Origin: a virus
Direction: 5' to 3' (one strand)
Virus record (IMG/VR): IMGVR_UViG_3300030450_004131
Coordinates: 1 to 64,000 of that record
DNA: 64,000 nt
A program made the position numbers and the translations under genes. The notes under the pieces were generated by a model. The model saw only the letters and a list, made by a program, of their open reading frames with translations, ran no database searches and was not told the DNA's origin. Shown here one piece after another: positions 1 through 64,000 of the stretch. The stretch's first letter is position 1. Each line of letters opens with the position of its first letter.

Positions 1-2
1 AA

Positions 3-1337
3 ATGTCAAATAATGGACAAGTTAAAGTTACTAATGACAATATTAATAATTCATTAATTGCTAATGTGGGTGAATCAGTTTATCAAGCTGGAACATTTAC
101 TCCAAATCCTTCAGTACCAGATCAACCTGGATTAACTTATAATGAGTTAATGGGAGCAGGAAGTAATAGTGGTGCTGGAGCTAGCGGTGGAAAAATTATT
201 GATTTTAGAAAAAACTCATCAGGTGTTTTCAACCCTGATTATTCAAATAGAGATCTTACCCTAGCAGGAAGAGCTAACCTAGGAGATCCTGGTAGAGATA
301 ATAAACAAGCAAAAACTTCTTTTAATTTTTCTGACAAACAATTCACAACTTTTGATAGCGCTTTAGATAAAGTTAATGCTTATCCAATTTATTCAACTAA
401 TAGCCCATCAGGTATTGGTTTAGTACAAAATGCTACATACGCAGGAAAACAAAAAGATTTATGTAAGTTTAGAATTGGTGTAATTAACAACAATGATCCA
501 AGTTTTACTACATACCTTCATTTTAGAGCATTTATAGATGGTATGAGTGATAATTTTTCTTCTAAATGGAATGAAACAACATATATGGGTAGAGCTGAAA
601 GTTTTTGGAATTATAGTGGATTTTCTAGAGAATTTTCATTAGATTGGACGGTTGCAGCTCAATCCAAAGCTGAGTTAACGATTATGTATAAAAAACTAAA
701 TTATTTAGCCTCAATTAATGCACCAGATTATTCAGAAAATGGTTATATGAGAGGTAATTTAATAAAATTAACAATTGGGGATTATTTATATGAACAAACA
801 GGATTTATGAGTGGTATTTCATTTTCTCCTCCACAAGAATCACCTTGGGAAATATCTAGAGAAGATGTAGATTTATCAGTAAAACAACTTCCTTTTATAA
901 TGAAGGTAACAGGATTTAAATTTACACCAATTCACGACTTTGTTCCACAAATTCAAAAGAATACATTTGGTCCATTATTTGATGGTGTAAACCAAGAAAG
1001 TGGAGATGCACAAGCAGCAGGAACTGAAAATGGTACACCAATAGAGGAAAGTATATTAACAGGTTATGGACCTCAAAGATATATTGCTTTAGGTGATAAT
1101 ATAAAAGGAGGAAGATATAATTCATATGATCTTAAATATCCTAAAAAACAAAGAGCAATATCTACGGTTACTGGAGAAAAAATAAAAATAGTTGGAGGAG
1201 ATCCACCAGGGGCGGATTTAATCAACACTAATATTGCTCCAAGAATATCATCTACTAAAATAGCAAGTTTAACAAACCAAAAAGCTGTTAATGATGCAAA
1301 CGTAGTTATTAATGAAATTAATTCTATAGGAAGATAA
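3..1337 (+). CDS. Probable tail/baseplate structural protein
   Basis: A 444-aa protein rich in Asn, Gly and Ser with no signal peptide or membrane segment. Residues about 205-265 hold an aromatic block containing the phrases KLNYLASINAPDYSENGY and MRGNLIKLTIGDYLYEQTG, and about 300-320 has FTPIHDFVPQ. I recognise this combination from tail or baseplate proteins of contractile-tailed marine phages, but cannot name the T4 counterpart. It lies directly upstream of the LysM-like baseplate gene (1 nt gap) and the hub-amidase gene, which supports a tail role. The ATG is almost at the window edge; upstream signals are not visible, so a slightly earlier start is possible. The role is inferred from context and partial motif memory, not from a catalytic signature. 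Confidence 0.6.
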   Translation: MSNNGQVKVTNDNINNSLIANVGESVYQAGTFTPNPSVPDQPGLTYNELMGAGSNSGAGASGGKIIDFRKNSSGVFNPDYSNRDLTLAGRANLGDPGRDNKQAKTSFNFSDKQFTTFDSALDKVNAYPIYSTNSPSGIGLVQNATYAGKQKDLCKFRIGVINNNDPSFTTYLHFRAFIDGMSDNFSSKWNETTYMGRAESFWNYSGFSREFSLDWTVAAQSKAELTIMYKKLNYLASINAPDYSENGYMRGNLIKLTIGDYLYEQTGFMSGISFSPPQESPWEISREDVDLSVKQLPFIMKVTGFKFTPIHDFVPQIQKNTFGPLFDGVNQESGDAQAAGTENGTPIEESILTGYGPQRYIALGDNIKGGRYNSYDLKYPKKQRAISTVTGEKIKIVGGDPPGADLINTNIAPRISSTKIASLTNQKAVNDANVVINEINSIGR

Positions 1338-1338
1338 T

Positions 1339-1635
1339 ATGGGTAGATACACAGAAATAGAAAATTTATATACACCAGAGGGTAAGCCTTATAAGGCAAC
1401 AGTAAGATATCCTGTTGTTCCATTATCATTTAATGATATTTATGTTTATACAGACTCAGGAGATAGATATGATATTTTGGCTCAACAATATTTTGGGGAT
1501 CCTAGTTTATGGTGGGTAATTTTATCAGCAAACCCACAACTCCCAAAAAATTCATACTATCCTCCTTTGGGAACACAATTAAGAATCCCATCAAATTATG
1601 GAGGGGTAGTAGCCGCATATAATAGTACAAATTAA
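1339..1635 (+). CDS. LysM-domain baseplate protein (gp53-like)
   Basis: A 98-aa protein whose second half is a LysM fold: SGDRYDILAQQYFGDPSLWW (residues about 38-57) followed by ILSANPQ and PPLGTQLRIP. T4 baseplate wedge gp53 and several phage tail proteins carry this type of LysM module, and here it sits between a tail protein and the hub-like amidase gene. The likely role is therefore a baseplate wedge or hub adaptor rather than free peptidoglycan binding. There is no signal peptide. It is separated from its neighbours by 1 and 5 nt, so the three genes are probably co-transcribed. The domain call is seen; the gp53 assignment is inferred from position. Confidence 0.7.
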   Translation: MGRYTEIENLYTPEGKPYKATVRYPVVPLSFNDIYVYTDSGDRYDILAQQYFGDPSLWWVILSANPQLPKNSYYPPLGTQLRIPSNYGGVVAAYNSTN

Positions 1636-1640
1636 AAGTT

Positions 1641-4600
1641 ATGATTGGTAATATAGTAGGTGGACCGTTAGACCAAACAACAGTTAATCAATTAAAGGTT
1701 CGTCAAGAAATAGCAGCTTCTGGGTATGGGGACTCTCCCATAAAGAGATCTCCTAAAGTTAAAAATTTCCTAAATAATCGTACTGCATGGGTTAAATTTG
1801 CATCTGGAGTAGATATTGCAGGTGAATATGCCTCAGAAAAAATAAAAAACATATTTGAAGGATCAGGAATTAATATTGATACTGATGATCCTGCTACATT
1901 AGGGTTATTAAATGAAAATTTAGCTAAACGATTTATTTTATTTAATGGTACAAGTACACTTAATGTAACAAATAATTGGGATTTTAGATTTGGAGTTGCT
2001 AGTAGTAATAATTATCAAGATACTTTTAATACTGATATTTTATATGGAGGAATAGGACAAGATAGAGGATTACAACCTTTTCCTGGTATTACTGATCTAA
2101 AAGTAAAAACATTAAATAGAGGTTCTATTAGAAAAGCAACTATTAGTTTAAAATGTTATAATAAATTACAATTTAACATTATTGAAGCTTTATATCTTAG
2201 ATTAGGATTTAATATGTTAATAGAATTTGGTTATGATAAATACATAGATGGAATAACAAAGGGTGGAACAGATACAGAACCATCAGACCCAATTATAAAA
2301 GAAGTAAAGAGAACTTTTATAGAAAATGGATTTTTTGAAAGAGGCACTAAATCTGAGGATGTTTATAATGGTATTGATAATTTTAGAGCTGTATATAATG
2401 GTAATTATGATGGTTTTTACGGTAAAGTTCAAAATTTTTCATGGAAAATAAACGACGACCTTAGCTATGATATTACAGTAGATTTAGTAACTATTGGTTC
2501 ACTAATTACATCTTTAAAATCAAATATTCCCTCGACAGTAAATTCCTCACAAATATCAGTTATAGCTACAACTTTAGGAGATATAGTAGATTTGAATGAA
2601 TATGATAAAGATAAAGATGAAGATATTCGAAGTAAAGATGCAGCTGAATATAAAATACCTGACATTGGCACTGATGCTATCACAATTTATTTAATGAAAA
2701 AAACAATCCAATTTCCTCAACTAAAATCTAGTAAAGATTATTTATATGTTACAGAAATTGTTGAAAAGTCAACAGGGGGGAGTTCCCGAGATGGTGTTGT
2801 TTCATTAGCAAATCCTAGGGGAAAAACTGAAAATATAAATGGTAGGTTATATGAAACAATATCAGGTGGTATCCAAAGAGCGGCATTTAATTTAGAAAAA
2901 TCAAAAGATAATCGTTATTTTATAAGATTTGGTACTTTTTTAACTGAATATTTTGACATAGTAAATTATTATATAACAAAATCAAATCAAAAATCTAAAA
3001 AAGATCAACCTTTATTAGAATTTTTAGCTACTGATAATATTTACTGTAATTATCAATTAGATCTTATTCCTTTAGATTTAAGAGTTTGCTATTTTAAACC
3101 TGTCTTTTCTTCGATAACAAAAGCAAATTGTTTTACAACAGGTGTTTCTTCAGCAGATAAATTAACTGAAAATGAAAACACTGTAGACTTTGTTGTTGAT
3201 AAAAAAGGAGTAATAACAGGAAAATTAATGAATATGTACATTAATATATCTTTCTTAGCACAACAATTACAGAATAATTTAGATAAAGAAGGAAATTTAT
3301 CAATTTTTACTTATATATCTAATATTTTAAATGGTATTAATAGGTCAACAGCAGGAGTTACAAATTTAGAATTAATTGTAGATAATGATAGAGAAGTAAA
3401 AATATTAGAAAAAAACACTCCTAAAGGAATGTCACTTTTAACAAAAGAACAAGAACAATTTGAATTTGAAGCTTATGGTTTTGGTAATAATACAAACCAA
3501 GCTAGTATTATTCAAAATTTTAATATAAAATCAAAAATTCCTCCTGATCTTATGGCTTTAATTTCAATTGGAGCTGCTTCTCCCCAATCTGAAACTAATG
3601 GAATAAAAGCTTTATCATTTAACAGTTTTAATAGAGGATTAGAAAATAGATTTGAAAGAGAATACGATCAACCAACTCAGGATCTTGGAGGACTAGTAAC
3701 AACTGAACAAATAGAGAATACACAAGAAAATCTTATAATAGATAAATTTCATAAGACTTTTGAAACAGATTTTCAAGATAAAAGATCTAACAGTAAACAC
3801 TCAAATTATAGAAAAGCTATTAATGATAAGTTAGTTGAAGCACAAGGAATACATGGTAAATCTTCAGAATTTTGGGGTTATACCTGGGGGTCAGGAAAGA
3901 CAGAGGGTAATGGTGGTAGACCTATGTATGAAATTAGGTGGGAAACTCCTAAAGGTGTAACACGGAAATTAGAACTAAAAGGAAATCAAATACCCGGAGG
4001 TTATATAATATATGAAGGTGGTTATAATAAATATTTATTACCTTGGGGTAAGAATTTGGATAATAGTAACTATTATATAGGAGCAAATGCCGGAGAATAT
4101 GAAGGTTACATCAAAGCAAAAGTTTTGCAAATCACGAGAGATTATGAAAAAGGATATGATAAATCAGCAGAAGCAGTAAGAACTAATACATCCCCAGCTA
4201 CATATCAAGAATATTTAACAGAAGCTTTTGGTGGAGATTTTGACTATAATATAGATATAGCTGATGAAAACTCTGAAACAGCACAAGTACAACAACGAAC
4301 AGTAGATATTAATAATGCTAAATGGTTTGAAATTAATCCAAGTTTTATAAACCAAGGTAAATCTTTATTTAAATTAATGAAAGCTGAGTATGATAAAGTT
4401 GATTATTTAAATAATGGTGTTGTTTCTAATTCTACTGGTTTTATACCTCTTGAAACAAGTTTTGATTTAGATGGTCTTTCTACTTTTAAAATATTTCAAA
4501 AAATAAAAATATCACAAAAATTTTTACCTAATAATTACCCTCAAACCTTAAATTTTATTATTAAAAATATAGATCATGCTCTAAAAGATAATCAGTGGAC

Positions 4601-6173
4601 TACTTCAATAACAACAGTATCAATACCAGTTCAAGACCAATTATCATCACTATCCCCATCAAAATTAGACCAACAAAAATGGCCTGAAAGTGATGATAAA
4701 CCCGCTGATAGAAGTGGTTGTAATAATACACCGAAGGCAGGACTACCAACAGTTGCTTATGACGACTCTTCAATTTCACTATTAAATCCTTGTTCTAACA
4801 CAGGTTTAATTATAAAATCAACTGTACAACCTAATAAGAAAATAATTGTAATCCACCATACTGCAAGTAATGGTTCTGCTGCTCAATATGTTAAAGGATG
4901 GATTAGAAAATTTTATCCAATTGCAACACATTTTATTATAGAAAGAAGATCAGGAAAAGCTGTTAGATTATTTGAAGACAAATATTGGAGTAATCATATT
5001 GGAGAGACTCCTGGTGAATACACAAATGGAGACCCAGATGAACAAGAACCATATATGTTATCTATTGAAATTGATAATTATGGATATTTAACGAAAAAAG
5101 GTAGTACATATGTACAAGGTGATAAAAGATGGAAGGCTAGTGAAATATCAGTTACTAGACCAGTAAAATATAAAACTAATACTACTAATGCCCAAAAGTT
5201 ATTAAAACAAGCAGAAGAAAATTTAATAAGAAGTTGGAACGAATCTTTACTATCAGATCCTGGATTTAAAAAATTAAAAAGCATTAAAGACTTTTCATTT
5301 GCTAAATCTCCAAATGGAGAACCTTATGTATATGGTTTATCACTTCCCAAAGATGGTTTATTACAATATGATACGAAGGGGAACAAATTCCGCGTAGCGT
5401 TGAATGTAGCCCACGTTTTAGCTGGTGGACCATCAAAATCTTTCTTTAACCCAACAGGTACAAGTCCATCATTAGGATTAAAAGCAAAAAACTCAGGTTA
5501 TATTTTTACAACTACTGAAGCAGGAACAGTAAGAGGTAAGACATTTGTCAATTCTTCTTATGTAAGTAAATTCTTTAATATTAAAAATAATATTAATAAT
5601 ATTATTACTCATCAATTTAATGGAAAAATTTATAAAACTGATGGTATTTCTGGTTGGTATTTATGGGGTGCTGTATATTTAATCCTAAAAAATATTATAA
5701 ATGGTAGTCCATTTTCTCAAAATATGAAAGGATATATTACCGAATCAGAGTATAAAAAACTTGAAAAAAAGTATGCCAACTACCAAGTTATTACATATAA
5801 AGGATATAGCTATTTCCAAAACTATACAGATGCACAAATAAAATCAACATGTAAAGTTGTTAAAAATTGGGCGATAAAATATAAAATCCCAGTAGCTCCT
5901 ACTACTAGAGGTAGTAGATTATGGAATAAATGGTTTAATTTATTTTTTGGTTGTGATGATAATGGTAAAGCAAAACTTGATACATCAATCTTTAGATCTG
6001 ATGCTGCAATGGCTAAAGCGACATATACACATAACAGTTATAAAAAAACCAAAGTTGATATTTTCCCTCAAAAAGAATTATTAGAGGGATTATGGAAAGT
6101 ATCTGTCGAATTAAATAAAAAACATAATATAGTATACCCAGGAGATAAAGCATTAAAGAAAAGAGGATCATAA
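1641..6173 (+). CDS. Giant baseplate hub/tail-tip protein with an amidase domain
   Basis: At 1510 aa this is the largest gene in the window. Residues about 120-210 (including SIRKATISLKCYNKLQFNII) resemble the hub-type domain of phage baseplates. Around residue 1070 the phrase IIVIHHTASNG gives the first zinc histidine of N-acetylmuramoyl-L-alanine amidase (Amidase_2/PGRP fold, as in T7 lysozyme), followed by ATHFIIERRSGKAV and the LSIEIDNYG strand. The protein therefore probably cuts the stem peptide from glycan strands while the tail tip crosses the wall, the job done by gp5 lysozyme in T4. The other zinc ligands are not certain by eye; the second His may be in NIITHQF near residue 1330. 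The 270 residues after the amidase core are unassigned. No signal peptide, as expected for a virion enzyme. Confidence 0.7.
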   Translation: MIGNIVGGPLDQTTVNQLKVRQEIAASGYGDSPIKRSPKVKNFLNNRTAWVKFASGVDIAGEYASEKIKNIFEGSGINIDTDDPATLGLLNENLAKRFILFNGTSTLNVTNNWDFRFGVASSNNYQDTFNTDILYGGIGQDRGLQPFPGITDLKVKTLNRGSIRKATISLKCYNKLQFNIIEALYLRLGFNMLIEFGYDKYIDGITKGGTDTEPSDPIIKEVKRTFIENGFFERGTKSEDVYNGIDNFRAVYNGNYDGFYGKVQNFSWKINDDLSYDITVDLVTIGSLITSLKSNIPSTVNSSQISVIATTLGDIVDLNEYDKDKDEDIRSKDAAEYKIPDIGTDAITIYLMKKTIQFPQLKSSKDYLYVTEIVEKSTGGSSRDGVVSLANPRGKTENINGRLYETISGGIQRAAFNLEKSKDNRYFIRFGTFLTEYFDIVNYYITKSNQKSKKDQPLLEFLATDNIYCNYQLDLIPLDLRVCYFKPVFSSITKANCFTTGVSSADKLTENENTVDFVVDKKGVITGKLMNMYINISFLAQQLQNNLDKEGNLSIFTYISNILNGINRSTAGVTNLELIVDNDREVKILEKNTPKGMSLLTKEQEQFEFEAYGFGNNTNQASIIQNFNIKSKIPPDLMALISIGAASPQSETNGIKALSFNSFNRGLENRFEREYDQPTQDLGGLVTTEQIENTQENLIIDKFHKTFETDFQDKRSNSKHSNYRKAINDKLVEAQGIHGKSSEFWGYTWGSGKTEGNGGRPMYEIRWETPKGVTRKLELKGNQIPGGYIIYEGGYNKYLLPWGKNLDNSNYYIGANAGEYEGYIKAKVLQITRDYEKGYDKSAEAVRTNTSPATYQEYLTEAFGGDFDYNIDIADENSETAQVQQRTVDINNAKWFEINPSFINQGKSLFKLMKAEYDKVDYLNNGVVSNSTGFIPLETSFDLDGLSTFKIFQKIKISQKFLPNNYPQTLNFIIKNIDHALKDNQWTTSITTVSIPVQDQLSSLSPSKLDQQKWPESDDKPADRSGCNNTPKAGLPTVAYDDSSISLLNPCSNTGLIIKSTVQPNKKIIVIHHTASNGSAAQYVKGWIRKFYPIATHFIIERRSGKAVRLFEDKYWSNHIGETPGEYTNGDPDEQEPYMLSIEIDNYGYLTKKGSTYVQGDKRWKASEISVTRPVKYKTNTTNAQKLLKQAEENLIRSWNESLLSDPGFKKLKSIKDFSFAKSPNGEPYVYGLSLPKDGLLQYDTKGNKFRVALNVAHVLAGGPSKSFFNPTGTSPSLGLKAKNSGYIFTTTEAGTVRGKTFVNSSYVSKFFNIKNNINNIITHQFNGKIYKTDGISGWYLWGAVYLILKNIINGSPFSQNMKGYITESEYKKLEKKYANYQVITYKGYSYFQNYTDAQIKSTCKVVKNWAIKYKIPVAPTTRGSRLWNKWFNLFFGCDDNGKAKLDTSIFRSDAAMAKATYTHNSYKKTKVDIFPQKELLEGLWKVSVELNKKHNIVYPGDKALKKRGS

Positions 6174-6190
6174 AAAAACCTAAAAAATAA

Positions 6191-6200
6191 ATATTTATAA
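6191..6200 (+). promoter_or_regulatory. ATATTTATAA motif (possible late promoter)
   Basis: Exact decamer ATATTTATAA, also found at 18096, 23743 and 62070, always just before a structural, secreted or membrane gene. It resembles the AT-only late promoters of T4-like phages. Only 5 nt separate it from the ATG at 6206, so if it is a -10 element transcripts would be nearly leaderless. Confidence 0.35.
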
Positions 6201-6205
6201 TAAAA

Positions 6206-7066
6206 ATGTATTTTCCACCTTCTCAAATTCAAACAGACTTATATACTAAAGGAGGTGAATTAATTAACTCAGTAACAGAAGAACCTTACAAAGGATATTA
6301 TTTTCTTACAGCTGATGGTAGTAAATTTACTGGAAGAAACCCAGATGATAAACCAACAAACCCTTTAGTTCGCAAAATACCTGATGCTAATGAAGATGCT
6401 GAAGGTTTAGCAACAGGTGCATTAAATCCAATTGCAAGTAATTATTCATTACCACCAATTTATGTTAAAAAAAATTCATTAGGTATTGGTAAACAATCAA
6501 AACCTCCTCAAAATCCAACCCAAATATTATCAATTCCATCTGAAAATGATTATAAAATAGGTGAATATCAAAGATTCTTTTGCAAGAAATATAGTAGTTT
6601 TTTATATATAGAAATAAGTTTAGAAGAATTTAAAAAATTTAAAAACCGAGATTTAAATGTTAATTGGAGAAAATATCGTACATTTCAAATACCTTGGATT
6701 ATAACAGGAATAAGAAGTAAAGTAGTTGAAATAAATAAAAAAACAATAGCAAGAACAGAAAGAAATTTAAAAATAAGAGGTTTTAGCAATTATTTTAAAA
6801 ATAAATTTGACCAATTCTTCAGATACACCCCAGGTGAAAATTTAAAAACTGATGGTACCGAATTTTTAAATGAAACAACAGGAAGAAGATATAGAGGTCT
6901 TTATCATATCCACCCAGACAAAGGACCTATGGTAGGGGCACAACATGTTCCTTCAAAACATGATTATTTAATTCCAATTAGTGGTTCTACTAATCAAGTA
7001 ACTAAATCAAAAGTAGTATCTAGAACAAATTCCAAAAGAAGTAGAGGATATAGTGGCGGGTACTAA
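6206..7066 (+). CDS. Probable virion structural protein with internal repeat
   Basis: A 286-aa protein. A short motif occurs twice: EEPYKGYYFLTADGSKFTGR near residue 20 and GRRYRGLYHIHPDKGPMVG near residue 222, each of the form Y-x-G-x-Y-x(5)-G-x(3)-G. The C-terminal copy continues into QHVPSKHDYLIPI. I have a recollection of this pattern in structural proteins of T4-like marine phages, but cannot assign a T4 gene. The last third is very basic. It follows the hub gene by 32 nt and starts a new unit with a late-type motif, so a late structural role (tail or neck) is likely. Confidence 0.5.
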   Translation: MYFPPSQIQTDLYTKGGELINSVTEEPYKGYYFLTADGSKFTGRNPDDKPTNPLVRKIPDANEDAEGLATGALNPIASNYSLPPIYVKKNSLGIGKQSKPPQNPTQILSIPSENDYKIGEYQRFFCKKYSSFLYIEISLEEFKKFKNRDLNVNWRKYRTFQIPWIITGIRSKVVEINKKTIARTERNLKIRGFSNYFKNKFDQFFRYTPGENLKTDGTEFLNETTGRRYRGLYHIHPDKGPMVGAQHVPSKHDYLIPISGSTNQVTKSKVVSRTNSKRSRGYSGGY

Positions 7067-7075
7067 ATAGTTTTG

Positions 7076-7081
7076 TATATT
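7076..7081 (+). promoter_or_regulatory. TATATT promoter-like element
   Basis: TTTTGTATATTGG upstream of the polymerase-like gene at 7099. It matches the -7 part of the host-like motif seen at 24903, 34125, 59391 and 63187, but lacks a clear TTTG at the right distance. Confidence 0.3.
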
Positions 7082-7098
7082 GGAGTAAATTAGGTTAT

Positions 7099-8379
7099 AT
7101 GTACTGGCTTGTTGAAAATGAAGAACAGTTAAAGGTTTTAATAAATAGTGGTTATAAAGAGGTTTTTATAGAAGTTATTTCGTATAATTCTACAATTCAC
7201 CCCGCAAATAATCACGTTTCTTTATTGTATATTCGTCCGTTATCTACACATAAAGGCTTTATTATATGTATTAATCATAGTGAGGCTTTAAATGCGGTAA
7301 ATACGCGAATAAACGAGCTATTAAATAAGTTTAACATTATATATTGTAGAGATAAAAAGGAAATATTACATTATTTTCCGCTAAAAACTCTCTACGACAT
7401 TAATCCACCACCTACTACGTATATACGACCTACAACAGATACACATGATTTATATTATAGGAAATATAAAGATAATCCCGAGATTAATTTAATTATTCCT
7501 ATTGTAAAACATTATGAATTGTGTGAAACGATTTTTAGAGATCTAAAAAGTAATATAAACAAAATAAAAACAAATAAAACAGATTATGATGAATTCTTTA
7601 GCAGTAAAGTGTCAATGGTATTCAACGCCATCGAGAGAAGTGGAATACGAATATGTAAGCCAACCTTCGAAGAATATTTCCATCCCGTTAGTGGTGAATA
7701 CGTCTACACTCAGTTCAACTTAAGAACAACAACAACAAGACCATCAAATAAATTTAAAAACGTAAATTATGCAGCACTTAATAAAGAGAATGGATGTAGA
7801 AAGAGTTTTATACCGCGTAACCATAGGTTTGTGGAAATTGATATTAGCGCTTACCATCCTAGTTTGGTTGCTAGTCTCATTAATTATAATTTCCCCACTA
7901 GCGATATACATGGCCATTTCGCATCGTTATATAATGTGGACTATAAGAAATCGAAAGAACTTACTTTCAAGCAACTTTACGGAGGGGTATTCGAAAGTTA
8001 TAGAGGGATTGAATTTTTTAAAAAAGTTGAGGAATACATAGGAAAATTATGGAATGATTTTAAAGAAGTTGGATGGGTTGAATGTCCTATTTCTGGATTT
8101 CATTTTGTGGATGCCGCTTTAGAAAACATGAACTCACAAAAATTATTTAATTACTTGTTACAAAATTTGGAAACATCAACTAATGTTTTGATATTATGGG
8201 ATATATTTAATATATTGAAAGGACATAAAACAAAATTAGTATTATATACGTATGATTCATTCTTATTAGATTACCACGAAGATGAAAATGATGTTTTAGA
8301 AAGGGTTAGAGAAGTATTTAAAAAATATAAACTAAATATTAAAGAAAATGAAGGATATGACTACAATTTTACAGGATAA
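7099..8379 (+). CDS. Divergent family A DNA polymerase-like protein
   Basis: A 426-aa protein with the palm/fingers motifs of family A (Pol I) polymerases. Residues 209-238 (RTTTTRPSNKFKN then CRKSFIPRN) match the TGR...R.AF.P entry. Motif A is VEIDISAYHPSL with catalytic D248. Motif B is K286-x3-F290-x3-Y294-G295, the exact K-x3-F-x3-YG spacing. Motif C is TYDSF with D386, where most enzymes have HDE. Residues 1-170 could be a collapsed 3'-5' exonuclease domain, since no DxE pair is present. Pol I is normally above 550 aa for the Klenow part, so this is compact. T4 relatives replicate with a family B gp43, also present here, so this is a second polymerase-like gene. Motif A has His at the place of the usual Glu (E710 in Klenow). 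Activity is uncertain; a repair or lesion-bypass role is possible. Confidence 0.7.
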   Translation: MYWLVENEEQLKVLINSGYKEVFIEVISYNSTIHPANNHVSLLYIRPLSTHKGFIICINHSEALNAVNTRINELLNKFNIIYCRDKKEILHYFPLKTLYDINPPPTTYIRPTTDTHDLYYRKYKDNPEINLIIPIVKHYELCETIFRDLKSNINKIKTNKTDYDEFFSSKVSMVFNAIERSGIRICKPTFEEYFHPVSGEYVYTQFNLRTTTTRPSNKFKNVNYAALNKENGCRKSFIPRNHRFVEIDISAYHPSLVASLINYNFPTSDIHGHFASLYNVDYKKSKELTFKQLYGGVFESYRGIEFFKKVEEYIGKLWNDFKEVGWVECPISGFHFVDAALENMNSQKLFNYLLQNLETSTNVLILWDIFNILKGHKTKLVLYTYDSFLLDYHEDENDVLERVREVFKKYKLNIKENEGYDYNFTG

Positions 8380-8827
8380 CGTTAATATGTATAATATAGA
8401 CTATGATGTATTAACATCATTTCAAAATATAGGAGATTTGAATAACAAATTATTTTGTACTTTTACTGATTTAGAAGGATTAGAGGATTTAATATCTGAG
8501 ATCCGATCTAAATATGATATTATTTATAATAAATTATTTGTATTAGAAATTATTGGTAAAGATGAATTTGTAATAACTTATAATGTTGATCAAACTAATT
8601 TAAGTTCTATTCCTGACAATACTATCTTAGTTCATAGAAAAAAAGAATCAAATACCTTATATACTATTAATGCTTTAAATGAATTAATAAAAAAATTAAA
8701 TGGGGGTGTCGTTGATACTACATACCAAGTAGATTGGCAACATTACAGAAATTGTATATTATTGACTCAACATAATGAATTGAATCAATTAAACACTAAA
8801 ATACATAAAATAATAGTTGTAGAGTAA
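8348..8827 (+). CDS. Hypothetical protein
   Basis: A 159-aa acidic protein with no recognised domain, signal peptide or membrane segment. The ATG at 8348 overlaps the upstream gene by 32 nt; in-frame ATGs at 8357 and 8387 are alternatives, and 8387 would leave a 7-nt gap like most neighbours. The 8387 ATG lies inside the promoter-like decamer ATATGTATAA, so that match may be coincidental. It ends 8 nt before the nucleotidyltransferase gene. The sequence alternates short helices and strands (for example FVITYNVDQTNL), suggesting a small alpha/beta protein. Function unknown. Confidence 0.6.
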   Translation: MKDMTTILQDNVNMYNIDYDVLTSFQNIGDLNNKLFCTFTDLEGLEDLISEIRSKYDIIYNKLFVLEIIGKDEFVITYNVDQTNLSSIPDNTILVHRKKESNTLYTINALNELIKKLNGGVVDTTYQVDWQHYRNCILLTQHNELNQLNTKIHKIIVVE

Positions 8828-8835
8828 AATAAGTT

Positions 8836-9219
8836 ATGAAAATTTGGGTAAACGGTTGTTTTGATATTCTTCATAGAGGACATTTTGAATTATTTAATTA
8901 TGCTAAATCACTAGGTGATCATCTTGTTGTTGGTATTGATTCCGATGAGAAAATATCCCAAGATAAAGGACCAGATAGACCATATAATAAATTAGATGAT
9001 AGAGTTTATGCTTTAGAAAGTTTAAAAGCTATAGATAAGGTAATGGTATTTGACAATAAAGATCATCTTGAATGGTTAGTAGAAATAACTAAACCTGATA
9101 TTTTAGTTGTTGGTAGTGATTGGAAAGGAAAAGAAATAGTAGGAGGTCAACACGCTAAAAAAATTATTTATTTTGATAGAATAGGAAATTATTCTACATC
9201 TAATGTTTTAAACAATTAA
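8836..9219 (+). CDS. RfaE2/TagD-type nucleotidyltransferase
   Basis: A 127-aa cytidylyltransferase-fold enzyme. NGCFDILHRGHFELFNYAKS at residues 7-26 contains the HxGH nucleotide-binding motif, and the C-terminus ends YSTSNVL, matching the YSTT/S-N-I signature of the nucleotidyltransferase half of HldE (RfaE domain II) and of glycerol-3-phosphate cytidylyltransferase. It should join a sugar or polyol phosphate to ATP or CTP, releasing pyrophosphate. The matching kinase half of HldE is encoded separately at 9927, with a HAD and a cupin protein between, so the four genes read as a split heptose or related sugar-activation cassette. Preceded by the leader AAAATAAGTT common in this genome. Confidence 0.75.
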   Translation: MKIWVNGCFDILHRGHFELFNYAKSLGDHLVVGIDSDEKISQDKGPDRPYNKLDDRVYALESLKAIDKVMVFDNKDHLEWLVEITKPDILVVGSDWKGKEIVGGQHAKKIIYFDRIGNYSTSNVLNN

Positions 9220-9220
9220 C

Positions 9221-9571
9221 ATGATAGAACATAAAAAAAATTCTGAAGGTCAACAAAAAGCCTTTATTGATATAGATGAAACTATATGTTTTTATAAAGG
9301 TCCAAGAATTTATGAAAAAGCTCGGGCTAATAAAACTCATATTAATAAAATCAATAAGTTAAAAAAGAAAGGTTGGCATATAACATATTATACTGCTAGA
9401 GGAGGACACACCAAAAAAGATTTATATGATTTTACATTTAACCAGTTAACAAAATGGGGATGTCTTTTTGATGATCTCGTGGTTGGGTACAGAGAAGATA
9501 TTACATTACCCGTAAAACCATCTTATGATCTTATTGTTGATGATAAGGCAAAACGTATAGAAGAATTATGA
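9221..9571 (+). CDS. HAD-superfamily phosphatase
   Basis: A 116-aa protein with the HAD core: motif I DIDETICFY at residues 17-25, motif II YYTARGG near 62-68 (Thr) and motif IV LIVDDKAKR near 105-113. Small HADs of this kind sit in capsule and lipopolysaccharide clusters and dephosphorylate sugar bisphosphates or related metabolites. Between an RfaE2-like and an RfaE1-like gene it could do the GmhB step (heptose-1,7-bisphosphate phosphatase), though it lacks the zinc-binding cysteines typical of GmhB, so another substrate is likely. It overlaps the next gene by 4 nt (ATGA), indicating translational coupling. Confidence 0.7.
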   Translation: MIEHKKNSEGQQKAFIDIDETICFYKGPRIYEKARANKTHINKINKLKKKGWHITYYTARGGHTKKDLYDFTFNQLTKWGCLFDDLVVGYREDITLPVKPSYDLIVDDKAKRIEEL

Positions 9572-9930
9572 TAGTACAACCAAAAATAGTAAAAAAAGGA
9601 TGGGGTGAAGAAATTTGGATTCACAATGATGAAGAATACTGTGGTAAAATTTTAAGATTTTATGAAGCAGGTAGTCGTTTTTCTTTACATTACCATATCC
9701 TTAAAAAAGAAAGTTGGTATGTAAATAAAGGTAGTTTTAAATTTATTTATTTGGATACTGAGGAAGGTATAGAAAAAGAAGAATTTATTCATTATGCTTC
9801 TTGTATTACTATAGAAAGAGGTCAACCTCACCAATTAGTAGCATTAGAAGATGATTCAGAAATATTTGAAGTATCAACACAACACTTTGATGAAGATAGT
9901 TATAGAATTAGAATAGGAGATACATTATGA
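9568..9930 (+). CDS. Cupin protein (mannose-6-phosphate isomerase type II-like)
   Basis: A 120-aa single-cupin protein. The first cupin motif is SRFSLHYHILKKESWYV (His-x-His and Glu, residues about 31-50) and the second is GQPHQLVAL (His, about 87-95); the ending IFEVSTQHFDEDSYRI matches the C-terminal cupin of ManC-type mannose-6-phosphate isomerases. It probably binds a metal and a sugar phosphate, either isomerising it or acting as a partner of the adjacent kinase and nucleotidyltransferase. Translationally coupled to genes on both sides by 4-nt overlaps. Confidence 0.7.
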   Translation: MIVQPKIVKKGWGEEIWIHNDEEYCGKILRFYEAGSRFSLHYHILKKESWYVNKGSFKFIYLDTEEGIEKEEFIHYASCITIERGQPHQLVALEDDSEIFEVSTQHFDEDSYRIRIGDTL

Positions 9931-10670
9931 AAGTATTAGTTATAGGAGATAGTTGTGATGATAAATTTATATATGGTAAATGTGAAAGAATTTGTCCTGA
10001 AGCACCAGTACCTGTTTTTAATCCTGTAAACCAAATTACAAATGGAGGAATGACTAAAAATGTTTTTAGTAATTTAAAAAGTTTAGCACCAAAATGGCAA
10101 ATAGATTTAATTACTAATGATAAAAAAATTACTAAAACTAGGCTTGTTGATGTTAAAACAAACCAAATGCTTGTAAGAATTGATGAAAATGATACTTGTC
10201 CTAGAGTTCCTAATGTTACTAATTTAGGTCATTATGATGCTGTAGTAATTAGTGATTATAATAAAGGTTTTTTACGTAAAGATGATATTAAAGTATTATT
10301 AGAAAGATATCCTATATCATTTATAGATTCTAAAAAAATATTTGGAGATTATATTAAAAAAGCTTCATTTATTAAAATTAATCAATCTGAATATCAAAAA
10401 AATGTTAATAATTTAATTGACTATAGAGGTCAATTAATTGTTACTTTAGGAGAAGAAGGAGTAGCTTGGGGTGGGATTAAGCACCCTCCCACCAGACAAG
10501 CAGAAGTATCTGATTTATCAGGTGCTGGAGATACTTTTTTAGCAGCTTTTGTTTATTATTACTTAACTCATAAAGAAATAAGTGATAGTATTAATTTTGC
10601 TCAAAATTGTGCTCTAGAAGTAGTAGAAAAAAAGGGTGTAGTAATAGTTAAAAATAGTTTGGAATCTTAA
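9927..10670 (+). CDS. PfkB-family sugar kinase (RfaE1/HldE kinase-like)
   Basis: A 247-aa ribokinase-fold enzyme. It opens MKVLVIGDSCDDKFIYGKCE and carries EAPVPVFNP near residue 30, both as in the kinase half of HldE, then VVISDYNKGFL near 105 and the catalytic signature SDLSGAGDTFLAAF near 198-211 with the general-base Asp of GAGD. HldE kinase is about 320 aa; this copy is shorter, mainly in the lid region. It should phosphorylate C1 of a seven-carbon or similar sugar phosphate, feeding the nucleotidyltransferase at 8836. The separated domain order (transferase first, kinase last) differs from the fused bacterial HldE. Confidence 0.75.
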   Translation: MKVLVIGDSCDDKFIYGKCERICPEAPVPVFNPVNQITNGGMTKNVFSNLKSLAPKWQIDLITNDKKITKTRLVDVKTNQMLVRIDENDTCPRVPNVTNLGHYDAVVISDYNKGFLRKDDIKVLLERYPISFIDSKKIFGDYIKKASFIKINQSEYQKNVNNLIDYRGQLIVTLGEEGVAWGGIKHPPTRQAEVSDLSGAGDTFLAAFVYYYLTHKEISDSINFAQNCALEVVEKKGVVIVKNSLES

Positions 10671-10709
10671 ATTCCATTCATTATATTAATAACAAAAAAA
10701 GTTATATTT

Positions 10710-11537
10710 ATGGATTTATCAATGCTTAAACAGAAGTTGGATACACTCCAACAAAAAACAACAACCAACCAAAAAACAGATTATACAACTATTTTTTGGA
10801 GACCTACTGTAGGTAAACAACAGATTAGAATTGTGCCTAGTGCATTTAATACTAAAAACCCATTTACGGAACTTAAGTTCTATTATGGAATTACTAATAA
10901 GGTTATGATTTCACCTTTAAATTTTGGTGAAAAAGACCCAATTGCTTTATTTGCTCAAAAACTAAGAGGTGGAGAGTATAATAAAGAAAACTATGTACTT
11001 GCTAAAAAGTTAGATGCTAAAACTAGAATTTTCGTACCTGTAGTAGTTAGAGGTGAAGAAGATAAAGGTGTTAGATTATGGCAATTTGGAAAATTAGTTT
11101 ATGAAGAATTACTTTCACTTGCTGTAGATGAAGAAATAGGAGATTATACTGATGTTGCATCAGGTAGAGATATTACAGTTGAAACTGTAGGACCAGAAGC
11201 AACAGGAACCCCTTATAATAAATCATCAGTTAGAGTAAGATTAAAAACAACCCCTCTTAGTGAAGATTCTACTAAGGTAGAAACATGGTTAAAAGAACAA
11301 CCTGAACCAAATAAATTATTTAAAAGATTTACGTTTGAAGAAATGAAATCGGCTTTAGAAAAATGGTTATCACCTGAAGATGCTAATGAAGAAGGAGATA
11401 TTATCTCTGAACCTGCATCAAATTTTGATAATGATCCTAAGGATTTACCTTGGGAAAAAGAAGGATCTAATTTTAGTTTAGATACGTCGAAATCAAAACA
11501 AACAAAGGAAGATCAATTTGATAATTTATTTAACTAA
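10710..11537 (+). CDS. gp32: Single-stranded DNA-binding protein gp32
   Basis: A 275-aa protein with the gp32 layout. A short basic N-terminal segment is followed by TTIFWRPTVGKQQIRIVPS, the entry to the OB fold, with FTELKFYYGI and SPLNFGEKDP next. The tail is acidic and ends KEDQFDNLFN, as expected for the arm that contacts the polymerase, helicase and UvsX. The zinc-binding Cys/His cluster of T4 gp32 is not visible: the protein has no cysteine. It coats ssDNA during replication and recombination. Overlaps the uvsX start by 1 nt. Preceded by a 39-nt leader ending GTTATATTT. Confidence 0.85.
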   Translation: MDLSMLKQKLDTLQQKTTTNQKTDYTTIFWRPTVGKQQIRIVPSAFNTKNPFTELKFYYGITNKVMISPLNFGEKDPIALFAQKLRGGEYNKENYVLAKKLDAKTRIFVPVVVRGEEDKGVRLWQFGKLVYEELLSLAVDEEIGDYTDVASGRDITVETVGPEATGTPYNKSSVRVRLKTTPLSEDSTKVETWLKEQPEPNKLFKRFTFEEMKSALEKWLSPEDANEEGDIISEPASNFDNDPKDLPWEKEGSNFSLDTSKSKQTKEDQFDNLFN

Positions 11538-12616
11538 TGGCTAGAAAAAGAAAATCATCTTTATCAGCAGCTGTATCAGCTGAAATAAAGGAAAATTTTG
11601 ATTTATCTAAATTTAAGAATAAAAAAGGTTTAGATAAAAATATTAAATTTAAAGATCAAGAATGGATTCCACTTTCACCTGCATTTACTGATGTTACATC
11701 AGTCCCAGGTATTCCAATGGGTCATATTGTTTTACTTAGAGGTCACTCTGATACTGGTAAAACAACAGCAATGATAGAAGCAGCAGTATCCGCTCAAAAT
11801 AATGGAATACTACCTGTTTTTATTATTACTGAGATGAAATGGAATTGGGAACATGCAATTCAAATGGGTCTTGATATTAATGTTGAAAAGCATCCTGAAA
11901 CTGGAGAGATAGTTGGATATGATGGAAACTTTATTTATGTAGATAGAGAAACTATTAATTCAATAGAAGATGTAGCAGGATTTATTTTAGACTTATTAGA
12001 CGAACAAAAGAAAGGTAACTTACCTTACGATTTATTATTCTTATGGGATAGTATAGGTTCAGTACCTTGTGAGATGTCTCTTAAATCTAATAAAAATAAT
12101 AATGAATGGAATGCAGGTGCAATGTCAACACAATTTGGTAACAATGTTAACCAAAGAATTACATTGTCAAGAAAGGAATCATCACCTTATACAAATACAT
12201 TAGTATGTGTTAATAAAGTATGGACACTAAAACCAGCATCTCCTATGGGTCAACCTAAGTTGATGAATAAAGGAGGTTATGCTATGTGGTTTGATTCTAC
12301 ATTTGTAGTTACATTTGGTAATATTATGACTGCAGGAACATCTAAAATTAAAGCAATTAAAGATGGTAAGCAGGTAGAATTTGCTAAACGTGCTAACTTA
12401 CAAATTGATAAAAACCACATTAATGGTGTAACAACCAGAGGTAGAATAGTTATGACACCTCATGGTTTTATTAATGACGATCCAAATGAACTAAAAAAAT
12501 ACAAACAGAATCATGCCAAAGAATGGTCTAAAGTATTAGGTGGAATGGATTTTGATGTTATTGAAGAAGGAGAAGAAGTAACAGATATCTCTCAATTCGA
12601 AAAAGAACCAGAATAA
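11537..12616 (+). CDS. uvsX: UvsX RecA-like recombinase
   Basis: A 359-aa RecA-family ATPase. Walker A is GHSDTGKTT at residues about 71-79, Walker B is LLFLWDSIGSVP near 168-179, and the L2 region includes NQRITLSRKESSP. T4 UvsX is about 390 aa. It forms presynaptic filaments on gp32-coated ssDNA and drives strand exchange for recombination-dependent replication. The C-terminus is acidic, as in UvsX, where it moderates ATPase and gp32 displacement. Its place between gp32 and the 5' nuclease keeps recombination genes together. Confidence 0.9.
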   Translation: MARKRKSSLSAAVSAEIKENFDLSKFKNKKGLDKNIKFKDQEWIPLSPAFTDVTSVPGIPMGHIVLLRGHSDTGKTTAMIEAAVSAQNNGILPVFIITEMKWNWEHAIQMGLDINVEKHPETGEIVGYDGNFIYVDRETINSIEDVAGFILDLLDEQKKGNLPYDLLFLWDSIGSVPCEMSLKSNKNNNEWNAGAMSTQFGNNVNQRITLSRKESSPYTNTLVCVNKVWTLKPASPMGQPKLMNKGGYAMWFDSTFVVTFGNIMTAGTSKIKAIKDGKQVEFAKRANLQIDKNHINGVTTRGRIVMTPHGFINDDPNELKKYKQNHAKEWSKVLGGMDFDVIEEGEEVTDISQFEKEPE

Positions 12617-12619
12617 ACA

Positions 12620-13660
12620 ATGAAACATAAAGAACTATTTAAGTTGCTGGACGAAGTCCAGGAGCAAGGGGAGGAACCAACTTTAAAAAAACATGATAAA
12701 GTTTTATTAATAGATGGATTAAATCTATTTTTTAGAAACTTTGCTATGATGAATATGGTAAATCCTGATGGAATCCACATTGGTGGGTTAGGAGGATTCT
12801 TTCGTTCTTTAGGTGCCTTAATAAGGCAAACCCAACCAACCTCTGTTTATGTAGTATTCGATGGAGCAGGTTCAACTACCAACCGAAAGAACTTGCTCTC
12901 CGAATACAAAGGGGGAAGAAATTTACAACGTATTACTAATTGGGATGCATTTGATAATTTAGAAGAAGAACATGATTCAAAAGTTGATCAAATAGTACGT
13001 GTAATTCAATATCTTAAATTATTACCTGTTAAAACTACTTTAATTGATAAAGTAGAAGCTGATGATATTATAGCAGTATTAGCTGAAAAATTAGTTGAAA
13101 AACATAATTCTACATGCTTTATAGTATCCTCAGATAAGGATTTTGTACAATTAGTAACTGATAAAATTATTTTATATAGACCAATGGAGAAAGAATATTA
13201 TACTCCTAAGGTAGTAAAAGAGAAATTTGGAGTATCTCCTAAGAATTTTATTTTATATAAAACTTTACTTGGAGATAATTCAGATAATATCCCAGGAGTT
13301 AAAGGATTAGGTGCAAAGGGTATATTTAAAAAGTTTCCTGAATTACAAGAAAAAGATTTATTATTAGAAGATATTTTTGATATAGCTATTAGGAAATTTA
13401 AAGATCATGTTGTATATTCAAGAATATTACAAGATGAAGATAAATTAAGGACAAGTTTTAAAGTAATGGATTTAGATACTCCTATGATAGATGAAAAAGA
13501 AAAGGAATATTTAGATAGTTTAATTACAGATAGTTTTCCTGATTTTAACCCTGAAATGTTTATTCAATTTTATAATGAAGATAAATTAGGGGGAATGATT
13601 AGAAATCTAGATATTTGGTTAAAAGATATATTTTCACAATTTAAAGGTTATAAAGATTGA
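12620..13660 (+). CDS. rnh: RNase H / 5'-3' exonuclease (flap nuclease family)
   Basis: A 346-aa PIN/FEN-type nuclease. VLLIDGLNLFFRNF (residues about 28-41) supplies the first metal Asp, VYVVFDGAGS the second, EADDIIAVLAE near 140 and VSSDKDFVQLV near 165 the remaining acidic cluster. LLGDNSDNIPGVKGLGAKG near 219-237 is the helix-3-turn-helix DNA-binding motif with two more acidic ligands. T4 RNase H (305 aa) removes RNA primers from Okazaki fragments and has the same parts. It overlaps the helicase gene start by 4 nt. Confidence 0.88.
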   Translation: MKHKELFKLLDEVQEQGEEPTLKKHDKVLLIDGLNLFFRNFAMMNMVNPDGIHIGGLGGFFRSLGALIRQTQPTSVYVVFDGAGSTTNRKNLLSEYKGGRNLQRITNWDAFDNLEEEHDSKVDQIVRVIQYLKLLPVKTTLIDKVEADDIIAVLAEKLVEKHNSTCFIVSSDKDFVQLVTDKIILYRPMEKEYYTPKVVKEKFGVSPKNFILYKTLLGDNSDNIPGVKGLGAKGIFKKFPELQEKDLLLEDIFDIAIRKFKDHVVYSRILQDEDKLRTSFKVMDLDTPMIDEKEKEYLDSLITDSFPDFNPEMFIQFYNEDKLGGMIRNLDIWLKDIFSQFKGYKD

Positions 13661-15024
13661 CACTAAATAATATAAATAATTACGGACACGAATTCCAGAT
13701 AAAAGTTTTATCTTCTTTATTAACACATAAAGAATTCTTAACTAATATTCATGATATTATTTCAGATGAATATTTTGAAAATAGTGCACAAAAATGGACT
13801 ATAAAAGAAATATTAAAATATTATGACAAATATCATACTGTACCTTCATTAGAAGTATTAAAAGTAGAATTACAAAAAATAGATAATGAAGTATTACAAG
13901 TATCTATTAAAGAACAATTAAAACAAGCCTATGTAGCATCTGATGATGACTTAGAATACATACAAGAAGAATTTACTAATTTTTGCAAAAACCAACAGTT
14001 AAAAAGAGCATTAATGACTTCTGTTGATTTATTAAAAGCAGGGGATTTTGAAGCTATAAGAGGATTAATTGATAATGCTTTAAAAGCAGGTCAAGATAAA
14101 AATATAGGTCATGAATACAACAAAGATATTGAAGAACGTTATAGAGAAAATTCAAGAGCTACTGTACCTACACCTTGGGAGCGTATTAATGATTTATTAC
14201 AAGGTGGATTGGGAAATGGAGATTTTGGTCTTATTTTTGGTAATCCTGGAGGTGGTAAGTCGTGGTCTCTTGTAGCTTTAGGAGGTTACGCAGTTAGATT
14301 AGGTTATAATGTAATTCATTATACTTTAGAACTTGGGGAAGATTATATAGGAAAAAGATATGACGCTTTCTTCACTAAAATCCCAGTTACAAAAATACAT
14401 AAATTTAAAGAAAAGGTAGAATCTACAATTCCTCAACTACCAGGTCAATTAGTTATCAAAGAATTTCCAACAGGTAGGGCAACAATGTCAACTATTGAAT
14501 CACATATTAATAAAGTTAAAGGTATGGGAGTTAAAGCTGATTTAATTATTATTGACTATGTTGATCTTCTTTCAGGAAGAAAAAAAACTCGTGAACGTAA
14601 GGATGAAATTGATGATATTTATAGCAGCGCAAAAGGTCTAGCTAGACAACTTAGTATACCTATTTGGTCTGTTTCCCAAGTTAATAGAGCTGGAGCGCAA
14701 GATAAAATAATAGAAGGAGATAAAGCAGCTGGATCATATGATAAAATGATGATATCAGATTTCGCGATGTCTCTCTCACGTAAAAAAGAAGATAAAGTAA
14801 AAGGTACCGGTCGTTTTCATATTATGAAAAATAGATATGGTATGGACGGACTTACTTTTTCTGTTAGTGCAGACACTTCAACAGGTCACTTTGAAGTTTT
14901 TGATTATAAAGATAATGAAGAAGAAAATTTAACCCCAAATACACAAACAAATAAATTTGATACAGATGTAGACAAATTTGATAAAGAATTGTTACGTAAT
15001 AAATTTTACGAATTAGAAAATTAA
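13657..15024 (+). CDS. gp41: Replicative DNA helicase gp41 (DnaB-like)
   Basis: A 455-aa hexameric helicase. The N-terminal domain (1-165) is helical; the RecA-like motor has Walker A GNPGGGKSWSL near 193, Walker B LIIIDYVDLLSG near 296, the H3 Gln in WSVSQVNRAG near 334 and a late SLSRKKEDK arginine region. It unwinds ahead of the fork and recruits primase. The start is TTG overlapping the rnh stop (TTGA); no ATG occurs nearby before conserved sequence begins, so the TTG is the best choice. The C-terminal tail is acidic and low complexity. Confidence 0.88.
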   Translation: MTLNNINNYGHEFQIKVLSSLLTHKEFLTNIHDIISDEYFENSAQKWTIKEILKYYDKYHTVPSLEVLKVELQKIDNEVLQVSIKEQLKQAYVASDDDLEYIQEEFTNFCKNQQLKRALMTSVDLLKAGDFEAIRGLIDNALKAGQDKNIGHEYNKDIEERYRENSRATVPTPWERINDLLQGGLGNGDFGLIFGNPGGGKSWSLVALGGYAVRLGYNVIHYTLELGEDYIGKRYDAFFTKIPVTKIHKFKEKVESTIPQLPGQLVIKEFPTGRATMSTIESHINKVKGMGVKADLIIIDYVDLLSGRKKTRERKDEIDDIYSSAKGLARQLSIPIWSVSQVNRAGAQDKIIEGDKAAGSYDKMMISDFAMSLSRKKEDKVKGTGRFHIMKNRYGMDGLTFSVSADTSTGHFEVFDYKDNEEENLTPNTQTNKFDTDVDKFDKELLRNKFYELEN

Positions 15025-15042
15025 CCCCTTAAATAAATTATA

Positions 15043-16029
15043 ATGGCAAAAACATCCCTTTTAAAAGAACGTATAGTATATAAACCCTTTGAATACCCAG
15101 AAGCTTTTGATTTTTATATGAAACAACAACAAGCTCATTGGTTATGGACAGAAGTACCAATGATGGCAGATGTTAATGATTGGAAACAAAATCTAAATGA
15201 GACTGAAAAAAACATTATTGGTTCTATTTTAAAAGGATTTGCTCAAACAGAAACAGTAGTAAACGATTATTGGACTCAGTTAGTTACTAAATGGTTTAGA
15301 AAACCTGAAGTAATAGCAATGGCTGTAACATTTGGTTGTTTTGAAACTATTCACGCTGAAGCTTATTCATTATTAAATGAAGAATTAGGATTAGATGATT
15401 TTGCTGAATTTTTAGAAGATGAAACAACAATGGCTAAAATAGAAACACTAATGAATGTAAGAGATGCTCATGATGGAACTCCTAATTGGCATGAAAGAGC
15501 TAAATCATTAGCTATATTTTCGGCTTTTACTGAAGGTGTAAATTTATTTTCTTCTTTTGCTGTTTTACTTTCATTTAAATTACAAAATAAACTTAAAGGT
15601 GTGGGGCAAATTGTAGAATGGAGTATTAGAGACGAATCACTACATTCAAATGCTGGTTGTTGGTTATTTAGAACTTTATTAAAAGAACACCCTGAATATG
15701 ACACTCCAGAACTAAAAAACGACATTATTGAAGCAGCTAGATTATCTCTAAAATTAGAATTAGATTTTATTGATAAAGTTTATGAAATGGGAGATTTAGA
15801 AGGTTGTACCAAGTATGATTTAGTATCATTTATAAAACATAGAGTGAATACTAAAATGGGGGATTTAGGATATGAACCTATAGTGAATGGAATAGATAAA
15901 GAAGCAGTTCAAAGAATGAGTTGGTTTGATAGTTTATCAGCTGGAAAACAACATACAGACTTTTTTGCTAATAGAGTAACAAATTATAGTAAAGGTGTTC
16001 AAAAGTGGGATGCCGCAGATTTATTTTAA
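15043..16029 (+). CDS. nrdB: Ribonucleotide reductase beta subunit (class I)
   Basis: A 328-aa class I NRR small subunit. The di-iron ligands are readable: Asp in MADVNDW (about 48-52), ETIHAEAYS near 104-112 (Glu, His and the radical Tyr at the E+7 position), TEGVNLF near 164 and IRDESLHSN near 196-203. It generates the tyrosyl radical used by NrdA to make dNTPs. It is 18 nt after the helicase gene and 1 nt before NrdA. The order nrdB-nrdA is the reverse of the usual bacterial operon. Slightly shorter than E. coli NrdB (376 aa), as is normal for phage forms. Confidence 0.92.
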   Translation: MAKTSLLKERIVYKPFEYPEAFDFYMKQQQAHWLWTEVPMMADVNDWKQNLNETEKNIIGSILKGFAQTETVVNDYWTQLVTKWFRKPEVIAMAVTFGCFETIHAEAYSLLNEELGLDDFAEFLEDETTMAKIETLMNVRDAHDGTPNWHERAKSLAIFSAFTEGVNLFSSFAVLLSFKLQNKLKGVGQIVEWSIRDESLHSNAGCWLFRTLLKEHPEYDTPELKNDIIEAARLSLKLELDFIDKVYEMGDLEGCTKYDLVSFIKHRVNTKMGDLGYEPIVNGIDKEAVQRMSWFDSLSAGKQHTDFFANRVTNYSKGVQKWDAADLF

Positions 16030-16030
16030 T

Positions 16031-17746
16031 ATGGAAAATAACGCACTACAAGTAGATTATAGTAATTGGGAAGCAGGTAAAAACTACCCAGAATGGATGG
16101 ACGAAATATCTTTAGCAACAGTTAGTAAAGGATATCTCCTACCAGGAGAAGATGTTAAAAAAGCATACAGAAGAGTTGCTAAAGCAGCTGCTTTTAGACT
16201 TAAAAGACCAGAAATGGAAGCTAAATTCTATAAAATAATATGGAATGGTTGGCTTGGGTTAGCATCTCCTGTTTTATCAAATATGGGAACAGATCGTGGT
16301 TTACCAATTTCTTGTTTTGGTATTGATACACCCGATTCAATACGTGGAATCGGTTTAACTAACGCGGAGCTTATGAAACTCACCGCTTCTGGTGGTGGAG
16401 TAGGTATTAGTGTATCTCGCATTAGACCACGTGGAACTGAGATTTCAGGTAATGGCAAATCAGAAGGTGTAGTACCTTGGTGTAAGATTTATGATTCATC
16501 AATTATTGCTACTAATCAAGGTAATGTCCGAAGAGGGGCAGCATCAGTAAATTTAGATGTAGAACACCCAGATATAAGTGAGTTTTTACAAATAAGAAGA
16601 CCTAAAGGAGACCCAAATAGACAATGTTTAAATCTCCATCAATGTGTTGTTGTAGGTGATAACTTTATGAGAAAATTAGAGGCCAGAGATTCTGACGCTT
16701 TAAATACATGGGCTACAATTCTTAAAGCTAGAATGGAAACAGGTGAACCTTATGTGATGTATAAGGATAATGTAAATAAAGATAATCCTATTGCTTATAG
16801 ATTAAATAACTTAAATGTTACTATGACAAATATTTGTTCTGAAATTACATTATTTACAGATGAAGAACATTCATTTATTTGTTGTTTATCATCTCTAAAT
16901 TTAGCTAAATATGATGAATGGAAAGATACTGATACTGTTGAATTAGCAACCTGGTTTTTAGATGGTGTAATGCAAGAATTTATTGATAAATCAAATGGTA
17001 AAGATTCATTAAGAAGAACTCATTATCATGCCAAAAAAGGTAGAGCATTAGGTTTAGGTGTAATGGGTTGGCATACATTTTTACAACAGAAAAATTTACC
17101 ATTTAATTCTATAGCTTCTACAGCACATACTCATAATATATTTTCTGATATAAGAAATAAAGCAGAAAAAGCATCAATGGAATTAGCTGTTGAGTATGGA
17201 GAACCTATGTGGTGTAGAGGAACAGGTATGAGAAATACTCATTTACTTGCTGTTGCTCCAACAGTCTCTAATTCTGTTATAACAGGTGGGATATCAGCTG
17301 GTATTGAACCCTTACCTGGGAATGTTTATACTTTTAATGGTGCTAAAGGTACTTTTATTAGAAAAAATAAAGTATTAGAAGCCTTACTGGAAGAAAAAAA
17401 GCAAAATAAAAATAAATGGTGGGAACAAATGTTACAAGATGGTGGATCAGTACAAAATCTCCCAGATAGTGTATTAACCCCTGATGAAAAAGAATTATTT
17501 TTAACGTTTTCTGAAATAAACCAATTAGAACTTGTACGACAAGCCGCGATAAGACAAAGATATATTGACCAAACTCAATCTCTGAATTTATCATTTGACC
17601 CCAATGATTCACCAAAATGGATAAATCAAGTACATATGGAAGCGTGGAAGCTTGGGATAAAAACACTCTATTATTTAAGAACTGACAGTGTGATAAAAGG
17701 TGATCTTGGCTCAAGAATGGCAGATTGTGTGAGTTGTGACGGGTAG
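16031..17746 (+). CDS. nrdA: Ribonucleotide reductase alpha subunit, ATP-cone-less
   Basis: A 571-aa class I catalytic subunit. Active-site pieces are present: PISCFGI (N-terminal redox Cys), MTNICSEIT (thiyl Cys with Asn and Glu), ICCLSSLNL (second redox Cys), PTVSNSVITGG, the radical-relay tyrosines in LYYLRT and the C-terminal swinging arm DCVSCDG. It is about 180 residues shorter than E. coli or T4 NrdA (about 750-760), lacking the N-terminal ATP cone that gives dATP shut-off, so the enzyme may escape feedback inhibition. I use the ATG at 16031, just after the nrdB stop; an in-frame GTG at 15995 would add 12 residues overlapping nrdB. Confidence 0.9.
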   Translation: MENNALQVDYSNWEAGKNYPEWMDEISLATVSKGYLLPGEDVKKAYRRVAKAAAFRLKRPEMEAKFYKIIWNGWLGLASPVLSNMGTDRGLPISCFGIDTPDSIRGIGLTNAELMKLTASGGGVGISVSRIRPRGTEISGNGKSEGVVPWCKIYDSSIIATNQGNVRRGAASVNLDVEHPDISEFLQIRRPKGDPNRQCLNLHQCVVVGDNFMRKLEARDSDALNTWATILKARMETGEPYVMYKDNVNKDNPIAYRLNNLNVTMTNICSEITLFTDEEHSFICCLSSLNLAKYDEWKDTDTVELATWFLDGVMQEFIDKSNGKDSLRRTHYHAKKGRALGLGVMGWHTFLQQKNLPFNSIASTAHTHNIFSDIRNKAEKASMELAVEYGEPMWCRGTGMRNTHLLAVAPTVSNSVITGGISAGIEPLPGNVYTFNGAKGTFIRKNKVLEALLEEKKQNKNKWWEQMLQDGGSVQNLPDSVLTPDEKELFLTFSEINQLELVRQAAIRQRYIDQTQSLNLSFDPNDSPKWINQVHMEAWKLGIKTLYYLRTDSVIKGDLGSRMADCVSCDG

Positions 17747-17748
17747 TC

Positions 17749-17758
17749 ATATGTATAA
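17749..17758 (+). promoter_or_regulatory. Promoter-like TTG-N17-TATAAC (ATATGTATAA motif)
   Basis: ATATGTATAA, preceded by TTG at 17734 with exactly 17 nt to TATAAC, the spacing of a sigma70-type promoter. The same decamer is at 22545, 34865 and 41179. It would drive the small membrane protein at 17813. Confidence 0.4.
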
Positions 17759-17812
17759 CCGTTATTCTTCATAGTTGTTAGTTACATTTTGTTTAACTAA
17801 AATCATATTTTT

Positions 17813-18043
17813 ATGGAAATTTTAACTAAAATTGGCTCTTGGGCTAATAAACTGACTGAAATCGGAATTTCAGTTGTTGGACTCGGAATAGTACTTGAAG
17901 TATTATTTGGCGGAGTAGGTATTCCTTTTTGGAATGATTTATCTATAGTAGATAATATTATGGGAATATTAGGCAGTCTTAACGCAGAAGGTTTACTTGG
18001 ATTAGTAGGTGCCTTTGTATTATATTATATTATTAAGAAATAA
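17813..18043 (+). CDS. Small membrane protein
   Basis: A 76-aa hydrophobic protein with two probable membrane helices (residues about 19-34 and 58-74) and no signal peptidase site. It has its own promoter-like element about 55 nt upstream and an excellent rho-independent terminator 27 nt downstream, so it is an isolated single-gene unit, unlike nearly all other genes here. No family recognised; holin, antiholin or superinfection-exclusion protein are possible from size and topology alone. Confidence 0.65.
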   Translation: MEILTKIGSWANKLTEIGISVVGLGIVLEVLFGGVGIPFWNDLSIVDNIMGILGSLNAEGLLGLVGAFVLYYIIKK

Positions 18044-18069
18044 GCAAAGATTGCGGAAAAATTGAAGAA

Positions 18070-18095
18070 GGGATGCACTAGCATCCCTTTTTTTT
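18070..18095 (+). terminator. Rho-independent terminator
   Basis: Perfect 7-bp stem GGGATGC/GCATCCC with ACTA loop, followed by eight T residues. It closes the unit ending at 18043 and isolates the secreted-protein cassette that follows. Confidence 0.93.
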
Positions 18096-18105
18096 ATATT
18101 TATAA
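18096..18105 (+). promoter_or_regulatory. ATATTTATAA motif (possible late promoter)
   Basis: Exact copy of the decamer seen at 6191, 23743 and 62070. It begins immediately after the terminator T-run and 24 nt before the ATG at 18130, a good position for a promoter of the T9SS protein. Confidence 0.45.
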
Positions 18106-18129
18106 ATAAATTATTAAATAAATTTTATA

Positions 18130-20835
18130 ATGAAAAAATTATTATTATGGTTATGCTTAGCCTTACCTTTTATAGGCATATCCCAAACATATTCTGATAC
18201 TCCAACTATTTTTAGAAGTAAACTTACAAATGCTATAGAATTAGGTACTATACCAGAAGATATAAGCATGTACATTATTTTTGATAAATCAACAATAACA
18301 GCAACTACTGGAAATGTTAACCCAGCTTATTCTGAAATTGCTTTAGATGATGATGATGGGAATGGTATTTGGAGACAAGAAATTTATCTAGATATAACAG
18401 ATCCATCTACTGATTTATATTTTGTTTATAAAATAGTAGATTCTGATGGTACAGAATATTATGAAGACACAGCGGAGTGTTTATTTTTAGGAACTGATTA
18501 TGGTTTTACTGATGGTAGAGCAAGAAAATTAATACCTAGTGAAATCCCAGGAGATGGACAAGTTAAATTCTGTTGGGATACTTGTGAATGGCAATGTCCT
18601 CCTCTTCCTTGTGAAACAGGATTAACAAATCCATCAGCAGACCAAACATGTATAAATGGTGGTCAAGCTATTATTTATTTTTCATGGGAAACAGAATGTG
18701 AGGTACAATCAGTAATTTACTCAAATGCTGAAGGAGCAGGTCCATTTGAATACCAAGTAAACCCAGATGCAGAACTTTTTGGTGTTTATGCAGGGTATGG
18801 TCAAATGCCACCTAATTGGAGTGTAGAACATTATTTACAAGTAAAATTTACTGATGATTCTTTATCTGAAGAAATAGTTTATACTCCTGAACCTTGTATA
18901 GAAGGATGTACTGATCCAAATCAAGAATCTTATAATCCTTGGGCTACTATAGATGATGGTTCTTGTTCAGGGACAACTTGTGATACTGATACACAATATC
19001 AAATTACAATGGAAATTACATTTGATAATTGGCCTAATGAAATTAGTTGGATTATGAATAGTGGTGGAATTATTGGAGAAGTTCCAACTGGAGAATATGA
19101 TTATAATGATATTGGGCAAACTTATACCTACAATTTCTGTATTGACCAAAATGCAGGATTTGAACTTATTGTAAATGATACTTATGGAGATGGTCTAGCT
19201 GGATCAACTTCAGGTGGTAGTTTAGATGGAGAAATAATAATATATGATTGTAATGGTGATATAATTTGGGAAATGGAAGACCCAGATTTCGGATCTACTT
19301 TATACTCAGGTCAACAGTTTGGTATACAATGTGAAGTAACAGAAGAAATTTATGGGTGTACAGACCCAGCTTATCAAGAATATAATCCTGATGCTAATAT
19401 TGATGATGGTTCATGTGAAACATTACACATTATAGGATGTATGGATGAAAATTCAATTAATTATAATCCTGATGCTACATTACAAGAAATAATACCAACA
19501 TGTGATTATAACTTAATCTTAAAAGATGCCGCAGGAGATGGATGGGGTAATTCTTTTATAGGTATTACTCAAAATGATGTATCATTAGGAACTTATACAA
19601 TGGGTCCTGGTTCACCAGAACAAGTATTTCCTTTAACCTTATCTTCATCCCACCCAGTAAAAGTATATTATTTCCAAGTAGGTGGCCCACAATCAACACC
19701 AGAAGAAGTACAATTCCAAACCTGGCATAATTCATTCTTAATAGAAGGATTAGATGGAGAAATATTAATAAGTGAAGGAGAAAACCCATTTGAAAATAAT
19801 GGTCAAGGTGCACTACAAAACTTTGAATCCCCATTCTTTATAACTTATGAAGCAATGCCATATTGTGGAGATGTTTGTATTCCAATAGTTGAAGGATGTA
19901 TGACTGAAGGTTCTTTAAATTATAACCCAGATGCAAATGTAGATGATGGATCTTGTATACCTATTATCTATGGTTGTATGAATGAATTTGCATTCAATTA
20001 TAACCCAGAAGCAACTGTTGATGATGGTTCTTGTGAAGATGAAATAGTAGGATGTATGGATCCAGCAGCATTCAATTATAACCCAGATGCTAATACTCCT
20101 GGAGATTGTATTCCAGTTGTTGAAGGCTGTATGAATGAATTAGCATTTAACTATAATCCTAGTGCTAATGTAGATGATGGTTCTTGTGTACCTGTTATTT
20201 ATGGTTGTACTGACCCTACAGCATTTAATTATAATGTAGATGCTAACACAGATAATGGTTCTTGTGTAGAAGTTGTTTATGGTTGTACAGATCCAGATTC
20301 TGTTAATTATAATCCACTAGCTAATACTGATAATGGAAGTTGTATAACACCAATTGTTGGTTGTACAGATCCAAATTCTTATAATTATGATCCTGACGCT
20401 AATGTATCAGATCCAGATGCTTGTTTATATGATGCAGGTTGTATTACTGGACCTGGTGAACCGTATTGGTTAAATAATAACTGTTACGCTTGGGTAATTG
20501 ATGTAGATGATTATTGCTGTGATAATGATTGGGACCCAGTATGTCAAGAAATGTATAATTACTGTGAAAATGGGTGGCCTGATGGAATTGATATAAATGG
20601 AAGATTCAATAGATTTAGTGGTATAATTGTTTATCCAAACCCATCTGCCAATATAATTAATATAAATTCAAATGGTTTAGACATAACATACTCAGTTTTT
20701 GATGCGACAGGAAGAATCGTAATTGAAAATTCAAATAAAAACCAAATCGATCTATCAAATGTAGAATCAGGAGTTTATTTACTTACTGTTACTTATGAAG
20801 GTCAAACATTTAATAAAAAAATAATAAAACAATAA
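18130..20835 (+). CDS. Secreted Cys-repeat protein with T9SS sorting domain
   Basis: A 901-aa exported protein. Residues 1-19 are a flavobacterial signal peptide (MKKLLLWLCLALPFIGISQ). From about residue 258 to 770 there are ten copies of a repeat close to GCTDPxAxNYNPxANVDDGSC, each with two cysteines; a domain of about 115 residues separates copies 1 and 2, and another (about 465-590) lies within the series. A Cys-rich segment near 775-815 follows. Residues about 830-901 are a type A T9SS C-terminal domain: VYPNPSANIINI, FDATGRIV, and the final SGVYLLTVTYEGQTFNKKII. Such proteins leave the host through the Por system and are often displayed on the outer membrane. A phage copy suggests surface display during infection or host-derived transfer. 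It follows a terminator and heads a set of signal-peptide proteins. Confidence 0.88.
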   Translation: MKKLLLWLCLALPFIGISQTYSDTPTIFRSKLTNAIELGTIPEDISMYIIFDKSTITATTGNVNPAYSEIALDDDDGNGIWRQEIYLDITDPSTDLYFVYKIVDSDGTEYYEDTAECLFLGTDYGFTDGRARKLIPSEIPGDGQVKFCWDTCEWQCPPLPCETGLTNPSADQTCINGGQAIIYFSWETECEVQSVIYSNAEGAGPFEYQVNPDAELFGVYAGYGQMPPNWSVEHYLQVKFTDDSLSEEIVYTPEPCIEGCTDPNQESYNPWATIDDGSCSGTTCDTDTQYQITMEITFDNWPNEISWIMNSGGIIGEVPTGEYDYNDIGQTYTYNFCIDQNAGFELIVNDTYGDGLAGSTSGGSLDGEIIIYDCNGDIIWEMEDPDFGSTLYSGQQFGIQCEVTEEIYGCTDPAYQEYNPDANIDDGSCETLHIIGCMDENSINYNPDATLQEIIPTCDYNLILKDAAGDGWGNSFIGITQNDVSLGTYTMGPGSPEQVFPLTLSSSHPVKVYYFQVGGPQSTPEEVQFQTWHNSFLIEGLDGEILISEGENPFENNGQGALQNFESPFFITYEAMPYCGDVCIPIVEGCMTEGSLNYNPDANVDDGSCIPIIYGCMNEFAFNYNPEATVDDGSCEDEIVGCMDPAAFNYNPDANTPGDCIPVVEGCMNELAFNYNPSANVDDGSCVPVIYGCTDPTAFNYNVDANTDNGSCVEVVYGCTDPDSVNYNPLANTDNGSCITPIVGCTDPNSYNYDPDANVSDPDACLYDAGCITGPGEPYWLNNNCYAWVIDVDDYCCDNDWDPVCQEMYNYCENGWPDGIDINGRFNRFSGIIVYPNPSANIININSNGLDITYSVFDATGRIVIENSNKNQIDLSNVESGVYLLTVTYEGQTFNKKIIKQ

Positions 20836-20836
20836 A

Positions 20837-21910
20837 ATGAAAAAATTATTAATATTACTTTTAGTAATACCGTTTCTAGGTTTTAGTCAAGAAAATAAAG
20901 AACCTTCTAAATTTAAAAAAGATTTAAAAAAGACTTTTAAGTTTTCAACATTCTATGCAGCAGTAAATGGTGGTACTTCTTTATCAGATAGAAATACTTT
21001 TACAGTAAATACTGGTGCTTTAGTATCTAATGTTATTGAAACACCTTTTGATTATTCTTTAGCATTAGGAATTAGAAAAATTGCAAGATTTGATTACGAA
21101 AATAGAGCTAATGTATTTTATGATGGTACAGAATCTTCTTTTTCAGATCAAGCTAATGTTGGAAAAATAAAAGGATTTGAATTTTTATTTGAAGGTGATT
21201 ATAGAAGAATACAAGGAGTAAAATATTTAGATCAACACCATTTTATAAGATATGTAGCTGATGATTGGATTGCTAAGGTAGAATATTTATCTAGTGGTTT
21301 TGTTGGGATAGAATATTTTGAAGCATCACAAAGATATAAAAGGAATATAACAAAAGAATTATCAATTAATGTAGGTTCGGCACAAAGATTATCAGAACCC
21401 TATGGTTATGATCCTTTAGAAGAATGGATGCTTGCTAATGGAAACTTACATTATACTTATTTAGCAATCCAAGAAGGATATAGTGTTAATTTTAACGGCC
21501 CAGGTAATACTGAGTATTTAGACCCTTCTGGAAATGTTGTTGCTAGTAGCACAGCAGTTTGGGAGGAAGTTATTATCCCACAAGTATTAGAAAATTATGT
21601 AGAAAAGAAAAAGAATCAAGCTGATTTAAAATTAGAATATTCTTTAATATTTGGACTAGACTATTACAAATATCAAAAAGATTTTTGGTTTCATGCTTGG
21701 GGTAATATAATGCCTTATCATGTTAAACAAAATAATACTTTTTCTTACCATAATTATAATGGAGGACAATGGATAGATTATTCTGGAGGTGTTATTTTTG
21801 GATATAAGTTAAATAAATCACTAGGACTATTCGCAGAAGGTACTTATAACAAATACTGGAATAGAAATTGGCATAAATTTTCTATGGGTGTAAATTATAT
21901 AATTTTTTAA
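20837..21910 (+). CDS. Secreted, probable outer-membrane protein
   Basis: A 357-aa protein with signal peptide MKKLLILLLVIPFLGFSQ. The mature part is full of alternating aromatic and polar strands (for example FDYSLALGIRKIARF and the ending WHKFSMGVNYIIF, which has the terminal aromatic of an outer-membrane beta-barrel). No named family recognised. It starts 1 nt after the T9SS protein, so the two are coupled. It could be a barrel partner for the T9SS protein or a separate surface protein that alters phage adsorption. Confidence 0.7.
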   Translation: MKKLLILLLVIPFLGFSQENKEPSKFKKDLKKTFKFSTFYAAVNGGTSLSDRNTFTVNTGALVSNVIETPFDYSLALGIRKIARFDYENRANVFYDGTESSFSDQANVGKIKGFEFLFEGDYRRIQGVKYLDQHHFIRYVADDWIAKVEYLSSGFVGIEYFEASQRYKRNITKELSINVGSAQRLSEPYGYDPLEEWMLANGNLHYTYLAIQEGYSVNFNGPGNTEYLDPSGNVVASSTAVWEEVIIPQVLENYVEKKKNQADLKLEYSLIFGLDYYKYQKDFWFHAWGNIMPYHVKQNNTFSYHNYNGGQWIDYSGGVIFGYKLNKSLGLFAEGTYNKYWNRNWHKFSMGVNYIIF

Positions 21911-21916
21911 TAAAAA

Positions 21917-22207
21917 ATGGCAAAAACAAAAGAACTAAGTGAAAATACCAGCTTTACGGTTAGCTTACAAACTTTAGGTGGCATTGCAGCTGCAATAGCA
22001 ACTGTAATTGGAATGTGGTTTGCGCTTCAGGCAGATATAGCTGAAGCAAAAGAACTACCAGTTCCACCTCCACCAGATGTTACAAGAATGGAGTATGATA
22101 TGAAAGATCAATTAATCCGTCAAACAATCATGACAACACAAGAAGATGTAAAGGAGCTAAAGGAAGACATGAAACGTATTGAGGAAAAGATTGATGAATT
22201 AAGATAA
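21917..22207 (+). CDS. Membrane-anchored coiled-coil protein
   Basis: A 96-aa protein with one hydrophobic helix (residues about 20-39), a Pro-rich spacer VPPPPDV and a C-terminal coiled coil (about 60-96) dominated by Glu/Lys heptads. I believe similar proteins are frequent in marine phages, but their function is not established to my knowledge. A role in lysis (spanin-like) or membrane anchoring is possible. It sits between two signal-peptide genes with 6-nt gaps. Confidence 0.65.
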   Translation: MAKTKELSENTSFTVSLQTLGGIAAAIATVIGMWFALQADIAEAKELPVPPPPDVTRMEYDMKDQLIRQTIMTTQEDVKELKEDMKRIEEKIDELR

Positions 22208-22213
22208 TCAATT

Positions 22214-22540
22214 ATGAAAAAAGCAATTTTATTATTACTTTTACTTACGAGCACCTCAATTTTTAGTCAAATAACTGTAACCCATTTTAATGCTGGATGG
22301 AATGGAGCAAATGACGTTAATTGGGTTGAATCATTAACAGATTGTGACGTAACTAAAGTTGATATAGCAAAAGACCCTGCAATCCAAACAAAACATAATG
22401 TAGTAGTTGTTCCAACTATTATAGTTTTTCAAGATGGAGAAGAAGTAAAAAGATTCCAAGCGGATTTAAGTTTTAAAATTGCAGCAACTAAAGAAGACCT
22501 TCAAGATTATATAGATGAACTCATAATGAGTGCATTTTAA
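22214..22540 (+). CDS. Secreted thioredoxin-like protein without CxxC
   Basis: A 108-aa protein with signal peptide MKKAILLLLLLTSTSIFSQ. The mature part is a thioredoxin fold: an ITVTHFNAGW strand, then VVVVPTIIVFQDGEEVKRFQ with the cis-Pro loop. The active-site WCGPC is replaced by a Cys-free GWNGANDV, and the only mature cysteine is in LTDCDV. It is therefore unlikely to be a disulfide oxidoreductase; a binding or chaperone role in the periplasm is more likely. The cytoplasmic thioredoxin at 27498 keeps WCGPC. Confidence 0.72.
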   Translation: MKKAILLLLLLTSTSIFSQITVTHFNAGWNGANDVNWVESLTDCDVTKVDIAKDPAIQTKHNVVVVPTIIVFQDGEEVKRFQADLSFKIAATKEDLQDYIDELIMSAF

Positions 22541-22544
22541 TTTA

Positions 22545-22554
22545 ATATGTATAA
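22545..22554 (+). promoter_or_regulatory. ATATGTATAA promoter-like motif
   Basis: Same decamer as at 17749, 34865 and 41179, 13 nt before the ATG at 22568. It contains an in-frame ATG at 22547 that would otherwise look like a start. No TTG at 17 nt spacing is seen here. Confidence 0.3.
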
Positions 22555-22567
22555 TAAAAATCAAAAT

Positions 22568-22819
22568 ATGAAAAATTTAATTACAGTTTTATTATTAATT
22601 TTTACTTTATCCCTTTCAGCTCAACAAAAACCATCTAAAGAATGTGTAAAAGTTGTAGTTGAAAGATATGACCATGCTAGAGTAAGTGTTACTACAACTA
22701 ATACATGTACTAATGTTATTAAAGTACAAACTTACTTATTAGTAGAATGGAATAAAATTCAAGCTGAGAAAAAAAGAAAATTAAGAAAAAGACGAGCTAA
22801 AAGAGTTAAAAAAGTATAA
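22568..22819 (+). CDS. Small secreted basic protein
   Basis: An 83-aa protein with signal peptide MKNLITVLLLIFTLSLSAQ and a very basic C-terminus (RKLRKRRAKRVKKV). I chose 22568 rather than the in-frame ATG at 22547 because the signal peptide then begins at residue 1 and the earlier ATG lies within a promoter-like motif. Two cysteines (ECVKV, NTCTN) could form a periplasmic disulfide. Family unknown. Confidence 0.65.
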   Translation: MKNLITVLLLIFTLSLSAQQKPSKECVKVVVERYDHARVSVTTTNTCTNVIKVQTYLLVEWNKIQAEKKRKLRKRRAKRVKKV

Positions 22820-22844
22820 ATAAGTTTTACTAAAGAGTTATATT

Positions 22845-23099
22845 ATGTTTAATTATTTAAAAAGTAAATGGATGGGATTCAAGAACTTATTTGATGATAA
22901 CAATAATATCAATGAAAAATCCGTAGTTGGATTTATTGCTTTTGCTGTAATGGTGTTATTTGCATTTACTGACTTACTAACAGGATACATAGGTAAAGAT
23001 TTAGTTATTAATGAATTTATTTATGACTCTTTTGTTATAGTTGTACTAGGATGTTTTGGTATAGCTGAAGTTGGTAAAATATTTGGCAATAGAAAATAA
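22845..23099 (+). CDS. Holin-like two-helix membrane protein
   Basis: An 84-aa protein with two membrane segments (about 28-46 and 61-77), charged termini and a short polar linker, a topology typical of class II holins. It is 6 nt upstream of a gene with an L,D-transpeptidase-like Cys/His motif, a plausible cell-wall enzyme, so together they may be the lysis cassette. The holin role is inferred from size, topology and neighbour only. Confidence 0.6.
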   Translation: MFNYLKSKWMGFKNLFDDNNNINEKSVVGFIAFAVMVLFAFTDLLTGYIGKDLVINEFIYDSFVIVVLGCFGIAEVGKIFGNRK

Positions 23100-23105
23100 T
23101 TTATT

Positions 23106-23714
23106 ATGAGTTGTTACACAAGAGAACAAATAGAAGCCACAATGGCTAGTAAAGGTTATAAATACTTTACTGGTGGTGATTATGATGTAAATATAGTAGG
23201 AGTAAGAAACTCTGAAACTAAAGGTAGAGTTACAAATGCATTTGATGATTGTATGACTGTGTCTTACAAAGTAGATGGTGAATGGAATTTTCATTGTTTT
23301 AAATGTACCACAGACCCAGGTTCACATTGGGTAGAAAATATTATGAGAGAAGAGGGTGTTGCTATTCTTAAACCTGGTCAATATAGAGGTTCTCATAAAT
23401 TAGGTTTACATCAAGGTAAATATTTAGCCCTAAGACAACAAAAACCAGTTAAAGTTTATAGAGATAATAACTTAGATAATAAACATGACTTATTAGAAGA
23501 GTCAGTTCAAGAAGGAATTTTTGGTATAAACATACATAGAGCTACAGGCAGATCAGGTGGAAAATCTACAAGAGTAGATAAATGGTCCGCTGGTTGTCAG
23601 GTAATTGCTCATAATGATGATTGGCATATATTTTTAGATATTTGTCAATCTGCAAGAGAAGTTTGGGGTAATTCTTTTACATATACTCTATTAGAAAGTA
23701 AAGATATTGTATAA
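23106..23714 (+). CDS. Putative cell-wall enzyme (YkuD-like), endolysin candidate
   Basis: A 202-aa protein with a C-terminal motif FGINIHRATG...STRVDKWSAGCQVI (residues about 138-168): a His, then 20 residues later an SAGC cysteine, the spacing of the L,D-transpeptidase catalytic motif (H...SHGC). The preceding LVPGQYRG-like segment KPGQYRGSHKLG is also conserved in relatives that I recall from Bacteroidota phages. No signal peptide, consistent with holin-dependent release. It might cut or transfer peptidoglycan crosslinks. Alternatives are a related cysteine peptidase of the NlpC/P60 type. Confidence 0.6.
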   Translation: MSCYTREQIEATMASKGYKYFTGGDYDVNIVGVRNSETKGRVTNAFDDCMTVSYKVDGEWNFHCFKCTTDPGSHWVENIMREEGVAILKPGQYRGSHKLGLHQGKYLALRQQKPVKVYRDNNLDNKHDLLEESVQEGIFGINIHRATGRSGGKSTRVDKWSAGCQVIAHNDDWHIFLDICQSAREVWGNSFTYTLLESKDIV

Positions 23715-23742
23715 TAACTTGGCTTATTATTAACTCTTCCCT

Positions 23743-23752
23743 ATATTTATAA
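23743..23752 (+). promoter_or_regulatory. ATATTTATAA motif (possible late promoter)
   Basis: Third exact copy of the decamer. It ends only 2 nt before the ATG at 23755, so either the transcript is leaderless or the motif acts in translation or serves a downstream gene. Confidence 0.3.
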
Positions 23753-23754
23753 TC

Positions 23755-24876
23755 ATGCTTAAAAATATTAAAAAAGGAATGTTCCCATTCCTAATAGCTT
23801 TTTCAGCCCTTTCAGTATCAGGTTCAGCAGCTTTTTATTCTGTATTTGGTCTGAGTAAATTATTTGCGGGAGCAAGTACAGAAGTAATAATAATGGCGGG
23901 ATCATTAGAATTTGCTAAATTAGTTACGGCTTCACTTTTATATCAGTACTGGGGTACAATAAATAAAATTTTAAGAACTTATTTATCTATTGCTACTATT
24001 ATTTTAATAATTATAACTAGTATGGGTATCTATGGTTTTTTATCAGCAGCATATCAAGACACTTTTAATCAATTAACTTATGTAGAAAATGAAAAAAGTT
24101 TCATTCAACAAAAAGTAAATTTTTATCAACAAGATGTAACAAGATATGAAAATGAACTTAACCAAATTTCAGAAAATATTACTGCTTTATCTAATGCAAG
24201 ATCCGTCACCATTCAAGTCAAAGATACTACTGTGGCTGGAGGTCTTAGAAATACAATTTCAACAGCTGATTTGCGAGCTGCGCAAACTAGACTTGGAATT
24301 GAAGAAACTAAACGGGAAGATGTCAATATAAAACGAGATATTGCGATAGATTCGTTACGTAAATACCAACGTCAAATACTGGAACTAGATAATAATGTAG
24401 AAGTGGCTGGAGAATTAGGTCCACTTAAGTATTTATCGGGTCTTACCGGTTATCCTATGGATAAAATTATAAATATTTTACTTTTAATTATAATTTTTGT
24501 GTTTGATCCATTAGCTGTTTCATTAGTAGTAGCTGCTAATTTTGCTTATAATCAAGCTTACCCAAAAATAAGATACAAAAAAAACCTATACCAAGAAAAA
24601 GTCGAAGATAAACCAAATATTTTCGATTCTTATTCAAAAATAGATGAAGATAGAATGGATATTATAGGTCAAAATGGTAATGATGGGGAGCATTATGATT
24701 CTGATGATTTAAATAAAGATGGAAAAGTAGATGAAAGTGATTTAGAAGTTTATAATAATATGAAAAGTAAATATCCTAAAGGCACAGATGAATGGAATAG
24801 AGTTAACCAAGAAATTGATAGATTAAAGAAAAGAATTAGTGGAAATAAAGATGATGATTTAACAAAAATATATTAA
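23755..24876 (+). CDS. Multi-pass membrane protein with coiled coil and Ca-loop
   Basis: A 373-aa protein. Three membrane helices lie near residues 10-30, 41-61 and 76-98, then a long coiled coil (about 105-205, periplasmic or cytoplasmic), then another helix near 238-262. The tail contains DDLNKDGKVDESDL near 321-334, a textbook EF-hand/dockerin calcium loop. I recall membrane proteins of this shape in T4-like marine phages, without a known function. It lies downstream of the lysis candidates and upstream of the modification island. Confidence 0.65.
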   Translation: MLKNIKKGMFPFLIAFSALSVSGSAAFYSVFGLSKLFAGASTEVIIMAGSLEFAKLVTASLLYQYWGTINKILRTYLSIATIILIIITSMGIYGFLSAAYQDTFNQLTYVENEKSFIQQKVNFYQQDVTRYENELNQISENITALSNARSVTIQVKDTTVAGGLRNTISTADLRAAQTRLGIEETKREDVNIKRDIAIDSLRKYQRQILELDNNVEVAGELGPLKYLSGLTGYPMDKIINILLLIIIFVFDPLAVSLVVAANFAYNQAYPKIRYKKNLYQEKVEDKPNIFDSYSKIDEDRMDIIGQNGNDGEHYDSDDLNKDGKVDESDLEVYNNMKSKYPKGTDEWNRVNQEIDRLKKRISGNKDDDLTKIY

Positions 24877-24878
24877 AA

Positions 24879-24908
24879 TTTGGAATAGCAAAAAAAATTT
24901 CGTATATT
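24879..24908 (+). promoter_or_regulatory. Host-like promoter TTTG-N20-TATATT
   Basis: TTTG at 24879 and TATATT at 24903, preceded by TTCG; the spacing equals that at 59367 and 63163. It matches the Bacteroidota -33/-7 form. It would transcribe the AT-hook/DpdA/Que genes starting at 24927. Confidence 0.6.
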
Positions 24909-24926
24909 ACCCCAAATAAAAGTTAT

Positions 24927-25424
24927 ATGTTCAACCCTCCTTTATCTAGGAATACAGTAAAAAGACGTCTAAAGAATTATCAAAAGCTAAATTATAATCA
25001 ATTTAGATGGTGGAGATGGTATGAATCAAAAAACAAACCATTACCCTACAAAGCTAGCTTTCGTGATAAAATTTTAAATGGTGATTTTGACCAATCTCCC
25101 TTTATGTTACAAGCTTATTTATGTGAACATATGATGAATGATATATTAGCTGAATGTGATGAGGATTATCAAAAATTCCTAGAAAAGTCTAAATTATTAG
25201 GAGCTAGAAGAAAAAGATTACTAGAAGATTATGAAAAAGATGAATTTAATAAACTAGATACTATTTATAATTTATTTATAAGAAATTTTGATATTACAAG
25301 AGAACAAGTAGAAAAAGAAGCTTTAGAATGCTGTGGAGAATTAATTGATCTTTATTATATTATAGAAGAAAAATATAGAAAAAAACATTATGTCTCTAAA
25401 AGGGGACGACCTAGAAAAATATGA
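24927..25424 (+). CDS. AT-hook-like protein coupled to dpdA
   Basis: A 165-aa helical, charged protein of unknown family. The N-terminus is basic and aromatic (FRWWRWYESKNK near 32-43) and the extreme C-terminus is SKRGRPRKI, containing the RGRP core of an AT-hook that binds the minor groove of AT-rich DNA. Its stop overlaps the dpdA start by 4 nt (ATGA), and it is the first gene after a strong host-like promoter. By position it could be a DNA-binding partner of DpdA, but nothing shows this directly. Other readings are a regulator or nucleoid protein. Confidence 0.6.
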   Translation: MFNPPLSRNTVKRRLKNYQKLNYNQFRWWRWYESKNKPLPYKASFRDKILNGDFDQSPFMLQAYLCEHMMNDILAECDEDYQKFLEKSKLLGARRKRLLEDYEKDEFNKLDTIYNLFIRNFDITREQVEKEALECCGELIDLYYIIEEKYRKKHYVSKRGRPRKI

Positions 25425-26233
25425 AAATAAGTCACGAAGTACCAAAAAGTTTACTAAATGAATCTCTTAATTTTAATGATTATGACTATTGTTTACCCCA
25501 TTTATTAGATGAGGATAAAGAATATAGAGAATTTTTTGAATATTCTAAAAAACAAGGACGTTATATTATTATGGATAATTCGCTTCATGAATTAGGAGAA
25601 GCATACGACCATAAAAGATTATTACATTGGGTTAATAAATTAGAACCAAATGAATTTATTGTGCCTGATGTTTGGATGCAAGGACATATGACGGCAGCTC
25701 AAGCTAAATATTGGAAACAATTTGAATACCCAGAAAACACAAAAATAACAGCTGTAATACAAGGTAAAGATAAAAATGATGCATATTTATGTGCTAATTT
25801 ATTACATAACTTAGGTTATAATAAATTATGTGTATCATATGGAGCAACATGGTACAATGATTTCTTCCCTCACACTAACCCAGATATGGGTAAAGCATTA
25901 GGTAGAATTAGATTTGTACAAGGATTATTAGCTTTAGACCATTTAAAAAATGTTAAATATCATTTATTAGGATGTTCTATACCTCAAGAATTTGGTTGGT
26001 ATGATAATCATCCTCAAATAGAATCAATAGATACTTCTAACCCAATAATGGCTGGAATAGATAGACATACGTATACAGAACAAGGATTAACAATTAAACC
26101 TAAGGCTAATATGAATAATCATTTTAATAAAAAATTAAGTGATAATATAGAAATGAGTATAGCCAAAAATATAGGTAAATTTAGAAAAATAAATGGATTT
26201 AGACCCTATCCAAAACATACTGGGTCATTTTAA
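25421..26233 (+). CDS. dpdA: DpdA-like tRNA-guanine transglycosylase homologue
   Basis: A 270-aa protein with the TGT/DpdA order of motifs. IIMDNSLHELG carries D52 (nucleophile or base-pair of TGT Asp102), EFIVPDVWMQG carries D83, AVIQGKD matches the VQGG strand, YHLLGCS at 180-186 matches YLMGVG, and IESIDTSNPIM carries D204, the TGT Asp280 equivalent. It lacks the Cys3-His zinc site of bacterial TGTs and is shorter (TGT about 375 aa), both as in phage DpdA. In characterised phages DpdA exchanges guanine in DNA for a 7-deazaguanine. The genes for making preQ0 (folE, queD, queE, queC) follow at once, and there is no host-type need for a phage tRNA-Q enzyme, so DNA modification is the best reading. 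Confidence 0.8.
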   Translation: MKISHEVPKSLLNESLNFNDYDYCLPHLLDEDKEYREFFEYSKKQGRYIIMDNSLHELGEAYDHKRLLHWVNKLEPNEFIVPDVWMQGHMTAAQAKYWKQFEYPENTKITAVIQGKDKNDAYLCANLLHNLGYNKLCVSYGATWYNDFFPHTNPDMGKALGRIRFVQGLLALDHLKNVKYHLLGCSIPQEFGWYDNHPQIESIDTSNPIMAGIDRHTYTEQGLTIKPKANMNNHFNKKLSDNIEMSIAKNIGKFRKINGFRPYPKHTGSF

Positions 26234-26245
26234 TATTTTTTAATT

Positions 26246-27040
26246 ATGAATAAACATGCAATTGTTTCGCTAAGTGGAGGAATGGATAGTTCTACACTTT
26301 TACTTAGAGCGATATCTGAGTATGATACAGTTACTGCAATATCATTTGACTATGGTCAAAAGCACAGAGTTGAACTTGAAAGAGCAAAATCATTAATTAC
26401 TTATCTAAATATGGAAGGTCATAAGGTAACCTATGAGCAAATTAAATTAGATGGTTTAGTGGATTTGTTAAATTCTGCTTTAGTAGAAGGGGGAGATGAT
26501 GTCCCAGAAGGACACTATGAACAAGATAATATGAAAGAAACAGTAGTACCTAACAGAAATAAAATGTTTGCGTCTATTACACAGGCGGTTGCTTTATCTA
26601 AAGCAAATGCCACAAAAGAGCAAGTTGATATTTGTTTAGGAATACATGCTGGTGATCATGCAATTTATCCTGATTGTAGACAAGAATTTAGAGACGCTGA
26701 TGATGCAGCATTTAGAATTGGAAATTGGGATGCAGATAGAGTAGGTTATTTTACACCTTATCTTGATACTGATAAATTAGGTATTCTTCAAAATGGAGAA
26801 TATTTATGTGGGGTATTAAATGTTGAATTTGACGAAGTTTATTCTAGAACTAATACTAGTTATAAGCCTTATTCTAGTGGGAACAGTGATTATAAATCTG
26901 CTTCATCTGTTGAAAGAATTGAAGCGTTTATTGCTCTGGGTCGTCCGGATCCTGTTCAATATGAAGATGAAACGGGTCCAGTAGATTGGGAAGTAGCTAG
27001 AGATTCAGTAGCTAAAGTATTAGCTGATTATTCAGCTTAA
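26246..27040 (+). CDS. queC: QueC-like preQ0 synthase lacking the zinc cysteines
   Basis: A 264-aa ATP-pyrophosphatase. The P-loop is SLSGGMDSSTLL (residues 8-19), followed by VPNRNKMFASI near 96-106 and IYPDCRQEFRDA near 139-150, all QueC signatures. The enzyme turns 7-carboxy-7-deazaguanine and ammonia into preQ0. In ordinary QueC the C-terminal part carries four zinc cysteines before VERKEAF; here the same place reads NTSYKPYSSGNSDYKSASS and then VERIEAF, with every cysteine replaced, mostly by Ser. The site is lost although the rest is conserved. There is no extra glutaminase domain, so the product should be preQ0 rather than an amidated derivative. Confidence 0.85.
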   Translation: MNKHAIVSLSGGMDSSTLLLRAISEYDTVTAISFDYGQKHRVELERAKSLITYLNMEGHKVTYEQIKLDGLVDLLNSALVEGGDDVPEGHYEQDNMKETVVPNRNKMFASITQAVALSKANATKEQVDICLGIHAGDHAIYPDCRQEFRDADDAAFRIGNWDADRVGYFTPYLDTDKLGILQNGEYLCGVLNVEFDEVYSRTNTSYKPYSSGNSDYKSASSVERIEAFIALGRPDPVQYEDETGPVDWEVARDSVAKVLADYSA

Positions 27041-27046
27041 TATATT

Positions 27047-27119
27047 TGGCTCGTAGTGTAATTGGCAACACGTCTGGTTTTGGTCCAGAAGAGTCTAGGT
27101 TCGACCCCTAGCGAGCCAA
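27047..27119 (+). tRNA. tRNA-Gln (anticodon TTG)
   Basis: Full cloverleaf readable: acceptor TGGCTCG/CGAGCCA (27047-27053 with 27112-27118), D-arm GTGT/ACAC, anticodon stem TCTGG/CCAGA with loop TTTTGGT giving anticodon TTG at 27080-27082, T-arm CTAGG/CCTAG with TTCGACC loop, discriminator A, no encoded CCA. It reads CAA, a codon used heavily in this AT-rich genome. It lies between queC and a small membrane gene. TTG is not a queuosine-type GUN anticodon, so it is not a substrate for the neighbouring Q pathway. Confidence 0.95.
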
Positions 27120-27132
27120 CAAATAGTAATGT

Positions 27133-27330
27133 ATGAAAAAATTTTTTGAATTTTTATTAATTTGGATAAGTCAAAACCTAGCTATCCCTTTTTGGATTGT
27201 AGGTCATGTACATCTTTCAATTCATAATTTTCATGATTTAGTAGAAATTTTTTCATCTATTGGTATGAATATAGTTGTAGGAATAGGATTTCTTATTGAC
27301 TACAAAAACAGTTTAAAAATAAAAAAATAA
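27133..27330 (+). CDS. Small membrane protein
   Basis: A 65-aa protein with two hydrophobic segments (about 4-24 and 42-58) and a basic C-terminus. It starts 13 nt after the tRNA. No family recognised. Together with the next small gene it forms a pair of membrane proteins between queC and the thioredoxin gene; no link to the modification pathway is evident. Confidence 0.55.
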   Translation: MKKFFEFLLIWISQNLAIPFWIVGHVHLSIHNFHDLVEIFSSIGMNIVVGIGFLIDYKNSLKIKK

Positions 27331-27333
27331 ATT

Positions 27334-27495
27334 ATGTTACAAGATTTACCAGATGCGTATTGGCATCAAAAAATAAGTTTTTTAAAATCAGCTATAAGAA
27401 TAGTTGGATACGGACTTTTACTTTATTCCTTGCCTATTGCAGTAGGAGTTCTTATATTTAGTGAAGCAATTGGTATAATGGAAGAATTAGTTTAA
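27334..27495 (+). CDS. Small membrane protein (53 aa)
   Basis: A 53-aa ORF (MLQDLPDAYWHQK at the N-terminus) with a single long hydrophobic region, about residues 18-47. The ATG is 3 nt after the preceding stop and the TAA is 2 nt before the thioredoxin start, which fits the tight operon spacing of real genes here. I have a weak memory of similar short proteins in T4-like marine phages. Function unknown. Confidence 0.6.
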   Translation: MLQDLPDAYWHQKISFLKSAIRIVGYGLLLYSLPIAVGVLIFSEAIGIMEELV

Positions 27496-27497
27496 TT

Positions 27498-27746
27498 ATG
27501 AATATTATTTTATATTTTACAGCAGCATGGTGTGGTCCTTGTAAAGCACTAGCTCCAAGAATGGAAAAATTAAAAGGACAAATTAACTATAGAAAAATTG
27601 ATATTGATCAAAATCAAGAAATGTCAATGAAATATGGTGTAAGAAGTGTTCCTAGTTTGGTTTTAGTTAATCAAAACGGAGAAGAGATAAGACGTATGGT
27701 TGGTCTCCAATCAGACGATAAAATTTTAAATTTTTATAATGGGTAA
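27498..27746 (+). CDS. Thioredoxin
   Basis: An 82-aa minimal thioredoxin: FTAAWCGPCKALAPRMEKL at residues 7-25 holds the redox WCGPC, and SVPSLVLVNQNGEEIRR near 50-66 holds the cis-Pro and the final strands. It is shorter than host thioredoxin (about 105 aa), lacking the first helix and strand, as phage thioredoxins often do. Likely electron donor for the phage ribonucleotide reductase at 15043-17746. Overlaps queD by 8 nt. Confidence 0.9.
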   Translation: MNIILYFTAAWCGPCKALAPRMEKLKGQINYRKIDIDQNQEMSMKYGVRSVPSLVLVNQNGEEIRRMVGLQSDDKILNFYNG

Positions 27747-28203
27747 ATTTCAATCAAGTAAAGTATTTGACGGATTTAGTACAGTGTTTCGTCAATGGAA
27801 AGCTGAAGGTACACACTGTAGATTTGTACACGGTTATGGAATATCTTTTAAAGTATATTTTGAAGGAGAATTAGATCATAGAAATTGGGTATGGGATTTT
27901 GGAGGAATGAAAAGAGCTAAAACTCTGATAGATGGAAAACAACCTAAAGCATGGATGGACTATATGTTTGATCATACTTTAATTGTAGCAGAAGATGATC
28001 CTGAAGTAAAAGCATTTCAACAAATGGATGCTGTAGGAGTAGCTCAAGTAAGAGTAATGGAAGCTACTGGCGCTGAAAAATTTGCTGAATATATTTATAA
28101 TAAGCTTAATGAATTTGTTAAAACTGAAACTGATAATAGAGTTAGAGTTACAAAAGTAAAATTCATGGAGCATGGTAAAAACGCTGCTTATTATAGCGAA
28201 TAA
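27739..28203 (+). CDS. queD: QueD, 6-carboxy-tetrahydropterin synthase
   Basis: A 154-aa PTPS-family enzyme. GTHCRFVHGYG at residues 24-34 contains the catalytic Cys and the zinc His pair, VWDFGGMK near 51-58 the conserved Asp-Phe-Gly, MFDHTLI near 75-81 the His-Asp site, and FMEHGKNAAYY near 142-152 the C-terminal Glu. It converts dihydroneopterin triphosphate (from FolE at 29150) to 6-carboxy-tetrahydropterin. The family is about 120-150 aa. Second step of preQ0 synthesis. Confidence 0.9.
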   Translation: MGKFQSSKVFDGFSTVFRQWKAEGTHCRFVHGYGISFKVYFEGELDHRNWVWDFGGMKRAKTLIDGKQPKAWMDYMFDHTLIVAEDDPEVKAFQQMDAVGVAQVRVMEATGAEKFAEYIYNKLNEFVKTETDNRVRVTKVKFMEHGKNAAYYSE

Positions 28204-28247
28204 ATAGGTTATTAGTGAATGAAAAACCACTCTAAAAAATTAACAAT

Positions 28248-29030
28248 ATGCACAAACAATTAAAAAGGATAGAAGACTATCAAAAAACACTGGGTGTATT
28301 AGAATTATATACAGCCGTACAATCAGAAGGTAGCAGACAAGGTTACCCAACAATCGTAGTTAGAACATCAGGATGCACACATAGATGCTACTTTGGAGAA
28401 GGTGGATGGTGTGATTCTTGGTATACAAGTATTCACCCAGAAAAAGGTACTTACTGTTTCCAAGATATTATAGACATGTATGATAATAATCCCCATATTA
28501 AAGAAATGATGTTAACTGGGGGTTCTCCAACTATGCATCCAAAATTAGTTAATGAATTAACACACTTTGCACATGAAAGAGATATATTCATTACTATCGA
28601 AACTGAAGGATCTCATTTTTTACCTACCGATTATCCTATTAATTTACTTAGTATTAGTCCCAAGTTTAGTAATTCTGTTCCTGTTATTGGTGCCAAAACA
28701 CCTCAGGGAGCTATTGTAGACGAAAGAATGGTAAAAAAACACAATTCAAAAAGACTAAACATTGAAGCAATATTACAATCAATTGAATATCATGATGATT
28801 ATCACATAAAACCAGTTTTGGATAATAAATTATCTATGGTTAGTGAAGTAGAAGAATTCTTGAAAAAATGTAATATACCAGATCATAAAGTTTGGGCTAT
28901 GCCTGCTGGTGATGATAGAGAATCTTTATTTGAAAGTTATGGTCCTGTTATGAATTTTGTAAGAGATAGAGGTTGGAGATATACAGGACGTTCCCATATT
29001 ATGGCTTTTAATACAGAACGTTGTGTCTAG
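28248..29030 (+). CDS. queE: QueE, 7-carboxy-7-deazaguanine synthase
   Basis: A 260-aa radical SAM enzyme. The cluster site is SGCTHRCYFGEGGWCDSWY near residues 42-60, giving Cys-x3-Cys-x7-Cys, a longer last spacing than the classic x2. MLTGGSP near 84-90 is the SAM-binding GGE-like motif and ITIETEGSHFLP near 106-117 the substrate region. It contracts 6-carboxy-tetrahydropterin to 7-carboxy-7-deazaguanine. QueE enzymes with altered cysteine spacing are known, so the insertion does not argue against activity. Upstream gap of 44 nt. Confidence 0.88.
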   Translation: MHKQLKRIEDYQKTLGVLELYTAVQSEGSRQGYPTIVVRTSGCTHRCYFGEGGWCDSWYTSIHPEKGTYCFQDIIDMYDNNPHIKEMMLTGGSPTMHPKLVNELTHFAHERDIFITIETEGSHFLPTDYPINLLSISPKFSNSVPVIGAKTPQGAIVDERMVKKHNSKRLNIEAILQSIEYHDDYHIKPVLDNKLSMVSEVEEFLKKCNIPDHKVWAMPAGDDRESLFESYGPVMNFVRDRGWRYTGRSHIMAFNTERCV

Positions 29031-29157
29031 AGAAGAAGCACTAGAGATATTAGAGGAAATTGAAGAAAATGTTGGGGTTTGTTGCGCTATTACAATGGAA
29101 CCAGACGAAGTATTAGTATTAATAGATAAATTAAAAAGTTATTTAGAAAATGAGTAG
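29023..29157 (+). CDS. Possible small acidic protein (44 aa)
   Basis: A 44-residue ORF starting with GTG inside the end of queE and ending 8 nt into folE. Sequence is helical and acidic (EEALEILEEIEENVG then a second helix ending KSYLENE). It fills the otherwise empty 119-nt space between queE and folE, and both overlaps fit translational coupling. Too short to recognise; could also be chance. Confidence 0.45.
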   Translation: MSREEALEILEEIEENVGVCCAITMEPDEVLVLIDKLKSYLENE

Positions 29158-29839
29158 AAAAAAACAACACACGGATTTAGAGGTAGTACAAAAAGGATTT
29201 GCAAATGGAGTTTCTCCTAACTTTCCATTAAATGATAAACAAAAGGAGAAAATGATTAAAAAAGCTACTAAAGCTTATGCTAGATTTTTAGAAGCATTAG
29301 AATGTGATTGGCAAAATGATCCTAATTCATCAGATACACCTCATAGAGTAGCTAAAGCTTATGTTAATGATTTATGGGCTGGAAGATATACACAAATGTC
29401 TCCAATTACATCATTTCCATCAGATGGTTATGATGGTATTGTAATTGAACGAAATATTCCATTAACATCAATGTGTTCTCATCATCACCAAACAATTGGA
29501 GGTGTAGTTCATATTGGATATGTTGTTGGTGATAATGGTAGAGTAATTGGATTATCTAAGTTAAATAGAATAGTAGAATTGTTTGGAAGGAGAGGAGCAA
29601 TTCAAGAACAACTTACATCAGCAATTCATAATGCTGTAGATAAAATTTGTGAAAATAATAAAGGTGTTATTGTTTCTATTGTAGGAACACATAATTGTGT
29701 AAGTTGTAGAGGGGTTAAACATCAAGGTGCTGCTATGGTTACAACAAAAGCGTCAGGTGTATTTAGAGATAATGATAATTTAGCAAGAAAGGAATTTTTT
29801 GATTCACTAAAAATAAATAACGGAGGACACAATATATAG
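29150..29839 (+). CDS. folE: GTP cyclohydrolase I
   Basis: A 229-aa FolE. Zinc ligands are in SMCSHHHQTIGG near residues 107-118 and HNCVSCRGVKHQGAAM near 182-197; IGLSKLNRIVELFGRR near 140-155 is the conserved family signature. It converts GTP to dihydroneopterin triphosphate, the first step of the preQ0 pathway, and by standing in the phage operon frees the pathway from host regulation. It ends 2 nt before the phosphoribosyltransferase start. Confidence 0.93.
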   Translation: MSRKKQHTDLEVVQKGFANGVSPNFPLNDKQKEKMIKKATKAYARFLEALECDWQNDPNSSDTPHRVAKAYVNDLWAGRYTQMSPITSFPSDGYDGIVIERNIPLTSMCSHHHQTIGGVVHIGYVVGDNGRVIGLSKLNRIVELFGRRGAIQEQLTSAIHNAVDKICENNKGVIVSIVGTHNCVSCRGVKHQGAAMVTTKASGVFRDNDNLARKEFFDSLKINNGGHNI

Positions 29840-29841
29840 TT

Positions 29842-30321
29842 ATGTTAAAATTAGAAAATAAAATTTATATAAGCTGGGATGATGTAAAAAGAGATGTAGA
29901 AACACTATGTACAAAAATCTTTATGGATTACCCAAATATAGATTCAGTAATGGGGTTACCAAGAGGAGGTTTAATCCCAGCAGTATTAGTTTCCCATGAA
30001 TTAGGATTACCTTGGACGATGCAACCAGGTAGAAATACTTTAGTTATTGATGATATTAATGATACAGGACATACTTTAAATGATGCACCTGGAGTTTATC
30101 ATGCTGTACTTCACCATAAACCAACTTCTAAATTTAAACCAAATTTATATGCTAGAGAAGTAGGAGAAGAATGGTTAGTTTATCCGTGGGAAAGATCAGA
30201 TTCAAAAGCTCTACCAGATTATTTAAAACAGGTTGAGCATCTGAGTGATTCTCATTATATTGGTGGTCTAACAATGCCCAAAGGTGCCAAAACACCTTGG
30301 TGGAAAAAAATGAGTAAATAA
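29842..30321 (+). CDS. Type I phosphoribosyltransferase
   Basis: A 159-aa PRTase. GLPRGGLIPAVLVSHELG near residues 39-56 is the PPi loop and TLVIDDINDTGHTL near 71-84 the PRPP-binding motif with its acidic pair. These fit xanthine/guanine-type PRTases. Downstream of preQ0 genes it may salvage or load purines, or use a 7-deazapurine base; substrate not decidable by eye. Overlaps the next gene by 1 nt. Confidence 0.8.
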   Translation: MLKLENKIYISWDDVKRDVETLCTKIFMDYPNIDSVMGLPRGGLIPAVLVSHELGLPWTMQPGRNTLVIDDINDTGHTLNDAPGVYHAVLHHKPTSKFKPNLYAREVGEEWLVYPWERSDSKALPDYLKQVEHLSDSHYIGGLTMPKGAKTPWWKKMSK

Positions 30322-30872
30322 TGGGAAAACAATTAGAATTTGCGTATCAATGGGAAAAATTAAAAGATGTCCCATTTGTAAATGAAGTAGAACAATTTAA
30401 TGCCACATTTGGCAAACCAAATAATTATGAACCGACAATACCAGAAAAAAAGGAATGGCAATTCGTATACGACTTTGTACTTGAAGAATTGGAAGAATAT
30501 AGACAGGCTTGCGAAAACGGAGACATCGTGGAAGTTTTGGATGCTTTGTGCGATATTGCTTACGTTTCCCTTGGGAACGGCACTATGTTACATGGTCTTA
30601 AAGATAAGATATGGCCAGCCTATCAAGAAGTACAAGGAAGCAATATGTCGAAGTCTTGCAGCACTGAAGAAGAAGCCATGGAAACTGTCTCCCTCCGCTC
30701 TAAAGAACAAGCTGAGTCATGTCACTATGAGAAAGTGGGGGAGAGATTCGTAGTATATAGAACACGTGATAGAAAAGTAATGAAATCTATCAACTATTAC
30801 AAACCAGATCTGTCTCAATTTTTTACAGATGATGAGTTAGAAAAATTTTACGAAGTTGAAGTGATTGACTAA
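30321..30872 (+). CDS. MazG-like NTP pyrophosphohydrolase
   Basis: A 183-aa protein. VLEELEEYRQACENGDIVEV then LDALCDIAYV (residues about 53-83) is the all-alpha NTP-PPase metal site (ExxE plus a later D-x3-D). The second half holds the phrase HYEKVGERFVVYRTRDRKVM, typical of HisE/MazG-like phage proteins. It hydrolyses (d)NTPs to monophosphates and may clean non-canonical nucleotides or alter ppGpp-like signals, as proposed for cyanophage MazG. Coupled to gp43 by a 1-nt overlap. Confidence 0.82.
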   Translation: MGKQLEFAYQWEKLKDVPFVNEVEQFNATFGKPNNYEPTIPEKKEWQFVYDFVLEELEEYRQACENGDIVEVLDALCDIAYVSLGNGTMLHGLKDKIWPAYQEVQGSNMSKSCSTEEEAMETVSLRSKEQAESCHYEKVGERFVVYRTRDRKVMKSINYYKPDLSQFFTDDELEKFYEVEVID

Positions 30873-32614
30873 TGTATAAAAAATGTTATCAAGGGAAAAA
30901 ATTAGGAAGTAATATTTTTGAAATGCACCTTTGGGAAGAGGAAGGTGGTCATCAAATTATTCCTTATGAAAATATAGCATATCAAGAATGTGAGGAAGAA
31001 GAACACTCTAATATTGGATTAAATGGTGAATATTTAAAACCTACTGATAATTGGTTTTTTTCTAAAAATCCTGATTATAAGCACAAAAATACTCCTGGTC
31101 TTCATTTTCACGATATGAAACTTCATCAAAAGTTTTTAGTTGAAAGATATGGAACCAATGATATACCTTCTACAGGTCATAGAGAAATATTTTTTGATAT
31201 TGAGTGTGAAATTGGAGGAGCCTTAACAGAAGATTATATAGAAAGTGCTCCTATGCCTATTACTTCAATTGCTTGGTGGGATAAAACACCTGATACTTGG
31301 CATATTCTAATTTTAGATAAAAAGAATCAATTAAAACATACTAAGGCAAAAAATAAGGAAATTATACCTTGTAGAACAGAAAATGAGTTATTAGCTAAAT
31401 TTATCGAAAAAATTAGAGACATAGATCCTGACATTTTAATAGGATACAACTCAGATTATTTTGATATACCTTATTTATACTATAGAATGTGTAATACAAT
31501 AGGTAAAGAATTTGCTGATCATTTATCACCTTTAGGTAAAGTAGAGTCAAAGAAATTTTCTAAATTTTTCTATAAACGAAATCAATATGTAGATATTATA
31601 GGAGTTGAATCCCTTGATTATATTCGTTTACATAAAAAATACAGTTGGAAAGATGAACCTAGCTGGAAATTAGATGCTATTGGAGAGAAATATGTTGGAA
31701 TGAAAAAGGTTGAATACGAGGGTAATTTAGATCAACTATTTGAAACTGATATCCATAAATTTATTCAATATAACTTTGTTGATGTTGAGATATTAAAAAA
31801 ATTAGACGAAAAATTACAATATATTGCTTTAACTAAAAATCTATCACATAAAGGCAAACATAATTATAGTGAAGTTTATTCTAATAGTGTTACCCAAGAT
31901 GGAGCAATTTCAGCTTACCTATTATCTCAAAATATAATACCCCCACCCAAAGAACCTAATCCCCAAAAGAAAGATGGTTATGCTGGAGGATATCTTTTTT
32001 GCCCTAAAGCAGGATTATACAAGTATATGTTTGATGAAGATTTAACATCATTGTATCCATCTATAATTATGTCAATTAACATAGGTAAAGAAACATTTAT
32101 GGGGCGTATTATAGATGCAGATGACCGTAATAATAGATTGGGTCTTAACGATTTAAAAGAACGTGATCCTAAAGAGGAATTATTAATAGAAAACTCAAAA
32201 CGAAAACAAACTTATGTAAATGTTGATAGGTTAATTACTATGATTGAACAAAATAATTTAGCTGTAGCAGCTAATGGCTCATTGTTTAGAACAGATAAAG
32301 AATCAGTATTATCAACTATACTTAAAAAATGGTTTGATGAAAGAGTTGTTTATAAAAATGCTATGAAAAAAGCATTTAAATCAGGTGATAAAGAAAAAGG
32401 TGAATATAATTATTTGATGCAATATACATTTAAAATTTTGCTTAATAGTTTATATGGTGCAACAGCATTACCTTCATTTAGATATGGAATGAATTTATCT
32501 ATATTAAGTGAAGCAATTACTTTATCAGGACATAGAATAATACAAGAATCAGCTTTATGTGCTAATAGACACATGAATAAAGTTATGAAAGGTAAATTAA
32601 AATTAAATTTATAA
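30872..32614 (+). CDS. gp43: DNA polymerase gp43, N-terminal fragment
   Basis: A 580-aa N-terminal part of a T4-type family B polymerase. Exo I is FFDIECEIG with D109/E111, Exo II ILIGYNSDYFDIPYL near 186-200, polymerase motif A DEDLTSLYPSI with D390 and motif B K521-x6-Y528-G529 (KILLNSLYG). It ends NRHMNKVMKGKLKLNL, just before where motif C should begin. The remaining 311 residues are encoded at 33178; together they total 891 aa, near the 898 aa of T4 gp43, so almost nothing is lost. The catalytic aspartates are thus on two polypeptides. Two unrelated ORFs fill the break. Confidence 0.9.
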   Translation: MYKKCYQGKKLGSNIFEMHLWEEEGGHQIIPYENIAYQECEEEEHSNIGLNGEYLKPTDNWFFSKNPDYKHKNTPGLHFHDMKLHQKFLVERYGTNDIPSTGHREIFFDIECEIGGALTEDYIESAPMPITSIAWWDKTPDTWHILILDKKNQLKHTKAKNKEIIPCRTENELLAKFIEKIRDIDPDILIGYNSDYFDIPYLYYRMCNTIGKEFADHLSPLGKVESKKFSKFFYKRNQYVDIIGVESLDYIRLHKKYSWKDEPSWKLDAIGEKYVGMKKVEYEGNLDQLFETDIHKFIQYNFVDVEILKKLDEKLQYIALTKNLSHKGKHNYSEVYSNSVTQDGAISAYLLSQNIIPPPKEPNPQKKDGYAGGYLFCPKAGLYKYMFDEDLTSLYPSIIMSINIGKETFMGRIIDADDRNNRLGLNDLKERDPKEELLIENSKRKQTYVNVDRLITMIEQNNLAVAANGSLFRTDKESVLSTILKKWFDERVVYKNAMKKAFKSGDKEKGEYNYLMQYTFKILLNSLYGATALPSFRYGMNLSILSEAITLSGHRIIQESALCANRHMNKVMKGKLKLNL

Positions 32615-32617
32615 AAT

Positions 32618-32911
32618 ATGACAGATCTTTTAATAGGATTAGGTTTATTACCTATATTAATTTTAGTTAATTATGTAGTTTTAACATTATGTAAGTTTTT
32701 TCCTAAATATATTTTAGCATTAAGTGGTGTAATGATTGGATTAGATACAATTATGACTTTAGGTTATACATTTACAGCTAATATATTTGTAACTGAAATT
32801 AAATTAATGGTTGGTGGAGTTGGTTTAGCTATATTTGCTGCGTTAGCACATAAAGTTTTAACCTTTATAAAAGAATTAGGTGCATTAAATAAACATGAAA
32901 TAGGTAATTAA
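32618..32911 (+). CDS. Membrane protein inserted between polymerase halves
   Basis: A 97-aa protein with three hydrophobic segments (about 3-25, 30-47, 60-80), no homing-endonuclease motif (no GIY-YIG, HNH or LAGLIDADG). It sits 3 nt after the gp43 N fragment and 1 nt before the next ORF. Its presence inside the polymerase locus suggests a past insertion that broke gp43. Function unknown. Confidence 0.6.
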   Translation: MTDLLIGLGLLPILILVNYVVLTLCKFFPKYILALSGVMIGLDTIMTLGYTFTANIFVTEIKLMVGGVGLAIFAALAHKVLTFIKELGALNKHEIGN

Positions 32912-32912
32912 T

Positions 32913-33176
32913 ATGGCTTTAAAAAAACAATCTATAAGAAAAAATATGAATATTTTGGTTAATGGTGTAGAATTATCCAAAGAAGAATTAATATTAATAA
33001 GTGAAGAATGGAACGAAACACAAGAAGCATTTTTTAAAAAAATGTTAAAACAAGGAGGACATTTTAGACTTAAAGGAATTAAATATGAAGTTGAATTAAT
33101 AAAAGATAGTAGGACTAGATCAGATGGGACTAAAGATGGAGGTGTAATTCAAATCCCAGGAGATACGCAATTTTAA
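32913..33176 (+). CDS. Hypothetical protein inserted between polymerase halves
   Basis: An 87-aa protein, basic at the N-terminus and then mixed helix and strand (VNGVELSKEELILISEEWNE near 14-33). No nuclease signature. It ends 1 nt before the gp43 C fragment. I see nothing to link it to mobility or to polymerase; its small size leaves function open. Confidence 0.55.
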   Translation: MALKKQSIRKNMNILVNGVELSKEELILISEEWNETQEAFFKKMLKQGGHFRLKGIKYEVELIKDSRTRSDGTKDGGVIQIPGDTQF

Positions 33177-33177
33177 T

Positions 33178-34113
33178 ATGAAACATTTAGAAGAAACACC
33201 TTGGTTTATTTGTGATAAAGGAGATAATAATTATTGTGCCTATGTGGACACTGATTCAAACTACTTTAACGCTGAACCTATACTTTTACATTTATATCCT
33301 AATTTTGAAGAATTATCTGATGAGGAAAAAGATAGTAAACTGGAAAAAGTTGCTTTGGCCTATCAAGATATTATATCTGAAGATTATGATAGGTTAGCTG
33401 AGGAATGTTTTAATGTTAAGTCACATAGACTTGAGATGAAGACTGAATGTGTAATTAGATCAGCTTATTTTAGAGCTACTAGAAGATATGCTCAATGGAT
33501 AACTAAACAGGAGGGTATTCCTAAAGAAGTTCTAGATATTAAAGGATTGGAATTTATGAAAGCTAATTTTCCACCTATTTTAGGAGAATTCTTTAATGAT
33601 ATATTACAACAGGTATTGAAAGGAGAAGAAAAAGCTAGTATAATTACTCAAATTAAAGAATTTAAAAAAGAAATATTAGGGGGTAAAATTTCATTAGCTA
33701 AATTAGGTAATCCAACAGCAGTAAAAAAATTAGAAAAATATTCCGGTACTAAAGCAAGAGCAGGAGAAATATTTACTGAAATACTTAAAGGTGCTCCTGC
33801 GCCCGTAAGAGCTGCTATTCGTTATAATGATTTATTAAAATTATGGAATTTAGATAGAAAACATAATTTAATTACAATGGCTGATAAAGTAAAATGGATT
33901 TACTTAAAAGATAACCCATATAAAATAGAGGCATTAGCATTTTTTGATTATGATATTCCTGAAAAAGTTCAAGATTTCTTAGATACTTACGCAGATAGGC
34001 AAAAAGTATTTGATTCAATATTATTAAATAAATTAGAAGGATTTTTTAGTGATTTACAATGGTCATTAGACTTAAATCCTTATACAAATGCCTTAAGTTC
34101 CTTTGAAATCTAA
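33178..34113 (+). CDS. gp43: DNA polymerase gp43, C-terminal fragment
   Basis: A 311-aa C-terminal part of the family B polymerase. It begins with a short new lead and then YCAYVDTDSNYF with D24 and D26, the YxDTDS catalytic motif C. Further on come KTECVIRSAYFRATRRYA (thumb entry) and the thumb domain. It has its own ATG 1 nt after the inserted ORF and must pair with the 580-aa N fragment to give a working enzyme. The C-terminus ends LSSFEI, which lies within a host-like promoter for gp45. Confidence 0.88.
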   Translation: MKHLEETPWFICDKGDNNYCAYVDTDSNYFNAEPILLHLYPNFEELSDEEKDSKLEKVALAYQDIISEDYDRLAEECFNVKSHRLEMKTECVIRSAYFRATRRYAQWITKQEGIPKEVLDIKGLEFMKANFPPILGEFFNDILQQVLKGEEKASIITQIKEFKKEILGGKISLAKLGNPTAVKKLEKYSGTKARAGEIFTEILKGAPAPVRAAIRYNDLLKLWNLDRKHNLITMADKVKWIYLKDNPYKIEALAFFDYDIPEKVQDFLDTYADRQKVFDSILLNKLEGFFSDLQWSLDLNPYTNALSSFEI

Positions 34114-34130
34114 GATAAAATTCGTATATT
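34102..34130 (+). promoter_or_regulatory. Host-like promoter TTTG-N19-TATATT
   Basis: TTTG at 34102 and TTCGTATATT ending at 34130, overlapping the gp43 C-fragment stop. It lies 6 nt before the gp45 ATG, so the gp45 message would be nearly leaderless. Confidence 0.5.
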
Positions 34131-34136
34131 ACAGCT

Positions 34137-34859
34137 ATGATAAATAAAAATACCCTAACATCAGTTATATCTAAATACTATTTAAATGGTTTACACAACC
34201 AGGTTAAATGGAGAATAAAAGATAAACAATTAACTATTTACGCTGGAGACAAAGGTAGGGTATGTAAAGTAGTACACAATAATTTTCCACTGGAAGATGC
34301 AGAATTAGGTGTATTTGATACCCATAAACTAAGTAAATTAATATCTATTACTAATGGAGATTTAATGATTTCATTAGAAAAAATTAAAGCGATATACACT
34401 AAAATGCATATTGCAGATTTAAATTTTGATCTTACTTACTCATTAGCTGATATTCTTATTTTAGGTAAAAATACTTATTATGAAGATCCTGATTCATTTG
34501 AAATGGTTATTGATTTAACTAATGAGGATATTGAACATTTAATTAAGGCTAAAAATGCATTATCAGATGTAAATAATATGTTAATCACAAGTACTACAGA
34601 TATGGATGGAACAAATATTTGTGAATTTATATTTGGTGATAATACAGGATTTTCAAATAAAATTACTTACCAACTTCAAGGTAATATATCTAAAAGTGGT
34701 ATTGAAATCCCATTTGATTCTGATGTATTTAAAGATATATTAAATTCAAATAAAGACATGGATAATGGAACACTTAAATTAACAGAACAAGGTATGTTAA
34801 AATTAAATTTCCATTCAGAAGAAACAGAAAGTGAATATTTTATTGCGAGAAACGAATAA
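34137..34859 (+). CDS. gp45: Sliding clamp gp45
   Basis: A 240-aa protein with the two-domain clamp repeat of T4 gp45 (228 aa): a first half ending about residue 115 in KMHIADLNFDLTY and a second half with DLTNEDIEHLIKAKNALSDV near 122-141. It would form a ring that tethers polymerase and, in T4, activates late transcription. Position right after gp43 and before the loader genes matches T4-like gene order loosely. Sequence divergence from T4 is high, so the name rests on fold pattern and context. Confidence 0.8.
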   Translation: MINKNTLTSVISKYYLNGLHNQVKWRIKDKQLTIYAGDKGRVCKVVHNNFPLEDAELGVFDTHKLSKLISITNGDLMISLEKIKAIYTKMHIADLNFDLTYSLADILILGKNTYYEDPDSFEMVIDLTNEDIEHLIKAKNALSDVNNMLITSTTDMDGTNICEFIFGDNTGFSNKITYQLQGNISKSGIEIPFDSDVFKDILNSNKDMDNGTLKLTEQGMLKLNFHSEETESEYFIARNE

Positions 34860-34864
34860 TTCAC

Positions 34865-34874
34865 ATATGTATAA
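34865..34874 (+). promoter_or_regulatory. ATATGTATAA promoter-like motif
   Basis: Second-type decamer, 80 nt before the hsp20 ATG and in the intergenic region after gp45. No TTG at 17-nt spacing; weaker than the copies at 17749 and 41179. Confidence 0.3.
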
Positions 34875-34925
34875 TAAACAAAACATTGTAGCTAGAGCAC
34901 GTGTTATGTTTAAAATAAATTAACC

Positions 34926-34940
34926 GGGAGCTTCGGCCCC
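34926..34940 (+). promoter_or_regulatory. C(UUCG)G tetraloop hairpin
   Basis: GGG-A-GC, then the TTCG loop, then GCCCC: five G-C pairs with one bulged A, capped by the very stable cUUCGg tetraloop. There is no T-run after it, so it is more likely an RNA processing or stability element between gp45 and hsp20 than a terminator. Such tetraloops are common in T4 intergenic RNA. Confidence 0.7.
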
Positions 34941-34954
34941 ATAAAATAAATGAT

Positions 34955-35374
34955 ATGAGTACATTAGAAATCTTTGAAAGGCATATAAGTCCTTTCGACA
35001 TCCTTTTTAGGAATCACTTTAAATCTGACAGCACATTTCAACCTGTTGGAAATTTCAAACAACCACATCCACTTAATATTTTCTTTGACGATGACGGACT
35101 TCATTTTGAAGTTGCCTGTACTGGTCTAACTAAAAAAGACGTAGTCTTAGATATTGAAGGGGATACTTTAAAAATAAGTTATGACAAACCAGAAGATGAC
35201 TTTCCTGATGGAATGATTCATAATGGTTTATCTAAAAAATCATTTGATTTAAGATATAAAATAGCACCAAAGTTTGATTTAAACAATATTGATGCTGCTT
35301 TAACAAATGGTTTATTAGAAATTTTTATACCATTAGCTGAAGAAGCTAAACCAAAAACAATCAAAATAAAATAA
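34955..35374 (+). CDS. Hsp20 small heat-shock protein
   Basis: A 139-aa alpha-crystallin protein. The core runs from FFDDDGLHFEVACTGLTKKD near residue 43 through DGMIHNGLSKKSFDLRYKI near 88 to NGLLEIFIP near 119, and the end KTIKIK holds the IxI-type tail used for oligomerisation. Hsp20 is common in T4-like marine phages, where it may stabilise virion assembly intermediates. Here it precedes groES/groEL, forming a chaperone block. Confidence 0.9.
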   Translation: MSTLEIFERHISPFDILFRNHFKSDSTFQPVGNFKQPHPLNIFFDDDGLHFEVACTGLTKKDVVLDIEGDTLKISYDKPEDDFPDGMIHNGLSKKSFDLRYKIAPKFDLNNIDAALTNGLLEIFIPLAEEAKPKTIKIK

Positions 35375-35416
35375 ATTTTTTGCCAAAAATAGCGTGCTCT
35401 AGCGCAATTTTGTTCG

Positions 35417-35422
35417 TATATT
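35417..35422 (+). promoter_or_regulatory. Host-like TATATT element
   Basis: TTCGTATATTGATAT before the gene at 35448, the same TTCGTATATT core as at 24899 and 34121. No clear TTTG at the 19-20 nt spacing; the preceding 35 nt include TTTTTTGCC. Confidence 0.45.
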
Positions 35423-35447
35423 GATATATAAATAAAATTATAACCTT

Positions 35448-35768
35448 ATGGCAAGAAAAGCAAAAGCAATTACAGTCATTTCTGATCCTTTACTGGAGCC
35501 CTACTATATAACTAAAGACGATCTTTGTTATACAGTTAATGAAAGAATAATACCAAATAAAGACCATTTTAGGTCAAAAGGTAAAGGAAAAGAATATGCA
35601 AAACCTCAAGGATACTACCCTGAATTTGGTCAGGCTATTAAAAAAATATCCGATGAGTTAAGACACACTAAAAGAAAATATGATTCTTTAATTGAGTATA
35701 TTGAAGAATATAGAGTAATAGAAAATAACATAAAAGAATATACAGATGGAATTAGAAGCACTATTTGA
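35448..35768 (+). CDS. Hypothetical protein upstream of groES
   Basis: A 106-aa basic protein without a recognised domain. The C-terminal half is predicted helical (KKISDELRHTKRKYDSLIEY near 64-83). It overlaps the groES start by 23 nt and follows a promoter-like element, so it heads the chaperonin unit. Function unknown. Confidence 0.6.
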   Translation: MARKAKAITVISDPLLEPYYITKDDLCYTVNERIIPNKDHFRSKGKGKEYAKPQGYYPEFGQAIKKISDELRHTKRKYDSLIEYIEEYRVIENNIKEYTDGIRSTI

Positions 35769-36123
35769 TGCGGTTATCGTTAAACCGTTTGAGTCTGAAG
35801 AGACTACTTATGGAAACATTATTGTACCTGATTTAGGTAAAGAAAAAAATGAATTTGGTAAAGTTGTAGCAGTAGGACCAGGAAAACCTACTATTAATGG
35901 AATACTTATACCAACAACAGTTAAAGTTGGAGATAAAGTTGTTTTACCAACTATGGGTTTTACAAAACTTCCTTATGATGGAGAAGAATATTACGTTGGC
36001 CCTGAAAACCAGATTTTAGCTAAAGTACATGAAAAAAGTGACTTTAATGAGGTATTAAGTGATACTTTAGAAAATATGAGTGTAGAAGAAATTAATAATA
36101 TAAAAGATATATCAAATGGGTAA
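35746..36123 (+). CDS. groES: GroES co-chaperonin
   Basis: A 125-aa GroES with the mobile loop region EETTYGNIIVPDLGKEK (residues about 18-34) and GKVVAVGPGKPT near 38-49 and VGDKVVLPTMGF near 62-73. It is longer than host GroES (about 95 aa) owing to a 30-residue C-terminal tail; T4 gp31 is 111 aa. It caps the chaperonin chamber. Overlaps groEL by 8 nt, so the pair is translated together. Confidence 0.9.
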   Translation: MELEALFDAVIVKPFESEETTYGNIIVPDLGKEKNEFGKVVAVGPGKPTINGILIPTTVKVGDKVVLPTMGFTKLPYDGEEYYVGPENQILAKVHEKSDFNEVLSDTLENMSVEEINNIKDISNG

Positions 36124-37738
36124 ACAAATAGAATTCGGCTCATCAGCCAGAGAAAATTTAGTAAGGGGGATTGATACATTAGCAGATGCTGTTGTATCAA
36201 CTTTAGGACCTAATGGAAGAAATGTAGTTATTGCTAATGACCAAGGAGTACCTCAATCTACAAAAGATGGAGTTACAGTTGCTAAATCAATAACATTAAG
36301 TAATCCTGAACAAGAATTAGGGGTACAATTAGTAAAGCAAGCTGCAATAAAAACAGCAGAAAAAGCAGGTGATGGTACAACTACATCTACTTTATTAGCT
36401 CGTGAAATGATTAAAGCAGGTTTAACAGCATTAAATAATAATGAAAATGCAGTACAAATAAAAAGAGATATAGATTCTACCGTTAATGAGGTAGTAGATA
36501 ATTTAAGAAATAAAATATCAGAAGATATTTCAGGTGAGGAGCAATTAGAACAAATTGCTACTATTTCAGCAAATAATGATCAAGAAGTAGGTAAACTTAT
36601 TGCTACTGCAATTGATAAAGTAGGAATGGAGGGGGTTGTTCATATAGAAGAATCTAGAACTGGCGAAACATACTTAGAAACTGTTGAAGGGTTACAGTTT
36701 GAAAGAGGTTATAAATCGCCATATTTTGTTACTAACAATAACAATATGACTGCCACATTAGATAACCCCCTCGTTCTTATTGCTGATCAAAAAATAACTC
36801 AAGTAAAAGAATTATTACCTATATTAGAAGCTGTATCAGCACAAGCAAAATCATTGCTTATTATAGCCGAAGATATAGATAATGAAGCCTTAGCTACTCT
36901 TATTGTTAATAAAATGAGAGGTACAATGAAAGTATGTGCTGTTAAAGCACCTGATTTTGGAGATAGAAGAAAATTAGTTTTAGAAGATATTGCTATTACA
37001 ACTGGAGGTCAAGTTTTTGATAAACAAAAAGGAATGAAACTTGATAAATTTAGTTGGGAATGGTTTGGTGAAGCTAGAACTATAACAGTTGAAAAAGAAA
37101 GAACAACAATTGTTGATGGTAAGGGATCAGCTGATTCAATAGAAGTACGTGTTGAAGAATTGCAAAAACAAATAGAAAAAGCAGAAACACCATTTGAAAT
37201 TGAAAAATTACAAGAAAGATTAGCTAAATTTGTAGGTGGAGTAGCAATTATTCATGTTGGTGGAAATACTGAAACCGAAATGAGAGAAAAGAAAGATAGA
37301 GTTGATGATGCTTTACATGCAACTAAAGCTGCTATTGAAGAAGGTATAGTACCAGGAGGAGGAACAGCTTTATTATATGCATCCTCAGGTTTAGAAGTTA
37401 ATTCTACTGGTGCTGCTATTGTTAAACAGGCATGTGCAAAACCTTTTAATCAAATATTAGTTAATGCTGGTCATGATGAAGTTAAGGGACAAATTATAGC
37501 AGATGGTATGATTAATTCAGGTAATGATGGTTGGTTGGGTTATGATATAAAAACAGATAATACTGTTGATATGAAAGAAGCAGGTATTATAGATCCAACT
37601 AAAGTAGCTAGAACAGCATTAGAAAATGCAGCTTCAGTTGCGGGTACAGTTTTATTAACAGAATGTACTGTGGTAAATGAACCAGAAGAAGATAATAAAA
37701 AACAACAAATAGATCCATCAATGATGGGGATGATGTAA
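36116..37738 (+). CDS. groEL: GroEL chaperonin, full length
   Basis: A 540-aa group I chaperonin. Signature regions include GPNGRNVVIANDQGVPQSTK near residues 32-51, AGDGTTTSTLLAREM near 85-99 (ATP site), the apical domain with YFVTNNNNMTATLDNPLVL, VGGNTETEMREKKDRVDDAL near 382-401 and a C-terminal MMGMM. Phage-encoded GroEL is uncommon; T4 supplies only the cochaperone gp31. Having both means a self-contained folding chamber for large phage proteins. Confidence 0.96.
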   Translation: MGKQIEFGSSARENLVRGIDTLADAVVSTLGPNGRNVVIANDQGVPQSTKDGVTVAKSITLSNPEQELGVQLVKQAAIKTAEKAGDGTTTSTLLAREMIKAGLTALNNNENAVQIKRDIDSTVNEVVDNLRNKISEDISGEEQLEQIATISANNDQEVGKLIATAIDKVGMEGVVHIEESRTGETYLETVEGLQFERGYKSPYFVTNNNNMTATLDNPLVLIADQKITQVKELLPILEAVSAQAKSLLIIAEDIDNEALATLIVNKMRGTMKVCAVKAPDFGDRRKLVLEDIAITTGGQVFDKQKGMKLDKFSWEWFGEARTITVEKERTTIVDGKGSADSIEVRVEELQKQIEKAETPFEIEKLQERLAKFVGGVAIIHVGGNTETEMREKKDRVDDALHATKAAIEEGIVPGGGTALLYASSGLEVNSTGAAIVKQACAKPFNQILVNAGHDEVKGQIIADGMINSGNDGWLGYDIKTDNTVDMKEAGIIDPTKVARTALENAASVAGTVLLTECTVVNEPEEDNKKQQIDPSMMGMM

Positions 37739-37748
37739 AATAATTTCG

Positions 37749-37754
37749 TATATT
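37749..37754 (+). promoter_or_regulatory. Host-like TATATT element
   Basis: TTTCGTATATT directly abutting the ATG at 37755. If functional, the transcript would begin inside that ORF, so it may instead serve gp44 at 38008. Confidence 0.3.
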
Positions 37755-38027
37755 ATGCCAAAGACAAAAATTGAAGAAAAAAATATATTAATTGCTAGAA
37801 GAGTTCCACCTGGAGATAAATGGAGATTAGTTGCAAATGAACCAGATGGTCCTGTACATAAAACTTTAACTGATGCTTTAGAGGCATATATGGTTAAAAC
37901 AGGATTTAAAGGTCATTATAGATTAGAACCTTTACAAAGTAGTTTATATGCTATTGATTCAAAAGAAACAGAAGTAAAACCTGAACCAGTTAAAAAATAT
38001 TCAATATATGGTGAATACGGATCATAG
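37755..38027 (+). CDS. Hypothetical protein
   Basis: A 90-aa protein with no named family. The middle (VPPGDKWRLVANEPDG near 17-32) has a beta-hairpin look. It overlaps gp44 by 20 nt. The ATG is 0 nt from a promoter-like element, so this start is uncertain, though no good later ATG exists before residue 48. Confidence 0.5.
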   Translation: MPKTKIEEKNILIARRVPPGDKWRLVANEPDGPVHKTLTDALEAYMVKTGFKGHYRLEPLQSSLYAIDSKETEVKPEPVKKYSIYGEYGS

Positions 38028-38922
38028 TTTATTAGTAGAAAAATACAGACCAACAAAACTAGATTATTTTGTTGGAAATGCTAGTATTAAAAATAGTATA
38101 TCTAAATACATTGGACAAAATGATATACAAAATTTAATATTCTATGGGCCTGCGGGTACAGGTAAAACAACATTGGCCAAACTGATAATAAAAAATTTAG
38201 ATTGTGACCATTTATATATTAATGCTTCTGATGAACGTGGTATCGAAACTATTAGGGATAAAGTCTCTGGTTTTGCATCTGTTGCATCATTTAAACCGCT
38301 CAAGGTTGTTATATTAGATGAGGCAGATTTTCTTACAATACAAGCACAGGCATCACTTAGAAATATAATTGAAACTTTTTCACGTACTACCAGATTTATT
38401 ATGACTTGTAATTTTGTAGAACGTATCATTGATCCTTTACAATCTAGATGTCAAGTATTAAAAATCGTACCTCCAACTAAAAAAGATGTTGCTAAACATT
38501 TAAATTGGATTTTAGAAGAAGAGGAAATAGTATATGAAGTAAATGATTTAGGTTCAATAGTAAATCAATATTATCCTGATTTAAGGAAATGTATAAATAC
38601 AATCCAAATGAATTCAAAGGATAATAAATTAACATTAGATAAATCAGTATTAGTTTCATCTAATTATATAGATGAAGTTATTAATGAATTAAAAAAAGAT
38701 AAAGATAGTTTTAAAAAAATACGTCAAATTATAGCCGATGCTAATGTAGATGATTTTGATGAACTATTTAGAGCTTTATATGAAAGATCATCTGAATACC
38801 TTCCAGGTAGAGAAGGTACAGTAGCTATAATAGTTAATGAACAGCAATATAGAGCAAATTTTCGTATTGATAAAGAAATCAATGCAATGAGTTTAATTTC
38901 ACAAATAATAAATAATAAATAA
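38008..38922 (+). CDS. gp44: Clamp loader large subunit gp44
   Basis: A 304-aa AAA+ ATPase. It opens LLVEKYRPTKLDYFVG, then Walker A FYGPAGTGKTTLAKL near residues 50-64, Walker B KVVILDEADFLTI near 95-107, and the SRCQVL arginine-finger motif near 147. These are the RFC/gp44 signatures. With gp62 it opens and closes the gp45 ring at primer ends. The T4 order 44-62 is kept, with one small gene between. Confidence 0.92.
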   Translation: MVNTDHSLLVEKYRPTKLDYFVGNASIKNSISKYIGQNDIQNLIFYGPAGTGKTTLAKLIIKNLDCDHLYINASDERGIETIRDKVSGFASVASFKPLKVVILDEADFLTIQAQASLRNIIETFSRTTRFIMTCNFVERIIDPLQSRCQVLKIVPPTKKDVAKHLNWILEEEEIVYEVNDLGSIVNQYYPDLRKCINTIQMNSKDNKLTLDKSVLVSSNYIDEVINELKKDKDSFKKIRQIIADANVDDFDELFRALYERSSEYLPGREGTVAIIVNEQQYRANFRIDKEINAMSLISQIINNK

Positions 38923-38924
38923 TT

Positions 38925-39176
38925 ATGCAACAAGCACAACAACCACAAGGACCTCCTATTGATTTAAAAAACACATCTGAAGTAAAAAACTTTGATGGTG
39001 GGAGTATTTTTCAACAAGGAGTTATTTTAAGAACAGTATCTAAATTTGTAATGGGATCAGAAGAAGATGCTTTATTACCAATCCCAGTATTTTATGATCC
39101 ATCAACTAAAAAGATCCATAAGGCATCCGTACCTGCAGATCTTAGAGAAGAATTAGCTGATGAACTTATTGACTAA
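38925..39176 (+). CDS. Conserved small protein between gp44 and gp62
   Basis: An 83-aa protein. A Gln/Pro-rich start is followed by FQQGVILRTVSKFVMGSEED then IPVFYDP. I recall related short proteins with an I/V-R-x-VSK motif and I-P-V-F in T4-like cyanophages near the clamp loader genes. Function unknown; a replisome link is only suggested by position. Confidence 0.6.
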   Translation: MQQAQQPQGPPIDLKNTSEVKNFDGGSIFQQGVILRTVSKFVMGSEEDALLPIPVFYDPSTKKIHKASVPADLREELADELID

Positions 39177-39179
39177 AAA

Positions 39180-39590
39180 TTGAAAAATATATTTGATTGG
39201 CTTAAGGAAATAAACTATAAGAAATCCCCTTCTGATTCTTTTACAGAAAAAGACTGGGAAGTATGGAATTCTTATATGATCCATAGGTTTATATCTATGA
39301 ATAGAGAATTTTTAGAGATTGTTAATTATGTACAAGATTATCCACCTCATGAAAAAAAGGCTATTTATAACATTTATAAAGAATATATTCCTAAAAATAA
39401 CCAATGGAATAAATATATTAAATCAACTAAAAAAGCAGTTAATAAAGAATTAAGTCAACATTTAAAAGATCATTTTAAAGTCTCATCTAGAGAAATAAGT
39501 GATTATTTAAAAATTTTAAGTAAAGACGAAGTTAATCAAATTTTGATTAATAGAGGTTTAAATAAAAAAGAAATAAAAAAACTATTATGA
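39180..39590 (+). CDS. gp62: Clamp loader small subunit gp62
   Basis: A 136-aa protein starting with TTG. FDWLKEINYKKSP near residues 4-16 and YMIHRFISMNREFLEIVNYV near 30-49 are the gp62 signatures I know from T4-like phages. gp62 has no ATPase and holds the gp44 tetramer together. T4 gp62 is 187 aa, so this version lacks part of the C-terminus. The start is TTG because no ATG precedes the conserved region. Confidence 0.82.
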   Translation: MKNIFDWLKEINYKKSPSDSFTEKDWEVWNSYMIHRFISMNREFLEIVNYVQDYPPHEKKAIYNIYKEYIPKNNQWNKYIKSTKKAVNKELSQHLKDHFKVSSREISDYLKILSKDEVNQILINRGLNKKEIKKLL

Positions 39591-39814
39591 ATACACAAGT
39601 ATATAAATTCTTGAAATCCGAAGCTGAGGCGGATAAAAATAAAGCTCTAGCAAGTATAGAATTATTAACTAACCACCCTGCAGGAATTGGTGATCATTCA
39701 ACTAAAGATTATTGGGATAACTGTAATGAAGCAATTAAATTATTAGCATCAGCAGATGAAAGGTTAGAAACATTAGAAAAATACTTTAATTCTAAAGAAC
39801 AAGTAAATGGGTGA
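39587..39814 (+). CDS. Hypothetical protein
   Basis: A 75-aa helical protein (KSEAEADKNKALASIELL near 8-25 and a second helix near the end) with no domain recognised. Overlaps gp62 by 4 nt and the next gene by 8 nt, so it belongs to the replication operon. Confidence 0.55.
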   Translation: MNTQVYKFLKSEAEADKNKALASIELLTNHPAGIGDHSTKDYWDNCNEAIKLLASADERLETLEKYFNSKEQVNG

Positions 39815-40256
39815 TTCTAAAAAGAAATATGAAGAAATTCAACAAGACAACTACGAACACTCCGAACATTATTGGGATGTAGATAGAAATAAGGTACCTA
39901 AAGATATTGGAGTAAAAGTTACTAAAGCAGTTGAAGCATTTGAAAATGAATATCCTGAATTGTCTAAAGAATTTAAAAAGATAGGTCAAGAAATGTATGA
40001 AATGTTTGCCGCTAAACATATGGATTATGGTTTAAATAATATCGCTTTAGGTGGTGATTTAACTAATCCCGAAGATAAAAAATTTTCACTTACAGGTTTA
40101 GCTATTAGACTTACAGATAAAATTAGTAGGTTAAAAAATTTACTAATAAACGGTAAAAACTATGTTAAGGGAGAAGGAATGGAAGATACATTTATTGATG
40201 TTGCTAATTATGGCATAATTGGAATGTTAGTAGGACGTAATAAATGGAAAAAATAA
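39807..40256 (+). CDS. DUF1599-type protein (nucleotide modification-associated)
   Basis: A 149-aa protein. HMDYGLNNIALGGDL near residues 71-85, SLTGLAIRLTDKISRLKNLL near 94-113 and MEDTFIDVANYGIIGML near 126-142 match the DUF1599/Nmad1-like family (PF07659), which phages carry near nucleotide and DNA modification genes. The biochemical role is not firmly established to my knowledge. A function in nucleotide pool or modified-base metabolism fits this genome. Confidence 0.75.
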   Translation: MGDSKKKYEEIQQDNYEHSEHYWDVDRNKVPKDIGVKVTKAVEAFENEYPELSKEFKKIGQEMYEMFAAKHMDYGLNNIALGGDLTNPEDKKFSLTGLAIRLTDKISRLKNLLINGKNYVKGEGMEDTFIDVANYGIIGMLVGRNKWKK

Positions 40257-40259
40257 ATT

Positions 40260-41153
40260 TTGGCTAAAAAAATACCTAAAATAGTTAAGGAGATTAAAAA
40301 AAATCCCCCACATGAGATTGATTATTCTTATCAAAAGAATATATCATATTCTCAAATATCTATGTTTAAACAATGTCAAAGAAAATGGGCATTACATTAT
40401 AAAGATAAGATAAGTCAAAGGGATGTTTCTATCTACTTAGTTTTTGGTATTGCAATCCATGAGGTACTTCAGGAATATTTAACTGTATTTTATGAAAAAT
40501 CAAAAGTGGCTGCTAATAAGTTAGATTTAGAAAATAAATTCCAAGAGGCGTTTATTAGTGCCTATCAAAAACAATATAAACAAAATAATGATATTCATTT
40601 CTCAGATGCTGTAGAAATGAGAGAATTTTTTGAAGATGGTGTAGAAATTTTAAAATTTTTTAAGAAAAAAGTGGGTGGTTATTTTTCTAAGAGAGGTACT
40701 TATTTAGTAGGAATAGAGTTACCTATAATTAATACACCTAATAAAATGTTAAATAATTTATTATTTAAGGGAATGCTAGACGTAGTATTATATCATGAAC
40801 ATAGTGATACTTTTACTATTATAGATATAAAAACAAGTACTAGAGGGTGGCATGATAAAATGAAGAAAAATGAGGATAAACAATTCCAACTTATATTATA
40901 TAAAAAATACTTTTCAGAATTGTATAATATACCTCTAGATAAAATAGATATTAAATTTTTTATAGTTAAAAGAAAATTATATGAAAATTGTGACTGGGCA
41001 CAAACAAGAATACAAGAATTTTCACCCCCAAGTGGTAAAATTAAATTAGGTAGGGCTACTAGATATGTAAGTGATTTTATGTCTCATGTATTTAATTCCC
41101 AAGGAAAAATAAAAGAACAACATTATCCATGTACTTGTGGATATTGTGAATAA
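40260..41153 (+). CDS. PD-(D/E)XK exonuclease (RecB/Cas4-like)
   Basis: A 297-aa nuclease. SQISMFKQCQRKWALHYKDK near residues 31-50 and FGIAIHEVLQEYL near 61-73 are the RecB-family N-motifs; LFKGMLDVVLYHEHSDTFTI then IDIKTS near 166-191 gives the D...xK core (DxK). The C-terminus has CTCGYC, cysteines that with C39 could bind an Fe-S cluster as in Cas4/AddB. Start is TTG, 3 nt after the previous stop. Likely end-processing for recombination or host DNA degradation. Confidence 0.8.
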   Translation: MAKKIPKIVKEIKKNPPHEIDYSYQKNISYSQISMFKQCQRKWALHYKDKISQRDVSIYLVFGIAIHEVLQEYLTVFYEKSKVAANKLDLENKFQEAFISAYQKQYKQNNDIHFSDAVEMREFFEDGVEILKFFKKKVGGYFSKRGTYLVGIELPIINTPNKMLNNLLFKGMLDVVLYHEHSDTFTIIDIKTSTRGWHDKMKKNEDKQFQLILYKKYFSELYNIPLDKIDIKFFIVKRKLYENCDWAQTRIQEFSPPSGKIKLGRATRYVSDFMSHVFNSQGKIKEQHYPCTCGYCE

Positions 41154-41178
41154 AGTATTGATTTTGAATAATACTTAT

Positions 41179-41188
41179 ATATGTATAA
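41179..41188 (+). promoter_or_regulatory. Promoter-like TTG-N17-TATAAC (ATATGTATAA motif)
   Basis: TTG at 41164, 17 nt, then TATAAC at 41184, the same arrangement as at 17734-17759. It precedes the small gene at 41215 and therefore the 18-kb glycan island. Confidence 0.45.
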
Positions 41189-41214
41189 CAAATGTTTTAA
41201 ATTAAATTAAGATT

Positions 41215-41415
41215 ATGAGTAATAATAAAAAAATGACACTAACTAGTGTTAAAGTAAAGAGCGATTTATTCGACAATTTCAAAATCGAGTGTGTTAGACG
41301 TAAATTTTCTTTTCAAAAACTTGCTGATCGTAGCTTGTTTTTGTATCTTACAGATGAGAATTTCCGTAAACAAATAACAAACCAAATAAATCTCGATTTA
41401 CAAAATGAAGAATAA
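41215..41415 (+). CDS. Possible ribbon-helix-helix regulator
   Basis: A 66-aa protein. MTLTSVKVKSDLFDNFKIEC followed by VRRKFSFQKLADRSLFLYL fits a short beta strand and two helices, the RHH/Arc-MetJ pattern. It is the first gene after a promoter-like element and overlaps the first glycosyltransferase by 11 nt. It might autoregulate the glycan island. No direct evidence of DNA binding. Confidence 0.5.
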   Translation: MSNNKKMTLTSVKVKSDLFDNFKIECVRRKFSFQKLADRSLFLYLTDENFRKQITNQINLDLQNEE

Positions 41416-42847
41416 TAAATTTCCATACTTACCAAAAGAAAAAAGAAAGAAAATATTATTAATTTGTGACGACATCAGAGTACATTCTGGGGTAGCCACA
41501 GTAGCAAAAGAAATAGTAGTCCATACTGCCCATCATTTTAATTGGGTACAAATGGCAGGAGCGATCAAACACCCAGAAAGTGGTAAGAGATTAGATTTAA
41601 CACCTGATACTAATAATTTAGCTGGAATAAATGATTCTTCTGTATTTTTATATCCTGTAGATGGGTATGGTCACCCACAACAAGTTAGACAAATAATTAA
41701 CATAGAAAAGCCTGATGCTATTATGTTATTTACTGATCCAAGGTATTTTACCCATATTTTTAATATGGAACAAGAAATACGAAGAAATATTCCAATTACA
41801 TACTTAAATATTTGGGATGACTACCCAGCTCCAATGTATAATAGAGCATTTTATGAGTCATGTGATTTATTAATGGGAATTTCTAAACAAACTGTAAATA
41901 TTAATAAATTAGTATTAAAAGGACATGAAGGTAATAGAATATTTAAATATCTACCTCATGGTAAAGATGAAAATATATATTATCCTATAGTTAATAAAGA
42001 TAAAGAATATGAAGTATCTATTAATAATCTATTCAAAGGACAAAAACCGAAATTTGTAGCATTTTATAATTCTAGAAATATAAGAAGAAAACAAGTACCA
42101 GATACTATGTTAGCTTTTAGAGCGTTCTTAGATTCTCTACCAGAAGATGAAGCTAAAGATTGTTATTTAATTATAAAATCAGAACCAGTTACAGATCCAG
42201 GTACTGATTTACCTAAAGTTAAAGAATATTTGTTTGATGAAAAATATCCTAATAATATTAAATTTATTTTTGGAAAAATAGAAGAAAAACATCTAAACCA
42301 TTTATATAATATAGCTGATGTTCAGATATTATTAACATCTAATGAAGGTTGGGGGTTAGCAAATACAGAGGCAATATTAGCTGGAACTCCAATTATAGCT
42401 AATGTTACTGGAGGTATGCAAGATCAAATGAGATTTGTAGATGAAAATGGAAAATGGTTTACACCTAGTGCAGATATTCCTTCTAATCATAGAGGAACTT
42501 ATAAAAAACACGGTGAATGGGCGTTCCCAGTTTATCCAACAAGTAGATCGATTCAAGGTTCACCTCCAACACCTTATATCTTTGATGACAGATGTAGATG
42601 GGAAGATGCAGCTGATAGATTAAAAGAATGTTATAAGTTAGGAAGAAAAGAATTAAAGAGAAGAGGTTTAAAAGGAAGAGAATGGGCTATTAGTAATGAA
42701 GCTGGTTTTACTTCTGAACAACAAGGTAATAAAGTAATGGAGGTATTTAATGAATTATTTGATACTTGGAAGCCAAGAGAAAAATATGAATTAGTTAATA
42801 CCAATGAATATAAAGGTAAATTTTTAAATCATAAAATAATATATTAA
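41405..42847 (+). CDS. GT4-family glycosyltransferase
   Basis: A 480-aa GT-B enzyme. LLICDDIRVHSGVATVAKEI near residues 16-35 is the N-domain glycine-loop region, and SNEGWGLANTEAILAGTPII near 311-330 is the EX7E nucleotide-sugar motif of GT4. It probably retains anomeric configuration while adding a sugar from a nucleotide donor. It overlaps its neighbour by 1 nt and heads the glycan island. Acceptor unknown. Confidence 0.85.
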   Translation: MKNNKFPYLPKEKRKKILLICDDIRVHSGVATVAKEIVVHTAHHFNWVQMAGAIKHPESGKRLDLTPDTNNLAGINDSSVFLYPVDGYGHPQQVRQIINIEKPDAIMLFTDPRYFTHIFNMEQEIRRNIPITYLNIWDDYPAPMYNRAFYESCDLLMGISKQTVNINKLVLKGHEGNRIFKYLPHGKDENIYYPIVNKDKEYEVSINNLFKGQKPKFVAFYNSRNIRRKQVPDTMLAFRAFLDSLPEDEAKDCYLIIKSEPVTDPGTDLPKVKEYLFDEKYPNNIKFIFGKIEEKHLNHLYNIADVQILLTSNEGWGLANTEAILAGTPIIANVTGGMQDQMRFVDENGKWFTPSADIPSNHRGTYKKHGEWAFPVYPTSRSIQGSPPTPYIFDDRCRWEDAADRLKECYKLGRKELKRRGLKGREWAISNEAGFTSEQQGNKVMEVFNELFDTWKPREKYELVNTNEYKGKFLNHKIIY

Positions 42848-44142
42848 TGAGTAAACCAAGATTTGTAATATCATGCCCTTTTGATACCTACTCAGGTTAT
42901 GGGGCTAGAGCAAGAGATGTAGTTAAAGCTATTATTGAATTAGATAAATATAAGGTTGAATTATTATCTCAAAGATGGGGAGAAACATCTTGGGGATTTT
43001 GTAAAGATCATCCTGAATGGAAATTTTTGTATAAACATTTAGCAACCCATGAGTGGCAAAAAGTACAACCTGATATTTGGATGCAAATTACAATCCCAAA
43101 TGAATTCCAACCAGTAGGAAAATATAATATAGGATTAACTGCAGGGATTGAAGCTACGGCTTGTAAAGCAGAATGGATTGAAGGATTAAATAGAATGGAT
43201 ATGAATTGGGTATCATCTAATTTCTCAAAAAGAACACTCGAATCTATGGTATTTGATCAAAAAGATCAACAATCCCAACAAATAATTGGACAAGTTAAAC
43301 TCCAAAAACCAATAGAAGTTTTATTTGAAGGTGTTGATATAACTAAATACAAAACAATCCCATCATCAGATATTAAAAATATAACATTAAAAAATTTAAA
43401 AGAATCATTTTGTTATTTATTTGTTGGTCATTGGATGCAAGGTGAAGTAGGTCATGATAGAAAAAATGTTGGAATATTAGTTAAAAATTTCTACGAAGCG
43501 TTTAAAGACAAACGAGGACCAAAACCAGCATTAATATTAAAATGTTCAACTGGGGTAGCTTCATATATGAGTAGAGATGCTATATTAGATAAAATTAAAC
43601 AAATTAGACAAGGACTTAAATCTTCAAATTTACCTAATATTTATTTACTTAATGGTGAATTTAATGATTCTGAGATGAATGAATTATATAATCATCCTAA
43701 AGTTAAAGCTATGGTTAGTTTAACTAAAGGAGAAGGTTTTGGAAGGCCTTTATTAGAATTTAGTATGACTGGAAAACCAATAATAGCATCAGGTTGGTCG
43801 GGACATATTGATTTTCTTAACCCAGAATTTGTTTCTTTACTTCCTGGTACATTAGAAAATGTTCATCCTAGTGCTGCTAATGACTGGTTAGTAAAAGAAG
43901 CTAAGTGGTTTCAAGTAAGTTATAGTCATTCTTTATCGATATTTAAAGATATGTTTAAAAATTATAAAAAATATATAGTTAAAGGTAAAAAACAAAAATA
44001 TTATGCTAAATCTAATTTTAGTTGGGAAAAGATGAAAGAATTTATTAATACAAAACTTGATGTAAATGTTCCTCAATTTGCCCAACAAGTAGAATTAAAA
44101 TTACCTGAACTAAATTTACCTAATTTAAAAAAAGTTAAATAA
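42847..44142 (+). CDS. GT4-family glycosyltransferase
   Basis: A 431-aa GT-B enzyme. CPFDTYSGYGARARDVVKAI near residues 10-29 and TKGEGFGRPLLEFSMTGKPI near 295-314 (EX7E) define GT4. It resembles the preceding enzyme in size and layout but not closely in sequence, so the two probably add different sugars. 1-nt overlaps on both sides. Confidence 0.85.
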   Translation: MSKPRFVISCPFDTYSGYGARARDVVKAIIELDKYKVELLSQRWGETSWGFCKDHPEWKFLYKHLATHEWQKVQPDIWMQITIPNEFQPVGKYNIGLTAGIEATACKAEWIEGLNRMDMNWVSSNFSKRTLESMVFDQKDQQSQQIIGQVKLQKPIEVLFEGVDITKYKTIPSSDIKNITLKNLKESFCYLFVGHWMQGEVGHDRKNVGILVKNFYEAFKDKRGPKPALILKCSTGVASYMSRDAILDKIKQIRQGLKSSNLPNIYLLNGEFNDSEMNELYNHPKVKAMVSLTKGEGFGRPLLEFSMTGKPIIASGWSGHIDFLNPEFVSLLPGTLENVHPSAANDWLVKEAKWFQVSYSHSLSIFKDMFKNYKKYIVKGKKQKYYAKSNFSWEKMKEFINTKLDVNVPQFAQQVELKLPELNLPNLKKVK

Positions 44143-44585
44143 TGAAATTTGATGAATTAAGAGAATGTTCTCGTTGTGGATCTGATGCTTGTTACAGACA
44201 AGAAATAAGTAAAGATGTATCTATTGAATTATGTTATGGATGTGGTTTCCAATCTAATTCAATAATGAAAAAAGGAAGTAAGTTTTTTAATGAACAATGG
44301 GAATTATTACCTGAACTTTATAAAGTATTAATGGATGAAGAAGAAGATAATGGTAAAATTTGGATGCCATCTCACATTAATGTTAAAGAAAAAGGAATGA
44401 TATTTGCTACTGGAAATGGAAGAAGTAATTGGAGATGGGGAGCTGTAAAATCAATTCCGGTATCTAAGGAAGAAAAAGAAAAATACAAAGGAGAAGAATA
44501 CAAATCAGATATGAGTACTGTAAAATATTTTATGGAAAGAGATTTTATGGAAGCTTTATCTTATATAGGAATAATACCAGAATAA
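44142..44585 (+). CDS. Zinc-ribbon protein
   Basis: A 147-aa protein with CSRCGSDACYRQ near 9-20 and ELCYGCGFQSN near 29-39, two CxxC knuckles of a zinc ribbon. The C-terminal part has WRWGAVKSIPVSKEEKEKY. I recall similar proteins in T4-like marine phages embedded among glycosyltransferases. It may be regulatory or structural; not an enzyme by motif. Confidence 0.65.
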   Translation: MKFDELRECSRCGSDACYRQEISKDVSIELCYGCGFQSNSIMKKGSKFFNEQWELLPELYKVLMDEEEDNGKIWMPSHINVKEKGMIFATGNGRSNWRWGAVKSIPVSKEEKEKYKGEEYKSDMSTVKYFMERDFMEALSYIGIIPE

Positions 44586-44586
44586 T

Positions 44587-45486
44587 ATGAAAATACTAGT
44601 TACAGGAGCTGCTGGGTTTATTGGCACTAATTTAATAAAAAGATTAATAAAAGAAGGACATGAAGTCCATGGTCTAGACGATTTTTCAACTGGTTATCGT
44701 GAAAATAAAGTAAAGGATGTTCCCTATATTGAACAAGATGTAAGTGATCTAAAGTATTGGGGAGAAGATGAGGGTTATAAAAAATTATATGAAGGATTAG
44801 GTAATACAAGATTAAGTAATGATTATAATCTAATATATCATTTAGCTGGATTATCTAGAATCCAACCATCATTTAATAACCCAGATGAAACATTTAAAGT
44901 TAATACTATTGGTACTCAAAAAGTTTGTGAGTATGCTAGAATAATAGGAGCAAAAGTTGTTTATGCTGGTTCATCTTCTAAATGGCATAATCCTTATCAA
45001 TCACCTTATTCTACTTGTAAGTATTTAGGAGAAGAAATTTGTAAGATGTATAAACTTACTTATGGAATGGACATTGAAATAGCTCGTTTTTATAATGTTT
45101 ATGGTCCTTATGAAGTAATAGATGGAGATTGGGCTGCTGTTATTGGTATATGGAGAAGACAGGTTAGAGATGGTGAAGAAATTACAATAGTAGGAGATGG
45201 TGAACAAAGAAGAGATTTTACTCATGTAGATGACATAGTAGATGGATTATGGAGAATTGGAATGAAAAATAAAAAACATGAAGATGCTTGGGAATTAGGA
45301 ACGGGAAATAATTATTCTATAAATGAAGTATATCAAATGTTTAAAAATAAATTTAACGTTAATTGTACTTACCTTCCTGACCAAAAAGGAAACTATAGAG
45401 TTACTTTAAGAGAAAGAGATGATGCTTTAGGTTTATTAGGATGGCAACCTAAAGATAGATTAAAAGAATATATACAAAGTTTATGA
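44587..45486 (+). CDS. NAD-dependent epimerase/dehydratase (GalE-like)
   Basis: A 299-aa extended SDR. The Rossmann motif is VTGAAGFIG (residues 5-13), AGSSSKWH near 120-127 the catalytic Ser/Thr strand, and SPYSTCKYLGEE near 133-144 the YxxxK. It probably interconverts UDP-sugars at C4 or acts on a related NDP-sugar. It supplies a donor for the surrounding transferases. Confidence 0.8.
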   Translation: MKILVTGAAGFIGTNLIKRLIKEGHEVHGLDDFSTGYRENKVKDVPYIEQDVSDLKYWGEDEGYKKLYEGLGNTRLSNDYNLIYHLAGLSRIQPSFNNPDETFKVNTIGTQKVCEYARIIGAKVVYAGSSSKWHNPYQSPYSTCKYLGEEICKMYKLTYGMDIEIARFYNVYGPYEVIDGDWAAVIGIWRRQVRDGEEITIVGDGEQRRDFTHVDDIVDGLWRIGMKNKKHEDAWELGTGNNYSINEVYQMFKNKFNVNCTYLPDQKGNYRVTLRERDDALGLLGWQPKDRLKEYIQSL

Positions 45487-46109
45487 AAATAAGTTATGCT
45501 ATTACAGTTTGTAATGAATTTGTTGAAATACAAAAATTAGTTCTATTTTTGTTAGACCATAAAAGAATAGAAGATGAAATTGTAATTCTTTATGACCATA
45601 AAAATGGGGATGAAGGAGTTGAGGAATTTTTAAGAAGTCATTCGGTTAATTGTGAATTTATGTGGCATAAAGGTGATTTTCATAATCACTTTGCAGATTG
45701 GAAAAATAAATTAACTGATTTATGTTCTGGGGATTATATTTTTCAAATAGATGCAGATGAAGTCCCAAATAGATTATTAATTAAAAGTCTACCTAAAATA
45801 TTAGAATCAAACCAAGATACTAATGATGTTTATTTAGTTCCAAGAGTAAATACAGTAGAAGGATTAACTGATGAACATATAAAAAAATGGGGATGGAAAG
45901 TTAATGCAAAAAATTGGGTTAATTGGCCTGATTATCAATGGCGTATTTGGAAAAATAAGCCTGAGATTAAATGGATAAATAAAGTTCATGAAAAATTAGA
46001 GGGTCATAAAACTTATGGAGCACTTCCTCCAATGGAAGATTTAGCATTATATCACCCTAAAACTATAGATAGACAAGAAAAACAAAATAATTATTATAAT
46101 ACTCTTTAA
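45483..46109 (+). CDS. Short GT2-family glycosyltransferase
   Basis: A 208-aa GT-A enzyme. ISYAITVCNEFVEIQKLVLF at residues 3-22 is the GT2 opening and GDYIFQIDADEVPN near 82-95 supplies the DxD-type metal site. Its length matches the catalytic domain alone. Overlaps the upstream SDR by 4 nt. Confidence 0.8.
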   Translation: MKISYAITVCNEFVEIQKLVLFLLDHKRIEDEIVILYDHKNGDEGVEEFLRSHSVNCEFMWHKGDFHNHFADWKNKLTDLCSGDYIFQIDADEVPNRLLIKSLPKILESNQDTNDVYLVPRVNTVEGLTDEHIKKWGWKVNAKNWVNWPDYQWRIWKNKPEIKWINKVHEKLEGHKTYGALPPMEDLALYHPKTIDRQEKQNNYYNTL

Positions 46110-46110
46110 G

Positions 46111-46251
46111 ATGGCAGATAATCAAAATAATGGTAATACTCAACTTAATACTGATAGAAATAATTTAAATCAAAGAGTTAGTAAACTAGCGTATTTAGGT
46201 AAAAGTAGTAAAGTAAAATGGTCTGATAGAAGACGCTTTAGAAATATATAA
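46111..46251 (+). CDS. Small Asn-rich basic protein (46 aa)
   Basis: A 46-aa ORF: Asn/Gln-rich N-terminus, then RVSKLAYLGKSSKVKWSDRR. It starts 1 nt after the GT2 stop and ends exactly where the next ATG begins, the packing of a real gene. No family recognised; may be structural or RNA/DNA binding. Confidence 0.55.
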   Translation: MADNQNNGNTQLNTDRNNLNQRVSKLAYLGKSSKVKWSDRRRFRNI

Positions 46252-47229
46252 ATGAATATAACATTTTTAACTGAAATGGGATTTGAGGGTAAAGTACCTT
46301 CTAATCATCCTAACATGAGAACAGAATTTGCTTGGATGTATGCTTTAGGAGCTAATCATCACACTCTTTTTGATTATCAAAATGTTAAAAATCAAGATCA
46401 TGTTTTTGTAATATTCCCAAAAGGCGAAACATTCTTAAATGCTGTAGGAGTAAAACTATCAGAAAAACCAAATCCTGCTTCTAATTTATTACAATCAAAT
46501 TTTATAGATACCCTTAAAAATAATAACAAAAAAGTTCATTATATACAAGAAGGTCCGTCGTGGTTTTTTAATGATTATGAAATATTTGACCAATTTAGTT
46601 TTTATAATTTTTTATCTAAATGTGATAGCATATTTGCACACAATGAAATAGATACTAGATTTTATAAAGGTCTATTCCCAGATAAAAAAGTAAGTGTTAT
46701 TAGTACTTTACTTATTGAGGAATTAATTAAACATATAACTCCTGTTGTAGAAGATAAAGTAATTATTGGTGGAAATTTTGCAAGATGGTATGGAGGATTT
46801 CAAAGTTATGTGGTTGCTGATGTTTTTGGAGTTGAAAAATGGACTCAAGATTCTCACGCAAAAAGACCAAATGAATCAAATATACCGGATTTAAATCACC
46901 TTCAACGACTCCCATGGGCGGGTTGGATGAGTGTGTTATCTACGTTTAAATACGCTGTACATTTAATGCCTACTGTTGCTGCTGGCACCTTTAGTTTAAA
47001 TTGTGCTTATTTTGGTATACCTTGTATTGGTAATATAAAAGTAGACACCCAAAGATATTGTCATCCTGAATTATCTGTTGCAGTTGATGATGTAGAAAAA
47101 GCTAGAAAGATGGCTTATAAATTAAAAACAGATAAAGAATTTTACAATAAATGTAGTACACAATCAAAAGAATTATATAGAGAACATTATGATATAAAAG
47201 TATGGCAAGAAAAAATAAATTTAAAGTAG
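46252..47229 (+). CDS. GT-B-like glycosyltransferase
   Basis: A 325-aa protein. It lacks a textbook EX7E, but VIIGGNFARWYGGFQSYVVA near residues 165-184 and the domain pattern (Rossmann-like N half, then LMPTVAAGTFSLNCAYFGIP near 239-258) suggest a GT-B enzyme of an uncertain family. It overlaps the triple fusion by 28 nt. The role as a glycosyltransferase is inferred partly from position. Confidence 0.55.
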   Translation: MNITFLTEMGFEGKVPSNHPNMRTEFAWMYALGANHHTLFDYQNVKNQDHVFVIFPKGETFLNAVGVKLSEKPNPASNLLQSNFIDTLKNNNKKVHYIQEGPSWFFNDYEIFDQFSFYNFLSKCDSIFAHNEIDTRFYKGLFPDKKVSVISTLLIEELIKHITPVVEDKVIIGGNFARWYGGFQSYVVADVFGVEKWTQDSHAKRPNESNIPDLNHLQRLPWAGWMSVLSTFKYAVHLMPTVAAGTFSLNCAYFGIPCIGNIKVDTQRYCHPELSVAVDDVEKARKMAYKLKTDKEFYNKCSTQSKELYREHYDIKVWQEKINLK

Positions 47230-49598
47230 TAATTCCTTCATATAATAATGAAAAATGGGTAGAGGCTAATGTAGCTAGTATACTTAAACAAACCTATACT
47301 AATTATGATGTTCTATACATTAATGATGCTTCTACAGATAATACACCAAATATTATTAAGAATATAGTAGATAACCATGAATTAGATAATTGGACTATAT
47401 TAAATTGGAAAGATAATAAACAAAGAGGATATAACGTAAACCCAAATGAAGATCATATTATTAATTTTATTGATAATGATGAAGATATTATTTTATTTGT
47501 AGATGGTGATGATTGGTTATATGATGAAAATGTATTCCAAAAATTGAACGATTATTATAACTCTACAGATTGTTGGATGACTTATGGTGGAATGTATTGT
47601 TATCCAACTGGTAATTATGCTCACCCACAAAATTCACCTTATAGTGAGGAAGTACATAAAAATAAATTATATAGAAAAGATATATGGAGAGCAAGTCATT
47701 TAAGAAGTTTTAAGTGGTTCTTATATAGTAAAATACAAAAAGAAGATTTAATTTGGAGTAAAACAGGAGAATATTATTATAATGCTGAAGATTTAGCTGT
47801 GTCTTTTTATTGTATGGAAATGTGTCCTAAAGAAAAAATTGGTGTTCTAAATTTCCCAACTTACGTATATAATGAAGACCCAGAAATAGTTAAAAGGGGA
47901 TTAGAAAGACAAGATAAAGATATAGAGGATCCTCAAGGACAAGAAGCGGAAATTAGAGCTAAAGAGCCTTATAAAACTTTATTTTCAAAAGATCCAAAAC
48001 ATAAAATTCAACCTATTTTAGCTGGTGGGTTAGGTAACATGATGTTCCAAATAGCGGCTGCAGTAGGTTTAACTCAAAAACGTAATTTTGAAGTAGTAAC
48101 TGATTATTCTCATTTAGGTACATTACATAAACCACCTATAACTTATAAAGACAATATATTTAAATACGTTAAATTTTTAGAAGAAGATTTATCAACTTCT
48201 ACTAGGGTAAACACCGAAGTAAGTGATTTTACTTATAAACCAGATGTAATTATTCCTGATGATGATGTTCAATTATTTGGTTATTATCAATCATATAAAT
48301 ACTTTGATAATTGTAAAGATTGTATAAGATCATTATTTTTACATTCAACTTATAAACCAAGAATAGGGTATGTTTCTATACATGTTAGAAGAGGTGATTA
48401 TATAAATTTATCTTCATTTCATCATAATTTAACTATTGATTATTATAATAATGCAATAGATTATTTTAAAGGATATAAATTTTTAGTTTTTAGTGATGAT
48501 ATAGAATGGTGTAAAGAGAATTTTAAAGGTGATGAATTTGAATTTGTACAAAATGAAAATGATTGGGAAGATTTATACATGATGGTTGAATGTGAACATA
48601 ATATTATAGCTAATTCAACATTTAGTTGGTGGGCAGGATATCTAAATCCTAATAAAGACAAAAAAGTAATTTACCCTGACAAATGGTTTGGGCCTGTTTA
48701 TAAAGAATTTTCAACCCAAGATTTATTTCCTTTAGATTGGGTTTGCTTAACTGAGAATGTTCCTCAAATAGAAATCAATTTATTTGATAATGCTTGTAGA
48801 CACCTAGTAAAACCTAATGGAAGATATTCTTCAGTACATGACAAAATATCAAAACATATAAAATTTGTAAGAGATGTAGATGATTATAAAGGTATAACTT
48901 TATTTACTGATGAATATTTAACTAATGGTAAGTCTAAAAAAGTAAAATCTGATAGGAAAATTGGTTGGTTAATGGAAACTAGAGAGGTTTATCCACAAAG
49001 ATATGATCAATTTGAAACTTATATGGATGATTTTGAGTTTATTCTTACACATGATAAAGACTTATTATCAAATTATCCTACTAAAACAAAATTAGTGCCT
49101 TTTGGAGGTTGTTGGATTAAAGATTCTAATTTTAGAATTACAAATAAATCTAAAAATTTATCAATGATTTACTCTGATAAGAACATATTTGAAGGGCATA
49201 GGTTAAGACATGAAATATCAAAAAACGTTAATGAGATAGATTTATTTGGTAGGGGAACTCCAAATCCTGTTGATTATAAAGAAGAATCTTTATTAGATTA
49301 TAGGTATTCTATAGTCGTAGAAAATTCAAAAACTGATAATTATTTTACCGAAAAATTAATAGATTGTCTTGCTGTAGGTACTATTCCTATTTATTGGGGT
49401 TGTCCTAATATAGATAATTATTTTAATTTGGATGGTATTATTACTTTTAATACATTAGAGGAGTTAAATAAAATTCTACCTACTTTAAATAAAAACTTAT
49501 ATGAATCTAAATTAGATGCAATAACTAATAATTTAGAAAAAAGTAAAGAATATAATGTAACAGAAGATTGGATTTATAAAAATATAATAAATGAGTAA
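47202..49598 (+). CDS. Triple fusion: GT2 - GT11 - GT10 fucosyltransferase
   Basis: A 798-aa protein with three glycosyltransferase domains. Residues 1-265 are GT2: VVIPSYNNEKWVEANVASIL then LFVDGDDWLY. Residues about 270-525 are GT11 (alpha-1,2-fucosyltransferase family): GGLGNMMFQIAAAVGL, HVRRGDYINLS near 394 and NSTFSWWAGYL. Residues about 590-798 are GT10 (alpha-1,3/4-fucosyltransferase family): ENSKTDNYFTEKLIDCLAVG then TIPIYWGCPN near 706-735. Two inverting fucosyltransferase types in one chain imply ordered addition of fucose or a related 6-deoxy sugar. The GDP-sugar genes Gmd and GFS-like lie 2-5 kb downstream. Confidence 0.85.
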   Translation: MARKNKFKVVIPSYNNEKWVEANVASILKQTYTNYDVLYINDASTDNTPNIIKNIVDNHELDNWTILNWKDNKQRGYNVNPNEDHIINFIDNDEDIILFVDGDDWLYDENVFQKLNDYYNSTDCWMTYGGMYCYPTGNYAHPQNSPYSEEVHKNKLYRKDIWRASHLRSFKWFLYSKIQKEDLIWSKTGEYYYNAEDLAVSFYCMEMCPKEKIGVLNFPTYVYNEDPEIVKRGLERQDKDIEDPQGQEAEIRAKEPYKTLFSKDPKHKIQPILAGGLGNMMFQIAAAVGLTQKRNFEVVTDYSHLGTLHKPPITYKDNIFKYVKFLEEDLSTSTRVNTEVSDFTYKPDVIIPDDDVQLFGYYQSYKYFDNCKDCIRSLFLHSTYKPRIGYVSIHVRRGDYINLSSFHHNLTIDYYNNAIDYFKGYKFLVFSDDIEWCKENFKGDEFEFVQNENDWEDLYMMVECEHNIIANSTFSWWAGYLNPNKDKKVIYPDKWFGPVYKEFSTQDLFPLDWVCLTENVPQIEINLFDNACRHLVKPNGRYSSVHDKISKHIKFVRDVDDYKGITLFTDEYLTNGKSKKVKSDRKIGWLMETREVYPQRYDQFETYMDDFEFILTHDKDLLSNYPTKTKLVPFGGCWIKDSNFRITNKSKNLSMIYSDKNIFEGHRLRHEISKNVNEIDLFGRGTPNPVDYKEESLLDYRYSIVVENSKTDNYFTEKLIDCLAVGTIPIYWGCPNIDNYFNLDGIITFNTLEELNKILPTLNKNLYESKLDAITNNLEKSKEYNVTEDWIYKNIINE

Positions 49599-51147
49599 TA
49601 TATTAAGTATATACGGTTCACATGATGCATCAGTAACATTTCTTGATTCTAATAATCAATTAAAAGTGTTAGAATATGAAAGATTTGTAAGAAATAGGTA
49701 TGCTATGTTTTCTGAGAGATTTGATGATAGAGCTTTGGGGTCAAATGATAAAGACAGAAGGAAATTTTTGTCTTATATAAAGTCTCAAATTAATTATGAA
49801 GTAGACAAAATTGTTTACAACGAATTATCAGATTTAGATAAGGAATTAATAATAGAATATTTTCCAAAAGCTAAATTCGAATTATGTGGGCATCATCTAG
49901 CTCATGCAGCTAGTGGTTATTATCTTTCTGAATTTGATAAAGCTTTAATATTATCTATTGATGGTGGGGGACAAGATTACAATGATGTCTTTTTTACTAG
50001 AATATATAAAGGAAATGAATCAGTAATAATTCCTTTAGATTCACCTGATGTCAATTTAGGTGGGGCATATGGTAAGATAGGAAGTCCCATATCAGAAATT
50101 AAACCTGGACCAGATTCAAATATAGACTCATTAGTATATGCAGGTAAAGTAATGGGTTTATGTGCTTATGGTAATATTAGAACTGAATGGATAGAAGCTA
50201 TGGTTAACTATTATGATAGTAAAGCTCAATCATTAACAACTTTAGGTAAAGCTATTGGTTTAAACTTAACATATAATTCATTAAAGGGACAACAAAGTTA
50301 TGATTTAGCTGCTACATCTCAATTTGTCTTTGAAAACTTTGTATTAGAAATTTTAAAACCCTATATCGATTCATATGATAATTTTATTTTAGTAGGAGGA
50401 TGTGCTTTAAATGTTTTATTCAATCAAAAGTTAAAAGAAATACTAAATAAGAAAAATAAAAATTTATATGTACCTCCAAATCCAAATGATTGTGGTTTAT
50501 CTTTAGGTCAATATTTAATGCATAATCAAAAAACTGATGTTGATGTTTATAGTGGATTTGATATATTAGATAGAGAAAAATTTGAGAATTATAAAGAAAA
50601 ATATAATACTCGTAAAATAGATACACAAGAAATAGTAGATATTTTAAAAGAAGGAAAAATAATTGGATTAGTAGAGGGTTGTTCTGAAATAGGTCCTAGA
50701 GCGTTAGGTAATAGAAGTATTATTTGTGATCCCTCTTTTCCTAATATGAAAGACACTTTAAATGCTAAAGTAAAATTTAGAGAATGGTTCAGACCATTTG
50801 CCCCAGTTTGTAGATTAGAAGATAAAGATAAATACTTTAATAAAGCTTATGAATCAGAATTTATGAGTTATGCTCCTGATGTCAAAGAAGATTACAATGT
50901 AGAATTAAAAACTATAACACATGAAGATGGAACAGCAAGACTACAAACAGTAACTAAAAAACAACATAGTACTTTTTATAATATTTTAAGTGAACTAGAT
51001 AAATCAAATGAAATCCCAGTTATATTAAATACATCTTTCAATATTAAGGGTAGACCTATTTTAACAACTATAGAAGATGCTATTTATGTTTTAGAAAATA
51101 CTGAACTAGATTATTTAATAGTAGAAAATTATTTATTTACAAAATGA
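49591..51147 (+). CDS. Carbamoyltransferase (NodU/CmcH family)
   Basis: A 518-aa protein. The N-terminal ASKHA-type domain has LSIYGSHDASVTFLD near residues 4-18, GHHLAHAASGYY near 98-109 (His metal site) and LILSIDGGGQDYND near 117-130. The C-terminal YrdC-like part contains VEGCSEIGPRALGNRSIICD near 355-374 and FRPFAPVCRL. These enzymes transfer carbamoyl from carbamoyl phosphate to a sugar hydroxyl. It may decorate the glycan made here. Coupled by overlaps of 8 and 4 nt. Confidence 0.85.
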   Translation: MSNILSIYGSHDASVTFLDSNNQLKVLEYERFVRNRYAMFSERFDDRALGSNDKDRRKFLSYIKSQINYEVDKIVYNELSDLDKELIIEYFPKAKFELCGHHLAHAASGYYLSEFDKALILSIDGGGQDYNDVFFTRIYKGNESVIIPLDSPDVNLGGAYGKIGSPISEIKPGPDSNIDSLVYAGKVMGLCAYGNIRTEWIEAMVNYYDSKAQSLTTLGKAIGLNLTYNSLKGQQSYDLAATSQFVFENFVLEILKPYIDSYDNFILVGGCALNVLFNQKLKEILNKKNKNLYVPPNPNDCGLSLGQYLMHNQKTDVDVYSGFDILDREKFENYKEKYNTRKIDTQEIVDILKEGKIIGLVEGCSEIGPRALGNRSIICDPSFPNMKDTLNAKVKFREWFRPFAPVCRLEDKDKYFNKAYESEFMSYAPDVKEDYNVELKTITHEDGTARLQTVTKKQHSTFYNILSELDKSNEIPVILNTSFNIKGRPILTTIEDAIYVLENTELDYLIVENYLFTK

Positions 51148-52031
51148 GAATTGTAGTAACAGGAGGAAGTGGATTAGTAGGTAAGCATTTACAGGAAATA
51201 TTACCTGATGCTTTTTATTTAAGTAGTAAAGATTGTGATCTAACAGACATAAAAAAGGTTAGGTGGATGATTTCTTCTTATACACCTGATGTTGTAATTC
51301 ATTTAGCAGCTAAAGTTGGAGGAATACAAGACAATTTAAAATACCCAGCTGATTATTTTGATGATAATATCCTAATCAATACTAATATTGTTAAAGTATG
51401 TAAGGAATATGATGTAAAAAGATTTATTGGTATATTAAGTACTTGTATTTATCCTAGTGTTGTTGATAATTACCCTATGACTGAGGAAGATTTATTTATA
51501 GGTCCTCCTCCACCATCTAATTTTAGTTACGGTTATGCTAAACGTTGTTTAGCTGTTCAAATTGATGCTTATAATAAACAATTTAATACAGAATATAATT
51601 ATCTAATACCTTGTAATTTATATGGTGATTATGATAACTTACATAATGAAAATAAAATGCACTTTATTACAGCCTTGTTAAATAAAATTAGGAAAAGCAA
51701 AGATAATTTATTACATTTATTAGGAACAGGTAAACCACTAAGACAATTTATGTATGCAGGTGATTTAGCTAAAATAATAAAAAAGGTTGTTGAAGATAAC
51801 ATTACAGAAAGTTTTAATGTTGCTCCTGATTTTAATTATTCTATAGATGAAATGGCTAAGATTGCTTTAGAAGTTACAGAAAAAAACTACGAAATAGTTT
51901 ATGATAGACCAGATTTAGATGGTCAATTTAGAAAAGATGTTAGTAATAAAAAATTATTAAAAATATTCCCCGATTTTAAATTTACAAGTTTAAAAGAAGG
52001 ATTAAAACAAGTTTATGATAAAATTAGTTAG
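51144..52031 (+). CDS. GDP-L-fucose synthase-like epimerase/reductase
   Basis: A 295-aa SDR. VTGGSGLVGKHL (residues 5-16) binds NADP; ILSTCIYPS near 93-101 gives the Ser and Cys of GDP-fucose synthase, SYGYAKR near 126-132 the YxxxK, and ENKMHFITALL near 165-175 the second acid/base His. GFS does 3,5-epimerisation and 4-reduction of GDP-4-keto-6-deoxymannose. ColC, which makes GDP-colitose, is a relative, and a ColD-like gene follows, so either sugar is possible. Confidence 0.82.
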   Translation: MRIVVTGGSGLVGKHLQEILPDAFYLSSKDCDLTDIKKVRWMISSYTPDVVIHLAAKVGGIQDNLKYPADYFDDNILINTNIVKVCKEYDVKRFIGILSTCIYPSVVDNYPMTEEDLFIGPPPPSNFSYGYAKRCLAVQIDAYNKQFNTEYNYLIPCNLYGDYDNLHNENKMHFITALLNKIRKSKDNLLHLLGTGKPLRQFMYAGDLAKIIKKVVEDNITESFNVAPDFNYSIDEMAKIALEVTEKNYEIVYDRPDLDGQFRKDVSNKKLLKIFPDFKFTSLKEGLKQVYDKIS

Positions 52032-53169
52032 TGATACAATAGATAAAAAAGATATAAACTCTTTAGTAGAATGGTTATCTCAAGATGAAATACCTAGATT
52101 AACTAAAGGTGAATTAACTTGGGAACTAGAAAAAAAGTGGGCTAAAAAAATAGGTACTAAATATTCTGTTTTTGTTAACTCGGGTTCATCAGCTATATTA
52201 CTTACTTTGGCTGCTTTAAAATATTCTAATAAATTAAAAAATCAAAAAATTATAGTACCTTCTCTTAGTTGGGCGACTGATGTTAGTTCACCTATGCTTT
52301 TGGGTTATGAAACTTTTATGTGTGATTGTAATTTAGAAGATTTGTCTTGTGATTTAGATTATTTAGAAAATTTATTTAAAGTACATGATCCTTCTGTTTT
52401 TATTTTAGTATCACCACTTGGATTAATTCCAAATATGAAAAAAATAATAAAATTATGTAAAAAATATAATGTATTATTACTTGAGGATGTATGTGAAAGT
52501 ATGGGTTCTAAATATCAAAATAAATACCTAGGTAGTTTTGGATTAGCTTCATTTTTCTCATTGTATTTTGGTCATCATTTATCTACTATAGAAGGAGGAT
52601 TTATAAACACAGATGATGATAATTTATATCATTTACTTTTAATGATGAGAAGTCATGGATGGGATAGAGATCTACCTAAAGAAATTCAAAAACAATTAAG
52701 AAAAGATTATAAATGTTCTGATTTTGATGCATTATATAATTTCTATGTTCCTGGATTAAATGTACGTTCTACTGATTTGCAAGCGTTTATAGGAATAAGA
52801 GCTATAGATAAATTAGATAATTATTCTAAAAAACGTAGAAAAAATTTCAAAAAATATATTAGTAAAATTAAAACAAATAACCTTAAATTAAGTGAAAATA
52901 AAGATGATTTCGTTTCTAATTTTGCCCTTCCAGTTGTTAATAGACATAGAAATAAAATAACTCAGGAACTTCAGGATAATAATATCGAAGTTAGGCCTTT
53001 AATTGCAGGTAACATGGCTACTAAACCTATGTGGTATAATGAAAATTTAATACCTAAATTACCTAATTGTGAATATGTTAATGAGTTTGGATTCTATATT
53101 CCTAACCACCAAGACTTAACAGATAAAGAAATAAATTTAATAACAACAATAATTAATAAGTATGAGTAA
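52015..53169 (+). CDS. ColD-like 3-dehydratase (DegT family, His instead of Lys)
   Basis: A 384-aa PLP enzyme of the DegT/DnrJ/EryC1 family. SGSSAILLT near residues 58-66 binds the cofactor phosphate and LLLEDVCESMGS near 154-165 gives the cofactor Asp. SFFSLYFGHHLSTIEGG near 178-194 has His-His where aminotransferases have the Schiff-base Lys. This matches GDP-4-keto-6-deoxymannose 3-dehydratase (ColD) and related 3-dehydratases, as do MRSHGWDRDLP and VRPLIAGNM. It removes the C3 hydroxyl, toward a 3,6-dideoxy sugar such as colitose. Next to Gmd, this is a coherent branch. Confidence 0.85.
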   Translation: MIKLVSDTIDKKDINSLVEWLSQDEIPRLTKGELTWELEKKWAKKIGTKYSVFVNSGSSAILLTLAALKYSNKLKNQKIIVPSLSWATDVSSPMLLGYETFMCDCNLEDLSCDLDYLENLFKVHDPSVFILVSPLGLIPNMKKIIKLCKKYNVLLLEDVCESMGSKYQNKYLGSFGLASFFSLYFGHHLSTIEGGFINTDDDNLYHLLLMMRSHGWDRDLPKEIQKQLRKDYKCSDFDALYNFYVPGLNVRSTDLQAFIGIRAIDKLDNYSKKRRKNFKKYISKIKTNNLKLSENKDDFVSNFALPVVNRHRNKITQELQDNNIEVRPLIAGNMATKPMWYNENLIPKLPNCEYVNEFGFYIPNHQDLTDKEINLITTIINKYE

Positions 53170-54136
53170 AGTAGCATTAATTACAGGTATAAATGGACAA
53201 GATGGTTCTTATTTAGCTGAATTTTTAGATAAGAAAGGTTATGAGATTTGGGGTACAGTAAAAAGAAATTCTGTAGCAGAAAACCAAACGGCTAGATTAA
53301 ATGATAATTTATTTAGTAAACTTAATTTAGAATATGCCGATTTAAATGATTTATCTTCACTTATTAGAATAATACAATTATCTCAACCTGATGAGATCTA
53401 TAATTTAGCTGCTCAATCTCATGTTAGAATTAGTTTTGACCAACCAATTTATACATCACAAACCACAGGAATTGGAACACTTAAATTATTAGAAGCGGTT
53501 AAATTAACTAAACCTGATGCTAAAGTTTATCAAGCGTCATCATCCGAAATGTTTGGTAACTCTTTAGATGATGATGGATATCAAAGAGAAACTACTCCTT
53601 TACATCCTGTATCCCCTTATGGTTGTGCTAAAGTATTCTCATATAATATATGTAGAAATTATAGAAATTCTTATGGTATGTTTGTATCAAATGGTATTTT
53701 GTTTAACCATGAATCTCCAAGGAGAGGAACTAATTTTGTAACTAATAAAGTGGTTAAAGCAGCAGTACAAATTAAATATGGATTAAAAAATGAATTAGCA
53801 TTAGGTAACTTGGATGCCACTAGAGATTGGGGACATGCAGAAGATTTTGTTGAAGCTATGTGGTTAATGTTACAACAAGAAAAACCAGGTGATTATGTTT
53901 GTGCTACTGGGGTTTCTCATAGCGTAAGAGATTTATGTGAATATGTTTTTACTAAATTAGGATTAAATTATAAAGATTATGTTAAAGTAGATCCTAAATA
54001 TTTTAGAGCAGAAGAATTACATGATCTAAAAGGTGATTCATCTAAATTGAGAAAATTAGGTTGGAAACCTAAACATGATTTTGTATCATTATTAGATGAT
54101 ATGATTAACTATTGGTCAGTTAAATATATAAAATAA
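53162..54136 (+). CDS. gmd: GDP-mannose 4,6-dehydratase
   Basis: A 324-aa SDR. ITGINGQDGSYLAEFL near residues 7-22 is the hallmark Gmd opening, LAAQSHVRISFDQP near 83-96 and ASSSEMFG near 124-131 the catalytic region, SPYGCAKVFSY near 152-162 the YxxxK. FNHESPRRGTNFVT is also typical of Gmd. It makes GDP-4-keto-6-deoxymannose from GDP-mannose, feeding the GFS-like and ColD-like enzymes. Overlaps upstream gene by 8 nt. Confidence 0.93.
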   Translation: MSKVALITGINGQDGSYLAEFLDKKGYEIWGTVKRNSVAENQTARLNDNLFSKLNLEYADLNDLSSLIRIIQLSQPDEIYNLAAQSHVRISFDQPIYTSQTTGIGTLKLLEAVKLTKPDAKVYQASSSEMFGNSLDDDGYQRETTPLHPVSPYGCAKVFSYNICRNYRNSYGMFVSNGILFNHESPRRGTNFVTNKVVKAAVQIKYGLKNELALGNLDATRDWGHAEDFVEAMWLMLQQEKPGDYVCATGVSHSVRDLCEYVFTKLGLNYKDYVKVDPKYFRAEELHDLKGDSSKLRKLGWKPKHDFVSLLDDMINYWSVKYIK

Positions 54137-54138
54137 AT

Positions 54139-55287
54139 ATGAAAAAAGTATGGTACGCACCTAATAAGCATGAAGCTTATGGGGAAGAAGAAATAAAAGC
54201 AGTTGAACAATGTCTTAAAGATGGTTGGTTAGCTGGCTTTGGTCCTCGTTCTATTGAATTTGAGGAAAAAATAGCTAAACAATTTGGAAAGAAATTTGGA
54301 GTATTTGTAAACTCAGGTTCGTCTGCTTGCCTATTAGCTTTAGCTGCATTAGATCTACCTAAAGGCAGTAAAGTATTAACTCCAGCATTAACGTTCTCAA
54401 CTACATTAGCACCTATTATTCAATTAGGTTATAAACCAATTTTCATTGATTCTAATTTAACGTCTTACGTACCTAATGTTGATGATATATTAAAAGCAGT
54501 ATTAGACAACCCAGATATTAAAGCCATTATGATACCAAATTTAATTGGTAACAAACCAGATTGGGAAAAATTAAAAGAAGAATTATTTGATTTAGGTAGA
54601 TTTGATATTTATCTAATTGAGGACTCAGCAGATACTGTTACATATACCGAAGAATCAGATGTTTCTACTACTAGTTTTTATGCTTCACATGTAATTACAG
54701 CTGGTGGTATGGGTGGAATGGTAATGTTTAACGATGAAAAACATGTTAAACGTGCATTAATGTATAGAGATTGGGGTCGTATTGGAGATAACAGTGAAAA
54801 CATGGATGAACGTTTTGCTCATAATGTTGATGGTTTACCATATGATTATAAATTTTTATATGGTGTTTTAGGTTATAATATGAAATGTAGTGAAATGAGT
54901 GCTGCTTTTGGTTTAGTTCAATTAGAACGTTTTCAAACATTTAAAGATAAAAGACGAGCAAATATAGAAAGATACTTAGAAAATCTTAAAGATGTTAAAG
55001 AATTAATACTACCAGATGATAGTATTAAACCAAATTGGTTAGCTATCCCATTACAAACAGATCGTAGATTAGAATTACTTAACTATTTAGAAAATAATAA
55101 TATACAAACTAGAGTAACATTTGCTGGTAACGTTACTAGACACCCAGTTTATAGAGAATATCTACAAGAATTTGAAAATGCTGATATAGTAATGAAAAAT
55201 GGGTTCTTATTAGGTGCTCATCATGGGATGGATTTAGATGATGTTGATTACGTTTGTGATAAAATAAAAGAATTTTTTGCCCAATGA
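54139..55287 (+). CDS. E1/RfbH-like 3-dehydratase (DegT family, His instead of Lys)
   Basis: A 382-aa DegT-family PLP protein. SGSSACLLALAALD near residues 56-69; YLIEDSADTV near 156-165; SFYASHVITAGGMGG near 179-193 has His where the Lys should be, as in E1/RfbH, the CDP-4-keto-6-deoxyglucose 3-dehydratase. YRDWGRIGDNSEN near 214-226 and YNMKCSEMSAAFGLVQLE near 249-266 agree. E1 proteins usually carry a 2Fe-2S cluster and need a separate reductase; I see no such partner here. It makes a 3-deoxy 4-keto sugar from the product of the next enzyme. Confidence 0.8.
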   Translation: MKKVWYAPNKHEAYGEEEIKAVEQCLKDGWLAGFGPRSIEFEEKIAKQFGKKFGVFVNSGSSACLLALAALDLPKGSKVLTPALTFSTTLAPIIQLGYKPIFIDSNLTSYVPNVDDILKAVLDNPDIKAIMIPNLIGNKPDWEKLKEELFDLGRFDIYLIEDSADTVTYTEESDVSTTSFYASHVITAGGMGGMVMFNDEKHVKRALMYRDWGRIGDNSENMDERFAHNVDGLPYDYKFLYGVLGYNMKCSEMSAAFGLVQLERFQTFKDKRRANIERYLENLKDVKELILPDDSIKPNWLAIPLQTDRRLELLNYLENNNIQTRVTFAGNVTRHPVYREYLQEFENADIVMKNGFLLGAHHGMDLDDVDYVCDKIKEFFAQ

Positions 55288-56276
55288 AAGTAGTATACGT
55301 TACAGGTTGTTTAGGTTTTATAGGTTCATATGTTACTAGAACTTGTCTAGAAAAAGGATGGTATGTTAGAGGCATAGATAAAATGACTTACGCATCTAAT
55401 CCTGGTTTATTAGATGAATTTAATAAATATGATAATTTTATTTATGAAAATAAAGATATTAATGACATTGAATTTCTTTATGAGTGTGATTATATTATTA
55501 ATACTGCAGCTGAAACACATGTAGGTAATTCAATAGTTAAAAGTGAAGATTTTTTACATTCTAATGTTAATGGGGTACACAACATACTTGAATTAATTAG
55601 AAATTATAGGGCAGAAACAGATAAATTACCTATTTTACTCCATTTTAGTACAGATGAAGTTTATGGTGATATTACAGATGGAGAACATATAGAAACAGAT
55701 ATACTAAACCCATCTAATCCCTACTCAGCAACAAAAGCCGCTGCAGATCAATTAATTTTAGCCTGGGCTAGAACGTATAAATTACCTTATGTTATTTTAA
55801 GACCAACAAATAATTATGGTATAGGCCAATATACTGAAAAATTAATACCTAAATCAATTAAATATCTTGGTTTAGATAAACCTATTCCTTTACATAATGA
55901 GGGTACTCCAATAAGAAATTGGCTGCACGCACAAGATACTGCTAATGCAGTAATTACTATTATAGAAAGGCCTTATCATGTTCGAGATGAAATTTATAAT
56001 ATTTGTGGTGGATTTGAACAATCAAATATGACTACAGTAGAAAAAATAATTAATTTATATCATCCTGAGGATGAAGCATTAAAAAAACAATTTCCTCATT
56101 ATCCTCAAAGACGAATTTTTGAATACCTAGATTTAGATTATTCTAGACAGGGTCAAGATATAAGATATGCTTTAAATGATGATAAATTAAGAAAATTAGG
56201 TTGGGAACCTAAAAAAATATTTGATGATGAATTACCTAATATAGTTGAATATTATAAAAATAATTTTATATGGTAA
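55284..56276 (+). CDS. NDP-glucose 4,6-dehydratase (RmlB-like)
   Basis: A 330-aa extended SDR. VTGCLGFIGSYV (residues 5-16), NTAAETHVGNSI near 74-85, HFSTDEVYGD near 119-128 with the catalytic Asp-Glu pair, NPYSATKAAADQLIL near 142-156 the YxxxK. These match dTDP-glucose 4,6-dehydratase. It yields NDP-4-keto-6-deoxyglucose, the substrate for the neighbouring 3-dehydratase. 4-nt overlap upstream. Confidence 0.9.
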   Translation: MKVVYVTGCLGFIGSYVTRTCLEKGWYVRGIDKMTYASNPGLLDEFNKYDNFIYENKDINDIEFLYECDYIINTAAETHVGNSIVKSEDFLHSNVNGVHNILELIRNYRAETDKLPILLHFSTDEVYGDITDGEHIETDILNPSNPYSATKAAADQLILAWARTYKLPYVILRPTNNYGIGQYTEKLIPKSIKYLGLDKPIPLHNEGTPIRNWLHAQDTANAVITIIERPYHVRDEIYNICGGFEQSNMTTVEKIINLYHPEDEALKKQFPHYPQRRIFEYLDLDYSRQGQDIRYALNDDKLRKLGWEPKKIFDDELPNIVEYYKNNFIW

Positions 56277-56884
56277 TGAATAAATTAAAAAAACGTATAC
56301 TAGAAATTGCTTATAAACATAAATTATCACATTTAGGTTCTTATTTATCTGCAGTAGATATAGTAGACGAAATTTACAAAACAAAAAACCCAGAAGATAT
56401 TTTTATATTATCTTCGGGTCATGCGGCTTTAGCATTATATGTTATATTAGAAAAGTATGAAGGTAAAAACGCAGAAGAATTATTTGTTAAATATGGAGGT
56501 CATCCTCATTTAGCAGAAGAAGATGGTATTTATTGCTCAACTGGAAGTTTGGGGACAGGTATTACTATTGGAGTTGGAAGAGCATTAGCTAATAAGAATA
56601 GAAAAGTATATATTTTAATTAGTGATGGTGAATGTGCTGAAGGAAGTATTTGGGAATCGTTACGCTTTATTAAAGAACATAATATGAATAACATTGAAAT
56701 ATATGTTAACATAAATGGTTATGCAGCTTATGATAAAGTAGATACACAATATCTTTCTGATAGGTTAAAGGTGTTTTTACCCACAATAGAACTAAGATAT
56801 ACATCAGTTAATCAGACTCCATTTTTAAAAGGAATTAATGCTCATTATCATATTATGAGTGAAGAAGATTATAAATCATTATGA
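56270..56884 (+). CDS. Transketolase-like protein, N-terminal (TPP-binding) subunit
   Basis: A 204-aa protein equal to the N-terminal domain of transketolase. KHKLSHLGSYLSAVDIVDEI near residues 17-36, LSSGHAALALYV near 47-58 and ILISDGECAEGSIWESLRF near 114-132 hold the diphosphate/Mg site (GD-x-E-type). The catalytic rest is in the next gene. The start could also be the in-frame ATG at 56276. In deoxysugar clusters, paired transketolase-like subunits can transfer a two-carbon unit onto a 4-keto sugar. Confidence 0.82.
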   Translation: MVMNKLKKRILEIAYKHKLSHLGSYLSAVDIVDEIYKTKNPEDIFILSSGHAALALYVILEKYEGKNAEELFVKYGGHPHLAEEDGIYCSTGSLGTGITIGVGRALANKNRKVYILISDGECAEGSIWESLRFIKEHNMNNIEIYVNINGYAAYDKVDTQYLSDRLKVFLPTIELRYTSVNQTPFLKGINAHYHIMSEEDYKSL

Positions 56885-57351
56885 GAAAACAATTTGCAGA
56901 ATTTTTACATGACGAAATGTCTTTAAATGAGGACATTCATGTTTTAACTGGTGATTTAGGTTATGGTCTTTGGGATAAAATTAAATTAGATTACCCTGAT
57001 AGATTTATTAACTTTTTATCGTCTGAACAATTAATGTTAGGAGCTGCCTGTGGGATGGCTTTAGAAGGTAAAGTACCTGTTGTTTATTCTATCACACCCT
57101 TTTTATTATACAGACCATTTGAATGGATTAGAAATTATTTAAATAATGAAAAAATACCAGTTAAATTAGTTGGAGGTGGTAGAGATAAAGATTATGGATA
57201 TCTAGGTTTTTCTCATTGGGCCGAAGAAGATGTTAAAATATTATCTGAATTTGATAATATTAAGTTATACAAACCATCAACCCCAGAAATTAAAATATTC
57301 AAAAGAATGTTATATAATAATGAACCTTCTTACTTAAATTTAAAAAGATGA
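56881..57351 (+). CDS. Transketolase-like protein, pyrimidine-binding subunit
   Basis: A 156-aa protein equal to the middle (Pyr) domain of transketolase. NFLSSEQLMLGAACGMALEG near residues 39-58 supplies the Glu that activates TPP, and KLVGGGRDKDYGYLGFSHWA near 97-116 lines the active site. The C-terminal lid domain of full transketolase is absent. Coupled to both neighbours by 4-nt overlaps, so the subunits are made together. Confidence 0.82.
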   Translation: MRKQFAEFLHDEMSLNEDIHVLTGDLGYGLWDKIKLDYPDRFINFLSSEQLMLGAACGMALEGKVPVVYSITPFLLYRPFEWIRNYLNNEKIPVKLVGGGRDKDYGYLGFSHWAEEDVKILSEFDNIKLYKPSTPEIKIFKRMLYNNEPSYLNLKR

Positions 57352-58124
57352 AAATATTAGTAACTGGTAAAAATGGGTATGTTGGGAGTAGTATAATTAA
57401 TAAATTACAATATTCCGATCAGGTACCTTATGATATAATTGGAGTTGGTAGAGATGATTTTGATCTAACTAATAGAATAGAAACTAAGGAATTTTTTAGA
57501 GGCAAAAAATTTGATTGTGTTATTCACACAGCTAATGTAGGTGGTAGCCGTTTATCTAAAGATAGTAGTGATGTTTTATTTAAAAACATTTCTATGTTTA
57601 ATAACTTATGTAGTCAATTTGTATGTTATGACCATTTAATAAGTTTTGGTTCGGGTGTGGAAAGAATGTATCCCACTGATCCTTATGGTTTAAGTAAAAG
57701 TATTATTAATTCTATTATAAAATCAGAAAAAAAGTATACTAATATAAGAATTTTTGGTGTATTTGATGAAAATGAATGGGATACTAGATTTATAAAATCT
57801 AATATTAAAAGATATATTAATAAAGAACCTCTAATAATACATCAAAATAAATTTATGGATTTTATCTATATGGATGATTTAATTAAATTAATTAACTATT
57901 CTGTTACACATCCCCACCATAAATTATTAGAAGCTAATTATGTTCAACCCTATACCCTACTTGATATAGCTTTATTTATAAATGAATTATCAAGTCATAG
58001 ATGTGAAATAAAATTTCAAGAAGAAGGTATAGCTGATCCTTACACTGGTGGTCTAAACCAATTAAAATTACCATATATTGGTATGGAAAGAGCCTTAAAA
58101 CGAGTTTATGAAGCAATTAATTAG
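57348..58124 (+). CDS. SDR reductase/epimerase
   Basis: A 258-aa SDR. VTGKNGYVGSSIINKL (residues 5-20) binds NAD(P); HTANVGGSRLS near 64-74; SFGSGVERMYPTDPYGLSK near 97-115 gives Ser and YxxxK. Similar to nucleotide-sugar 4-ketoreductases. Last enzyme before the GT2 gene; it may reduce the branched 4-keto sugar. Overlaps GT2 by 17 nt. Confidence 0.78.
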   Translation: MKILVTGKNGYVGSSIINKLQYSDQVPYDIIGVGRDDFDLTNRIETKEFFRGKKFDCVIHTANVGGSRLSKDSSDVLFKNISMFNNLCSQFVCYDHLISFGSGVERMYPTDPYGLSKSIINSIIKSEKKYTNIRIFGVFDENEWDTRFIKSNIKRYINKEPLIIHQNKFMDFIYMDDLIKLINYSVTHPHHKLLEANYVQPYTLLDIALFINELSSHRCEIKFQEEGIADPYTGGLNQLKLPYIGMERALKRVYEAIN

Positions 58125-59379
58125 TTTTTGTATTAATACAGCTGTTAATGAATTAGATTATATTAAATTATTATTTAAATCATTAGAAGATAATCTATCT
58201 ACATTAGAACATGAAATAATTGTTTTTATAGACTCAGATAATCAAGGTACTTCAGAATGGTTAATTGAACAAAAATCAATATTTCCAAATTTAAAAATAT
58301 TAAATAATCCTCTTCCTGTGTGCTATGGGTATGCTCGAAATATTAATGAGATGTTTAAATTTGCATCTAACGACATTGTATCATATCTTCAATCAGATAT
58401 GGTAATTAGTAAAGACTATGATGTATACATAAGTAAACACATAAAAGATAATATGATATTATCTAGTACTAGAATAGAACCACCATTACATGGGCCTGGG
58501 TTAGAAAAACATACTATGGATTTTGGTTTAACCCCTAAAGACTTTCAATATGAAATGTTTTTAGATTGGTGTGAACATAATAGAGAAGATAAACAAACTG
58601 AGTATTTCTTCGCTCCTTTTACTTTATATAAAAAAGTCTGGAATGAAATAGGGGGTCATGATACTTGTTTTAGACGTTCTAGAGAAGATTCTGATGTATT
58701 AAATAGATTAGTTCTGAATGGAAATAAAATCATCCAGACTTGGGATGTTTTAGTTTATCATTTTACTTGTGTATCTAGTAGAGGACAAGATTGGCATAAT
58801 AAACAAAATCAAAAAGCACAAGCAAGAGCTGTATTACAACAACATGCTGATATGATTGAAATGTCTCGAATTAATAGAAAATGGGGTGGATTTAGTCATG
58901 GTAAACCTAATAATTATTATTACAATATAAATTCAGAAATTAATATAGATAGTAATAACTTTAATACATTTAAAATGATTTCTACATTTTTTAATGTAAA
59001 TTATATAAATGATATTTCATTTTATAATGAATTTATCAATCAAAATGAACACACTTATGCTAATCAATTATTAAATTTTACAGATAAACATTGGGAGGAA
59101 TATTCTTATATGTATAATACTGAAGATTTAGAAGATTATGTAAGTTTATTGGATTCTAAGGGTGATATAGTGGTTAAATTTAATTTATCTAATATTAATC
59201 AAAATAATTTCAATAGCGTTATTTACAATCTACAACATATAATTCATCAATATGATGAAGGAACATATGAATATGATGGATTTACTATAATTATTAATAA
59301 AAAAAATAACGTAATTAAAGAAAAAATTAAAATTTCCAATCCTTCTATAAGAAAATCGCATAAATATTTGGTTTCCTAA
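58108..59379 (+). CDS. GT2-family glycosyltransferase with C-terminal extension
   Basis: A 423-aa protein. ISFCINTAVNELDYIKLLFK (residues 5-24) and IVSYLQSDMVI near 90-100 with an SDM metal site define a GT-A/GT2 fold; RRSREDSDVLNRL near 188-200 is the base region. The last 150 residues form an Asn-rich domain of unknown fold. It is the final glycosyltransferase of the island and may use the sugar made by the five genes before it. Confidence 0.8.
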   Translation: MKQLISFCINTAVNELDYIKLLFKSLEDNLSTLEHEIIVFIDSDNQGTSEWLIEQKSIFPNLKILNNPLPVCYGYARNINEMFKFASNDIVSYLQSDMVISKDYDVYISKHIKDNMILSSTRIEPPLHGPGLEKHTMDFGLTPKDFQYEMFLDWCEHNREDKQTEYFFAPFTLYKKVWNEIGGHDTCFRRSREDSDVLNRLVLNGNKIIQTWDVLVYHFTCVSSRGQDWHNKQNQKAQARAVLQQHADMIEMSRINRKWGGFSHGKPNNYYYNINSEINIDSNNFNTFKMISTFFNVNYINDISFYNEFINQNEHTYANQLLNFTDKHWEEYSYMYNTEDLEDYVSLLDSKGDIVVKFNLSNINQNNFNSVIYNLQHIIHQYDEGTYEYDGFTIIINKKNNVIKEKIKISNPSIRKSHKYLVS

Positions 59380-59396
59380 TATATCTTTCGTATATT
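59367..59396 (+). promoter_or_regulatory. Host-like promoter TTTG-N20-TATATT
   Basis: TTTG at 59367 and TATATT at 59391 with TTCG just before it; same spacing as at 24879 and 63163. It restarts transcription after the glycan island. Confidence 0.6.
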
Positions 59397-59425
59397 TACC
59401 CAGAATTTCAAAAGGTTATATATTT

Positions 59426-59698
59426 ATGCAACAGACTATTAAAACTTCATTAAAAATGAAAAAGATCCCTTGTTCACAATGTGGTTCTCCAATGCCTGAA
59501 TTAAGATTAACACAATATGGATATGATTTTTGTGTAAACTGTTCAACTGTGGGAGCTAAAAAAGGAGTACCCATAATGAGAGGAGTTGGAGACCATACAT
59601 GGACTGAAACTGTTATTATGGAAGAAGAAGATTATGTCAAATTCCAAGAATTAGAAGCTGAAGAGAATAAAGCTATAACAAATCCTAAAACTAAATAA
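59426..59698 (+). CDS. Zinc-finger protein (DksA/TraR-like knuckles)
   Basis: A 90-aa protein with CSQCGSP near residues 15-21 and DFCVNCS near 35-41: Cys-x2-Cys-x17-Cys-x2-Cys, the pattern of DksA/TraR zinc fingers. Unlike DksA it has no long coiled coil, only a short acidic C-terminus. Might modulate RNA polymerase; unproven. Follows a host-like promoter. Confidence 0.65.
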   Translation: MQQTIKTSLKMKKIPCSQCGSPMPELRLTQYGYDFCVNCSTVGAKKGVPIMRGVGDHTWTETVIMEEEDYVKFQELEAEENKAITNPKTK

Positions 59699-59699
59699 T

Positions 59700-60311
59700 A
59701 TGCCCAAGCCAAAGCCACTATCAAAAGAAATGATAGTAGCAGCTCAAGCAAATACTAAGTCTAATTTAGCTGCTTCAAGATATTTACATGTTTCTTACCA
59801 ACATTATAAGAGATATGCTAAAATGTATAATTTATTCGAATCACATAAAAACCAAAGTGGTAAAGGAATACCTAAATTTTTAAAAGGTAGTGGTAAAGAA
59901 CCCGCTCTTTTAGATATAATTGAGGGTAGAATATCATCAGCCCATTTCTCTCCTGCTAAAATTAAGTATAGACTTATAGAAGAAGGATATTTATCAGAAG
60001 AATGTTCAATGTGTGGTTTTAAAGAACGTAGGGTATTAGATTATAAAATGCCATTACTGTTACACTTCAAAGATAATAATAAATCAAACTACAGTCGCGA
60101 TAATATAGAGTTACTCTGTTATAATCATTATTTTTTAACGGTAGGTGATATATTCACTGAAAAAGACGTTAAACAAATTGAATCCCATCAGGAACATTTT
60201 GGGACATCAGATAAAGTAGAATGGGAAGTAGATGATTATCATTTACAAAGATTAAAAGAACTTGGATTAGAAGATGAAGATGAAGTAAACCAATATATTT
60301 CTAGAATATGA
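59700..60311 (+). CDS. HNH-endonuclease-like protein
   Basis: A 203-aa protein. ECSMCGFKERR near residues 101-111, LLLHFKDNNKSNYSRDNIEL near 119-138 and LCYNHYFL near 139-146 follow the Cys2-His...Asn...Cys-x-x-H layout of HNH nucleases. The second knuckle reads C-Y-N-H instead of C-P-N-C-H, so metal binding may be altered. A basic N-terminal region looks like a helix-turn-helix. Possibly a homing nuclease or packaging-type HNH. Confidence 0.68.
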   Translation: MPKPKPLSKEMIVAAQANTKSNLAASRYLHVSYQHYKRYAKMYNLFESHKNQSGKGIPKFLKGSGKEPALLDIIEGRISSAHFSPAKIKYRLIEEGYLSEECSMCGFKERRVLDYKMPLLLHFKDNNKSNYSRDNIELLCYNHYFLTVGDIFTEKDVKQIESHQEHFGTSDKVEWEVDDYHLQRLKELGLEDEDEVNQYISRI

Positions 60312-60463
60312 TAAATAAAAAACATAAAAAAATAGTTGATAACTATTCAAAACAAAAATCTAAACATTTAGATAAATTAGCTACTAAAACATTAGCTAAT
60401 GATGAAAAACTTCAAAAATTAAAATCAAAACAAATAAAAGGTGATTTTCTTAAAAATTTTTAA
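60308..60463 (+). CDS. Small basic protein (51 aa)
   Basis: A 51-residue Lys-rich helical ORF (KHKKIVDNYSKQKSKHLDKL near 5-24). Its ATG overlaps the HNH-like stop by 4 nt and its TAA precedes the next ATG by 1 nt, the usual spacing here. No family recognised; possible nucleic-acid binder. Confidence 0.5.
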   Translation: MINKKHKKIVDNYSKQKSKHLDKLATKTLANDEKLQKLKSKQIKGDFLKNF

Positions 60464-60464
60464 T

Positions 60465-61046
60465 ATGAAAAAAGTACTTACATTATTATTATTTTTATCA
60501 ATATTTTCATTATTATCTGCTTTAACGTATAAAACTATAAGAGTGTTTACTCCTGCTGTAGTAGAAATAACCCCAGAACCTATTACAGTTATTAAGGTAG
60601 ATCCTATAGTAGTAAAAATAAAAAAAGTTAAAGGTTATGACGATTTTTTAAATGCTTTAGGCCATCAAGAATCAGGTAATAGATATGATGTAGTAAATAG
60701 ATATGGTTATATGGGAAAATATCAATTTGGTAAATCAACTCTAAAAACATTAAAAATAAAGGTTACTAAAGAAGCATTTTTAAATAGTCCTGATTTACAA
60801 GAATATGCTATGAAACAACTTCTTTTATATAATAAAAAAAGATTACAAAATTATATAATTGAATATGAAGGTAAAGTAGTTCATGGTGTTTTAGTTACAG
60901 AATCTGGGTTATTAGCTGCGGCTCATTTAGGAGGTCAAGGTAGTGTTAAAAAATGGTTTAGAACCGGTAAAGTAAGACAAGATGGAAATGGAGTAAAAAT
61001 AACTAATTACATGAAACGATTTTCAGGGTATAAGCTATATTTATAA
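60465..61046 (+). CDS. Secreted lysozyme/transglycosylase-like protein
   Basis: A 193-aa protein with an N-terminal hydrophobic helix (MKKVLTLLLFLSIFSLLSAL) acting as signal or anchor. LGHQESGNRYDVVNRYGYMG near residues 66-85 is the catalytic Glu region of a lysozyme-like fold; KYQFGKSTLKTL and SGLLAAAHLGGQGSVKKWF near 148-166 complete it. Probably cuts the glycan strand. I chose the ATG at 60465 over a GTG at 60441 because it begins the signal sequence. Third wall-active protein in the window. Confidence 0.75.
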   Translation: MKKVLTLLLFLSIFSLLSALTYKTIRVFTPAVVEITPEPITVIKVDPIVVKIKKVKGYDDFLNALGHQESGNRYDVVNRYGYMGKYQFGKSTLKTLKIKVTKEAFLNSPDLQEYAMKQLLLYNKKRLQNYIIEYEGKVVHGVLVTESGLLAAAHLGGQGSVKKWFRTGKVRQDGNGVKITNYMKRFSGYKLYL

Positions 61047-61056
61047 CAAAAATTAA

Positions 61057-61191
61057 ATGGCTAATATCCTTGTATCTAATTATAAATCTAATAAAAGAAC
61101 AAAACGACCTGGAATACATGCAAAGAGCAAATCCAGTAAATTAAAAAATAGTAAAAACTATGTTAAAACCTATAGAGGACAAGGAAGATAA
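61057..61191 (+). CDS. Short basic conserved protein (44 aa)
   Basis: A 44-aa Lys/Arg-rich protein, with GIHAKSKSSKLKNSKNYVKT and YRGQGR at the end. I recall short proteins with this HAKSK...SKNY.K.YRGQGR pattern in many Bacteroidota and marine phages. Probably binds nucleic acid. Too short for many gene callers. Confidence 0.65.
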   Translation: MANILVSNYKSNKRTKRPGIHAKSKSSKLKNSKNYVKTYRGQGR

Positions 61192-61192
61192 A

Positions 61193-61339
61193 ATGACACT
61201 AACAACAGAAACATTTTTTAGACATATGTCAGATGATGATTTTATAGCTGTTATACAAGCAGGACAAATAGAAAATTTATGTAATGCTTTAACTATAGAC
61301 TTACAAGCGGTAAATAAAATCAAAAAATATGAAGCCTAA
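61193..61339 (+). CDS. Small hypothetical protein (48 aa)
   Basis: A 48-aa ORF 1 nt after the previous gene; helical (HMSDDDFIAVIQAGQIENLC near 11-30). Its end overlaps the next ORF by 11 nt. No family recognised. Confidence 0.5.
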   Translation: MTLTTETFFRHMSDDDFIAVIQAGQIENLCNALTIDLQAVNKIKKYEA

Positions 61340-61460
61340 ATTACAAAAAACAATATTAACTAGAGAAGAATGGTTTAATGCCTTAAAAGTTCCCTCACCC
61401 CACAAAAATAAAAAGACTTACTCTAGAAAAGAAAAATTCAAAAATAGGGTGGAGTATTAA
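61329..61460 (+). CDS. Small basic protein (43 aa)
   Basis: A 43-aa Lys-rich ORF (ILTREEWFNALKVPSPHKNK near 9-28) overlapping the previous ORF. Packed like a real gene; no family recognised. Confidence 0.45.
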   Translation: MKPKLQKTILTREEWFNALKVPSPHKNKKTYSRKEKFKNRVEY

Positions 61461-61487
61461 GATACTTTTCGTATCATATACGTCACC
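61461..61487 (+). promoter_or_regulatory. Variant host-like promoter
   Basis: TACTTTTCGTATCATATACG resembles the TTCGTATATT motif but with an inserted CA. It precedes a 90-nt leader for the secreted barrel gene at 61576. Confidence 0.3.
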
Positions 61488-61518
61488 TGTTCTTTTAAAT
61501 ACAACTGAAGAAAAAAAT

Positions 61519-61536
61519 GCGGTTATTCCGGACCGC
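61519..61536 (+). promoter_or_regulatory. 5' leader hairpin
   Basis: GCGGT/ACCGC 5-bp stem with an 8-nt loop (TATTCCGG), 40 nt before the ATG at 61576. Likely an RNA stability or translation-control element of an abundant message. Confidence 0.5.
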
Positions 61537-61575
61537 TGTTATCAATTAAAATGAATATTAACCAAAACAATTATT

Positions 61576-61980
61576 ATGAGAAAATTGATTATTTTACTGG
61601 CTATTGCGTTTACGTTTACGGCTAATGCACAGGAAAAGGGTGACTGGTATGTAGGTACTGGTGACGTTGCAAACGTTTCATGGACTGAATGGGCTATTAG
61701 CCCAAGTCTCGGCTACGCATTTACAGATGACCTAGTAGTAGGTTTTAATGTATCGCAAGTAGTTGATGAGGACATGGAATTTGATGTACACGCAAGATAC
61801 TTCTTTGTTGAAGATTATTTTGCATATGTTGGAGTTGAAGACTTTGACTTTGACATGGTTCAAGTTGGTGTTGGAAAAATGTTTGAAATAAGAAAGAACA
61901 TTTTTATCGATCCAAAAGTAGTGTACGATGTTAATGCATCAACCACAAATCTTACATTAGGGTTTGGTCTTAAATTTTAA
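61576..61980 (+). CDS. Small secreted beta-barrel outer-membrane protein
   Basis: A 134-aa protein with signal peptide MRKLIILLAIAFTFTANAQ. The mature part alternates strands (WAISPSLGYAFTDDLVVGFN, HARYFFVEDYFAYVG, LTLGFGLKF) and ends in Phe, the beta-barrel signature. Its codon use is richer in G/C than its neighbours. It has its own promoter-like element, leader hairpin and terminator, so it is a self-contained moron-type unit. It may change the host surface or block superinfection. Confidence 0.75.
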   Translation: MRKLIILLAIAFTFTANAQEKGDWYVGTGDVANVSWTEWAISPSLGYAFTDDLVVGFNVSQVVDEDMEFDVHARYFFVEDYFAYVGVEDFDFDMVQVGVGKMFEIRKNIFIDPKVVYDVNASTTNLTLGFGLKF

Positions 61981-62009
61981 TATATTTAGAATTTAAGCTA
62001 TAAGAAATG

Positions 62010-62038
62010 GCGCGTTTTTTATTAAACGCGCTTTTTTT
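62010..62038 (+). terminator. Rho-independent terminator
   Basis: 8-bp stem GCGCGTTT/AAACGCGC with a 6-nt loop followed by seven T residues, 29 nt after the barrel gene stop. Confidence 0.93.
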
Positions 62039-62069
62039 ATAAATGGATTTAATAATAAAAACTTTTTAT

Positions 62070-62079
62070 ATATTTATAA
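62070..62079 (+). promoter_or_regulatory. ATATTTATAA motif (possible late promoter)
   Basis: Fourth copy of the decamer, 25 nt before the ATG at 62105, immediately after a terminator. Confidence 0.45.
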
Positions 62080-62104
62080 TAAAATATAATTTAACAATAA
62101 TAAA

Positions 62105-63133
62105 ATGGGTATAGTTTATACAACACCAGATCCAGGAGATTGGTACTCTTGGATAAAAAAGGATAGAAATAAAGATATTCCTTTAAAAGAAGCAAGAAGA
62201 AAATTCTTACAAGAGCAATTAGATTTCCAAGACCAAATGTCTTACCATCAGAACTATGTAAATAGATTAAATGCATTAGCTAGTGATGGGTCACAAGGTG
62301 CTCAACACGGTATAGCTAATTCAATAAAATCAATTCACTTCCAAAATACACCATTAATTGTTGGTCCTAATTCTGGTACTTTCTTAGCAGTAACGGCTTC
62401 ATTTGAGGATGCTGTTAGAGTAATAGGTGGAAATGTATTAGTTCAAGCTGCTAGTAACCAAGCTGGTGGTGGTGATCTAACCGACTCAGAAAGAGTTACA
62501 CCATTTACATTAGCTACATTTGATGGTGTTGGTCAGGGTGGATTAGAGTTATACTTTAGTTCACATGATATCCCAGGTGTTCCAACTTATGATACTAATA
62601 ATGAATATTTAGCTGCTACACTATTAAGTGGTAGTGCTGATTTTGCAAATTCTGATAGTGGTTCAGCTACAGGCCTTACAGATACATCTAATGCAAATGG
62701 ATTAATATTATTATCATACTCAGCTTCTTATGGTGGTGGAGCTACTTCAACAGGTGTTAATATATCTGCTTCTGGTTTAAGAAATGGTGGTAATACCGAT
62801 TATGTAAATATGATAGTAGCAACAGAACAATCATCATCAGTTGTTTACGCAGCAGGAGATGTATTTAGTTTAGATACTAGTGGACAAGGAATTGGTGGTA
62901 CTGGTTTCTTATATTGGACAGTTGGCCCTGAAGATTTAACAGGAGATACACTTTCATTTGGTACTGGTTCATTATCATTACAATTACAAACTGGCGCAGC
63001 AATTGAAAATGCAGATGGTGAAGGTATACCAAGTTTAACTTATAATGAGGCTCAAGCTACTGATGATCCTAACTCAAGCACTGGTGGTTTAAAAACAATC
63101 ACTGCTTTAGCGGCTTCAGCGAGTACTTATTAA
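62105..63133 (+). CDS. Probable virion structural protein
   Basis: A 342-aa protein, rich in Gly, Ser, Thr and Ala, no signal peptide. After a charged N-terminal helix (residues 20-55) it is mostly predicted beta (for example LILLSYSASYGGGATSTGVN). This composition suits a capsid decoration, neck or fibre protein. It has its own late-type motif and terminator. No T4 gene recognised. The name is inferred from composition and expression signals. Confidence 0.55.
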   Translation: MGIVYTTPDPGDWYSWIKKDRNKDIPLKEARRKFLQEQLDFQDQMSYHQNYVNRLNALASDGSQGAQHGIANSIKSIHFQNTPLIVGPNSGTFLAVTASFEDAVRVIGGNVLVQAASNQAGGGDLTDSERVTPFTLATFDGVGQGGLELYFSSHDIPGVPTYDTNNEYLAATLLSGSADFANSDSGSATGLTDTSNANGLILLSYSASYGGGATSTGVNISASGLRNGGNTDYVNMIVATEQSSSVVYAAGDVFSLDTSGQGIGGTGFLYWTVGPEDLTGDTLSFGTGSLSLQLQTGAAIENADGEGIPSLTYNEAQATDDPNSSTGGLKTITALAASASTY

Positions 63134-63157
63134 TAAGCTATATTAAGATAAATGCGA

Positions 63158-63184
63158 GGAGATTTGGTTACCCGAATCTCCTTT
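63158..63184 (+). terminator. Terminator hairpin overlapping a promoter
   Basis: 10-bp stem GGAGATTTGG/CCGAATCTCC (one T-G wobble) with TTAC loop, then TTT. The T-run is short. The stem contains the TTTG at 63163 that is the -33 element of the next promoter, so one sequence serves both. Confidence 0.75.
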
Positions 63185-63192
63185 CGTATATT
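63163..63192 (+). promoter_or_regulatory. Host-like promoter TTTG-N20-TATATT
   Basis: TTTG at 63163 and TATATT at 63187, preceded by TTTCG, identical in layout to those at 24879 and 59367. It serves the genes at 63217 and 63656 (ligase). Confidence 0.6.
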
Positions 63193-63216
63193 TACGGGTA
63201 AATAAAAATAAAGGTT

Positions 63217-63654
63217 ATGGCACTTTGGGAATTTTCAAGTTTAAATAAGCATGGTAATTACAGAAAAAGAATAATACACACTAAAGGTGCATTAGGCATA
63301 CCAGGTAGTGGATTTGGTCCATCTGTATTTGCTCGTAGATTTAAATACAAATACGAACATCCAGTTTTATCACCTGGTTTAACTATGCTAAATGGTAAAA
63401 AATATTTAATGCCATTATGGAAAGAGGTAGACCCAAATACTACTATGGATGATATTGAATGGATTAAACCTAAAATGAAAAGAACAGATCCAATAGTAGA
63501 AATAAATGTAAGTGGCAGTAACCCAGATATAAAATATAAAACAACATATTACCCAGATACAGAAAATTATTATTGTAACTGCCCAGGTAGATGGAGAGCA
63601 TTTAATGGCAAATGTAAACATATAAAATCACTAGAAGAAAAAATAAATAAATAA
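63217..63654 (+). CDS. SWIM zinc-finger protein
   Basis: A 145-aa protein. YYCNCPGRWRAFNGKCKHIK near residues 120-139 is the CxCx(n)CxH of a SWIM finger, found in DNA-binding and recombination accessory proteins. It directly precedes the DNA ligase gene by 1 nt. A role in DNA repair or replication is plausible; no catalytic motif. Confidence 0.7.
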   Translation: MALWEFSSLNKHGNYRKRIIHTKGALGIPGSGFGPSVFARRFKYKYEHPVLSPGLTMLNGKKYLMPLWKEVDPNTTMDDIEWIKPKMKRTDPIVEINVSGSNPDIKYKTTYYPDTENYYCNCPGRWRAFNGKCKHIKSLEEKINK

Positions 63655-63655
63655 T

Positions 63656-64000
63656 ATGACAAAATTAAACCAATTTATAGAAGATATGCGTGCCACAAGT
63701 AGTGGTAAGGAAAAAGTAGAAATAATAAAAAATGCGGGCCCATTTGTCCACAAAATATTAGAATATACTTATAACCCATTTAAACAATATTATGTTACTA
63801 GTAAAACATGTAAAAAAAGAAGTGGATTATTTAATCCTAGGTTTAGCTCGGGATATAAAGATGTTTTTCATTTATTAGATGATCTAACTAATAGAGTAGT
63901 TACAGGACATGATGCTATATCACTTGTAAATGGTTGTGCTAATGCACATGATGATAATGAATTAATATATAAAATTATTGATAAAAATTTAGATATTAGA
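63656..64000 (+). CDS. gp30: ATP-dependent DNA ligase gp30, N-terminal part (truncated)
   Basis: The first 115 residues of an ORF cut by the window end. KILEYTYNPFKQYYVTSKT near 33-51, DVFHLLDDLTNRVVTGHDAI near 69-88 and ELIYKIIDKNLDIR match the N-terminal domain of T4 DNA ligase (RVYRLTYSRGLQYYIKK and LDFIEFTLATRKLTGNAAI). The catalytic KxDG motif lies beyond the window. It seals nicks in replication and repair. Confidence 0.8.
   Translation, partial: MTKLNQFIEDMRATSSGKEKVEIIKNAGPFVHKILEYTYNPFKQYYVTSKTCKKRSGLFNPRFSSGYKDVFHLLDDLTNRVVTGHDAISLVNGCANAHDDNELIYKIIDKNLDIR

Follow-up and report, generated by a model that had tools for sequence, protein, structure and literature searches.

A cysteine-rich T9SS cargo and three accompanying envelope genes in uncultured flavobacterial phages may alter the surface of infected cells

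A predicted T9SS cargo in an immuto-like phage

The window, by which we mean the whole stretch of DNA analysed here, comprises 64,000 of the 64,388 bases of a linear IMG/VR virus record. On its + strand, an open reading frame with an ATG start (18130-20835) encodes a 901-aa protein which, by profile matches, is a type A cargo of the type IX secretion system (T9SS). The N-terminus reads by eye as a signal peptide (MKKLLLWLCLALPFIGIS/Q) with a clear n-h-c pattern that ends S/Q, and this signal is kept across the family. It is followed by a variable N-terminal tip (residues ~20-155), a conserved beta-sandwich core (~156-588), a repeat stalk whose repeats lie within residues 259-767, a CCxxxWDxxC segment (~770-815) and a C-terminal T9SS sorting domain (CTD, 834-901). 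All ten Cys repeats reported in a preliminary description of this DNA could be located, with starts at residues 259, 409, 436, 589, 615, 641, 666, 692, 718 and 744; they follow the pattern GC[MT]-x-NYNP-x-A-x-DDGSC, and the protein contains 41 cysteines.

The type A sorting domain claimed in the same description passed the profile tests. The CTD scores 56.2 bits against TIGR04183 (cut-off 23), with all 72 model positions covered, and 53.4 bits against PF18962 (cut-off 27), about twice the curated cut-offs, and it resembles the C-terminal portions of the solved proteins 8glk_D and 7pzj_A. A T9SS CTD was found in 18 of 21 members of the cargo family (E ≤0.01) and, given this conservation, chance is ruled out at the sequence level as the source of the match. 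Each phage contig carries one T9SS CTD, with the exception of a 245-kb contig that has two. A PHROG search with the cargo returned zero matches, phage tail and fibre (structural) families included, which makes the repeats unlike any known phage tail family; the refuting outcome named in the preliminary description, in which they would match such a family only, did not arise. Export through the host T9SS, also proposed before, is well supported by the sequence and in our judgement very likely.

The window genome encodes SSB, a UvsX-like recombinase, an exonuclease, DnaB, DNA polymerase, GroEL and glycosyltransferases, together with ribonucleotide reductase genes. Its gene order closely parallels that of Flavobacterium phage immuto, the nearest cultured relative, which infects Flavobacterium sp. 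LMO8; identity to immuto is 73% for NrdB, 69% for NrdA, 61% for the UvsX-like protein and 63-70% for QueC/D/E and FolE. Further, a 170-kb contig bearing the same module as the window (see below) encodes a T4-type Gp23 capsid for which immuto is the nearest flavobacterial isolate (65% identity over the aligned parts). By this capsid relation and the shared gene order, the window is a fragment of an immuto-like phage of the T4 type that has not been cultured. Its host is likely a flavobacterium, in agreement with the Bacteroidota host deduced before. Elsewhere in the window, the 7-deazaguanine genes QueC, QueD, QueE and FolE and a DpdA-like gene (by immuto match) lie at 25421-30321 and suggest modified phage DNA. 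A cluster of phage genes for building glycans, which perhaps serves surface modification too, takes up ~18 kb at 41405-59379; it comprises glycosyltransferases, aminotransferases and sugar epimerases along with a Nol-like carbamoyltransferase.

Three partner genes accompany the cargo

Searching viral contigs with the cargo gave 24 loci, and clustering of the neighbouring genes revealed three that accompany it in shuffled order, namely a barrel of 340-360 aa, a protein of ~94 aa with one transmembrane segment (TM) and a thioredoxin-like protein of ~113 aa. When an alignment of the barrel was used instead, at least 491 viral stretches were confirmed, of which 80 were kept. Where at least 5 kb flanked the barrel on either side, all four genes were present in 32 of 32 loci, a count that overstates independence because the 80 barrel loci were chosen by barrel similarity and include near-duplicates. 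The four genes of the window are separated by 1-6 bp, and an intrinsic terminator-like hairpin (18064-18100, + strand; 13-bp stem, T tract, z -7.0) lies just upstream of the cargo. Given this spacing and the hairpin, the module probably begins its own transcription unit and the four genes probably form one unit; that they also work as one envelope module seems to us reasonably likely. A T4-type late promoter (TATAAATA) was found upstream of 2 of 51 cargos and 0 of 78 barrels, not above chance (the shuffled rate is 2.5%).

The gene directly after the cargo (20837-21910, + strand) encodes a predicted exported outer-membrane beta-barrel of 357 aa, with ~12 strands and a C-terminal Phe, that belongs to a phage-specific family. 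The structure model has ~12 strands (pLDDT 67), its Foldseek matches are generic ones to outer-membrane porins and autotransporter barrels, and the C-terminal Phe recurs in 62 of 84 distinct members, all of which fits an outer-membrane barrel. We considered and rejected a relationship to the T9SS components PorV or PorP/SprF, since there was no Pfam or NCBIfam match and the Foldseek matches were generic. That a phage barrel sits directly beside a T9SS cargo does raise the prospect that one or the other saturates or blocks the host T9SS, halting gliding and the secretion of receptor adhesins, and in Cellulophaga the phage receptors may include such T9SS cargo as SprB and RemA (PMC13288928). However, simple jamming needs neither a variable tip nor a changing stalk length, and the barrel matches no T9SS component in Pfam or NCBIfam, so we consider such a takeover improbable.

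The next gene (21917-22207, + strand) encodes a 96-aa protein with a short N-terminal segment, a single TM and a charged, heptad-rich C-terminal tail. A single TM is predicted in 73 of 73 members of this family; the tail reads from its sequence as coiled-coil-like, and no outer-membrane lipoprotein partner was identified. The fourth gene (22214-22540, + strand) encodes a 108-aa protein with a signal peptide, which we call a pseudo-thioredoxin because the WCxxC of thioredoxins is replaced by WNGAN. It matches PF00085 over its C-terminal half only (24.8 bits, cut-off 23.5) and thioredoxins in the PDB with an E value of 5e-6. The active site reads [WF]NxxN in 69 of 75 members and CxxC in none of the 75, the cis-Pro motif is kept in 73 of 75, and a signal sequence was seen in those members that were read by eye. 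A true thioredoxin (WCGPC) is encoded in the same genome at 27498-27746. The replacement of both active-site cysteines by conserved Asn, in an exported phage protein whose neighbouring cargo carries 22-73 cysteines, is a puzzle.

Several smaller genes surround the module, all on the + strand. A two-TM protein of 76 aa lies between nrdA and the module (17813-18043), and a small basic protein of 90 aa with a signal peptide, conserved only in close relatives, begins 6 bp downstream of the pseudo-thioredoxin gene (22547-22819). Then come a two-TM holin-like protein of 84 aa (22845-23099), homologous to immuto_79, which in immuto adjoins the endolysin and an annotated holin, and a putative endolysin of 202 aa (23106-23714; phrog_3000 / phrog_33083) that is also found in Bacteroides phages. 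Of the 32 loci, 20 have the holin-like gene close to the module and 8 the putative endolysin. Together with the position of the module on the structural strand in a second, 63-kb lineage of phages (see below), these neighbours are compatible with late expression. Similar-sized genes near a homologous endolysin in Bacteroides phage DAC16 were examined as a candidate for the same module and rejected, their translations being unrelated.

The same neighbours could point to a role in lysis, in which the barrel, the coiled-coil TM protein and the cargo would disrupt or bridge the envelope; the single-TM, coiled-coil topology of the TM protein does resemble that of inner-membrane spanins. Yet cultured relatives lyse their hosts without the barrel (immuto) or without a T9SS tail (elemo, Panino and phi38:1), the immuto endolysin and holin lie ~26 kb from its export cassette, and lysis has no need of a T9SS cargo that varies between 600 and 1325 aa. 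Because related cultured phages lack the module, lysis is disfavoured as its main role, and we rate an aid to lysis, like a takeover of secretion, as improbable.

In the 63-kb lineage and several others the module adjoins structural or decoration-like genes, as it might if the cargo or the barrel became part of the virion, perhaps forming a fibre or decorating the head. We think this very unlikely: the N-terminal signal sequences of cargo, barrel and pseudo-thioredoxin, as judged by eye, would direct these proteins away from particle assembly in the cytoplasm, the T9SS tail is kept in nearly all cargos, and there is no PHROG structural match. Tandem MATLTPTLTLTS-type proteins of 120-140 aa, possibly decoration proteins, adjoin the module in L010 (12390-13143), L026 (13397-14668) and other loci.

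The module is phage-borne and moves horizontally

The barrel was detected in one of 395 sampled Bacteroidota genomes, and in that one it belongs to a phage contig binned into a metagenome-assembled genome (MAG); the other 394 have no relative of it. The full architecture of the cargo core was likewise not found in these 394 genomes, four of which gave short, weak domain matches alone. Acquisition of the cargo from a host, suggested in the preliminary description, is only partly borne out: the tail and the repeats are host-like, but neither the full core architecture nor the barrel was found in these 394 genomes. As to related phages, the gene recurs at the 24 viral-contig loci given above, whereas INPHARED contains no match for cargo or barrel. 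A Sphingobacteriales MAG (G019; contigs C28, C58 and C79) includes a module-bearing phage contig (L026, JAAXIF010000025.1) and two other contigs with Gp23, which shows that the bin is mixed with phage.

The same four genes also occur on several contigs of ~63-67 kb without Gp23, which form a second module-bearing lineage. In an annotated contig of 62,989 bp from this group the portal is phrog_6547, and the capsid shares 40-46% identity with its counterparts in Flavobacterium elemo phages, in an environmental podovirus and in Maribacter phage Panino; both capsid and portal are of the elemo / Panino / phi38:1 type. No T9SS tail was found in cultured elemo, Panino and phi38:1 or in one environmental genome, which marks the module as accessory. 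Its presence both in Gp23-encoding, T4-like contigs and in the 63-kb lineage shows that it has crossed between two unrelated phage lineages and moves horizontally.

Cargos differ in tip, repeat number and tail

We compared 66 distinct long cargos. They have 5 to 24 repeats and 22 to 73 cysteines, and in sister pairs the repeat counts are 11/9, 20/18 and 19/24, a difference of 2-5. The N-terminal region is swapped between phages: the window cargo is of the same type as that of L020, an SWVN-type beta domain forms the tip of most other cargos, and eight carry a WxGDGyCDDG segment at the N-terminus. For the L086 and L102 cargos, identity is 45-69% over the first 180 columns as against 82-98% thereafter. 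From these features the cargo looks like a surface stalk bearing a variable tip. The structure model of the tip is poor (pLDDT <40), so that no ligand can be named from it. Foldseek with the first 589 residues returned generic fibronectin-like matches of low TM-score from a model of low pTM (0.31), and on these grounds we make no claim as to a ligand.

Most cargos (55) end in a YPNP-type tail, 9 have a shorter DLLGRP/DLLGKP-type tail and 2 are truncated. The shorter tail (VTDLLGRP...LLYIYSDGSV.KQ..KK) is found in the cargos of L012, L013, L016, L101, L103, L108, L109, L118 and L120, and our own CTD profile did not match it in these 9 of 66. It is possibly a reduced T9SS signal and, since the profile misses it, some of these cargos may use a different anchor. 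Among individual loci, the 245-kb contig IMGVR_UViG_3300030098_004828 holds two copies of the module (L086 and L102) with differing cargo tips, perhaps because the phage carries the module twice or because sequences were joined in assembly. The cargo of L018 (8586-11547) consists of two adjacent open reading frames, a broken copy or an assembly error. A second very large protein (1538-1560 aa) with the same Cys repeats lies near the module in L012 (858-5540) and L016 (1240-5856), and the L012 copy had no Pfam or PHROG match.

A parallel cassette in Flavobacterium phage immuto

Between nrdA and queC, immuto (MW353175) encodes a small one-TM protein together with several exported ones, namely a nuclease, the C-type lectin immuto_13 and two more. 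In one product, immuto_15, a cohesin domain (36.7 bits against a cut-off of 24.1) is combined with a T9SS tail (PF18962, 34.6 bits, cut-off 27); the GenBank label of this protein, 'cohesin domain-containing protein', says nothing of the tail. Relatives of immuto_15 were found in 27 viral loci. The C-type lectin is the most variable part of the cassette (34-72% identity among relatives, immuto itself excluded), and in a closer group of relatives its neighbours mostly show 65-88% identity. By eye, the cassette also appears to contain dockerin-like segments and a CsgG-like protein, neither of which Pfam confirmed. The location after nrdA, the exported proteins, the single T9SS type A tail, the small one-TM protein and the variable tip protein are all shared with the module of the window. 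In contrast, the cassette pairs a cohesin-T9SS anchor with a C-type lectin, and neither a barrel nor a pseudo-thioredoxin homologue was found in immuto. By this comparison of genes, two unrelated T9SS display cassettes fill one genomic slot in related phages.

The lectin tip also bears on whether the stalk might serve in adhesion or aggregation, by attaching infected cells, or debris of their outer membranes, to other cells, polysaccharide or particles, in which case progeny would meet new hosts better or the host would stay on its particle. The cargo core resembles beta-sandwich, fibronectin-like adhesin modules, the immuto cassette perhaps includes the CsgG-like protein (a reading by eye with no Pfam match), and curli genes are reported from a T4-like marine Bacteroidetes virus (PMC7198788). 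However, no ligand was identified, and the core gave only generic Foldseek matches with low TM-scores. We hold adhesion to be unlikely, if less so than a role in secretion takeover or lysis.

Discussion

Bacteroidota T9SS type A cargos share with the window cargo a Sec signal (in the latter read by eye), a C-terminal sorting domain scoring above the cut-offs and Cys-rich repeats; the window cargo differs in being encoded by a phage and tied to three partner genes, with a barrel that is phage-specific in the sampled genomes and a core absent from 394 of them. The preliminary description called such cargo unusual in a phage, which is true of cultured phages but not of this uncultured group, where it is common, nor of the literature. 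A 2019 study of BACON repeats reported T9SS sorting domains in crAss-like contigs (PMC6949934); those proteins also belong to Bacteroidota phages and lie near head genes, whereas their BACON repeats and domains are unrelated to those of our cargo. A 2020 paper described T4-like viruses of marine Bacteroidetes that encode surface adhesion proteins and carry curli genes (PMC7198788). In the same year, Cryophage was found to carry three variable T9SS-tagged genes, for which superinfection exclusion was suggested (Bellas et al. 2020, PMC7468147). These cargos resemble ours in being phage-encoded, in their T9SS type A domains and in varying among phage variants, and differ in their identity (an endoglucanase, a GH39 and a PA14 protein) and in that no conserved partner module was found described for them. 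T9SS cargo in phages was thus already known; our search, which covered an open library of papers, yielded no description of the four-gene module or of the immuto T9SS tail. The module, its horizontal spread and the parallel immuto cassette were all absent from the preliminary description.

Our preferred reading, to which we give a probability of roughly 0.4, is that the cargo forms the outermost part of a conserved module of flavobacterial phages, one that moves horizontally and changes the cell surface against competing phages. We infer that the four proteins occupy the inner membrane, the periplasm, the outer membrane and the surface. All four would be made and exported during infection, the one-TM protein being anchored in the inner membrane, the pseudo-thioredoxin located in the periplasm and the barrel placed in the outer membrane. 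The host type IX machine would carry the cargo to the surface through its type A CTD, where it would form a projecting stalk, rich in disulfides and variable in length, whose tip can be swapped; barrel and pseudo-thioredoxin would probably be dedicated partners that help with its folding, passage or anchoring. Competing phages would then fail to adsorb to an infected cell altered in this way, or to inject.

Taken together, the tip variation, the lectin design of the parallel cassette and the horizontal spread and accessory nature of the module point to some interaction on the infected cell's surface. We would tentatively place the benefit in superinfection exclusion or receptor masking, ahead of adhesion in second place, interference with the T9SS and lysis in third and association with the virion last. 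Superinfection-exclusion proteins of phages, such as Llp of T5, are envelope proteins made during infection and could block receptors; unlike the cargo, proteins of this type are small lipoproteins or inner-membrane proteins, and we know of none that uses the T9SS. On a wider scale, it is plausible, if somewhat less likely than not, that the four genes are a phage system of a new kind, in which a mobile trans-envelope machine with parts in inner membrane, periplasm and outer membrane, common to unrelated flavobacterial phages, works with the host T9SS and erects a stalk with a swappable tip on infected cells, and that relatives have in the same slot an independent cohesin-lectin design.

Bacteroidota are major marine degraders of algal matter and the T9SS is unique to them. 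How phages handle the cell surface of these bacteria is little understood, and the module, present in hundreds of uncultured ocean viral contigs, some of them T4-like and of near-genome length, bears on that gap. The immuto cassette offers a cultured test case in which to ask whether a phage redecorates the infected cell through the T9SS of its host.
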